From IMG/VR virus record IMGVR_UViG_3300025769_000560, positions 1 to 29,994 of that record: a stretch of DNA of 29,994 bases, one strand, 5' to 3'. The stretch comes from a virus. Below are positions 1 through 29,994 of the stretch, piece after piece; the stretch's first letter is position 1; the number at the start of each line of letters is the position of its first letter. Position numbers and translations under genes: made by a program. The notes below the pieces were generated by a model. It was not told the origin of the DNA. It saw nothing but the letters and a program-made list of their open reading frames with translations, and searched no databases.

Positions 1-43
1 CTTTTCCTTCCTGTAAAAAACAAATCACAACTTGCAATATAAA

Positions 44-71
44 GATATCTCTAATAGTGTCAAGCGATATC
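44..71. promoter_or_regulatory. Paired GATATC sites, possible operator
   Basis: Two copies of the palindrome GATATC lie at 44-49 and 66-71, 22 bases apart, just upstream of the first gene. Small ribbon-helix-helix proteins often repress their own promoter through paired palindromes two helical turns apart, so an operator for the downstream gene is possible. This is inference from spacing only; a 6-base palindrome can recur by chance. Confidence 0.2.
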
Positions 72-91
72 GGAAAGAAAAAGGAAAAAAA

Positions 92-319
92 ATGTCAAAA
101 AAACGCTTAGTGGCTGAAAACATTGTAGTTTTTCACACTCGAATGCCAGCAGAAACAAAGGAAAAGTTGGATCTTTATGCAGACAAGATGGGCGAAAGTG
201 CGGCCAGGGTCTTATCAAATCTGGTTGATCAACACCTGCCCAGCACAAAACCGGCGGTTAGTTTCACAGAAAATGATGAGCAAGTGGATCTTGAAACATG
301 GCTCCGCAATCATGAGTAA
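92..319 (+). CDS. Small ribbon-helix-helix-like protein, 75 aa
   Basis: I start this gene at ATG 92, which follows a purine-rich AAAGG stretch; a TTG at 32 would add 20 poorly supported residues. The segment from about residue 12 (VVFHTRMPAETKEKLDLYAD) through KMGESAARVLSNLVDQ has the beta-strand plus two-helix pattern of MetJ/Arc-type DNA-binding proteins, which act as dimeric transcription regulators. The C-terminal 25 residues are acidic and probably flexible. It overlaps the next gene by 8 bases. A regulatory role is inferred from fold pattern and size; an antitoxin is the other possibility, but no toxin gene lies beside it. Confidence 0.6.
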   Translation: MSKKRLVAENIVVFHTRMPAETKEKLDLYADKMGESAARVLSNLVDQHLPSTKPAVSFTENDEQVDLETWLRNHE

Positions 320-737
320 AAGCATTCATAAAGTTAGCTTCTGGTTGGCTGATACACCAATTGGCAAGGGTCGCCCAAGATTCACCAGAACCGGGCGCGT
401 GTTCACGCCAAAGAAAACAAAAGACTTTGAGCTAAAGATTGCGGCCAAGGCATCGGATGAAATGGTATCTCTGGGGATTGATCCGTTCACCGTTCCGTGC
501 AAGGTTTACATCTTGGCACAGTTCCCCATCCCTAAATCATGGCCCAAGAAGCGCGTAGAGGCCGCCACACGCGGGGAAGTGGTTCCCGGCAAACCGGACA
601 TTGATAACGTGGCAAAGCTCGTCCTGGACGCTCTCAATGGCGTTTGCTTTGAAGACGATAAACTGGTTCAGACATTAAAGATCACCAAGAAGTACGGCCA
701 GCCGTTGTTGTTGGTACAAGTGGAGGCAGAAACATGA
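312..737 (+). CDS. RusA-family Holliday junction resolvase
   Basis: This 141-residue protein matches the RusA family of crossover junction endodeoxyribonucleases, which cut Holliday junctions and other branched DNA as homodimers during phage recombination and before packaging. The family signature is clear: KPDIDN at residues 94-99 (acidic residues D96 and D98), KLVLDALNG at 102-110 with D106, and EDD at 114-116. The N-terminal GKGRPRFT segment is also typical. I prefer ATG 312, inside the end of the preceding gene, because the homologous part starts soon after it (VSFWLADTPIGKGRPR). Its stop overlaps the start of the methyltransferase gene (ATGA), and its last codons lie in a 22-base direct repeat found again at the end of that gene. 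Confidence 0.9.
   Translation: MSKSIHKVSFWLADTPIGKGRPRFTRTGRVFTPKKTKDFELKIAAKASDEMVSLGIDPFTVPCKVYILAQFPIPKSWPKKRVEAATRGEVVPGKPDIDNVAKLVLDALNGVCFEDDKLVQTLKITKKYGQPLLLVQVEAET
716..737. repeat. 22-bp direct repeat, left copy (flanks C5 methyltransferase)
   Basis: These 22 bases are identical to 1870-1891. The repeat encodes the last residues of RusA (QVEAET and stop), includes a GGAGG Shine-Dalgarno (721-725 region) and ends on the ATGA stop/start overlap. The same residues end the unrelated methyltransferase, so shared ancestry of the two proteins cannot explain the match. Confidence 0.9.
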
Positions 738-1891
738 TGCGTCATGTCGATTTATGCTCAGGGATTGGCGGTTTCGCATTGGGCTTTGAGTGGGCCGGAT
801 TAAGCAAGCCTGTTTTATTTTGTGATATAGAACCTTGGAGCCGTAAAATACTTGCAAAGCATTGGCCTGACGTGCCGATTGTAGAAGATGTAAAGGAGTT
901 AGCCAATGACCCAGATGGACTTGTTCCAGACTGCGACATCCTCACCGCAGGATACCCCTGCCAGCCATTCAGTGTTGCCGGGCAGCGCCGAGGCAGTGAA
1001 GATGACAGACATATCTGGCCGTACATTCTTTCCATTATTCAAGCCAAACGACCCTCTTGGTGCGTTTTCGAGAATGTTTATGGCCACATCTCTCTGGGCC
1101 TCGACGAAGTGTTATCTTCATTGGCAGGGCAAGAGTACGCCGCAAGGCCGTTCATTGTACCAGCTTGCGGTGTCGATGCCTGGCACAGACGCGACCGCCT
1201 CTGGATCATCGCCAGAAACGTGGGCGACACCATCAGCAGCCGACAGCCAGGGAACGACTGGCGGCGGTCAAAGCAAGAGCCTAAGAACGGATGTAAAGAT
1301 GTGGCCGACACCAACAACACAGGAGATAGAACATCCAGAAGCAGAACTGACAAAAACAGGCAGAAGGAAGTCAAAGGATGGAAAGAGCAGCCACAGTCTA
1401 AACTTAGCAGATACAGTAAAAATGTGGCCCACGCCGCGAGCTTGCACAGCAATGTCAGCGGAAAACATACACAACAGGGTCAACGACAAGAACCCAAACT
1501 TGGAGACAGTGGTAGCTCGGACGATGTGGCCGACGCCGCAAGCGAGAGATTACAAGGGGCCGAGTGGCAAAGGAAGGCAAGAGCGCAAGGGACACCCAGC
1601 GGATACGCTGCCGAATGCGGTAAAGATGTGGCCTACACCCAACGCAAGCGACAACAGGGACAGAGGCCACAAGGGAATGCCAGCAATCAAGAGACGGATG
1701 GAGAAGGGCAAGCAGCTAAATCTTTCAATGGTAGTCTCGGAAACTTCTGGCTCGCTGAACCCGCAGTGGGTCGAGTGGCTCATGGGATACCCAGAAGGGT
1801 GGACAGACTTAGAGGATTAGGAAATGCAATCGTTCCTCAAATCGCACAACGCATAGGACAAACAATTAAACAAGTGGAGGCAGAAACATGA
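734..1891 (+). CDS. C5 cytosine DNA methyltransferase
   Basis: This 385-residue protein transfers a methyl group from S-adenosylmethionine to carbon 5 of cytosine in DNA, probably protecting phage DNA from host restriction. Motif I is DLCSGIGGF (6-14), motif IV is GYPCQPFSVAG (73-83) with catalytic Cys76, motif VI is FENV (112-115), motif VIII is HRRDRLWIIA (151-160), and the C-terminal RVDRLRGLGNAIVPQ is motif IX/X. The region between motifs VIII and IX, normally the target-recognition domain, is here hydrophilic and repetitive (NVGDT, DVADT, NVAHA, DVADA, DVAYT). A second long gene is encoded in the +1 frame through most of this gene. The start overlaps the RusA stop (ATGA) and the stop overlaps the next start (ATGA). 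Direct repeats of 22 bases bound it, suggesting insertion as a cassette. The specificity cannot be read from sequence. Confidence 0.93.
   Translation: MMRHVDLCSGIGGFALGFEWAGLSKPVLFCDIEPWSRKILAKHWPDVPIVEDVKELANDPDGLVPDCDILTAGYPCQPFSVAGQRRGSEDDRHIWPYILSIIQAKRPSWCVFENVYGHISLGLDEVLSSLAGQEYAARPFIVPACGVDAWHRRDRLWIIARNVGDTISSRQPGNDWRRSKQEPKNGCKDVADTNNTGDRTSRSRTDKNRQKEVKGWKEQPQSKLSRYSKNVAHAASLHSNVSGKHTQQGQRQEPKLGDSGSSDDVADAASERLQGAEWQRKARAQGTPSGYAAECGKDVAYTQRKRQQGQRPQGNASNQETDGEGQAAKSFNGSLGNFWLAEPAVGRVAHGIPRRVDRLRGLGNAIVPQIAQRIGQTIKQVEAET
906..1820 (+). CDS. Nested +1-frame gene inside the C5 methyltransferase, 304 aa
   Basis: This reading frame runs 304 codons entirely within the methyltransferase gene. 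It has its own start signal: AAAGGAG at 892-898, seven bases before ATG 906. The N-terminal half (TPASHSVLPGSAEA, TSLWASTKCYLHW) is not low-complexity. The second half carries five copies of a (T/M)W(A/P)TP motif, at nucleotides 1218, 1299, 1422, 1524 and 1626, and the end reads SGSLNPQWVEWLMGYPEGWT. From memory, phage hypothetical proteins with repeated MWPTP and a SLNPxWVEWLMGxPxGWT ending are common near phage methyltransferase genes; I could not check this. The function is unknown. Its last part lies on the methyltransferase's most conserved C-terminal motif, so the two proteins constrain each other. The alternative is that the frame is a by-product of codon bias in the methyltransferase, but the Shine-Dalgarno and motif regularity argue against it. 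Confidence 0.65.
   Translation: MTQMDLFQTATSSPQDTPASHSVLPGSAEAVKMTDISGRTFFPLFKPNDPLGAFSRMFMATSLWASTKCYLHWQGKSTPQGRSLYQLAVSMPGTDATASGSSPETWATPSAADSQGTTGGGQSKSLRTDVKMWPTPTTQEIEHPEAELTKTGRRKSKDGKSSHSLNLADTVKMWPTPRACTAMSAENIHNRVNDKNPNLETVVARTMWPTPQARDYKGPSGKGRQERKGHPADTLPNAVKMWPTPNASDNRDRGHKGMPAIKRRMEKGKQLNLSMVVSETSGSLNPQWVEWLMGYPEGWTDLED
1218..1648 (+). repeat. Five degenerate repeats read in two frames
   Basis: A degenerate unit resembling AAGATGTGGCCGACGCCG recurs at about 1218, 1299, 1422, 1524 and 1626 (spacings 81, 123, 102 and 102). In the methyltransferase frame it reads DVAD(T/A)-like; in the +1 frame it reads MWPTP-like. All copies keep the same phase in both frames. Confidence 0.7.
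1870..1891. repeat. 22-bp direct repeat, right copy
   Basis: This copy is identical to 716-737. It encodes the last residues of the methyltransferase (QVEAET and stop), contains GGAGG and ends on the ATGA overlap with the next gene. Recombination between the two copies would delete exactly 1154 bases and join RusA directly to the 30-residue peptide gene with all reading frames intact. Confidence 0.9.
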
Positions 1892-1980
1892 GAACAACAA
1901 ACCAAGACAAGCTGTGCATTGCAGCGGCCATTGTGTTGACCGTGGTTGCAATCATCGCAATCAGTATGGGGCTGATATGA
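1888..1980 (+). CDS. 30-residue single-span membrane peptide
   Basis: A short gene sits between the methyltransferase and the replication initiator, with ATGA overlaps at both ends (1888-1891 and 1977-1980) and a GGAGG Shine-Dalgarno about 8 bases upstream. The peptide starts MRTTNQDK and then has about 20 hydrophobic residues (IAAAIVLTVVAIIAISMGL), enough for one membrane span. The double overlap is the main evidence that it is translated. No function can be given; coupling translation of the initiator gene to upstream genes is one possible role. Confidence 0.65.
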   Translation: MRTTNQDKLCIAAAIVLTVVAIIAISMGLI

Positions 1981-2831
1981 AACCGGTCACGATCAGGGCA
2001 AAGGATCTCAGAAAGTTTGCGATCCTCCCGATAAAAGCAATCACTGATCCCCAGGTAACGCGCACAAGCGCTCTTTCTGTGCTGGCGGCTCTCTGTTCTT
2101 ATTGCGATGAAACGGGCTGTACGTTCGTCTCACAGGCTCGGTTGGCAAGCGATCTTGGTATCTCACGCCAGGCAGTCAACAAGCAGCTAAGAAAGCTCAG
2201 AGATTTAGAGTACATTGTAAGAGCCAAGCGGCGTTACAAAGGACAAACAACCACCACATACAAGGTCATCTATGACGATGTAAAAACAGAAGAGGAAGCC
2301 CTTGCGAATCTATCACCGGCAGAGCGTATCGGCCTAGAAGAACGCAGAGAAAAGCTGCGTCAACAGATGGAAAAGAAGCCCGGAAAGGTAGTCAATTTGC
2401 CTGTGGATAACTCTGTGGATAAGTCTAACGTGTCAACCTCAGAAGTTTCACAGGGTGCAACCTCAGAAGTTTCACCCCCTGAAACCCCAGAAGTTTCACT
2501 AAACAGACCATTTAACAACATATATAACAGTATAAGTGATGTCAGTAGACAGTGTTGTTCTTTGTTTTTAAGAATTGCTGAAAGTTATGGAACGCCTAGA
2601 CAAGTCAATGACAGAGATTATCAGGTCATGGAAAGTTGGGTCAAGGATGGGCTGACAGTCCAGATATGGGGCGATATCCTGAAGGATCACGCGAAATGGT
2701 GCCACGATAACCGCCGGGACTATCCGCGAGGGCTGGCTTGGTTCACGGTTCCGGTGCAAAAGAAGCTGGGAAATGCACCAAAACGCAGCAAGAATACAAT
2801 CAATGCGGTAGTAAAAAAGCTAAGGCCTTGA
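1977..2831 (+). CDS. Winged-helix replication initiator-like protein
   Basis: This 284-residue protein starts at ATG 1977, in a four-base overlap with the upstream peptide gene. Residues about 30-90 form a winged helix-turn-helix (SQARLASDLGISRQAVNKQL, then RKLRDLEYIVRAKRRYKG), as in phage O-like and DnaD-like initiators that bind origin repeats and recruit the host helicase. A linker follows with repeats STSEVSQG, ATSEVSPP and ETPEVSLN, then a C-terminal alpha/beta region with conserved-looking tryptophans (SWVKDGL, WCHDNRRDYPRGLAWF). At the DNA level the linker carries DnaA boxes and iterons, so the origin probably lies inside this gene, as in lambda O. It could instead be a transcription regulator, but the iterons favour replication. 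Confidence 0.7.
   Translation: MKPVTIRAKDLRKFAILPIKAITDPQVTRTSALSVLAALCSYCDETGCTFVSQARLASDLGISRQAVNKQLRKLRDLEYIVRAKRRYKGQTTTTYKVIYDDVKTEEEALANLSPAERIGLEERREKLRQQMEKKPGKVVNLPVDNSVDKSNVSTSEVSQGATSEVSPPETPEVSLNRPFNNIYNSISDVSRQCCSLFLRIAESYGTPRQVNDRDYQVMESWVKDGLTVQIWGDILKDHAKWCHDNRRDYPRGLAWFTVPVQKKLGNAPKRSKNTINAVVKKLRP
2402..2580. other. Candidate origin of replication inside the initiator gene
   Basis: Two perfect TGTGGATAA sequences (complement of the DnaA box TTATCCACA) lie at 2402-2410 and 2414-2422. They are followed by three iterons with a 24-base period (2434-2499) and then an AT-rich run of about 75 bases (from 2500, with TTTAACAACATATATAACAG) suitable as an unwinding element. This is the order expected of an origin. 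The repeats also encode protein repeats in the linker, so amino-acid constraint is a partial alternative explanation. Confidence 0.55.
2434..2499 (+). repeat. Three 24-bp iterons
   Basis: Copies start at 2434, 2458 and 2482. The first two share the 18 bases CAACCTCAGAAGTTTCAC exactly; the third differs from them at two positions (AAACCCCAGAAGTTTCAC). Spacing is exactly 24 bases, so the copies stay in the same reading frame. Confidence 0.85.
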
Positions 2832-2856
2832 TAATAAAGGATAAGTCATTTAACAT
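2828..2856 (+). promoter_or_regulatory. Candidate sigma-70-like promoter for the late genes
   Basis: TTGATA at 2828-2833 (5 of 6 consensus) is followed after 17 bases by TAACAT at 2851-2856 (4 of 6). It overlaps the end of the initiator gene and faces the 217-base intergenic region before the first late gene. Confidence 0.35.
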
Positions 2857-3033
2857 AATACCCATTATGCGCCGTAATCGATTTAGATTGCAGTTTCAGC
2901 GCGACCTGCCTCGGATCGATCCGCGCACGACCGACCCCCTTGCCCCCCACCCCCGCGCGGGTATGTGCATACCCCCACGAAAATATTTTCTGGTTTTTTT
3001 CTGGATTGTATGCCATATCTATTTTTATCAATT
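2857..3033. promoter_or_regulatory. Intergenic control region with three palindromes
   Basis: No convincing gene lies between the initiator and the next gene. The region holds CGGATCGATCCG (2912-2923, perfect), GGGTATG-TG-CATACCC (2959-2974, 7-base arms) and GAAAATATTTTC (2979-2990, perfect) followed by a T run. A C-rich stretch (about 2935-2955) stands out from the surrounding composition. Operators or a leader terminator are both possible. Confidence 0.4.
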
Positions 3034-3048
3034 AGGAAGGATTGAGTT

Positions 3049-3288
3049 ATGAAGAAGATGTATCGAGTTGTTCAGGGACAGAAGCGGCGGAATGATCCTG
3101 ATAAGAAGGATTGGGTGAGATTGGGTATTGCGTTTAGCGACAGTAACGGGATGCGAGTTAAGTTGAATGCGTTACCATTGCCTGATGAGAATGGAGAGAT
3201 TTGGTTAAACTTGTTTGAGGACGAGCCGAAGTCTGGTGGTCAACGGATGCAAAGGTCTTCTCAGACAGAAGATGCTATACCGTTCTGA
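3049..3288 (+). CDS. 79-aa protein with an SSB-like C-terminal tip
   Basis: The gene has a good Shine-Dalgarno (AGGAAGG at 3034-3040, eight bases before ATG 3049). The body (YRVVQGQKR, WVRLGIAFSDSNGMRVKLNALPLP, GEIWLNLFED) looks like a short all-beta domain of a kind seen in small plasmid and phage proteins of unknown role. It ends SSQTEDAIPF; the acidic-IPF ending resembles the tip of bacterial SSB (DDDIPF), which binds many DNA-repair and replication proteins. At 79 residues it is shorter than a standard SSB OB domain plus tail. A single-strand DNA-binding or SSB-mimic role is a guess. It overlaps the next start by one base. Confidence 0.65.
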   Translation: MKKMYRVVQGQKRRNDPDKKDWVRLGIAFSDSNGMRVKLNALPLPDENGEIWLNLFEDEPKSGGQRMQRSSQTEDAIPF

Positions 3289-3731
3289 TGGCGAGAACGC
3301 GTCAGACTCCGATTGGTAGATTTGGTGGTGTACGTTTAGCACAGCGGCGTATTCGGACCAGTGAGACATTGGAGAATAACAAGGAAGCGGTTGCCCAGGA
3401 GTTGATTGCTCTTGGGACCACTTCGATTACGGAGATTATGAATCTTGATGGTTCTATGCGTCCGTTGGATGAGATACCGGATTATGCGTTACGGGCGATA
3501 AAGAAGATTGTTCCGATGCCCGATGGTCGTGTATCGATTGAGTTGCATGACAAGGTGAGTGTTTTGCGCATCTTGGCGAAGGCTGCTGGTTTCTTAGATA
3601 ATCCTGAGAAAGAGAATGATAAGCCATCGATTGTTGGGATTAACATGCGTGGACCGGCGGCAACGACAGAGTATGCTGAGGTGGTGGATGAAACGGATGG
3701 AATGCAAGAAGAAGAAACGCAAAGGGGATAA
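3288..3731 (+). CDS. Terminase small subunit (probable)
   Basis: This 147-residue protein lies one short gene upstream of the large terminase, the usual place for the small subunit, which recognises phage DNA and starts packaging. The N-terminus is basic (RTRQTPIGRFGGVRLAQRRIR), the centre is helical and carries ITEIMNLDGSMRPLDEIPDYALRAI and ELHDKVSVLRILAKAAG, which resembles small terminases of podoviruses, and the C-terminus is acidic. The start shares one base with the previous stop (TGATG). The assignment rests on position and pattern, not on a catalytic motif. Confidence 0.7.
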   Translation: MARTRQTPIGRFGGVRLAQRRIRTSETLENNKEAVAQELIALGTTSITEIMNLDGSMRPLDEIPDYALRAIKKIVPMPDGRVSIELHDKVSVLRILAKAAGFLDNPEKENDKPSIVGINMRGPAATTEYAEVVDETDGMQEEETQRG

Positions 3732-3885
3732 AGATATTCCATGGGAATACAGGGGGTTTTTAATTCGACGCGGACGTTGGTCATATAATTTTCCCTGGGC
3801 AGCTATAAACAAACAAGGCAAGGAGGTTTTGGTTGATAAAAAATTAAAAAGCCTTTGTTTGAAGATAGACAATGTTATCCTGTAA
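3688..3885 (+). CDS. Small protein of unknown function, 65 aa
   Basis: The gene begins inside the end of the small terminase gene, at ATG 3688 or 3697; GAGGTGG just upstream serves as Shine-Dalgarno for the first. After a lysine-rich start it reads IPWEYRGFLIRRGRWSYNF, then WAAINKQGKEVLVDKKLKSL and CLKIDNVIL. Small phage proteins of this beta-beta-helix type, about 60-70 residues long, are common next to packaging genes, but their function is not known. The frame is open between the two terminase genes with no other use of the space, which supports it. Confidence 0.55.
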   Translation: MKRMECKKKKRKGDKDIPWEYRGFLIRRGRWSYNFPWAAINKQGKEVLVDKKLKSLCLKIDNVIL

Positions 3886-3903
3886 GGGATTGGATGATGA
3901 AAA

Positions 3904-5424
3904 ATGAGCGCGATACCCAGCCTTGATTTAAACTTTGAGAACAGTCCGACTGTTTGGAAGTTTCTGCATGACGACAGCTTTGTTCGGGGGTTGATGGGTC
4001 CGGTTGGATCTGGGAAGTCTTATGGGTGTGCGGCTGAGATTATGTTGCGGGCGGTACGTCAGAGGCCCAGCCCCAGAGATGGGATTAGATATTCTCGGTT
4101 TGTGATTGTTAGAAATACTTATCCTGAATTGAGAACAACGACGATTAAGACTTGGCAAGAGTTGTTTCCAGAGGATGTTTGGGGTGGTATGCGATGGCAA
4201 CCGCCCATTTCGCACCATATTCGGATTCCGACGAGAGAGGATATTCCGGGCATTGATTGCGAAGTAATCTTCATGGCCCTTTCTTCTCCGCAAGATGTAC
4301 GGAAACTGTTGTCATTGGAGCTTACGGGGGCTTGGGTGAATGAGGCCAGAGAGTTGCCGAAAGCGGTGATTGATGGTTTGACACACAGGGTTGGGCGATA
4401 TCCGACAAAAGCGGATGGTTCTCCGACATGGTACGGCATTTGGATGGATACGAACCCACCGGACAATGACCATTGGTGGCATGAATTGGCAGAGAAAAAT
4501 CCGATTGGTGGTGCCTATCCGTGGACGTTCTTCAGACAACCCGGCGGTGTTTTGGCGGTGGATGGAAAAGATGTTCCTGAGAATCCAGAGGCGCAGGGCC
4601 ATGTGTTTTCTGGGGGCAAATGGTGGAAAACCAATGAGGATGCGGAGAATAGAAACAATCTGCCGCCCGGATATTATCAGCAGCTTCTCGGCGGAAAAAA
4701 TGCGGATTGGATCAGGTGCTACGCGCAGGGAATGTACACGTTTGTGCAAGAAGGGCGTCCGGTCTGGCCGGAGTATGACGATGAATTGATGAGCGGGGAT
4801 GTTGAGGTTGATCCGTATTATCCCATGCAGATCGGCGTTGACTTTGGATTAACACCGGCAGCGATCTTTGGGCAGAGAACACAAGCGGGAGCGTGGCGGA
4901 TCTGCGATGAGCTTGTGACGTTTGACATGGGCCTTGAGCGGTTTGGTCAGGAAATGATGGCGCTGATTGCTCAGAAATATTCTAAGCATGATATTCTGAT
5001 CTGGGGCGATCCGGCGGGGAATAAGCGGGATGAGATTTACGAGGTTACAGCCTTTGATCATCTCAGATCACTTGGTTTCAAAGCACAACCAACAGAAAGC
5101 AATGCGTTTCAAGTCAGACGAGAGGCTGGGGCTAGTCCTATGGGGCGGCTGATAAATGGCAAGCCTGGGCTGATGGTGGATAAGAAATGCTTGCGATTGC
5201 GTAAATCTCTAAGCGGTGGATACTTTTTCAAGCGTCAAAGCATGGGCGCTGGGCAAGATCGATTTAAAGATACGCCCGTGAAGAACGATCATTCACACTG
5301 CGGGGATGCATTTGGATATCTTATGCTGGGCGGCGGTGAACAGCGTCGATTGCGCAGGGGTAGCTATGGCAATTCCTTCGCAGCACAAAGCTATTCTGCG
5401 GAAACGGAATTTAACGTGTTCTGA
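3904..5424 (+). CDS. terL: Terminase large subunit
   Basis: This 506-residue protein is the packaging motor: an ATPase that pumps DNA through the portal and a nuclease that cuts genome units. Walker A is GPVGSGKS at 32-39; Walker B is TGAWVNEA with E147 as the catalytic glutamate. The RNase H-like nuclease has DFG with D313, GDPAGNKRD with D369, and NDHSHCGDAF with D468, which gives the expected three acidic residues. Length is in the normal range. The start ATG 3904 follows the previous stop by 18 bases. The tail after residue 475 is basic and serine-rich and probably contacts the portal. The next gene overlaps the stop by one base. Confidence 0.93.
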   Translation: MSAIPSLDLNFENSPTVWKFLHDDSFVRGLMGPVGSGKSYGCAAEIMLRAVRQRPSPRDGIRYSRFVIVRNTYPELRTTTIKTWQELFPEDVWGGMRWQPPISHHIRIPTREDIPGIDCEVIFMALSSPQDVRKLLSLELTGAWVNEARELPKAVIDGLTHRVGRYPTKADGSPTWYGIWMDTNPPDNDHWWHELAEKNPIGGAYPWTFFRQPGGVLAVDGKDVPENPEAQGHVFSGGKWWKTNEDAENRNNLPPGYYQQLLGGKNADWIRCYAQGMYTFVQEGRPVWPEYDDELMSGDVEVDPYYPMQIGVDFGLTPAAIFGQRTQAGAWRICDELVTFDMGLERFGQEMMALIAQKYSKHDILIWGDPAGNKRDEIYEVTAFDHLRSLGFKAQPTESNAFQVRREAGASPMGRLINGKPGLMVDKKCLRLRKSLSGGYFFKRQSMGAGQDRFKDTPVKNDHSHCGDAFGYLMLGGGEQRRLRRGSYGNSFAAQSYSAETEFNVF

Positions 5425-5906
5425 TGGGACTGATTCAGCTACCAACTTTTCAAATGCGAACCGATGAACAAATCGTTCCGCTTACACTTAACCATGTTTA
5501 TAATATTAAGCTGGGGCCGCATGAACAGGAATATGAAAAACATATTCCGTATTATCGGGATTACCTATTTGATAATTCGGTTTTGGGTTGGTCTTGGGCT
5601 GCTATCGGGCGTGGGAAAATAGTTGCCATCTTTGGGGTAAGGGATATGTGGCCCGGTTTGGTAGAGGCTTGGTTTGTTCCAGGGGAAGAATTAGAACGCC
5701 ATTCCAGAACAACTTTGATCGGTGCAAGGGCGCTTTTGCGTGAAGTGATGTCTGATACAGATATCAGACGTATGCAAATCTTCGTAAAAGTGGACAATAC
5801 CCGCGCATTAAGGTTTGCTAAAGCACTACATTTTGAGGTAGAGTGCATATTAAGAAAGTTTGGCCCAGAGGGGGCTGACTATTATTCTATGGCGAGGTTT
5901 GAGTAA
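5424..5906 (+). CDS. GNAT-like phage protein (gp13-like, DUF2833 type)
   Basis: The 160-residue protein has the acetyltransferase (GNAT) fold pattern: PYYRDYLFDNSVLGWSWAAI, KIVAIFGVRDMWPG, VEAWFVPGEEL, then MQIFVKVDNTRALRFAKALHFEVE, which corresponds to the N...A..FA..LGF segment of GNAT enzymes. Podoviruses often carry such a protein near the portal; in T7 the related protein is a minor virion or morphogenesis factor. The acetyl-CoA loop (Q/RxxGxG/A) is not clear, so catalysis is doubtful. Start and stop overlap both neighbours by one base. Confidence 0.7.
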   Translation: MGLIQLPTFQMRTDEQIVPLTLNHVYNIKLGPHEQEYEKHIPYYRDYLFDNSVLGWSWAAIGRGKIVAIFGVRDMWPGLVEAWFVPGEELERHSRTTLIGARALLREVMSDTDIRRMQIFVKVDNTRALRFAKALHFEVECILRKFGPEGADYYSMARFE

Positions 5907-6142
5907 TGGGTGCTTTTGGCGGTAAAAAGAAAAAAAGAGAACCGAGTGTTGCTGAGTTGAAGGCGCAAGAGGCTCAAAGTCGAGCAGAAGAACGCGCAAC
6001 GACCCAAGAGCGCACAGAAATGCAAACCGCACAAGCCAGAAGAAGATTGCTTCGTCGTGGTGGTTTAAGATTGTTATTCTCCGCAGCACGTCAAGAAGGA
6101 CCGGGCGCACCTACGACCAGAATGTTGGGCGGGGGATCTTGA
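5906..6142 (+). CDS. Small basic phage protein, 78 aa
   Basis: The start shares one base with the previous stop. The protein begins MGAFGGKKKKREPSVAEL, continues as a charged helix rich in Gln, Ala and Glu (residues 15-45), and ends RRLLRRGGLRLLFSAARQEG followed by a Gly-rich tail. Proteins with this layout occur in the same place in other podoviruses and have no known role. Position suggests a head or packaging accessory. Confidence 0.6.
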   Translation: MGAFGGKKKKREPSVAELKAQEAQSRAEERATTQERTEMQTAQARRRLLRRGGLRLLFSAARQEGPGAPTTRMLGGGS

Positions 6143-6143
6143 T

Positions 6144-6491
6144 ATGGCGATGTCAAGACCTAGAGCGGTTGCTAAAGATACGGAAAAAGGATCTTTTTTT
6201 GGTGATCTTAAAATGGGTCTTGGGCTTTCTCCGCAAACACCTAGCTATCGGGCGCGTACTGAAAAAAGCAGAAGAAGACAAAAAGAGTTTGAAGAGCGGT
6301 TAAATAGAAACGAAAAGAGGCGGGAGAAGCGTGGAAAGAAAAAACGTGTAACCGCTAGAATGCTTTTTGAAAAAGAGAAAGCTGAAAAATTGGCAAAAGA
6401 ACGGGCCGAAGGACAGGAAAAGCGTAAGGCGTTTGAAAAAAAGAGGGGTGAAGAAATCGCTCGTCGTCGCCGTTTGTTGCTAAATATCTGA
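6144..6491 (+). CDS. Highly charged coiled-coil protein, 115 aa
   Basis: It starts two bases after the previous gene. Residues 35-112 are almost all Lys, Arg and Glu in helical heptad-like order (EEKRRKRR-type runs and RMLFEKEKAEKLAKERAEG), so a long basic helix or coiled coil is likely; DNA or RNA binding is possible. No catalytic motif is visible. The large antisense open frame here is a mirror of the charged codons. Confidence 0.6.
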   Translation: MAMSRPRAVAKDTEKGSFFGDLKMGLGLSPQTPSYRARTEKSRRRQKEFEERLNRNEKRREKRGKKKRVTARMLFEKEKAEKLAKERAEGQEKRKAFEKKRGEEIARRRRLLLNI

Positions 6492-6502
6492 TAGGAAGCA
6501 GT

Positions 6503-6712
6503 ATGACCAAGATTAAGGAAGATTCTCGCGTTTATCAAAAAACTGATCCCCAGCCAAAACGTGCAAGAAATGAAAAGGGCCAATTGGTTTCAGATGATCC
6601 ATCTACCCCAGACGTAAATGAAGCTTGGGAAGGCGGGAAGGCTCCAAAGAAAAAAGCCGCCCCAAAGAAAAAGGCAACAGGTAGTGGTAAAAAAAGCGTA
6701 TCAAAATCCTAA
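6503..6712 (+). CDS. Lysine-rich 69-aa protein
   Basis: An AGGAAG Shine-Dalgarno lies just before ATG 6503. The first half is polar (EDSRVYQKTDPQPKRARNE) and the last 25 residues are histone-tail-like (KAPKKKAAPKKKATGSGKK). The 3' end overlaps the next gene by 95 bases in another frame, and the overlap contains a run of seven A (6689-6695). DNA packing or charge neutralisation in the capsid is a possible role; none is shown. Confidence 0.6.
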   Translation: MTKIKEDSRVYQKTDPQPKRARNEKGQLVSDDPSTPDVNEAWEGGKAPKKKAAPKKKATGSGKKSVSKS

Positions 6713-6971
6713 GGGCGGATTGAACGCTGCCGGTCGCGCTTACTTCAAGCGCAAAGAGGGATCTAATTTAAAAGCCCCCGTCAAATCCGGCGATAATCCC
6801 CGCAGAGCGTCCTTCCTGGCTCGAATGGCGGGGAACCCCGGGCCGGATCGTGACAGCAAGGGCCGACCGACACGGAAATTGTTGGCGCTCCGCGCCTGGG
6901 GCGCTTCATCTACAGCGGATGCAAAACGTAAAGCTGCCGCTATAAGCAAGAGGAACAAGGCAAATGCCTAA
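6618..6971 (+). CDS. Small basic structural-type protein (DUF6321-like)
   Basis: The well-formed part reads GGLNAAGRAYFKRKEGSNLK, then PPR-type SGDNPRRASFLARM, RPTRKLLALRAWGAS and ADAKRKAAAISKRNKA, a pattern I recall from small late proteins of marine phages. It is probably a virion component. The start is uncertain: ATG 6618 gives 117 residues with a lysine-rich leader overlapping the previous gene; GTG 6684 gives 96. A frameshift joining the upstream lysine-rich gene at the seven-A run is a third possibility. The stop overlaps the portal start by 8 bases. Confidence 0.7.
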   Translation: MKLGKAGRLQRKKPPQRKRQQVVVKKAYQNPKGGLNAAGRAYFKRKEGSNLKAPVKSGDNPRRASFLARMAGNPGPDRDSKGRPTRKLLALRAWGASSTADAKRKAAAISKRNKANA

Positions 6972-8520
6972 GCTATCAACGAGAGAAGTCATTGCGCGAG
7001 AGGCAAAAGCACAAGCTCGCAAAGATGAATGGCGTACAATCTACGAAGATTGCTATGAATTTGCCCTGCCGCAACGAAACTTATACAACGGCTATTACGA
7101 AGGCAAAACGCCCGGCAAAGGCAAGATGCAGCGTGTATTTGATTCCACGGCCATGTCCTCAACCAAGCGTTTCGCCAACCGGCTTCAATCCGGACTGTTT
7201 CCTCCTAATCGGCATTGGTGTCGTTTAGAACCAGGTTCGGCTGTACCTGAGCAAGATCAGCCAAGAGCGCAGCAAATACTTGATGCCTACGTTGATATTA
7301 TGTTTGACCAGCTACGTCAGACAAGTTTCGATCTGGCTATGGGGGAGTTTTTGCTGGATCTCTGCGTGGGTACGGCTGTTATGATGGTGACTCCTGGTGA
7401 TGAAGTTACCCCCATTCGTTTTCTTGCGATACCACAGTATCTTGTGGCCATTGAGGAAGGCGCATACGGCATGGTCGATAACGTCTACCGCAAGCTGCGT
7501 ATCAAGGCGGAATCCATCACAAGAGAGTTCCCAGACGTTCAGATCACAACGGAATTGCAAGACGCAATAGATCGTCGTGGTTCTGAAGAGCTTGATCTGT
7601 TTGATGCGGTTATCTTCGATCAAGAGACAGGCCGATATCATTATCACGTTATTTGGCCAGCCAAGGCACAAGAGATTGTTTATCGTGAAATGCCATCCAG
7701 CCCCTTCATTGTTGCCCGGTTCAGCAAAACAGCCGGTGAAATATACGGGCGCGGTCCTTTGGTTGATGCAATTGCAGATATCAAAACGCTAAACAAAACC
7801 TTGGAGCTTGTTCTCAAGAATGCAAGTCTATCCATCTCAGGAGTATATCTTGCCGCTGATGACGGTGTTCTAAATCCTCAAAGCATCAAAATACAGCCTG
7901 GTGCGATTATTCCTGTTGCCCGAAACGGTGGTCCACAAGGCGCGTCCCTAGCCCCTCTGCCCAAGGCTGGGGACTTTAACACAAGCCAGATCGTTATTCA
8001 GGATCTCAGAGTAAACATCAAAAAGATCTTGATGGATGACACACTCCCGCCTGATACCATGTCTGCGCGATCCGCTACAGAGATAGCACAGCGTCAACGT
8101 GAATTAGCTTCTAATCTTGGATCGGCATTTGGCCGGTTGATGACCGAGATTATGACGCCTCTGGTTTCGCGCATCCTATTTGTTCTGGACCGTCAGGGCT
8201 TGATTAATATGCCCCTCAAGGTCAATGGTGTGCAGATCAAAGTCACGCCGGTATCGCCTCTTGCCGAGGCTCCCAAGATGGAAGAGGTCAATCAGCTTCT
8301 CAGCTTTATGCAGATTGCCAATTCTATGGGGCCAATGGGGCAAGCAATTATTAACATCCCAGAAAGTATTTCGTTTATTGCGGAAAAAATGGGGATCGAT
8401 CAACGTGTATTGAATACACCGGAAGAGCAACAAATGATGATGCAGCAAATGCAGCAAGCTATGATAGAACAGCAGCAACCTATGCCCACTGATGAAACAG
8501 TAGCAGAGGCCATGCAATGA
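6964..8520 (+). CDS. Portal (head-tail connector) protein
   Basis: This 518-residue protein forms the dodecameric ring at the capsid vertex through which DNA passes, as gp8 of T7 (536 aa). Typical stretches are WRTIYEDCYEFALPQRNLYN, DSTAMSSTKRFANRLQSGLFPP, GRGPLVDAIADIKTLNK and MSARSATEIAQRQRELAS. The C-terminus has a Met/Gln-rich helical end (MMMQQMQQAMIEQQQ), usual for this family. It starts 8 bases inside the previous gene and ends with an ATGA overlap. The order portal, small protein, scaffold, capsid fits podoviruses. Confidence 0.93.
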   Translation: MPKLSTREVIAREAKAQARKDEWRTIYEDCYEFALPQRNLYNGYYEGKTPGKGKMQRVFDSTAMSSTKRFANRLQSGLFPPNRHWCRLEPGSAVPEQDQPRAQQILDAYVDIMFDQLRQTSFDLAMGEFLLDLCVGTAVMMVTPGDEVTPIRFLAIPQYLVAIEEGAYGMVDNVYRKLRIKAESITREFPDVQITTELQDAIDRRGSEELDLFDAVIFDQETGRYHYHVIWPAKAQEIVYREMPSSPFIVARFSKTAGEIYGRGPLVDAIADIKTLNKTLELVLKNASLSISGVYLAADDGVLNPQSIKIQPGAIIPVARNGGPQGASLAPLPKAGDFNTSQIVIQDLRVNIKKILMDDTLPPDTMSARSATEIAQRQRELASNLGSAFGRLMTEIMTPLVSRILFVLDRQGLINMPLKVNGVQIKVTPVSPLAEAPKMEEVNQLLSFMQIANSMGPMGQAIINIPESISFIAEKMGIDQRVLNTPEEQQMMMQQMQQAMIEQQQPMPTDETVAEAMQ

Positions 8521-8774
8521 GTTCGCCAGACGGTTGGGAAGGAATAAGTCAAGCGTTTGTCGAGCCGCCAAAGGCGGATGATCTGGACATACTTTATGGA
8601 CGGGTCTTTAAATCTGAGGAAGGTCAGAAGGTGTTACATCACCTGAGACAGATAACTATAGAACAACCATCTTGGTATCCAGGCGAAGATCCCAGTCACG
8701 GTTTTGTAAGAACAGGCATGACTGAGCTTGTGCGTCTGATTGAGCGCAGGGTGGGAAGGAGCAATAATGTCTGA
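8517..8774 (+). CDS. Bbp19-like small virion protein, 85 aa
   Basis: Start ATG 8517 overlaps the portal stop (ATGA). The core FKSEEGQKVLHHLRQITIEQPSWYPG (split here at residues 31-57) and GFVRTGMTELVRLIERRV matches the pattern of the Bbp19 family, named from Bordetella phage BPP-1, found between portal and scaffold genes. It is a small structural protein of unknown exact role. The stop overlaps the scaffold start by 8 bases. Confidence 0.75.
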   Translation: MSSPDGWEGISQAFVEPPKADDLDILYGRVFKSEEGQKVLHHLRQITIEQPSWYPGEDPSHGFVRTGMTELVRLIERRVGRSNNV

Positions 8775-9534
8775 ACAAGCAGAAGCAATTGAAGTCTCTG
8801 AGGAAGCTCCTCTGGTTAATTTTCAAAAGCCAGAAGAACAGCCGCAAGAACAAGAACAACCGTTTCAATTACGGCCAGAAGAAAATGAAGAGGTTGATAT
8901 TGATGATGGTGAACCGCTGGAACGTCCTGACTTTTATCCAGAAAAGTTTTGGGATGATGATGGCCCTGATGTTGAGAAGTTGGCAAAAAGCTATGCAGAG
9001 CTTGAAAAGGCTTTTAAAGCAGGTAAACACAAAGCGCCGGATGGCGATTATGACACTAAAGATCTGGTGGATAAGGGTTTGGACTTGGAAGATCCTTCAG
9101 TCCAGGTATTTCAAGATTGGTCTAAAAAATATGGTATCTCGCAACAAGCTTTTGAAGAGCTTGCGGGGCAAGTCCTAGAGTTTTCTCAGGATAGCCAAGA
9201 AGCCATAGAATATGATCGGCAACAGGAAATGAAGAAGCTTGGTGAGCGAGGCCAAGAAAAGATTGCGTATCTTGAGCGTCATATCACCCGCGCATCACTG
9301 ACAAACTCAGAGCGCGAGGCTTTGGCCTACAGTCTGAACAGCGCCGATGCAATCAATGCAATGACCAAGTTTATTCAGGGTTATACGAATGAAGGCATAC
9401 CGACAACGCCGGTTGTGGATACGCCTGAAATGACCAGAGAAGATCTTGCTTCAGCGATTGCAGACCCGCGTTGGCAGACCGATGCAGCATGGCGAACAAA
9501 GATTGAAAAGCAATGGGCGGCGGCAAATAGCTAG
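8767..9534 (+). CDS. Capsid assembly scaffolding protein
   Basis: I start at ATG 8767, which has GGAAGGAG six to seven bases upstream; a TTG at 8740 is less likely. The 255-residue protein is acidic at the N-terminus (residues 1-55, Glu/Gln/Pro-rich), has RPDFYPEKFWDDDGPDVEKL and SYAELEKAF near 60-85, and a helical C-terminal half ending MTREDLASAIADPRWQTDAA-W, all typical of T7 gp9-like scaffolds that guide capsid assembly and leave before maturation. T7 gp9 is 307 residues. It lies just before the capsid gene, as expected. Confidence 0.85.
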   Translation: MSEQAEAIEVSEEAPLVNFQKPEEQPQEQEQPFQLRPEENEEVDIDDGEPLERPDFYPEKFWDDDGPDVEKLAKSYAELEKAFKAGKHKAPDGDYDTKDLVDKGLDLEDPSVQVFQDWSKKYGISQQAFEELAGQVLEFSQDSQEAIEYDRQQEMKKLGERGQEKIAYLERHITRASLTNSEREALAYSLNSADAINAMTKFIQGYTNEGIPTTPVVDTPEMTREDLASAIADPRWQTDAAWRTKIEKQWAAANS

Positions 9535-9540
9535 ATTTTG

Positions 9541-9569
9541 TTGCAATCACTACATTTTGGGTGTATAGG
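9541..9569 (+). promoter_or_regulatory. Candidate sigma-70-like promoter for the capsid gene
   Basis: TTGCAA (9541-9546) and TATAGG (9564-9569) are separated by 17 bases and begin 6 bases after the scaffold stop. Each has 4 of 6 consensus matches. A promoter here would raise capsid expression over scaffold, as the separate phi10 promoter does in T7. Confidence 0.4.
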
Positions 9570-9574
9570 CAGAT

Positions 9575-9695
9575 TAAGGGCTAACCGCTGCGCGGCCCCT
9601 TGATGTGGTAATCCACTGGTGGGCGCGGCCACTTTCGCGCAAGCGACTGCCCGGTTTACATCGGCTAACAGTAAGCGTTTTGAGTTGAAACCTAA
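9575..9695 (+). promoter_or_regulatory. GC-rich structured leader of the capsid gene
   Basis: The 176 bases between scaffold and capsid genes contain no gene. They have several small stems: GTGG-TAAT-CCAC (about 9605-9616), GCCC pairing with GGGC around it, and GCGCG pairing with CGCGC (within about 9622-9642). GC content is clearly above the flanks. The capsid start follows with AGGAGG at about 9699-9704. An RNA leader that affects stability or translation of the capsid message is the simplest reading. It does not form a tRNA. Confidence 0.45.
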
Positions 9696-9710
9696 TAGGA
9701 GGCTTCTGCT

Positions 9711-10544
9711 ATGGCGCAGAGTATTACTAATGCCTTTGTAACGCTTTTTGATGAGGAAGTTAAACAGGCATACCAAGGCGAAGCGTTGCTTCGCGGCACA
9801 ATGCGGACACGTACCGGTGTCCAGGGTAACACAGTAAAGTTCCCAAAAATCGGTAAAGGTGTTGCAACAGTTCGTGTTCCACAAACTGACGTAACTCCGT
9901 TGAACGTAACCTATAGCCAGGTTACCGCCACAATGTCTGATTATATCGCAGCAGAATATTCAGACATCTTCCATCAATCACATGTCAACTTTGATGAGCG
10001 CCGTGAATTGGTGCAGGTTGTTTCAAAAGCGATTGCTCGCCGTATGGACCAGCTTTGCATTGATGCACTTGATGCGGCTGCATCTCCATCAACTGTTGCG
10101 ACATCTGTGGGTGGTGCGTCTTCAAACATGAACATCGAAAAACTTCGTGCGGCTGCGAAAGCACTGAACGATAACAACGTACCAGCCGAAGGTCGTCACT
10201 TGTTGATGCACTCTTCTCAGCTTGATGCGTTGCTCGGTGAAACAGAAGTTACTTCAAGCGACTTTGCTTCCGTAAAAGCACTTGTTCGCGGTGAGATCAC
10301 TTCGTTCATGGGCTTCAACATTATCACAATGGGTGATCGTGATGAAGGCGGTGTTCCTAAGCCATCAACCCGCACATGCTTTGCTTGGCATCAAGACAGC
10401 ATGGGTTATGCTGAAAGCATCTCTCAGAAGTCAGAAGTAAACTACATCCCAGAGAAAACATCGTTCCTCGTAAGTTCTATGTTCTCTGCTGGTGCGGTTG
10501 CTATTGACGATGAGGGCATCGTTAAAATCTCATGTACTGAATAA
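9711..10544 (+). CDS. Major capsid protein
   Basis: This 277-residue protein follows the scaffold and has the best Shine-Dalgarno in the window (AGGAGG). The pattern LFDEEVKQAYQGEALLRGTM, VKFPKIGKGVA, SDYIAAEYSDIFHQSHVNFD and VSKAIARRMDQLCIDALDAA is that of HK97-fold capsid proteins of BPP-1-like and marine podoviruses. Hexamers and pentamers of it build the head. It is shorter than T7 gp10A (345 aa). Codons are more optimised than in neighbours (frequent GCA, GTT and AAC), as expected for a highly expressed gene. Confidence 0.9.
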   Translation: MAQSITNAFVTLFDEEVKQAYQGEALLRGTMRTRTGVQGNTVKFPKIGKGVATVRVPQTDVTPLNVTYSQVTATMSDYIAAEYSDIFHQSHVNFDERRELVQVVSKAIARRMDQLCIDALDAAASPSTVATSVGGASSNMNIEKLRAAAKALNDNNVPAEGRHLLMHSSQLDALLGETEVTSSDFASVKALVRGEITSFMGFNIITMGDRDEGGVPKPSTRTCFAWHQDSMGYAESISQKSEVNYIPEKTSFLVSSMFSAGAVAIDDEGIVKISCTE

Positions 10545-10559
10545 GAAGGAGATTAAGAC

Positions 10560-10799
10560 ATGGCATTCGCGCAAGCAAACTGGGCAACTGTTGCAGCTTC
10601 TAAAGCTGGTTCAGCGCCAAACATTTATAGCTATAAATCAGCGACAGATAACAAGGCCGCAATTGCTGGCTCTGGTTATTTCAATACCGTTGAGGGTCTT
10701 ATCACAACCGGTGATTGGATTTACACTTATGGCTCAGATGGCGGTCAAACTTTGGTCGCAACAAATACCGCTGGTGTTATTACGACAACAGCAATCTAA
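10560..10799 (+). CDS. Probable head decoration protein, 79 aa
   Basis: It lies directly after the capsid gene with AAGGAG upstream. The sequence AFAQANWATVAASKAGSAPN, IYSYKSATDNKAAIAGSGYF, TVEGLITTGDWIYTYGSDGG reads as a small all-beta domain. Proteins of this form follow the capsid gene in many podoviruses and prophages, and are taken to be decoration or minor head proteins. The evidence is position and pattern only. Confidence 0.65.
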   Translation: MAFAQANWATVAASKAGSAPNIYSYKSATDNKAAIAGSGYFNTVEGLITTGDWIYTYGSDGGQTLVATNTAGVITTTAI

Positions 10800-10805
10800 T
10801 CCCCT

Positions 10806-10832
10806 GGGGGGCTGGGCAACTGGCCCCCTTCA
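10806..10832 (+). terminator. Hairpin after the capsid and decoration genes
   Basis: GGGGGC (10807-10812) and GCCCCC (10823-10828) form a perfect 6-base GC stem with a 10-base loop. Only TT follows, and no U-tract, so it may be a partial terminator or an RNA-stabilising hairpin. T7 has its main terminator in the corresponding place after gene 10. Confidence 0.45.
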
Positions 10833-10850
10833 AACTCTTGGAGGGCTATA

Positions 10851-11468
10851 ATGGCAAGTAATGACACAGATATTACTATTTGTTCGGATGCTTTAGTTCT
10901 CTTGGGCGCACAGCCCATAACGTCCTTAACGGATGGCAGTGATCCGGCAGACGTTTGTAATCGTCTTTACCCAGATCTTAAAAATCACTTACTGACAGTT
11001 TATCCTTGGAGTTGGAGCCTTAAAAAGGTTCAACTTAGTAAAAATGCAACGGCTCCCGTTAATGAATGGGATAATGCTTTTGATCTGCCAAATGATATAA
11101 TTGGCAGTGTTATTGCTGTTTTTGATAGCAGTTCAAGCGGCATACGTCCAAGGCGCTATGGATGGGAAATCTATGGCACTCAGTTATTTACCAACTTAGA
11201 CACCATCTACATTGATTATCAGGCAACGGTTGTTGAATCCAGTATGCCAGAGTATTTCATACGTTTCTTGCGTGTGGCACTGGCCGCAGAGATTGCTATT
11301 CCAATAACGGATCAGGCAACAAAAGCACAAGATCTTCGCTTACAAGCATATGGTTCTCCAGGCGAAGCTGGTCGTGGCGGGTTGCTGCGTGAGGCAATGA
11401 ACATCGATGGGCGTGGTCAAGGTACGCAAATTGTGGAGGACTATTCTCTTATTCAGGCGAGGTACTGA
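10851..11468 (+). CDS. Tail tubular protein A (gp11-like)
   Basis: The 205-residue protein matches T7 gp11-type adaptors that form the ring between portal and nozzle. Signature-like parts are ICSDALVLLGAQPITSL near the N-terminus, LYPDLKNHLLTVYPWSWSLKK at 39-59 and FIRFLRVALAAEIAIPITDQ further on. Length is close to T7 gp11 (196 aa). GGAGG precedes the ATG. The stop shares one base region with the next start (TGATG), so the two tail genes are probably translated together. Confidence 0.85.
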   Translation: MASNDTDITICSDALVLLGAQPITSLTDGSDPADVCNRLYPDLKNHLLTVYPWSWSLKKVQLSKNATAPVNEWDNAFDLPNDIIGSVIAVFDSSSSGIRPRRYGWEIYGTQLFTNLDTIYIDYQATVVESSMPEYFIRFLRVALAAEIAIPITDQATKAQDLRLQAYGSPGEAGRGGLLREAMNIDGRGQGTQIVEDYSLIQARY

Positions 11469-14400
11469 TGAGAATTACGCAATATCAGTCTAACTTTTCT
11501 ACCGGAGAAATAGACCCCCTTCTACGGGCTAGAACAGATCTTCAACAATATCAGAATGCTTTGGAAGAAGCGACAAATGTTATCGTGCAACCTCAAGGCG
11601 GGATTTCTCGCAGAGATGGTTTAAAGTTTGTTCACAGCTTTTCAACATCGTTTACTGATTTCAAGCTGATTCCCTTTGAGTTTAGCGTAAGTGACAGCTA
11701 TCTATTGGTGTTTGTTGTTGGCCGCATTTATGTTTTCAAAAGCGGAACATTGCAGACAAACATAAACGGATCTGGCAATGATTACATCACGGCAACCGAT
11801 ATTACAGCGGCAATGCTTGATGAGCTTGAATATACGCAAGCTGTAGATACCCTAATTCTTTGCCATGAAGATCTTCAGACAAAACGCCTTGTGCGTAATT
11901 CTGACACGTCTTGGACGCTTGAGAACCTGCCTCTGACCAATCCGCCACAATATGCTTACGCGCTTGATGAGCATTCTCCTAATTTTACGATTACGCCCAG
12001 CGCAACAACTGGGAATATTACAATTACTGCATCTTCTGTGACCACTGATAACGGAACAGCACAGGCTGGTACGGCAGATACAATTACTTTGAAAACAGGT
12101 ACATCACCTTACTCATCCGATGATGATGCAAATGGTCTGTGGATAACACTTACAGCCGGAACGGGTTCGGGGCAAGAAAGATATATTTCAGATTGGGTTG
12201 CATCAACAAAGGTCGCAACTGTCTATCCCGCCTGGACAACACAACCAGATAATACAACCCAGTATAAGGTTGCAGCATTTGCGGCATCTGCAATTAACAA
12301 CTTTGCTCAAGTAGAAAATACTTTTGGCCGTGTAAAGTACATTGAATATGTCAGCGATACCATAATGAATGCTGTTGTTGAGGTTCCGTTCTTTGACACA
12401 AGCGGCGTTGTTGCTGGTAATTGGATTGGCGAATTTGGTTATGAAGATGTTTGGTCAAGCACTAGAGGATGGCCAAGATCGGCAACTTTCCATGAAGGCA
12501 GATTGTATTTTGGTGGCTCTAAGTCCAGACCAAATACCGTTTGGGGTTCGCGTGTAATTGATTACTTTAACTTTGACTCTCATACTGGATTGGATGATGA
12601 GGCTGTTGAAACGACCATTAACACAAACCAACTAAATTCGATTGTGAATATCGTATCTGGTGCGGATTTGCGTATTTTCTCAACGGGCGGTGAGTTTATT
12701 GTTGTTCAATCAGAAGATACTCCAATTACACCAAGCAATTTTTTGGTGCGGCCACAAACCCGGCTTGGTGCAAAAGCCGGTGTGCCGATTGAAGATCTAA
12801 ACGGCGCAACCATTTTTGTTCAACGCCAGGGTAAGTCAATCAATGCCTTTCAGTTTGGAAGTGAAACTAATTCTTACCAAGTGCAAAACATTTCTTTGCT
12901 ATCGTCCCATTTGCTAAATACCCCCGTAGACCTTGCGGCCAGACGTGCGTCATCTACAGATGAATCTGACAGATTATTTGTTGTGAATAGCGGTGATGGC
13001 TCAATGGCGGTGTACTCCATTTTGGTGGGTCAGAATGTTATAGCACCCAGCAAATTCACCACAGACGGAACATTTGAGGCTATAGCGGTAGAATTGCAAG
13101 ATGTTTATGTCATTGTAAAAAGAACCATCAATTCAGTAGATAATTACTTTCTTGAGGTATTTGATAGCAGTTTAACGCTAGACAGTGCAAAGACAGGCAC
13201 ATCTGCAAGCTCTGTAGACATGAGCCATCTTCTAAACAAGACTGTTAAACTTATAAGTGATGGGGATATTGAGGCGGATCAAACGGCTGCGGCAAGTCCT
13301 TTAAACTTTACGTTTGCACCAACCACCAGTTTTCAGGCTGGATTAGATTACACAGTCCAGGCAAAGACAATGCCAACGGAACCAACGCTTGCATCTGGTT
13401 CATTGCATGGAGTAAGAAAGCGGGTGGTGCAAGTTGACAGCTTGTTAGATAGCTCTCAAAATCTAAAGATAAATTCTAAGGTTGTTTCTTTTGATCGGAC
13501 AAGTAGCGCCGCCGCTCAAGTAACTATTAACAATGCAACCTATGACTCTAAATTCTTTCAAGTTCCAGACCCGTATGATAACAACGACAGTGATGCAGTA
13601 AGTTTCAGATTTAAGTCTGATGGTTCTTTGCTGTTCGTTTTGGATGATCAAATCGGTGGCGTTGGTAGCGGCTGGACAATCACACAATTCACCTTAGCAA
13701 CGCCGTGGGATATTTCTACAGCAACTAATCAAACAATTGTTGAATCTGAATCTCTTCTCGTACCAAATGTAAAGGGTTTTGACTTTAGCGCTGATGGCAC
13801 CAAGGTGTTTTATTTAGAAGAAGATAGCCAAGAAATTGTGCAATACAATTTAACTAAAGCGTGGGATTTAACCACTGGTTTAAAGGTTAATGCAAATACG
13901 TTTGATTTTTCCAGCATTGGATCGAATAACGAGCAAAGTTTTGTATTCTCCCAGAATGGTCTAAGGGCTTATATTGTTTCAGGAAGTGATGATCGAATAT
14001 ATCAACTTAATTTAACAGAAGCTTTTGATGGCTCAACATTTAGCGATGCGTCAAAAACACTAGACGTAAGTGCAAAACTTTCCTTTCCACACGGTGTTGC
14101 AATAAGTGCTGATGGAAAAAAGATATTTGTAACAGGTCGCTTGGATACAACTATTGAAGAATATACGCTTTCCACTGCATATGAGCTTGATAGCGCTTCT
14201 CATACTGCAAGCTATACAGTACCTCATGCAACCACTGAAAGCGTACACGAAATTGTTCTAAAACCAGACAATACAAGGTTCTATGTCTTAGATTCAAAAA
14301 CGGTAGGTTTTACCACTACAAATTATATTTACCAGCATACGCCAGTAACAAAGCTGTTTCCAGTATCGGAATACACTGGATTAAAAACCGCGCATGGTTT

Positions 14401-14500
14401 GCTGGGATATGCTAACACTGGACAAATAACATTAACACAAACAGAGCCTTTAGCCATGACGGTCTTGGGTCTGGAATATAAACTGAGTACGGGGTCTTGA
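11468..14500 (+). CDS. Tail tubular protein B (nozzle) with inserted beta-propeller
   Basis: The 1010-residue protein is the tail nozzle, gp12-like (T7 gp12 is 794 aa). The N-terminus (QSNFSTGEIDPLLRARTDLQ and NVIVQPQGGISRRDGLKFVH) and the extreme C-terminus (QITLTQTEPLAMTVLGLEYK) are the usual ends of the family. Between about residues 685 and 960 lies an extra domain of five repeats: FKSDGSLLFVL, FSADGTKVFYL, FSQNGLRAYIV, ISADGKKIFVT and LKPDNTRFYVL, each followed by a YxLxxAW/F-D-type strand, the pattern of a beta-propeller. A homologous five-repeat domain is in the gene at 23515. The propeller may bind the cell surface or another tail part. The gene overlaps the previous stop by one base. 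Confidence 0.85.
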   Translation: MRITQYQSNFSTGEIDPLLRARTDLQQYQNALEEATNVIVQPQGGISRRDGLKFVHSFSTSFTDFKLIPFEFSVSDSYLLVFVVGRIYVFKSGTLQTNINGSGNDYITATDITAAMLDELEYTQAVDTLILCHEDLQTKRLVRNSDTSWTLENLPLTNPPQYAYALDEHSPNFTITPSATTGNITITASSVTTDNGTAQAGTADTITLKTGTSPYSSDDDANGLWITLTAGTGSGQERYISDWVASTKVATVYPAWTTQPDNTTQYKVAAFAASAINNFAQVENTFGRVKYIEYVSDTIMNAVVEVPFFDTSGVVAGNWIGEFGYEDVWSSTRGWPRSATFHEGRLYFGGSKSRPNTVWGSRVIDYFNFDSHTGLDDEAVETTINTNQLNSIVNIVSGADLRIFSTGGEFIVVQSEDTPITPSNFLVRPQTRLGAKAGVPIEDLNGATIFVQRQGKSINAFQFGSETNSYQVQNISLLSSHLLNTPVDLAARRASSTDESDRLFVVNSGDGSMAVYSILVGQNVIAPSKFTTDGTFEAIAVELQDVYVIVKRTINSVDNYFLEVFDSSLTLDSAKTGTSASSVDMSHLLNKTVKLISDGDIEADQTAAASPLNFTFAPTTSFQAGLDYTVQAKTMPTEPTLASGSLHGVRKRVVQVDSLLDSSQNLKINSKVVSFDRTSSAAAQVTINNATYDSKFFQVPDPYDNNDSDAVSFRFKSDGSLLFVLDDQIGGVGSGWTITQFTLATPWDISTATNQTIVESESLLVPNVKGFDFSADGTKVFYLEEDSQEIVQYNLTKAWDLTTGLKVNANTFDFSSIGSNNEQSFVFSQNGLRAYIVSGSDDRIYQLNLTEAFDGSTFSDASKTLDVSAKLSFPHGVAISADGKKIFVTGRLDTTIEEYTLSTAYELDSASHTASYTVPHATTESVHEIVLKPDNTRFYVLDSKTVGFTTTNYIYQHTPVTKLFPVSEYTGLKTAHGLLGYANTGQITLTQTEPLAMTVLGLEYKLSTGS

Positions 14501-14501
14501 T

Positions 14502-14954
14502 ATGGCGGGAGTAGCAGCAGCACCTTTAATGTTGGCTTCATCGGCGGTTAGTGCATACGGTCAGATGAGAGCCGGTCAAGCCCAGCGTGAAATGTATGAT
14601 GAGCAAGCCGCTCAAGCTAGAATGCGTGGGCGATCAGAGGCTATTGCGTACAAGCAACAAGGCGCTGATGTTCTTCGTAATCTAAATGAAAACTTAGCTG
14701 CAATTATTGCACGATCAGCGGCGGGAGGTGTTGATCCAACAAGCGGATCTGCGGCAGTCATGCAACAATATGCAATGGCCGAAGGTATTCGAGAGAAGAA
14801 TATTGCAGCGGATAATGCACTCTTGGCAGAGGGTCAGGCGGCAACCCAAGCACATCAATACCGCATGGCTGGTCGAGCCGCTCAACAAGCGTCTTATTTC
14901 CAAGCAGCGGGTACGCTTGGGATGGGTATTTATAGATATGGACAGTTAGCATAA
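14502..14954 (+). CDS. Internal virion protein, small (gp14-like position)
   Basis: The 150-residue protein begins with a short hydrophobic stretch (AAAPLMLASSAVSAY), then a long Ala/Gln/Arg helix (QAQREMYDEQAAQARMRGRS) and GGVDPTSGSAAVMQQYAMAE, typical of small internal core proteins that follow the nozzle gene in podoviruses. In T7 the corresponding protein helps to form a channel through the host envelope during DNA entry. Function is inferred from order and composition. The next gene starts on the last base of its stop. Confidence 0.65.
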   Translation: MAGVAAAPLMLASSAVSAYGQMRAGQAQREMYDEQAAQARMRGRSEAIAYKQQGADVLRNLNENLAAIIARSAAGGVDPTSGSAAVMQQYAMAEGIREKNIAADNALLAEGQAATQAHQYRMAGRAAQQASYFQAAGTLGMGIYRYGQLA

Positions 14955-17512
14955 TGGCCAGATTACCGAGATATCAAAGAGCGGGTGTTCGCACTCGGCA
15001 ACCTCAAGCTATAGAGTTTGCGGGCCTAAGAGAACAGGCCCAGCTTGGCCAACAGATATCTCGCAGTTTTGACCAAATGTCACAGTTTCTATACCAGACA
15101 GGCGCAGAAGAGGCTGAGAGGCGCGGTATTGAGCGTATACGCACGGAAGGGGCGCAGCCGGTACTTGAGGCGCTTCGTGAACAAGGTGGCCCTAGAACCA
15201 TTGCAGAGAAGGCTGCGTATGAAGCCGGTAATCGTGTGGCCGTTGCTGAGATCCAAGCTGAAGCAGATCTTGAAATTACAAGAATTTTGAATGAAGGCCA
15301 AAAGAACAAAACATCATTCTCTGCCATTCAAGCGCAGCTAAAAGATGTTACTGATGGTTTCCCGGCGGCATTGTCTAACATCGATCCGGTATCTGCCGGG
15401 GTTCTTCGTACCAGACTTACAGAAGCCTCTGGCAAAGCGGAGATGCGCTATTCTAAGTGGTGGACCGGAGAACAGACAAAGCTTCGTAAGGAAAAGCAAA
15501 ACCGTGTTTCTGCAAATGAAGCAGAGATTATTATCGGAAATGCTACGACTCCGGGTTACACTGTCAAACAGATTGAGCTTGATATTAAAAACGGATCTGA
15601 AACACTTGCGGATTTAGGTGTAAAACCTGAGTTGATTGTAGAATGGGCCGATGGTGTAAGAGAAAAAGCCATCAAAGAAAAAACAACATTTGAATTTTAT
15701 CAAAAACCTATTGAAGAACAACGCGAAGAAATAGAAAGCATTTTATCTGGCGATAAGACTTTGCCGGGTATGGACTTTGAAGATAGTGTTCGGTTTGTAA
15801 ATGGATTGTTGCGGCCAGAATATAATCGGAATGTTGCGGTTGTTAAGGCTCAGTCTGATTATGTAGTAAACAAAATAGAAGATCAGCAAGAAATCCTTGA
15901 AGATGGTGGTCGTCTTTCTCAGGAAATACTGGCGGATTTAAACAATGCGGTAGATGAAATTCTTACGGCTGATCCTCAACGCGGCCCTGCATTACAAAGT
16001 GCTATGAAGTCTTTGCAAGAAACTGACGAGTTTTTTAGTGGCTTGCGTAGTCTGTCATTAACTGATGCTGAGGCTGCGGTGTTTCAATTGCAGTCTGGCA
16101 TGGAAGGTCGTGGCGGCGAGGGGATTGATACGGTACTTGAACAAAAGCGATATGAGCAAGCAAGTAAGTTCTTAGACAATATGAGAACCCAAATCAGCAA
16201 AGATCCTATGGGTTATGCTGAACGTGTTGGCTTTATTCAAAATGTTGAACAAGTAATAACTTTTGATGAAAATCGGCGTCCGGTTATAAATGAAAGTGCT
16301 ATGCGGCAAAGGCAAATTCAAGCGCAAAGTGTGGCCAATCATTATGGTCTTGCCGTTCCAAGGGTTTTGTTTGGTGATGAGGCGCGACAGATTGGTTTAT
16401 ACTTAGATCAGATGGAAGGCGTAGCTAAGTTAGATATGCTCGGCGCTTTAGCTTCATTCGATCAGGCGGCTGGTCAGGTATTGACGGACATAGCAGAATA
16501 CAATCCAGAGATGGCGCTTGTTGGTGCGTTGGTAAATGAAGGCAGAATTGAAACTGCAAACATTGCGATTGCTGGTTTTGAGCGGTTGAAGCTTGGAGAA
16601 AAACCGGCTGAGTTTACGACAACAAATATAGATGAGGTGCATAGTCAATTTGGAAGAGCAATCACAACGCCCAAACATCATGCGGCGGTCAAAGAAGTTG
16701 CTAAGGCAATTTACACGGAAATGGCTGTAAGTAAGGGTGTTTTTACATTTGATGCTAATCTTTATGAGCAAGCTTATCAAATGGCGGCAGGGCAAACTGT
16801 TCGTGATGGCAAGGTATATGGCGGTATTCAAGAGGTTCGCGGTATGCAAACCTTCGTAATGCCGGGGATGACAGGCGATCAGCTAGAACAATACTTAAAT
16901 GAAATAAGTGTTGATGTTATTCAATCTGCAACGGGTCAGCAAATTAGTGGCAATTTAGCTGAACAAATTAAAGAAAACGAATCATATAGATTCCGTAATG
17001 TTGGCGGCAATAAATATTCAATAGAATATGGCGATAAGGGTGAGGCATTTGTTTCGGATGCAGATGGTCGGCCAGTTATTATTGATATTACACAATTACA
17101 AAAATCCTTTGCTTTAATACTGCCAGAAGTAAGCGCACCAGCAATGGGCACTGCGCAACCAATGCCCACTTCTGAAGAGATAACAACGGGCATAACGGGC
17201 TTAGAACAGATCACTGAAATATCTCCGGCAGCAGTTCAAGCACAACCTGCTTTAAGATTAGAGGATCTTCCAGAAGAGCTTGAATTTGTGCCTGGGTCTA
17301 AAGAAACCCGCGAATTGAAAAAGGCAATAGAAAGCATTTCTGAAAGCCCTAGAAAAGAAATAATGATTAAAAACATTGAAAGAATGCTGGATTCAATTGA
17401 AGGAGTTAGAAACAGAAAAAGCACTAAAGCATATAAACAAATGATACGCAGAAAAATGGCTAAAAACCCAACATTCTTTATGTCTTATGATGATTGGCTG
17501 AAAACACAATGA
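14954..17512 (+). CDS. Internal virion protein (gp15-like position)
   Basis: The 852-residue protein is mostly predicted helical, rich in Ala, Gln and Glu, with no transmembrane segment. It starts MARLPRYQRAGVRTRQPQ and has an early helical part (FAGLREQAQLGQQISRSFDQ) common in phage core proteins. By position it is the large ejection protein that enters the host with the DNA. There is no visible lytic transglycosylase motif. The C-terminal 90 residues are basic and helical (ENIERMLDSIEG region). The stop overlaps the next start (ATGA at 17509). Confidence 0.65.
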   Translation: MARLPRYQRAGVRTRQPQAIEFAGLREQAQLGQQISRSFDQMSQFLYQTGAEEAERRGIERIRTEGAQPVLEALREQGGPRTIAEKAAYEAGNRVAVAEIQAEADLEITRILNEGQKNKTSFSAIQAQLKDVTDGFPAALSNIDPVSAGVLRTRLTEASGKAEMRYSKWWTGEQTKLRKEKQNRVSANEAEIIIGNATTPGYTVKQIELDIKNGSETLADLGVKPELIVEWADGVREKAIKEKTTFEFYQKPIEEQREEIESILSGDKTLPGMDFEDSVRFVNGLLRPEYNRNVAVVKAQSDYVVNKIEDQQEILEDGGRLSQEILADLNNAVDEILTADPQRGPALQSAMKSLQETDEFFSGLRSLSLTDAEAAVFQLQSGMEGRGGEGIDTVLEQKRYEQASKFLDNMRTQISKDPMGYAERVGFIQNVEQVITFDENRRPVINESAMRQRQIQAQSVANHYGLAVPRVLFGDEARQIGLYLDQMEGVAKLDMLGALASFDQAAGQVLTDIAEYNPEMALVGALVNEGRIETANIAIAGFERLKLGEKPAEFTTTNIDEVHSQFGRAITTPKHHAAVKEVAKAIYTEMAVSKGVFTFDANLYEQAYQMAAGQTVRDGKVYGGIQEVRGMQTFVMPGMTGDQLEQYLNEISVDVIQSATGQQISGNLAEQIKENESYRFRNVGGNKYSIEYGDKGEAFVSDADGRPVIIDITQLQKSFALILPEVSAPAMGTAQPMPTSEEITTGITGLEQITEISPAAVQAQPALRLEDLPEELEFVPGSKETRELKKAIESISESPRKEIMIKNIERMLDSIEGVRNRKSTKAYKQMIRRKMAKNPTFFMSYDDWLKTQ

Positions 17513-20500
17513 TACAGTTTGATCGATCAGATGCGTATGATTTTCCCGGCATGGTTGGTATTTCTGAGCCGGTATCTGACTTTGCAGAAAACTTTTTTGC
17601 TGCACAAGATAATATGCGTCTTAACGATCAGTCTCAAAGTAAAGAGCTTATTCTTAAAGATTTGTGGACGCCTATTGTTGAAGAGATGCGTGAGACATTC
17701 CCCAACCAAGGATTTGGTGGTCGTGATTTTGAGAATCCGGCAGACTTCTTAGGGATCGGACTAGGTGTTTATAGTTCAGCCGGTGGCCCACAGGACAGAT
17801 ATAACTTTGCTGTAAATACTCTCCTGAATTTTATGAACGAAAATCAGGAAAGCTTACCAGATCATTTAAAAGGGATTACGGTTCAAAGCTTAGAGGATAT
17901 TGCAAAGGAACGTGCGCAAGCTGCAAGAAAATATGCTGAAGAAGTTGGTGCAAGAAACTTTACGTTTAGCGGAACGGTTGGTCAATTTGTTGGTGGTGTT
18001 TCTGGTGTAATTGATGATCCTATCAATGCGTTTGGTATTATGGGGGCTGCATCCAAAAATCTATGGCGGTTAGCATTTACTGAGGCTGCGATTGGTGCGG
18101 GTACTGGCGCAATAGCAGAGGCCGGTGTTGCGGATTGGTATGAAGAATTAGGGTATGATTACACATATCAAGACTTTCTTCGCAATGTTGCATACAATGC
18201 GGTGGGCAGCGCAACGTTTGGCGTGGGTATTCGGGTATCAGCGGATGCCGCAAAAAAGGGTTGGAATGCAATCAGCAAGTCTGGCAAGGCAAATAAAAAC
18301 AGTCAAGCCTTAGCAGATGCGGCAGAAGCAAGAGAAGAGCTAGAGGCTGATAACCCATTTACAGATGCGGATCTACCTCCGGCACAGGCAGAGCATACTT
18401 CCAGAACAGTAAGCGCAGAAGCGGCGATTGAGAACAATACCCTGCCTACAATGCCAAATGAGGCCACTATTCAGCCATCACCTGAGATGATTGAAGCGGC
18501 CACTGATAATCTTAATGGCGTTATGTTCTCTGTAAATCCAAGAGATGTAAATGTTGATGCTAAACGCTTTCAGTTTAAAGAGGGCGGCGATGAGTATGGC
18601 GTCACTGAGGGGTTGCAAGGTGTAACTGAGTGGGATCCTATTAAAGCTGGGACTGTTATCTTCTGGGAAGATGTTGACGGTAAGATATTTGTGGCCGATG
18701 GACACCAGCGTGTCGGTCTGGCTCGGCGTATCCAGTCACAAAAGCCCGATGAGAAAATAGAGATCATTGGCTATAAATTGCGTGAAACAGACGGTGTAAG
18801 CGCAGAGAAAGCCCGTGTGATAGCGGCAATGACAAATATTGCACAAGGCACTGGCACAGCAATTGATGCCGCTAAGGTGCTTCGTATAGAGCCTGAACGC
18901 ATTGCAGAATTGCCGCCTCGATCTGTTTTGGTTAGGCAAGCGCGGGATTTGGTAAACCTTAGCAACCAAGCATTTGGTGCAATTGTAAATGAGGTTATTC
19001 CATCAAACTATGGTGCGGTAGTTGGTAGATTGATTGACGATCCTGATTTGCAAGATGCCGCCATTGCGGTTTTGGCGAAGTCAGATCCAGCAAACCTTTT
19101 CCAAGCAGAGGCAATAGTACGCCAGGTGCGGGAAATGGACACTGTGCAAGAAACGCAAGTATCTTTGTTTGGCGAAGAAATTATCACGGACAGTTTGTTT
19201 ACAGAACGCGCACGGGTTCTTGATAGAACAACTAAGCTTTTGCGTGGTGATAAGGCGGCGTTTGAAAGCCTAAGTAAAAACGCTGAACGTATTGAAGCAG
19301 AAGGCAATAAGCTTGCCAAAGAACAAAACCAAAGGAGAGCCGACCAAGATGCCCAAGCGATCACGCTCATACAAGCGCTTGCAAACCGGAAAGGCGTCCT
19401 CAGCGATGACCTCTCAGCGGCAGCAAGAACAGCTAGAGAAACAGGAAACTATGCAGAAGCAGCCCGAAACTTCGCCGATGCTGTCAGACGAGGAATTGAA
19501 CGAGGCGATTTTGATGGGGCGTCAACTGGCGATGTTGGACGCGCTGTCGATGTTGCGCCGCAAAGCCGCGCAGACGCGATTGAAGAAGAGCCAACTCTAG
19601 AGGGATTTGATGAACCAACTGGCCCAGCGGCAGAGGCCCAGACCGATCAGATGGCAATGGATATGTTCCGGACGCTCGATGAGCCAGAGCAACTGCGCAT
19701 TGAATCTCCGATTGAGGAGGATCGTGTTGATCTGGAGCAGATCCGGATGCCAATCGATGATGATCTGCCTCTTGACCAGGTACGCGCCCAGGTAAAAGCA
19801 TTGACCGATGAGAACGTGCCACTTGTTAAAGATCTGATTGCGCGGATCGATGCAAAGTTTGGCACCAAGTCCGGGGACAATATTAAGGATCTAGCCAAGG
19901 TTACGCAGAAAGCAAACCGTCCCTCGATCCTGGCAAAGAAACCCTGGCACAAGACATCACACATTCGTGATAGTTATCGCTTCAAGACAGTAATCGATGA
20001 TATCCGGGACGTTCCGGCAATCTTCGATGAGCTACTGGCAAGCGGGATTAGCCTGGTTAAAGTTGATACAGGTAAACTATTCGAGCCGAAAGAATGGGGA
20101 TGGCGGATCATTGCGTTCGATCTGCGTATGCCAAACGGTCAGTTGGTAGAATGGTATTTACCGATCAAAGAGCTAGAAGCGCAGAAGAAAGCCGAGGGGC
20201 ATTTGCTATTCGAGGAATGGCGAAACAAAACCCCAGAGGAGATTCTGGAGCAAAATGATTCATACATGGAAACCATCCGCAAAAGCTGGAATGGTTATGA
20301 CCAGGCGTTTCAATCGTCGTTAGATCGTATGGGCATTTCGAGAGAAGATGCAGCCGCTTCCTGGTCTAAGGCAGAAAGCTCCATGCTGGAAGCTGCACGG
20401 AAATCACCAAGCTCATCTGGCATGATAACATCTGCAACCGTTCGCGGCGCAGAGATCCAGGAACCGTCTATTGTACGGATGGCCGAAGAACCATCGGTCC

Positions 20501-20757
20501 AGAAAAGCATGGCACGGGATGTGCCTTCCTCGATAAGTGCAAAGTCTGTTTCAGACATTGGTGAACCTCCTACTGAAGATATAAGCGATATTACAATAGA
20601 TATCAAGCCCGATGACTTTGATTTAGAAATTCCACTTGCATCAACGCTTGATGAAGATGGAAATGCAATTGCAGTAACAAAAACATTGCGTGATATTAAG
20701 GCTGATATCGATGCAGAGGATGCACTGATTAACCGTTTGGGGGTATGTGGTCTATGA
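17509..20757 (+). CDS. Large internal virion protein with ParB/DdrB-like and RelA/SpoT-like regions
   Basis: I start at ATG 17509, in an ATGA overlap with the previous gene; TTG 17494 is less likely. The protein has 1082 residues. Residues about 345-500 (FKEGGDEYGVTEGLQGVTEW, then FVADGHQRVGLARR) match the DdrB-like ParB-superfamily domain found in phage polyvalent proteins. Residues about 805-905 (RDSYRFKTVIDDIRDVPAIF, LVKVDTGKLFEPKEWGWRII, GQLVEWYLPIKELE, HLLFEEWRN) resemble the RelA/SpoT nucleotidyltransferase fold in layout. The first 150 residues are a typical ejection-protein start. Such proteins are thought to enter the host with DNA and act early. Both domain names are from pattern memory, the second less sure. 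A candidate nested gene lies at 19349-19600. Confidence 0.7.
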   Translation: MIQFDRSDAYDFPGMVGISEPVSDFAENFFAAQDNMRLNDQSQSKELILKDLWTPIVEEMRETFPNQGFGGRDFENPADFLGIGLGVYSSAGGPQDRYNFAVNTLLNFMNENQESLPDHLKGITVQSLEDIAKERAQAARKYAEEVGARNFTFSGTVGQFVGGVSGVIDDPINAFGIMGAASKNLWRLAFTEAAIGAGTGAIAEAGVADWYEELGYDYTYQDFLRNVAYNAVGSATFGVGIRVSADAAKKGWNAISKSGKANKNSQALADAAEAREELEADNPFTDADLPPAQAEHTSRTVSAEAAIENNTLPTMPNEATIQPSPEMIEAATDNLNGVMFSVNPRDVNVDAKRFQFKEGGDEYGVTEGLQGVTEWDPIKAGTVIFWEDVDGKIFVADGHQRVGLARRIQSQKPDEKIEIIGYKLRETDGVSAEKARVIAAMTNIAQGTGTAIDAAKVLRIEPERIAELPPRSVLVRQARDLVNLSNQAFGAIVNEVIPSNYGAVVGRLIDDPDLQDAAIAVLAKSDPANLFQAEAIVRQVREMDTVQETQVSLFGEEIITDSLFTERARVLDRTTKLLRGDKAAFESLSKNAERIEAEGNKLAKEQNQRRADQDAQAITLIQALANRKGVLSDDLSAAARTARETGNYAEAARNFADAVRRGIERGDFDGASTGDVGRAVDVAPQSRADAIEEEPTLEGFDEPTGPAAEAQTDQMAMDMFRTLDEPEQLRIESPIEEDRVDLEQIRMPIDDDLPLDQVRAQVKALTDENVPLVKDLIARIDAKFGTKSGDNIKDLAKVTQKANRPSILAKKPWHKTSHIRDSYRFKTVIDDIRDVPAIFDELLASGISLVKVDTGKLFEPKEWGWRIIAFDLRMPNGQLVEWYLPIKELEAQKKAEGHLLFEEWRNKTPEEILEQNDSYMETIRKSWNGYDQAFQSSLDRMGISREDAAASWSKAESSMLEAARKSPSSSGMITSATVRGAEIQEPSIVRMAEEPSVQKSMARDVPSSISAKSVSDIGEPPTEDISDITIDIKPDDFDLEIPLASTLDEDGNAIAVTKTLRDIKADIDAEDALINRLGVCGL
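19349..19600 (+). CDS. Candidate nested gene, 83 aa, in another frame
   Basis: An open frame lies inside the large internal virion gene. AAAGGAGAG (19331-19339) stands about 10 bases before ATG 19349. The product is basic at the start (MPKRSRSYKRLQTGK), Gln-rich in the centre and ends with a helix (LSDEELNEAILMGRQLAML). It has no known relative I can name. Other unused frames of this size exist in the window, so only the Shine-Dalgarno and sensible composition support it. Confidence 0.25.
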   Translation: MPKRSRSYKRLQTGKASSAMTSQRQQEQLEKQETMQKQPETSPMLSDEELNEAILMGRQLAMLDALSMLRRKAAQTRLKKSQL

Positions 20758-23225
20758 GTACATTTAGGCAGTGTGTTGAAGATGGTGTAAGGGCTGGTGA
20801 AATTACTCAAGCACAAGCGGATGAATATGGTAATTTGTTCGATGAATTGGTTGAGCAATACAACCAACAACTAGGACCAGGCCCAGCGCAAACAAAAGCC
20901 GGGATCGATGCAGCGGCGGCTGTTCGTAAAAAGTCTATAGAGCGCAAGCGTCAAGCAATGCTGCAAGCTATAACCTGGAAAAAGATTAGCGTGGATATGG
21001 CAAGCTATCGTAATGTTGCTGGCCAACAGAATATGAACAAAGCGGCCTTGGCTCTTTTTGAACAAGACATTAATTCAAAGTATGCAAGCATTTCGCAGCT
21101 ACAGGCAACCATTGAGCGCAGCGCTACCCGGAAGATGGATAAGTTCTTAGCAACATTCCGCCGTGATCTGCTTGGCCGTACCCGTAATAAAGCACAACTC
21201 AAAAACATGGTTAGGGAAGCATTCGGGGAAAACACAGGCGATGCGTCAGCCAGAGAATTAGCATTTGCTTGGAAGGAAGGTTCCGAATATTTACGCAAGC
21301 GTTTCAATGCGGCTGGGGGTGCCATTCCTTACCGTTTAGATTGGGGGTTGCCACAGCAACACAACACATTGAAGGTACGTGAAGCGAGTTACGAGGAGTG
21401 GCGGGAATATATCACAGCGCGTCTTGACCTGGATAAAATGAAGGACATGGAAACCGGGCTACATTTCTCGGCAGAAAAACTTGAGTTTGTTATGCGGGAT
21501 GTTCACGAGACAATCCGCACCGATGGCATGAGCAAGATTAAACCAGGCGGTCGGCCAACGGGCGGTAAGTCTTTGGCAAATAGAAATGCAGACCACCGCT
21601 TCTTGGTATTTAAAAACGCTGATGCCTGGATGGAGTATCAGGAAAAGTTTGGGAATGATAATCCCTTTGATGTGATGATGGGCCATATCAGCAATATGTC
21701 CAGGGACATTGCATTCATGGAGCGTCTGGGGCCAAACCCGATGGCGACTAAGAACTTCATTAAGCAAACCCTGGCTAAATCTGCGGCAGGGGATCAGAAG
21801 GCGGAGGATGCAGCTAGATCCACAAACAAAAAGGTGGACGAGCTTTATAACATTCTCCAGGGAACACATAATACACCGGTCAATCGCTTCTGGGCCACAA
21901 CATTCGCGGGAACCAGGCAGCTATTGCAGTCGGCACAGTTAGGAGCGGCGGCGATCTCAGCGATCACCGATGTAAACTTTAACCGCATTGCTAGGCGTAT
22001 GAATGGCTTGCCGCAAACAAAAACGCTTATGCAGTATGTAAAGTTATTGCAGCCTTTAGGTGCTGAGGAAAAGGGCAAGCTTGCAATTCGCCTAGGGCTA
22101 ACGGCGGAGGGTTGGTCTACCCTGGCGGCAGCACAGATGCGCTATGTCGGGGATATCTCTGGCCCGGAGATAACGCGCCGGGTCGCAGATTTTGTAATGA
22201 GGGCATCGCTTCTATCGCCAATGACACAAGCTGGGCGCTGGGCTTTCGGCATGGAATTTCTGGGGACGCTGGCCGATAACGTAGGCAAGTCTTTTGATGA
22301 ATTAGATCCGGTATTCCGTAAGGCTATGGAGCGTTATAATATTAACGGTGATCGTTGGGATATTATTCGGCAAACGGAGCTATACGATTACAAGGGCGCA
22401 AAGTTTTTACGGGCTGAGGATATAGAGTTTCGTGATGACATCGATCCTAGATTGGCCAGAGAATTAGCAACCGATATTATGCGGATGGTTGAGACTGAAA
22501 CAAATTTTGCAGTCCCATCAACATCAATACGTGGCCGGGCTGCACTTACTGGTGATATTCCTTCAGGTACATTTGCCGGTGAGATGGTGCGATCATTTGC
22601 CATGTATAAAAACTTTGGTGTTACTTTGGTGAATACTCACATCATGCGCGGTGCTGGTACGCCAGGCGTCAAGGGTAAGGGTCGATACTTTGCTGATCTA
22701 CTTATTAGCACGACACTCATGGGTGCATTAGCTCTTCAGCTAAAAGAAATGTCTAAGGGTCGTGATCCCAGATCCGTTGAAGATCCTGAGTTTTGGGGCG
22801 CTGCGTTCTTGCAAGGTGGCGGGTTAGGAATATATGGAGATTTTCTCTTTGCAGACTTAAACAGATTTGATCGTGGCTTGGCTGAAACTATTGCTGGTCC
22901 GGTTGTGGGTTTTGGAAACGATATCAAAAATCTTACGGCTGGGAATATTATTGAGGCGGTCAAGGGTGAAGATACAAAGGCGGCAAGTGAAATGATTAAC
23001 TTTGCTCAAAGATACACGCCGGGTGCATCGCTTTGGTACATGCGTCTTGGCTTAGAGCGGATGGTCTTTGACCAAGCGAAACTGTGGGCTGATCCTGATG
23101 CTGGCAAAAAGATCCGGCGTAATATTCGCAAGTATCAAAGAGAATATGGTCAGGATTACTGGTGGACACCTGGACAAATGCAACCGTCAAGAGGGCCAGA
23201 TTTTGACAATGTGTTTGGAAATTAG
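20754..23225 (+). CDS. Large internal virion protein (gp16-like position)
   Basis: ATG 20754 overlaps the previous stop (ATGA), giving 823 residues. It is helical, with parts I recall from the last large core protein of BPP-1-like phages and related prophages: FWATTFAGTRQLLQSAQLGA, FVMRASLLSPMTQAGRW, AMYKNFGVTLVNTHIMRG and a C-terminus RYTPGASLWYMRLGLERMVF then EYGQDYWWTPGQ. A few weakly hydrophobic segments (LLISTTLMGALALQL, about residue 655) may insert in membrane during ejection. It closes the internal-protein block; 38 bases separate it from the next gene. Confidence 0.7.
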   Translation: MSTFRQCVEDGVRAGEITQAQADEYGNLFDELVEQYNQQLGPGPAQTKAGIDAAAAVRKKSIERKRQAMLQAITWKKISVDMASYRNVAGQQNMNKAALALFEQDINSKYASISQLQATIERSATRKMDKFLATFRRDLLGRTRNKAQLKNMVREAFGENTGDASARELAFAWKEGSEYLRKRFNAAGGAIPYRLDWGLPQQHNTLKVREASYEEWREYITARLDLDKMKDMETGLHFSAEKLEFVMRDVHETIRTDGMSKIKPGGRPTGGKSLANRNADHRFLVFKNADAWMEYQEKFGNDNPFDVMMGHISNMSRDIAFMERLGPNPMATKNFIKQTLAKSAAGDQKAEDAARSTNKKVDELYNILQGTHNTPVNRFWATTFAGTRQLLQSAQLGAAAISAITDVNFNRIARRMNGLPQTKTLMQYVKLLQPLGAEEKGKLAIRLGLTAEGWSTLAAAQMRYVGDISGPEITRRVADFVMRASLLSPMTQAGRWAFGMEFLGTLADNVGKSFDELDPVFRKAMERYNINGDRWDIIRQTELYDYKGAKFLRAEDIEFRDDIDPRLARELATDIMRMVETETNFAVPSTSIRGRAALTGDIPSGTFAGEMVRSFAMYKNFGVTLVNTHIMRGAGTPGVKGKGRYFADLLISTTLMGALALQLKEMSKGRDPRSVEDPEFWGAAFLQGGGLGIYGDFLFADLNRFDRGLAETIAGPVVGFGNDIKNLTAGNIIEAVKGEDTKAASEMINFAQRYTPGASLWYMRLGLERMVFDQAKLWADPDAGKKIRRNIRKYQREYGQDYWWTPGQMQPSRGPDFDNVFGN

Positions 23226-23263
23226 ATAAATATCTGGTATAGGGCTTATAAAGGAGTGGCAAA

Positions 23264-23515
23264 ATGGTGAAATCAAACCTCAGAGGCAGCAACCCGGCAG
23301 ACGGTGCGGCTGCGGTAACGCCCAATGATGGCGCGGATTTAGCGTTTGTTGCAAGGGCTTTGTATGTTGGCGGTGCTGGCAATATTAAGATCGATACACC
23401 TAATGGCGATACTGTAACATTGTATGGCGCAACGGCTGGATCTGTTTTGCCAATTAGAGCAAATAGGGTTTACAGCACTGGAACAACTGCAACTAACATT
23501 GTGGCTTTATACTAA
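23264..23515 (+). CDS. Small phage structural-type protein, 83 aa
   Basis: AAAGGAG lies 8 bases before ATG 23264. The core FVARALYVGGAGNIKIDTPN and GDTVTLYGATAGSVLPIRAN followed by RVYSTGTTATNIVALY is a compact beta protein seen, from memory, in many phages and prophages close to tail-fibre genes. It could be a small tail or spike-base component. The next gene starts on its last base. Confidence 0.65.
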   Translation: MVKSNLRGSNPADGAAAVTPNDGADLAFVARALYVGGAGNIKIDTPNGDTVTLYGATAGSVLPIRANRVYSTGTTATNIVALY

Positions 23516-24435
23516 TGCAAATTTCAATCAGCACATCAATTTCTCAGCTTAAATTTGGCGCTGCTGCTGGAGCTTGGCTGCTTGATGGTGGTGTTTGGAA
23601 TGATGCAGGTGTTTGGGATGACAGTGCAACTTGGGATGATGGTGCGGTAAGTTGGACTAATCCAGATATAAATAATGCAAGCTATGACAGTGTTTTCTTT
23701 AGTGTTACCACACAAGAAAGCATTCCCGCTGGACTAATCTTCAAGCCTGATGGCACAAAGATGTATATTATTGGAACAAACGCAGATGCAGTTCTCCAAT
23801 ATGGATTAAGTACAGCATGGGATTTGTCTACAGCCTCTTATGATAGTGCCAGCGCAGATGTTTCTGGAGAAGAGGATGCGCCAAGAAGCGTTTTCTTCAA
23901 AGATGATGGTACATCATTTTATATTGTTGGAACGACTAGTGATGCTGTGTACCAATACAACATGACAACCGCATGGGATTTAAGTACCGCATCGTATGCA
24001 AGTAAGAGCGCAGATGTTTCTGGACAAGAAACTTCTCCAAGATGTGTGAGATTTAAAACAGATGGTACTTCTTTTTATGTGGCAGGTACTGCTAACGATT
24101 CAATTAGCCAATACGATATGACAACAGCTTGGGATGTTTCAACAGCTTCGTATGCTTCCAAGCAATTAGATGTTTCTGCTCAAGAAGGATCACCGTTTAC
24201 TTTTGATTTTAGTCCCAATGGAGATAAAGTTTGGTTAGTTGGCACCAGTGATACGGTGCGTGAATATACCTTGAGTACTGCTTGGGATATTAGCACAGGG
24301 TCGCATGAATCTTCAGTTTCATTTACTACATCTAATGAAGATGCAACTGCTGTATCTATGACATTTAAGTCTGATGGTTCTAAGATGTATTTGCTGGGCG
24401 CTGCCACTGACACGGTTTATCAATACTCAACATAG
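23515..24435 (+). CDS. Beta-propeller tail-fibre-region protein, 306 aa
   Basis: After a 30-residue start and a W-D-rich stretch (VWNDAGVWDDSATWDD), the protein consists of five repeats of about 46-50 residues. Each has F(K/S)xDGxxxYxxGTxxDxVxQYxLSTAWDxSTASY; the cores are FKPDGTKMYIIG, FKDDGTSFYIVG, FKTDGTSFYVAG, FSPNGDKVWLVG and FKSDGSKMYLLG. This is a propeller-type repeat. The same domain, starting NNA(S/T)YDS-(V/K)FF, is inserted in the tail nozzle protein. Position between core proteins and tail fibre suggests an adhesin or a fibre adaptor. The start overlaps the previous stop (TAATG). Confidence 0.7.
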   Translation: MQISISTSISQLKFGAAAGAWLLDGGVWNDAGVWDDSATWDDGAVSWTNPDINNASYDSVFFSVTTQESIPAGLIFKPDGTKMYIIGTNADAVLQYGLSTAWDLSTASYDSASADVSGEEDAPRSVFFKDDGTSFYIVGTTSDAVYQYNMTTAWDLSTASYASKSADVSGQETSPRCVRFKTDGTSFYVAGTANDSISQYDMTTAWDVSTASYASKQLDVSAQEGSPFTFDFSPNGDKVWLVGTSDTVREYTLSTAWDISTGSHESSVSFTTSNEDATAVSMTFKSDGSKMYLLGAATDTVYQYST

Positions 24436-24445
24436 GAGCTAAGAG

Positions 24446-25672
24446 ATGGGTACATTTAATGATGGCGATAGCGGCTCTTCGATCCGAACAAAGCTAAACA
24501 CCGCTATTCAAAAGACAGAAGGCACAAGCGCAATCAGCACAATTGATGTTGATGGTGGTGCTATTGATGGCGTTACGCTTGGAACAAACAGTGCGGTAAC
24601 AGAAGCGCAAGTTGATAACATTAACATTAACGGAAATACTATCTCAAGCACAGATACCAATGGCGATGTTACGATTGATCCAAATGGTAGTGGTGATGTT
24701 AATATCGGCAACTTTAAGTTTGATGCAGACCAGACTGTAGGCGCTGGGCAAGACAACTATGTTTTAACTTACGACAATGCTGGTGGTAAGATTAGCTTAG
24801 AGGCTGCTTCTGGTGGTGCTTCTTTATCTCTATACGCTGAAAATGCTAGTGGTGAAACAACCCCAACTGCTACAGGCACAAATGCTGTTGCGGTCGGCAA
24901 TGCGGCGGTTTCGGCTGGTACGGATTCCGTTGCATTAGGAAACTCAAGGGCTGGTGGAACAGATTCTTTTGCTGCGGTAATTAATAATAATACCAGTTCA
25001 TTTGGCGCAACACAAAGTTCTTCAATAGCAATTGGTAATAACGCTAAAGGCACAGGTGTATTTGGAACGTCAATTGGATACAATACTGTTGCCAGTGCGG
25101 GAAATGCTGTTTCTGTGGGCCGAAGTGCTTCAGCAACAGGCAATCAATCCGCAGCATTTGGTTATCAGCCTCAAGCATCAGGAGAAAGATCAACTGCTTT
25201 CGGAGATAGTGCAAAAGCACAACTTCTTGGAAAGCTTGCTTTTGCTGGAAAGCAACTTGGTTCATCATCAGTATATGCCCAACAGGGTCTTTATATATTA
25301 ATGGCACAAACATCAGATGCAACTGCAACTGCTTTAACCACTGATAATTCGACTGCTGGAACAACTAACCAGATTGTTTTACCTAATAATAGCGCTCACT
25401 CTTTTCATGGTACTATTGTGGCTAGAGAACAAGCATCTTCTGGTACTGATTGTGCTGGTTGGGAAATAAAAGGTCTGATTAGGCGAGAGGGTTCTGCTTC
25501 TACTGCAACATTAATTGCATCAACCGTAAGTGCAATTGATAATACACCTTCATGGGGCATGGCTTTATCTGCTGATATAACAAATGGTTCCCTTAAAATC
25601 GAAGCTACTGGTGCAGCATCTACAAATATAAGGTGGATTGCTACAATTCACACCTCTGAAGTGAGTTACTAA
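24446..25672 (+). CDS. Tail fibre with YadA-like head repeats
   Basis: The 408-residue protein starts MGTFNDGDSGSSIRTKLNTA, a common attachment end of marine phage fibres. Repeats DGDVTIDPNGSGDVNIG (about 75-92) give a beta-strand shaft. Residues about 145-257 are YadA-head-like 14-residue repeats (NAVAVGNAAVSAG, SSIAIGNNAKGTG, NAVSVGRSASATG, QSAAFGYQPQASG, RSTAFGDSAKA), which form a trimeric left-handed beta-roll. The last 150 residues (LYILMAQTSDATATALTTDN through IRWIATIHTSEVSY) form the tip I recall from marine phage and cyanophage fibres. It probably binds the host receptor. Confidence 0.8.
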   Translation: MGTFNDGDSGSSIRTKLNTAIQKTEGTSAISTIDVDGGAIDGVTLGTNSAVTEAQVDNININGNTISSTDTNGDVTIDPNGSGDVNIGNFKFDADQTVGAGQDNYVLTYDNAGGKISLEAASGGASLSLYAENASGETTPTATGTNAVAVGNAAVSAGTDSVALGNSRAGGTDSFAAVINNNTSSFGATQSSSIAIGNNAKGTGVFGTSIGYNTVASAGNAVSVGRSASATGNQSAAFGYQPQASGERSTAFGDSAKAQLLGKLAFAGKQLGSSSVYAQQGLYILMAQTSDATATALTTDNSTAGTTNQIVLPNNSAHSFHGTIVAREQASSGTDCAGWEIKGLIRREGSASTATLIASTVSAIDNTPSWGMALSADITNGSLKIEATGAASTNIRWIATIHTSEVSY

Positions 25673-25684
25673 AGGAGAAATCAA

Positions 25685-25990
25685 ATGGCTATTCAAAACA
25701 ATATTGCCGCCGAAAATAGTGAATATGGTATCGCATTTAGTAATGCGTATTATAGGATTGTAAATCTTGCCATAACGCGAAATGTAGGTGATGATTTTAA
25801 GTTTCAAATAATGATTGATTTATTTGGATATGCAACAACATCTCCTAGCGATGAGTCCAGAGAGGTCAGTGCTAAAAGATATTATGCAAATTTATCTGAC
25901 ATTGAAACGAAGTCCGGCGATGATTTTCTTAGCAAGTGTTATGCTTGGTTAAAAGATCAATCAGAGTTTTCAGGTGCTTCTGACTCATAG
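25685..25990 (+). CDS. Small protein after the tail fibre, 101 aa
   Basis: AAAGGAG precedes ATG 25685. The protein starts AIQNNIAAENSEYGIAFSNA and continues YYRIVNLAITRNVGDDFKFQ, a beta-rich core, then a helix (DDFLSKCYAWLKDQSEF). It resembles small proteins that accompany marine phage fibres, which may be fibre-tip or assembly proteins. No motif shows a catalytic role. Confidence 0.6.
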   Translation: MAIQNNIAAENSEYGIAFSNAYYRIVNLAITRNVGDDFKFQIMIDLFGYATTSPSDESREVSAKRYYANLSDIETKSGDDFLSKCYAWLKDQSEFSGASDS

Positions 25991-25997
25991 GTGATGT

Positions 25998-26180
25998 ATG
26001 TCTAAACAAACAGCAGCAAGCGCCCATGATAGAATAGATGGGATCGAGCCAAGAATAGCAAAGCTAGAGGCTGAGTTGTCTACGCTTCAACGCAGTGTTC
26101 AACGTGTAGAGAATATCTTAATTGGTACCGCTGCATCGGTAATTGGTTTACTGATTACGGTACTAATGAGAATGGGATGA
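25998..26180 (+). CDS. XhlA-like holin accessory, 60 aa
   Basis: Residues 10-38 form an amphipathic coiled-coil helix (HDRIDGIEPRIAKLEAELST and LQRSVQRVENIL), and residues 41-57 (IGTAASVIGLLITVLM) one membrane span. This layout matches XhlA/hemolysin-type holin partners. It opens the lysis region. Its stop overlaps the next start (ATGA at 26177). Confidence 0.65.
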   Translation: MSKQTAASAHDRIDGIEPRIAKLEAELSTLQRSVQRVENILIGTAASVIGLLITVLMRMG

Positions 26181-26344
26181 CATGCGTTCTGGTCGCAGTA
26201 TTGTGGGGCCAGAGTTTTTCTTTTGGATTATATAAAGTTTGTGCATATGATTGTGGTCAAGAAAGACCCAACCATGTTTGGTATGACAGAGCATATATAG
26301 CGCGTCCTAATTACAACTGCCCAGCGAGGTTCTATGCAACATGA
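26177..26344 (+). CDS. 55-aa secreted cysteine-containing peptide
   Basis: This short gene has ATGA overlaps at both ends (26177-26180 and 26341-26344), which makes translation likely. The peptide begins with a hydrophobic stretch (MTCVLVAVLWGQSFSFG), like a signal sequence, followed by YKVCAYDCGQERPNHVW and ending YNCPARFYAT. The three cysteines after the hydrophobic start suggest a periplasmic, disulphide-bonded peptide. Small signal-bearing peptides of this kind (YxxCxYDCG then CP) occur in phage lysis regions; their job is unknown. A spanin component is possible but no lipobox is clear. Confidence 0.6.
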   Translation: MTCVLVAVLWGQSFSFGLYKVCAYDCGQERPNHVWYDRAYIARPNYNCPARFYAT

Positions 26345-26808
26345 TAGACCCAGTGACCGCGATAGCAGGGGCAACAGCAGCATTTAATTTTTTAAAGAAG
26401 GGCGTTCAAGTTGGGCGCGATCTTCAAGACATGGGGCAGCAGCTACAGCAATGGGCTGGTTGCATGGCAGAGCTAGATCAAGCTGAGAAAATGTCAGAAA
26501 GGCCACCTTGGTATAAGGCTCTTGGCTCTGGCACTCAGGCTCAGGCTATGGAAGTTTTCTTGGCAAGAAAGAAAGCGCAGCAAATGCGTGATGAATTGCG
26601 AGAGATCATTAGCCACCCTGCTATTCTTGGCCCTTCGCATTGGCAAGAGTTTCTTAGAATAGAAGCTGAGATTAGAAAGCAAAAGCGAGAGCATGAGTTT
26701 CGTCGCATGGAAATCAAGCAAGCTATTATTGAATGGGCTGCTGGGATTCTTTTGTTTATTGTTTTGATGGGCGGTCTTGTTGGATTCGTATGGTTGGCTA
26801 ATGCTTGA
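26341..26808 (+). CDS. C-tail-anchored membrane protein of marine podovirus type
   Basis: The 155-residue protein starts MIDPVTAIAGATAAFNFLKK, has a charged coiled-coil centre (residues 40-125) and a C-terminal membrane span (AAGILLFIVLMGGLVGFVWL, 133-152). I recall proteins with the same start and layout near the lysis genes of marine podoviruses. A lysis or spanin-like role fits position and topology; no direct evidence exists. It ends with an 8-base overlap with a short open frame that starts MLDPVG. Confidence 0.65.
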   Translation: MIDPVTAIAGATAAFNFLKKGVQVGRDLQDMGQQLQQWAGCMAELDQAEKMSERPPWYKALGSGTQAQAMEVFLARKKAQQMRDELREIISHPAILGPSHWQEFLRIEAEIRKQKREHEFRRMEIKQAIIEWAAGILLFIVLMGGLVGFVWLANA

Positions 26809-26819
26809 TCCCGTTGGTA
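26801..26819. repeat. Direct repeat, left copy (flanks the second methyltransferase)
   Basis: ATGCTTGATCC plus the next 8 bases match 27688-27706 at 16 of 19 positions; the first 11 are identical. In both copies the sequence holds the preceding gene's stop (GCTTGA) and the next start (ATG) in the same 8-base overlap. Confidence 0.65.
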
Positions 26820-26857
26820 AATTTTTTATACTCAGAACTGACAGGAGAGGCAGATGA
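26801..26857 (+). pseudogene. 18-codon remnant of the MLDPVG gene
   Basis: The frame from ATG 26801 reads MLDPVGKFFILRTDRRGR and stops. The first six residues equal those of the intact gene at 27688 (MLDPVGSLPFAID). The simplest view is that an inserted methyltransferase cassette duplicated the start of that gene and left this stub. Its stop forms an ATGA overlap with the next short frame, so it may still be translated. Confidence 0.4.
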
Positions 26858-26922
26858 GTGATGATCTGGTGAAGCGGCTGCGTGATTGCGCCATCGCAGG
26901 AGATATCGGATGCAAGGAATAA
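26854..26922 (+). CDS. 22-aa leader peptide before the methyltransferase
   Basis: A strong AGGAGAGG (26843-26850) lies just before ATG 26854. The peptide MSDDLVKRLRDCAIAGDIGC-KE resembles the first residues of Ea22-like phage proteins (DDLVxRLRD), but ends after 22 codons. It overlaps the methyltransferase start by 13 bases. It may be a remnant of a longer gene or a coupling leader. Confidence 0.45.
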   Translation: MSDDLVKRLRDCAIAGDIGCKE

Positions 26923-27695
26923 ATCTTATGCAAGGCGACTGCCTTGAGAGAATAAAAGAGATAAAGGATGGATCAGTGGACATGGTTTTGACCAGCCCGC
27001 CGTATAACATTGGCAAGGCTTACGAGACTGTGGTTCCGCTTCGTGAATATGTTGACTGGCAGAGCCGCATCATAAGAGCTGTTTCGTCTAAACTTAAAAA
27101 CGGCGGTAGTATTTGCTGGCAAATTGGCAACGCTGTGATTGATGGAGCTGTTTACCCAATTGATTGTTTACTGTTTAGCGCATTCATTGACGCTGGGTTG
27201 ACGCCACGAAACCGCATTGTGTGGACGTTCGGACATGGCCTTCACTGCAAACGTCGTTTTTCTGGAAGACATGAAACCATCCTGTGGTTTACGAAAGGGA
27301 ATGACTACACGTTCAACCTAGATGCTGTCAGGGTTCCATCAAAGTATCCGCAGAAGAAATACTACAAAGGCCCCAAAAAAGGGATGGTGTCCAGCAATCC
27401 TCTTGGAAAAAATCCAGAGGATGTTTGGGCAATATCAAACGTAAAGCACAATCACCCTGAAAAAACGGAGCATCCATGCCAATATCCAGAGCATCTATGT
27501 GATAGGCTTGTTCTGGCGTTGACAAACAAGAATGATACAGTCCTTGACCCATTTATGGGTAGTGGCACGACAGGCGTTTCCTCAAAGAACCTGAGCCGTT
27601 CTTTCATAGGCATTGAATTGGATGAAAGGTATTTAAGAATTGCTCAAGACCGCATCATGCGCTTTCCCGATGATCCGACTAACGACGATGCTTGA
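26910..27695 (+). CDS. Beta-class DNA methyltransferase (N6-adenine or N4-cytosine)
   Basis: ATG 26910 follows CAGGAGA at 8 bases. In the 261-residue protein the catalytic motif TSPPYN (28-33) comes before the S-adenosylmethionine-binding DPFMGSGTTG (213-222) and FIGIELDERYLRIAQDR; this order defines the beta class. The variable region between (FSGRHETILWFTKGNDYTFN, SKYPQKKYYKGPKKG) holds target recognition. The SPPY form allows either N4-cytosine or N6-adenine methylation. No restriction partner is next to it, so it is an orphan that probably protects phage DNA or changes gene regulation. Direct repeats at both ends suggest cassette insertion into the lysis region. Confidence 0.88.
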   Translation: MQGINLMQGDCLERIKEIKDGSVDMVLTSPPYNIGKAYETVVPLREYVDWQSRIIRAVSSKLKNGGSICWQIGNAVIDGAVYPIDCLLFSAFIDAGLTPRNRIVWTFGHGLHCKRRFSGRHETILWFTKGNDYTFNLDAVRVPSKYPQKKYYKGPKKGMVSSNPLGKNPEDVWAISNVKHNHPEKTEHPCQYPEHLCDRLVLALTNKNDTVLDPFMGSGTTGVSSKNLSRSFIGIELDERYLRIAQDRIMRFPDDPTNDDA

Positions 27696-27706
27696 TCCAG
27701 TAGGCA
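27688..27706. repeat. Direct repeat, right copy
   Basis: Partner of 26801-26819. Collapse between the copies would delete 887 bases and rejoin the C-tail-anchored protein gene to the MLDPVG gene with the 8-base overlap kept. Confidence 0.65.
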
Positions 27707-27918
27707 GTTTACCTTTCGCCATAGACGCCCAGAGAAGCCGCGAGAGCATCGAAAACCATCAGGCGCAGCAACAGGTGCAGGTAGAACACAACCGCGCTCA
27801 CAAGCTCTCTAAGGCGCTTGAGCGACAACAACTTGATTTAATGCTGAGTTATGATAAGTTTGGCGCGTCCAATAGTGGGCTTCAACCTCAAGGCCAGATC
27901 GTAGATATGGAGGTCTGA
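27688..27918 (+). CDS. Small polar protein, 76 aa, unknown function
   Basis: ATG 27688 lies 8 bases inside the methyltransferase end. The protein reads MLDPVGSLPFAIDAQRSRES and then is Gln-rich and helical (IENHQAQQQVQVEHNRAHKL, SKALERQQLDLML). It has no membrane segment and no known motif. Its original left neighbour was probably the membrane protein at 26341. The next gene begins right after its stop. Confidence 0.6.
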   Translation: MLDPVGSLPFAIDAQRSRESIENHQAQQQVQVEHNRAHKLSKALERQQLDLMLSYDKFGASNSGLQPQGQIVDMEV

Positions 27919-28176
27919 ATGGTACAAATCACAGCAAAATATATTGACAGTCTCAAGATACTTCCGCGTTTGATGATGCTGGCAGTGACTGTCTTAACTT
28001 ATCAAGCGGTGCATTGGTTTATGTCATTGCCTGATCCATCGGTTGCACAATCAGGGCTGGTGTCTGTGTGCATGGGTGCGCTTACTGGTTGCTTTGGTAT
28101 CTGGATGGGCAAGGAATCCAAGACGACTGTAACTTCTGACAAGGTTGTTCACGAGGAAAAGTATGACAACCGTTGA
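27919..28176 (+). CDS. Two-span holin-like membrane protein, 85 aa
   Basis: GGAGG precedes ATG 27919. Two membrane spans are visible, about 18-35 (LMMLAVTVLTYQAVHWFM) and 45-64 (SGLVSVCMGALTGCFGIWMG), followed by a charged tail (KESKTTVTSDKVVHEEKYD). Size and topology are those of class II holins, which make holes in the inner membrane for lysis. It lies two genes before the endolysin. Another holin candidate follows, so which one times lysis is not clear. Confidence 0.65.
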   Translation: MVQITAKYIDSLKILPRLMMLAVTVLTYQAVHWFMSLPDPSVAQSGLVSVCMGALTGCFGIWMGKESKTTVTSDKVVHEEKYDNR

Positions 28177-28261
28177 GGATTTTATGGTATACCTGATGGT
28201 CAGGGCGCTTGAGTTTCTGCTCAATACCAAGATGAGTTTATATGGGACGGTAATGATATGA
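28163..28261 (+). CDS. 32-aa peptide between the holin candidates
   Basis: The frame starts at ATG 28163, seven bases after GAGG, overlaps the previous gene by 14 bases, and ends in an ATGA overlap with the next gene (28258-28261). The peptide MTTVEDFMVYLMVRALEFLL then NTKMSLYGTVMI is amphipathic or weakly hydrophobic. It fills a gap that would otherwise be empty, and the overlap pattern supports translation. The function is unknown. Confidence 0.5.
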   Translation: MTTVEDFMVYLMVRALEFLLNTKMSLYGTVMI

Positions 28262-28650
28262 TCCAAGCATTGATAGGACCGATTGCTGAGTTGGCTGGTG
28301 GCTGGTTGAAAGGCAAGGCGGATGCAAATGCGGCGGCTGCTAATTTAAAGTTGGTTGAGGCAGAGGCAAAAGCCACCATAATGAAGAACGCTGCTACAAG
28401 CGAAAGTGATTGGGAACGCTTGATGGCGCAGGGTTCTCAGAATAGCTGGAAAGATGAGTGGCTTACTATCTTATTTTCTATTCCTCTTATTCTTTGTTTC
28501 TTGCCATTTGATTGGGCGGATCGTGCTGTGCAGAATGGTTTTGCAGCATTGGAATCCATGCCTGATTGGTATCAGTACACGCTAGGCATAATTGTTGCTG
28601 CAAGCTTTGGTGTTCGATCAGCAACTAAATTTTTCGGAGGGAAGAAATGA
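28258..28650 (+). CDS. 3TM holin, GTA type
   Basis: The 130-residue protein has an Ala-rich start (residues 1-55), then SSWKDEWLTILFSIPLILCF-type span (about 66-84), FDWADRAVQNGFAALESMPDWYQY-type loop, and a last span (LGIIVAASFGVRSATKFF). This pattern matches the holin family named from gene transfer agents of Alphaproteobacteria (GTA_holin_3TM). It lies directly before the endolysin with an ATGA overlap. It supports an alphaproteobacterial host. Confidence 0.75.
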   Translation: MIQALIGPIAELAGGWLKGKADANAAAANLKLVEAEAKATIMKNAATSESDWERLMAQGSQNSWKDEWLTILFSIPLILCFLPFDWADRAVQNGFAALESMPDWYQYTLGIIVAASFGVRSATKFFGGKK

Positions 28651-29123
28651 GCTATAAACTAGGAAAGCGCAGCTTAGAAAGGCTGGAAGGTGTTGACGAG
28701 CGGATGCAATCAGTCGTCCGGTACGCCATATCGGTGACAAAGCAAGATTTCTCTGTGATCTGTGGACTCAGAACCATCGAAGAACAGAGGGCGCTTGTTG
28801 CCAAGGGCGCAAGTCAAACCATGAAGTCAAAGCATCTTGATGGATTGGCTGTTGACCTTATGGCATATGTCGATGGTCAGGGTGGCCGCTGGGAATTAAA
28901 TCTGTATGACGAGATTGCAGACGCAATGGCCGAGGGTGCAAGAGCAATTGATGTTGGTATTTGCTGGGGTGCTGCTTGGTCAACTGCATCTTTGCCATAC
29001 CCTATGGATATGCGGCGATGGAATGGCACAATGGAAGATGCCATGAACGCATATATAGATAAAAAACGCGATATGAAAAAACGCGCATTTATTGATGCCC
29101 CTCATTTTGAATTGATAGTCTGA
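28647..29123 (+). CDS. Endolysin, M15 (VanY/L-alanyl-D-glutamate) peptidase
   Basis: The 158-residue zinc peptidase cuts peptide cross-links of peptidoglycan at lysis, as in T5 and other phages. The metal ligands are visible: H63 and D70 in SKHLDGLAVDLMAY and H153 in DAPHFEL. The substrate-side sequence CGLRTIEEQRALVAKGASQT is also typical. There is no signal peptide, so a holin must release it. The start overlaps the holin stop (ATGA). Confidence 0.9.
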   Translation: MSYKLGKRSLERLEGVDERMQSVVRYAISVTKQDFSVICGLRTIEEQRALVAKGASQTMKSKHLDGLAVDLMAYVDGQGGRWELNLYDEIADAMAEGARAIDVGICWGAAWSTASLPYPMDMRRWNGTMEDAMNAYIDKKRDMKKRAFIDAPHFELIV

Positions 29124-29308
29124 TGAAGCGTAAGTTTGCACCCGTTCCCAAAGATAAAAAGTCTGGCATTCCTAAGAAGTATGTGAAGGGATCGAAAGAT
29201 CCTGATGCAACCCGGCGTGAGATTCTACGCACCAGGGCGCTGTATCGCATGGGTAAGCTTACACCGGAAATGATGGATAAGATCAGCAAGCAACGGAGCA
29301 AGCGGTAA
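29123..29308 (+). CDS. Small basic late protein, 61 aa
   Basis: It starts on the last base of the endolysin stop (TGATG). The sequence KKSGIPKKYVKGSKDPDATRR then EILRTRALYRMGKLTPEMMD and KISKQRSKR matches a type of short basic protein I recall from marine phages. Function unknown; perhaps a virion component. Confidence 0.65.
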   Translation: MKRKFAPVPKDKKSGIPKKYVKGSKDPDATRREILRTRALYRMGKLTPEMMDKISKQRSKR

Positions 29309-29514
29309 TGGCAAAGTTTAGCGGCATACCTGGGGCAGATCGGTTTAGCTCTGCGACCTTGAATAAAGTTTATAAGCGCGGTCTTGGTGCTTATTACAGT
29401 AGCGGTTCCCGGCCAAAGGTATCGGCTCATCAATGGGCGATGGGGCGTGTAAAGTCTTTTGTGTCTGGTAAGGGTGGCGCAAGAAAAGCTGATAAAGATC
29501 TATTGAAAGGATAG
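29308..29514 (+). CDS. Small basic late protein, 68 aa (DUF5824-like)
   Basis: It starts on the last base of the previous stop. The C-terminal part WAMGRVKSFVSGKGGARKAD-KDL is the pattern I associate with DUF5824 proteins of marine phages. The N-terminal half is FSGIPGADRFSSATLNKVYK. Function unknown. Confidence 0.65.
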   Translation: MAKFSGIPGADRFSSATLNKVYKRGLGAYYSSGSRPKVSAHQWAMGRVKSFVSGKGGARKADKDLLKG

Positions 29515-29518
29515 CAGA

Positions 29519-29647
29519 ATGCCATATGAAAAGTATTCTCCTAAGCAAAAGAGATTGGCGGCGATGGCCGGTGATCGCAAAAAGATAACAGCTGCGGATC
29601 TCAAGGCTGTTGCTAAGAAACGTATGCTGAAGAAAGGAAAAGCATAA
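29519..29647 (+). CDS. Lysine-rich 42-aa protein
   Basis: The frame from ATG 29519 reads MPYEKYSPKQKRLAAMAGDR then KKITAADLKAVAKKRMLKKG. The stop TAA shares a base with the next ATG (TAATG at 29645). The short form SPKQKRLAAMAGDRKKIT is common among marine phage late proteins. Function unknown. Confidence 0.6.
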   Translation: MPYEKYSPKQKRLAAMAGDRKKITAADLKAVAKKRMLKKGKA

Positions 29648-29772
29648 TGCCCTACGGTAAAGGTACATATGGTTCTAAAGTTGGCAGACCATCAAAGGCC
29701 GACAAGATGAACCCGACTTTGAAAAAGATGGCTATGAAAAAAATGAAGGCAAAAAAGAAAAAGACCGCTTGA
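29647..29772 (+). CDS. Lysine-rich 41-aa protein
   Basis: AAGGAAA precedes the overlapped ATG 29647. The protein MPYGKGTYGSKVGRPSKADK then ends in a run of lysines (KKMKAKKKKTA). The MPYGKGTYGSKVGRP start is common in small phage proteins, often virion-associated. It is the last + strand gene of the block, directly before a terminator whose stem includes its last codons. Confidence 0.6.
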   Translation: MPYGKGTYGSKVGRPSKADKMNPTLKKMAMKKMKAKKKKTA

Positions 29773-29800
29773 AGTTACGGTCTTAATTTGCTTTATTCCT
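29761..29800 (+). terminator. Rho-independent-like terminator of the late operon
   Basis: AAGACCG (29761-29767) and CGGTCTT (29778-29784) form a perfect 7-base stem with a 10-base loop, followed by AATTTGCTTTATT. An A-rich run before and T-rich run after can extend the stem and serve in both directions, fitting a site between convergent genes. Confidence 0.6.
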
Positions 29801-29803
29801 TTC

Positions 29804-29888
29804 GAGGGTGACATTCCATTAACAAGCTTTTTGTGTAAACTGCTCCACGGGGTTTGTGGTTTTGTTACTCGCAGTAACCGTCACCCTC
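29804..29888. other. Multi-branched inverted-repeat structure
   Basis: GAGGGTGAC (29804-29812) and GTCACCCTC (29880-29888) are perfect 9-base arms. Inside are three smaller stems: ACAAG/TTTGT (about 29821-29833), CCAC/GTGG with a 7-base loop (about 29845-29859) and GTTACT-CGC-AGTAAC (29864-29878). The whole can fold as a cloverleaf-like junction on either strand. It covers the last base pair of the - strand gene's stop. It is not a tRNA: arm lengths and the T-loop sequence do not fit. Confidence 0.5.
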
Positions 29889-29994
29889 ACGACTTATCTT
29901 CTACGCGCAGACTGCGCAAAAACTTTTCCAATTCTTTTCGCGCTCGCCATAAATTCTGTTGCACGTTAGGATGTTTTGTACCGGTGCGAAGATA
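29887..29994 (-). CDS. C-terminal end of a - strand gene (partial)
   Basis: The - strand frame is open from the window edge to TGA (complement of 29887-29889). The 35 residues read YLRTGTKHPNVQQNLWRARK then ELEKFLRSLRVEDKS, a helical, charged end. It is too short to name. It converges on the late operon, and the terminator and inverted-repeat structure lie between the two. Confidence 0.5.
   Translation of the reverse strand, partial: YLRTGTKHPNVQQNLWRARKELEKFLRSLRVEDKS

Follow-up and report, generated by a model that had tools for sequence, protein, structure and literature searches.

A second, five-bladed propeller predicted near the end of a podovirus tail nozzle, and its exchange as a cassette among related phages

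The tail nozzle encoded in a 29,994 nt stretch of viral DNA (IMG/VR record IMGVR_UViG_3300025769_000560, positions 1–29,994; called the window here) carries a complete second propeller in its C-terminal part, as judged by structure modeling. This propeller is five-bladed and its two ends are adjacent. Comparisons of related nozzle sequences indicate that it has been exchanged as a cassette. The role proposed for it is that of an accessory domain that would bind the host surface and is displayed beside the fibre attachment zone; a probability of about 0.5 is assigned to this reading. The features discussed are listed in Table 1.

Table 1. Positions of the nozzle, its insert and the fibre locus in the window
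Feature	Position	Strand	Evidence
Adaptor (tail tubular protein A)	10851..11468	+	phrog_394, E 1e-34
Tail nozzle (tail tubular protein B) with its insert, 1010 aa	11468..14500	+	phrog_376, E 7e-113; fold matches Z 20-28 to 8ck1, 9efk and T7 gp12 chains
Site 1, empty in the window; blade-1 hairpin of the nozzle's own propeller	13142..13147 (approximate)	+	L028, L047 and L247 carry a propeller of ~260 aa
Site 2, empty in the window; fibre-dock region	13286..13297 (approximate)	+	112-117 aa domain present in 15/80 near relatives
Site-3 insert, residues 677-958, missing in relatives without an insert	13496..14341	+	Alignment with 20 relatives; BLAST of body, insert and C-terminus
N-terminal closing strand, outermost strand of blade 5, residues 692-699	13541..13564	+	AlphaFold of insert
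Propeller blade 1	13589..13750	+	AlphaFold of insert
Propeller blade 2	13769..13906	+	AlphaFold of insert
Propeller blade 3	13931..14065	+	AlphaFold of insert
Propeller blade 4	14087..14218	+	AlphaFold of insert
Propeller blade 5, with three strands here and the closing strand at 13541-13564	14240..14338	+	AlphaFold of insert
Nozzle C-terminus past the insert; last 51 residues identical in L003	14342..14497	+	BLAST, divergence comparison
826-aa virion protein gene directly 5' of the fibre locus	20745..23225	+	phrog_684, E 3e-175
Small fibre-locus protein of 83 aa, at the position that the fibre-anchor gene has in relatives without an insert	23264..23515	+	phrog_12296 tail fiber protein, E 5e-24
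Stand-alone propeller protein of 306 aa with five repeats, in the fibre locus	23515..24435	+	33% identity to nozzle insert, E 2.6e-30
Fibre-like protein with YadA head repeats	24446..25672	+	PF05658, E 1e-10

The nozzle gene is a single uninterrupted frame and its PHROG match is annotated as a tail protein. It is directly downstream of the adaptor gene, which ends at the nozzle start. Sequence matches in the PDB are to the Carin1 tail nozzle (8ck1, E 1e-37, residues 6–567) and to LME-1 orf18 (9efk, E 7e-23). The AlphaFold model of the whole nozzle is middling, with a mean pLDDT of 63.6 and values under 50 at residues 321–478, yet its best fold matches over residues 1–1010 are the nozzles of Carin1 (8ck1; Z 27.7, rmsd 8.1, 488 aligned), LME-1 (9efk; Z 25.6, rmsd 7.8, 503 aligned) and T7 (6r21; Z 21.6, rmsd 3.7, 377 aligned). 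The order and fold of the whole body are common to T7 gp12, Carin1 gp36, LME-1 orf18 and the window nozzle. Because of these whole-length matches the protein is, by its modeled fold, a T7 gp12-type podovirus tail nozzle with both the N- and the C-terminal parts present. By analogy with the family it presumably forms the tail channel as a hexamer. There is no match at E 0.1 to Pfam PF25675 (Phage_nozzle), a model of the T7 subgroup that T7 gp12 itself matches. The nozzle of cyanophage A-4L is also large (1015 aa), with its extra residues scattered over several places of a weak alignment. Elsewhere in the window are two DNA methyltransferase genes, one of the C5-cytosine type (734–1891; PF00145, E 4e-38) and one of the N6/N4 type (26886–27695; PF01555, E 1e-57), and a possible endolysin of the M15 peptidase type (28647–29123; PF13539, E 4e-5, just under the cut-off).

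In insert-less relatives with about 70–77% body identity, the nozzle body is joined to the last 45–50 residues by 25–29 residues. The same junction is 298 residues in the window, as measured on the near-identical copy L002. Alignment assigns 279 extra residues to the insert, and these are missing from the aligned insert-less relatives, in agreement with the insertion near the nozzle end that was proposed in a first-pass annotation of the sequence. That annotation had placed the insert at 13520–14345 (residues 685–960); the insert itself stands, with the borders moved by alignment to those in Table 1. The usual nozzle C-terminal part, VSEYTGLKTAHG and QTEPLAMTVLGLEY, is found after residue 960, as had been described.

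The five propeller-like repeats seen at first reading are confirmed by repeat scores and by modeling. The mean pairwise local score of the repeats is 36.8, compared with 20.9 (sd 1.3) for shuffled sequences, and 0/1000 shuffles reach 36.8. AlphaFold modeling of the insert alone with 26 relatives displays exactly 20 strands in five four-stranded blades (pLDDT 89.1, pTM 0.90). The predicted closure is of the velcro type, in which the N-terminal strand completes blade 5. The insert begins and ends on adjacent strands, an arrangement well suited to a domain placed in a loop. T7 gp12 has a seven-bladed central propeller of its own, according to PMC6702177. The repeats are not this central propeller, since the body of the window protein matches gp12-type nozzles that have their own propeller and the insert is missing from relatives. 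A chimeric assembly is also ruled out, since L003 comes from another metagenome and has the same architecture at 88.9% DNA identity.

A set of 163 nozzle ORFs was collected, consisting of 80 near relatives, 80 MEP301-like sequences, MEP301, HTVC024P and Carin1. The insert is matched in four of them (L002, L003, L028 and L047), with L002 nearly identical to the window. The other 159, a few of which are fragments, show no match; the repeats are therefore not carried by all relatives as part of the normal nozzle fold. All 80 HTVC024P-type nozzles are too short for the insert, 79 of them being closed ORFs of 669–680 codons from stop to stop. A fifth nozzle with a propeller, L247, was found outside the 163 ORFs. 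A search with the insert alone matched L002 only, and a scan of genome contigs gave five distant loci, located in MAGs, and found no host. In a tree of nozzle bodies, the nozzles with an insert at any site form one clade of 19 rows (SH-aLRT 100) that is nested among insert-less nozzles and represents one change. The tree includes five of the 80 MEP301-like loci; the fragments L062 and L074 and the distant rows L244, L245 and L337–L341 are not among its rows. Gain of inserts is the simplest reading of this single change on the sequence tree.

Three insertion sites are found in the C-terminal third of the nozzle: the blade-1 hairpin, the fibre-dock region and a platform loop. Among the 80 near relatives 18 have inserts, and two of the 80, the fragments L062 and L074, stop before the sites. 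Site 1 (after L013 residue 558) has a propeller of 257–263 aa in L028 and L047, and L247 has a propeller there as well. Site 2 (after L013 residue 607) has a domain of 112–117 aa in L007–L012, L015, L016, L028, L035, L047, L058, L066, L078 and L079, where 11 of the 15 assignments are by alignment and those of L009, L010, L012 and L015 are by gap length. Site 3 (after L013 residue 683) has the propeller in L002, L003 and the window, and a 123-residue domain in L075 (4001–6598). This domain of L075 is a relative of the beta domain that L028 has at site 2 (36% over 69 residues, E 3e-8). Each domain type is thus present at two sites, the propeller at sites 1 and 3 and the smaller beta domain at sites 2 and 3. 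A single clade of site-1 and site-3 propellers is rejected (AU p 0.027), and the site-1 propellers group with stand-alone proteins (97/88). It is likely from these trees that propellers entered sites 1 and 3 independently, although the long branch of site 3 calls for caution.

The sites were placed on the nozzle structure by profile alignment to T7 gp12 and not by coordinates, because the whole-nozzle AlphaFold model is weak. The profile of the insert-less family aligns end to end with T7 gp12 (3–726 to 4–785), with a weak significance of E 0.0014. Carin1, PS25B.1 and 1.021.C were rows of the profile, so that only the T7 and A-4L E-values are independent and the Carin1 value of 3e-143 is circular. 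T7 residue C554, assigned to blade 1 in PMC6702177, falls just before site 1 by our own residue count, and site 1 is therefore taken as the blade-1 hairpin. By the same alignment (T7 E 0.0014), site 2 is between the propeller and the platform, a region called the fibre dock in T7. This weak alignment (E 0.0014) puts site 3, with the insert of the window, in the platform region and sites 1 and 2 in the fibre-holding region. In the T7, Carin1 and PS25B.1 nozzles the extra residues near site 3 number about a dozen at most. The Carin1 nozzle (L245 3962–6451) has an extra stretch of 83 residues after L013 residue 580, between sites 1 and 2. The inserts thus appear to lie in the fibre-holding third of the nozzle, away from the tip, and would point outward.

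These positions bear on an alternative in which the insert is a docking module. It would hold the non-standard fibre or spike proteins (the 83-aa, stand-alone propeller and YadA-type proteins) that replace the usual fibre, by propeller–propeller or propeller–peptide contact. In its favour, the alignment to T7 gp12 places site 1 at the blade-1 hairpin and site 2 at the fibre dock. PMC9509320 describes the dock loop for the short fibres of SU10 as an extension of blade 1 of nozzle gp17. The SU10 nozzle likewise has a functional extra element in its C-terminal part, at a place that matches site 1 by the T7 alignment. The likeness is drawn from the published description, and the element in SU10 is a dock loop whereas that in the window is a folded propeller. 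In P-SCSP1u the fibres are described as in contact with both the platform and the docks (PMC10575957). The first-pass annotation had called the position an unusual site for a host-range module. A receptor-binding domain is indeed unusual there, whereas hardware for host interaction is not, since site 3, as aligned to T7 gp12, adjoins the known fibre-holding zone described in PMC6702177 and PMC9509320.

The fibre locus provides a further comparison. In insert-less phages the gene immediately after the 826-aa virion gene encodes a fibre starting with MADIAINPVTRRVQFTGNTGTGPFAFTFNIL or a similar sequence, with a match to phrog_1640 (tail protein) over residues 10–123. In insert-bearing phages the gene at this place encodes the 83-aa phrog_12296 protein, or another small protein in G006 and G007. 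The replacement in the latter two records (L353, L354) is a second type, a protein of ~123–130 aa starting with MATLADRVYDNGL, and the fibre gene that follows it differs. The anchor fibre is present in 29 of 37 insert-less records (22/30 near relatives and 7/7 of the MEP301 group) versus 0 of 12 insert-bearing records. In the eight insert-less records without an anchor, the preceding 826-aa-type gene is absent (seven) or cut (one); they are counted as uninformative since they have no complete copy of that gene. Four of the 12 insert-bearing records are likewise uninformative and eight reach the fibre locus, with G011 counted on a cut 83-aa gene at the contig start. The window is the ninth informative insert-bearing case, as its ORFs have no match to the anchor fibre. 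The fibre-anchor gene is thus kept in 0/9 informative insert-bearing cases versus 29/29 insert-less ones. One insert-less record, G036, has the anchor and also a weak match to the 83-aa protein in a longer frame (30%, E 1.8e-4).

The association has a p of 6e-9 when relatedness is ignored. When relatedness is taken into account there are three pairs on supported branches (sign test p 0.25), and on the nozzle tree there is a single change. The gene preceding the fibre locus crosses the two classes: that of insert-less G013 is 91% identical to the window gene, and insert-bearing G005 and G048 have the other type (27–28%). The two types of the 826-aa virion gene are ~27% identical and are exchanged between phages independently of nozzle type. 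In a tree of this gene the nozzle class changes four times, each time together with the fibre class. The linkage between nozzle inserts and fibre locus is therefore consistent but suggestive and not proven, as it represents about four independent switches.

The presence of the other fibre locus in 9/9 informative insert-bearing cases is in keeping with docking. However, the 83-aa protein is also found beside propeller-less nozzles in G005, G009, G010 and G048 (the last with the 843-aa nozzle L066), so that docking of this type of fibre locus cannot need the propeller. The propeller is also present at two different sites in relatives, which is ill suited to one precise geometry. Docking by the propeller is considered doubtful; the site-2 domains could serve as docks.

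Divergence within the gene is very uneven. Between the window and L003 there are differences at 29/660 residues in the body, 75/270 in the propeller and 0/51 in the C-terminus, and the dS values are 0.21 for the body, 1.04 for the insert and 0 for the C-terminus. The pattern is reversed between L028 and L247, with a dS of 0.35 in the body and 0.018 in the propeller. L047 (1408–4719) and L009 (1661–4198) have a DNA identity of 93% as far as base 1622 and of 96% over the last 318 bases, and nothing aligns in the middle block with sites 1 and 2 (1375 vs 601 bases). Ordinary fast evolution of the insert is ruled out, since a dS fivefold higher than in the body requires exchange. Synonymous depth that differs, in either direction, between adjoining parts of one gene means that the domain has recombined. 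These sequence comparisons show that the propeller is exchanged as a cassette. Domain shuffling is described for neck and receptor-binding proteins in PMC10684548, where, as in the window nozzle, a near-identical scaffold carries exchanged host-contact domains; the words nozzle, propeller and tail tubular are absent from that paper. A pairwise dN/dS of ~0.19 gives no support for positive selection on the insert.

The loop differences between the window and L003 are concentrated on one face of the propeller, with 28/57 positions on that face and 6/63 on the opposite one (p 1.6e-6). Other strand limits give similar counts of 30/59 and 7/62. The skew is also present in 25 other family members, with a mean entropy of 2.12 vs 0.78 bits. 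The variable face fits a binding face, but as the skew is family-wide it may instead reflect a structural motif on the conserved face.

The insert belongs to a family of propellers found as stand-alone phage proteins. It has 29–34% identity to 23 aligned stand-alone members, with E-values down to 7e-33, and is matched in 10 of 50,697 phage records. At least 593 confirmed stretches in IMG/VR match the stand-alone propeller of the window. Lentibacter phage ICBM2, Roseobacter CRP phages and Synechococcus phage S-SKS1 have stand-alone propellers of the same family as the insert. In ICBM2, the one record opened, the propeller is a separate gene between annotated tail assembly chaperone genes, unlike the nozzle insert of the window, and the BFVD model of the ICBM2 protein matches the insert (E 1.3e-21). 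Among 33 records, which are partial, nine have a propeller: it is in the nozzle of L003, L028, L047 and L247, and in separate genes in insert-bearing G005, G007, G009, G010 and G011. None was found in the partial records of 14 insert-less near relatives, seven members of the MEP301 group and insert-bearing G006, G008 and G012. The window has both the nozzle propeller and a stand-alone propeller gene. G005 has three propeller domains in its fibre locus.

Propellers of this form are known from receptor-binding proteins. The phi11 RBP (gp45) is described in PMC4901313 as a five-bladed propeller with four-stranded blades, closure by an N-terminal strand and a proposed GlcNAc pocket. The five-bladed propeller is common to Staphylococcus phages phi11 and P68 and the window insert. 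The P68 tail fibre matches the insert with Z 18.2 and an rmsd of 4.3 over 248 residues at 9% identity. In phi11 and P68, however, the propellers are in separate fibre or RBP proteins (a trimer with a stem in phi11), whereas that of the window is internal to the 1010-aa nozzle frame. A lactonase, gluconolactonase or glycosidase-like enzyme domain that acts on the host envelope would be in accord with weak Pfam matches (SGL and Lactonase, with SGL and Arylesterase below the cut-off) and with fold matches to GH62 arabinofuranosidase and glutaminyl cyclase (Z 19), which score as high as P68. The identity to those enzymes is only 7–13% and the closest sequence profile is that of an archaeal surface-layer propeller (1l0q, E 9e-16), and an enzyme is very improbable.

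The insert could also be a neutral or stabilising decoration that is tolerated in a surface loop, mainly strengthens the tail, or represents mosaicism with no binding role. Domain shuffling is common in phage structural proteins, as described in PMC10684548, insert-less relatives are abundant and the dN/dS of the insert is well under 1, all of which would be expected of a decoration. It would not account for the confinement of inserts to three sites in the fibre-dock and platform third, for the recurrence of a single propeller family whose other known members are stand-alone phage proteins, or for the linkage to fibre type. Decoration is considered unlikely.

The original suggestion of a receptor-binding or docking domain has indirect support from the stand-alone phage kin, the P68 fold match, the variable loops on one face, the cassette exchange and the fibre linkage. 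An accessory host-surface-binding domain fits best in view of the variable face, the exchange, the stand-alone kin and the phi11/P68 propeller precedent. In the proposed mechanism a propeller would project laterally from the platform on each of the presumably six nozzle subunits, close to where the fibres attach. The propeller would act as an accessory adsorption domain and bind a host-surface molecule, probably a glycan, with its variable-face loops. Loops of the nozzle may have become free for such domains once the lineage had replaced the fibre-anchor gene found in its relatives by a different fibre locus. The main point against host-surface binding is that in T7 the platform lies at the end of the nozzle nearest the capsid, and by analogy the domain could sit too far back to touch a receptor. 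A tentative extension is that the nozzle itself has become a receptor-binding organ, in which the anchored fibre was given up, three loops became plug-in sites for binding domains from the phage propeller pool, and host range would change by domain exchange while the rest of the DNA-injection machine stays conserved.

Each of the elements, nozzle, phage propeller and domain shuffling, is known already. No description of a propeller inserted in a nozzle was found in the titles and abstracts searched in the open-access literature, and the same searches gave no precedent for three interchangeable nozzle sites or for their linkage to fibre class. The nozzle is regarded as conserved injection hardware, and host range is ascribed to fibres and spikes. 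In the window a domain of a stand-alone phage family is inside the nozzle, the sites are filled differently or are empty in close relatives, and the choice tracks the type of fibre locus. L047 and L009, with flanks that are 93–96% identical, represent a natural with/without pair in which the tolerance and use of cargo domains by a podovirus tail could be studied. Should the binding role prove true, host-range prediction from fibre genes only would miss part of the determinant in these marine phages.

Follow-up and report, generated by a model that had tools for sequence, protein, structure and literature searches.

The window, by which we mean the whole stretch of DNA analysed, covers an entire virus record of 29,994 bases that derives from an uncultured bacterial virus of probably marine origin, and its genes follow a podovirus late-gene order. 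RusA, terminase, a GNAT/internal protein, the head-tail connector, a scaffold-like gene and the major capsid gene are followed by tail tube A, tail tube B, a gp14-type internal virion protein and an 852-aa protein, after which come the ORF at 17494-20757 that is the subject of this work, an 826-aa virion structural protein, the tail fibre and the endolysin. OM43 phage MEP301 is the nearest isolate as judged by the portal protein; its connector shares 60% identity with the one here, and its annotated gene order resembles that of the record; no homologue of the gene at 17494-20757 was found in MEP301 by tblastn. A small protein encoded at 5424-5906 matches both the internal virion protein family PHROG_308 and an acyltransferase family, and the syntenic gene of MEP301 is called an acetyltransferase. 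The neighbours of the ORF are as follows:

14502-14954, + strand: gp14-type internal virion protein (PHROG_418, 6.8e-13)
14954-17512, + strand: 852-aa protein without family match, placed in the gp15 position from gene order
20745-23225, + strand: virion structural protein (PHROG_684, 2.8e-175), whose homologues in Vibrio and Salmonella phages bear a structural annotation

The ORF thus named lies in the structural cluster after the gp14- and gp15-type genes, which is the position of T7 gp16. It shares with gp16 and other podovirus ejection proteins this position and a large size; in contrast to them, no transglycosylase domain was found in it and no sequence similarity was detected. The earlier note had called the product an internal virion protein, and we keep the label as plausible from gene position, because the neighbours match PHROG families of internal virion protein, tail tube and virion structural protein.

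The ORF is single and intact on the + strand (17494-20757, 1087 codons from TTG 17494) and contains both the ParB-like and the RelA-like stretches described below. The ATG at 17509 is a likelier start than the TTG; residues are numbered here from TTG 17494 as 1, so that 5 has to be subtracted if ATG 17509 is used. Its parts are:

17509-20757, + strand: whole gene, with orthologues in about 80 viral contigs
17509-18483, + strand: N-terminal region, residues 6-330, with Gly/Ala-rich hydrophobic segments and no family match
18523-19098, + strand: ParB/Noc-like domain, residues ~344-535, with an FQFK box (AF2 and Foldseek)
18688-18711, + strand: FVADGHQR motif, residues 399-406, its D-G-H-Q-R invariant in 20 sequences
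19171-19593, + strand: helical linker region, residues ~560-700 (alignment and AF2)
19631-20617, + strand: exchangeable cassette, 987 bp long (69 bp at the same place in the related contig L126)
19771-20403, + strand: RelA/SpoT-fold synthetase domain, type A, residues ~760-970 (AF2, Foldseek, BFVD and hhalign)
20404-20598, + strand: Ser/Pro-rich linker of low complexity at the end of the cassette, residues ~971-1035 (AF2 pLDDT below 50 at its start)
20611-20754, + strand: C-terminal tail, residues 1040-1087 (comparison of relatives)

This is a real gene, since about 80 viral contigs (collected from the best 80 of 472 matches plus other loci) contain intact homologues and its dN/dS is low. All the peptides quoted in the earlier note are present in this frame, with FKEGGDEYG starting at residue 361, FVADGHQR at 399, DSYRFKTV at 826 and FEEWRN at 906; the interval 18540-20230 that it gave corresponds to residues 349-912, and its residue numbers were 10-20 too low. 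The N-terminal region is conserved in relatives carrying every type of cassette and, judging from its position, is probably the virion or ejection part, while the C-terminal tail is retained by close relatives regardless of the cassette, even when the cassette is absent. No HExxH protease motif, through which a domain could possibly be released, was found in the protein. The Ser/Pro-rich stretch, which may be a linker or a processing site, follows copies of the module in giant, unrelated phage proteins as well.

The ParB-like block, which contains VDAKxFQFKxGGDE, is 44-98% identical to 19 other sequences, far above chance. An AF2 model of residues 325-690 reached a mean pLDDT of 74, with about 75-91 per 10-residue block in the ParB-like part, and includes a helical portion similar to the ParB helix-turn-helix. 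When this model was compared to the PDB by Foldseek, the best match was Noc (7nfu, E 6.8e-4) with ParB entries next; these matches cover the N-domain and the adjoining helix-turn-helix part, at a TM of only 0.2-0.3 on the query. Sequence profiles gave no support, as PHROG_1033 ParB matched only at E 0.12 and hhalign against a small, diverse set of cellular ParB proteins and P1 DdrB returned nothing. A ParB-like fold is plausible to likely for residues ~344-535, and of the description "ParB/DdrB-like" proposed earlier, the first half finds support in the DGHQR motif and the modest Noc/ParB fold match, although sequence profiles are silent. The second half is not supported by profile, since PF18763 recovers phage P1 DdrB at 5.9e-42 but matches neither the window nor any of the related records searched. 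A family annotated as portal protein carries this ParB-like domain close to its C-terminus, and giant phage proteins have it too (the entries concerned are PHROG_21, PHROG_10691 and 3802-13035 of Ruegeria phage 45A6, L196).

The second block is a RelA/SpoT-type module. AF2, run with 31 aligned sequences, modelled residues 741-985 at pLDDT 89.4 and pTM 0.82, predicting a synthetase fold of a five-stranded mixed sheet with helical flanks, in which a helix, a strand, two helices, a strand, a helix, three strands and further helices follow one another in the order of small alarmone synthetases. Foldseek against the PDB gave 56 matches at E<=1e-3, and the 50 listed are all RelA/SpoT-family enzymes (RelP, RelQ/SAS1, other SAS, Tas1, Rel, CapRel or SpoT entries), led by RelP (1.4e-6), B. 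subtilis SAS1 (2.2e-6) and a Streptomyces exported SAS (2.5e-6), with Tas1 at 7e-6 and CapRel at 1.8e-4. Among the viral models of BFVD, the best neighbours include phage proteins annotated as RelA/SpoT, Tas1, DdrB-like and ART-PolyVal-like. The block is 39-96% identical to 30 other sequences, far above chance, with 30 invariant positions. It is, nevertheless, nearly invisible to sequence searches. Single-protein searches of Pfam, NCBIfam, PHROGs and PDB sequences returned nothing significant, and PF04607 gave no match above cut-off though it matches in control genomes; a module-only HMM found SAS2/RelP among PDB sequences weakly but in catalytic register (E 0.17-0.6). Against cellular RelA, hhalign gave P 0.006 for the module alone and P 0.002 for variant B alone, and the combined profile of types A, B and C reached E 6e-7 with a probability of 92; the type A model matches types B and C at up to 1e-8. 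Because PF04607 stays silent where the controls match, the module is a divergent relative of RelA/SpoT lying outside the Pfam family as modelled. The RelA/SpoT-like character suggested earlier is thereby upheld, with a structural match to the fold found and the key residues kept.

These residues were mapped on FaRel2, in which K66 and K74 are assigned to the ATP phosphates (PMC11782079), with K66, K74, D90, Y128 and E145 corresponding to K798, K806, D826, W870 and E886:

19885-19911, + strand: K798 and K806, which align with FaRel2 K66 and K74, in 58/58 type A, B and C sequences
19969-19971, + strand: D826, which aligns with FaRel2 D90, the catalytic Asp that binds Mg, in 58/58 sequences
20098-20103, + strand: G869-W870, the G-loop aromatic at the FaRel2 Y128 position, Trp or Phe in type A and Tyr in types B and C
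20149-20151, + strand: E886, equivalent of FaRel2 E145, in 57/57 readable sequences

R829 is likewise present in 57 of the 58 sequences. With these residues retained, the module is likely to be an ATP-dependent pyrophosphokinase. The substrate side has changed. Compared with the toxic small alarmone synthetases (toxSAS), type A has N796 for R64 and K831 for R95, both adenine-contacting positions, and Y888 for Q147. In addition, at the SxH of syn3, described as a feature of guanosine recognition (PMC12226406), type A has IxA while types B and C have DxK, and the GYxSxH and EIQIR signatures of (p)ppGpp synthetases are replaced in type A by GWRIIA and EWYLP. To judge from these residues, the loss of the SLH motif together with N796, K831 and Y888 could mean that activity is altered or lost. 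A canonical alarmone synthetase, making (p)ppGpp upon entry and driving the host into a stringent-like state, would agree with the fold and the ATP-side residues, and was the role proposed for RelA/SpoT domains of polyvalent proteins by Iyer et al. 2017 (PMC5512222); the altered SxH and EIQIR positions argue against it, and we regard it as unlikely, if less so than the other alternatives considered below. The product may still be of alarmone type, as the earlier note supposed, but with the guanosine-recognition signature missing, something other than (p)ppGpp itself is more likely, and the module is probably not specific for GTP/GDP.

The strongest feature of the locus, absent from the earlier note, is that the RelA-like block sits within an exchangeable cassette. 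In the relatives compared, the slot (residues ~713-1041) varies independently of the rest of the protein. Outside the cassette, the DNA of the window agrees with that of L126 to 97.2% as far as position 19630 and to 93.5% beginning at 20618. Similarly, L151 and L150 have unrelated cassettes flanked by 6.2 kb of 98.3% identity and, downstream, by 3.4 kb of 95.9% identity. The breakpoints are sharp in the DNA; those of pairs other than the window's are given as DNA coordinates only. Our census was drawn from the best 80 of 472 matches plus other loci, and its counts therefore describe close relatives only. Among 74 backbones of such close relatives, the tenant is a zeta-toxin kinase in 27 (PF06414 at 6e-19 in L012), Rel-C in 16, Rel-A in 13 and Rel-B in 10, while 5 have none and 3 were left out of the types as incomplete sequences. 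On the backbone tree of these 74 the tenant changes at least 28 times, and type A, with 12 changes against a shuffled mean of 12.2, is not clustered at all. Backbones that are 95-99.6% identical bear no insert, one of the three RelA/SpoT-type variants or a zeta-toxin kinase, and different tenants are carried by 13 of the 47 pairs of close relatives with backbones at least 95% identical. In L134 (5992-9693 region) and L131, an extra domain of ~190 residues precedes the RelA-type B domain; by eye it resembles an ADP-ribosyltransferase, an identification that we set aside as it has no Pfam match.

As the evidence for swapping comes wholly from metagenome-assembled contigs, mixed strains might have been assembled into chimeras that mimic cassette exchange. 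This is the least probable of all the alternatives, since the cassettes are in frame, each type recurs across many contigs from different samples, the breakpoints fall where the conserved flanks meet the cassette, and the forms with and without a cassette are each found in more than one contig.

Selection on the cassette is strongly purifying (dN/dS 0.03-0.05), compared with 0.05-0.24 in most of the unsaturated backbone comparisons. Between the window and L125, dS is 0.70 in the cassette and 2.2 in the ParB part, and the lower value fits a recent transfer of the cassette. These results bear on two further alternatives. One is that the slot is only a surface-exposed, insertion-tolerant loop of a core protein with a role in structure or assembly and none in the host, as might be suggested by the existence of insert-free phages in which the remainder is kept. 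It is very improbable, because complete enzyme domains of two unrelated folds fill the slot, each retaining its motifs, and purifying selection acts on them more strongly than on the carrier. The other is a catalytically dead domain that binds ATP or alarmones as a decoy, quenching host signalling or defence, or that regulates the ParB-like part. Several substrate-contacting residues unlike those of characterised enzymes speak for it. Yet the catalytic Asp and Glu and both phosphate lysines occur in every readable sequence of three diverged types, selection is strong, a pure binder could dispense with metal ligands, and the commonest alternative tenant among close relatives, the zeta-type kinase, is likewise an enzyme, so that we hold a dead domain to be unlikely, marginally more so than a canonical synthetase.

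The module is not confined to this protein. It is found within phage proteins of 2.5-3.2 kaa, two of which carry the large-polyvalent-protein domains LPD38 or LPD22, and as a solo gene with catalytic residues kept in the chromosome of an Obscuribacterales MAG (346 aa, L079 7617-8657) and in a cyanobacterial MAG (271 aa, L078 2051-2866). In the phylum of the Obscuribacterales genome, the solo module was present in 1 of 292 genomes. A search of isolated phages (50,697 records) gave only a weak match in a Bordetella phage (E 0.3), and plasmids gave none. As domain libraries miss the module and solo bacterial genes exist, toxic enzymes akin to alarmone synthetases may have here a branch that is still unannotated.

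The reading that we favour, with a probability of about 0.6, is that this is a polyvalent-type virion (ejection) protein whose slot delivers nucleotide-directed enzymes of host takeover, in this virus a RelA/SpoT-fold pyrophosphokinase. Several conflict-type domains are indeed found in one large late protein, together with domain shuffling, as in polyvalent proteins. The analysis shows the gene, its fold, the catalytic residues that are kept, the exchange at the slot and the purifying selection; we infer packaging, ejection, catalysis, acceptor and host effect along the following lines. A conserved carrier, composed of the N-terminal region, the ParB/Noc-like domain, the helical linker and the C-terminal tail, would hold the one variable slot and be ejected along with the DNA after adsorption. 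The ParB-like part would then serve to bind DNA, nucleotide or both, while the slot enzyme would move pyrophosphate from ATP to the 3'-OH of a host nucleotide acceptor, probably of adenine type (ATP/ADP or the tRNA CCA end) rather than GTP/GDP. Host metabolism or translation might thus be reprogrammed or blocked, or a nucleotide-based defence disturbed, at the first moment of infection. If so, finding a different enzyme or nothing in near-identical viruses is as expected of a slot that holds a weapon delivered to the host.

Virion delivery is plausible from gene order and from the precedent of the polyvalent proteins (PMC5512222), for which Iyer et al. 2017 described RelA/SpoT domains, DdrB-ParB domains and mosaicism, and noted zeta-like kinases both as MuF fusions and in conjugative elements. 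Like those proteins, among them the Helicobacter prophage jhp1044 group, ours is a large late-gene phage protein with ParB-like and RelA/SpoT-like parts and strong domain mosaicism. It differs in that its ParB part is not of the DdrB family, the metallopeptidase motif was not found, one defined slot accepts alternative tenants including the zeta kinase, the contig is of podovirus type rather than a prophage, and the RelA/SpoT subfamily lies outside Pfam, NCBIfam and PHROGs. From the prophage protein MuF-Apk2 it is clear that (p)ppApp can be the product of a RelA-fold domain associated with the phage head (PMC12226406). It resembles our protein in a particle-associated carrier (here by gene order), a swappable RelA/SpoT-fold region and a changed guanosine signature. 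There, however, the swappable region is C-terminal, whereas here a conserved tail resumes past the slot; moreover, our carrier is not MuF (no Pfam or PHROG MuF match), no immunity genes were recognised and activity is predicted. The toxSAS enzymes FaRel2 and CapRel, which are tRNA pyrophosphokinases, and the pppApp synthetase Tas1 have the same fold and K-K-D-E constellation, Tas1 and CapRel being among the structure matches of the module. In contrast to them, the residues equivalent to R64, R95 and Q147 are changed here, no antitoxin or capsid-sensing domain was seen, and the domain belongs to a virion-type protein of the attacker rather than to a defence gene. As for the zeta-toxin kinases of phage head and conjugative proteins, they occupy the same slot in 27 of 74 close relatives and are absent from the window's copy.

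Perhaps the slot is the effector bay of a podovirus ejection protein, in which lineages exchange RelA/SpoT-fold pyrophosphokinases of a new subfamily, not directed at guanosine, with zeta-type kinases at a pace above that of carrier divergence. It would then serve as a virion-delivered arsenal against the nucleotide pools or nucleotide-signalling defences of the host, with a pyrophosphokinase product or target that is possibly new. We put this joint reading forward tentatively, as somewhat short of an even chance. A turnover of tenants that outpaces backbone divergence would also suit a weapon between phages, with slot enzymes directed against superinfecting or resident rival elements, an alternative discussed for polyvalent proteins (PMC5512222). 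Our family search, with the neighbouring small genes outside its scope, recognised no immunity gene, which argues against such a weapon; we consider it improbable.

RelA/SpoT domains in polyvalent-type phage proteins are of an already known kind. What appear new are this RelA/SpoT-fold subfamily and the quantified, rapid swap by which RelA-type and zeta-type enzymes replace each other within a single podovirus protein; when we searched the literature for zeta/RelA slots in virions, the papers on polyvalent proteins and on MuF were the only ones found. If our reading is true, this would be a common virion protein family, with 472 related stretches in the viral collection, and its slot a list of enzymes useful at infection. 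The alternation of two unrelated nucleotide-active enzymes in one slot would point to one shared target or defence. The module family, which current domain libraries miss, occurs as a solo gene in bacterial genomes as well.

Elsewhere in the record, DNA methyltransferase genes lie near one contig end (734-1891, PHROG_363, 1.9e-68) and near the opposite end (26886-27695, PHROG_67, 9.3e-70), and the two may shield the genome against restriction. Past the tail fibre gene, three genes at 23515-24435, 24446-25672 and 25685-25990 have no PHROG match.
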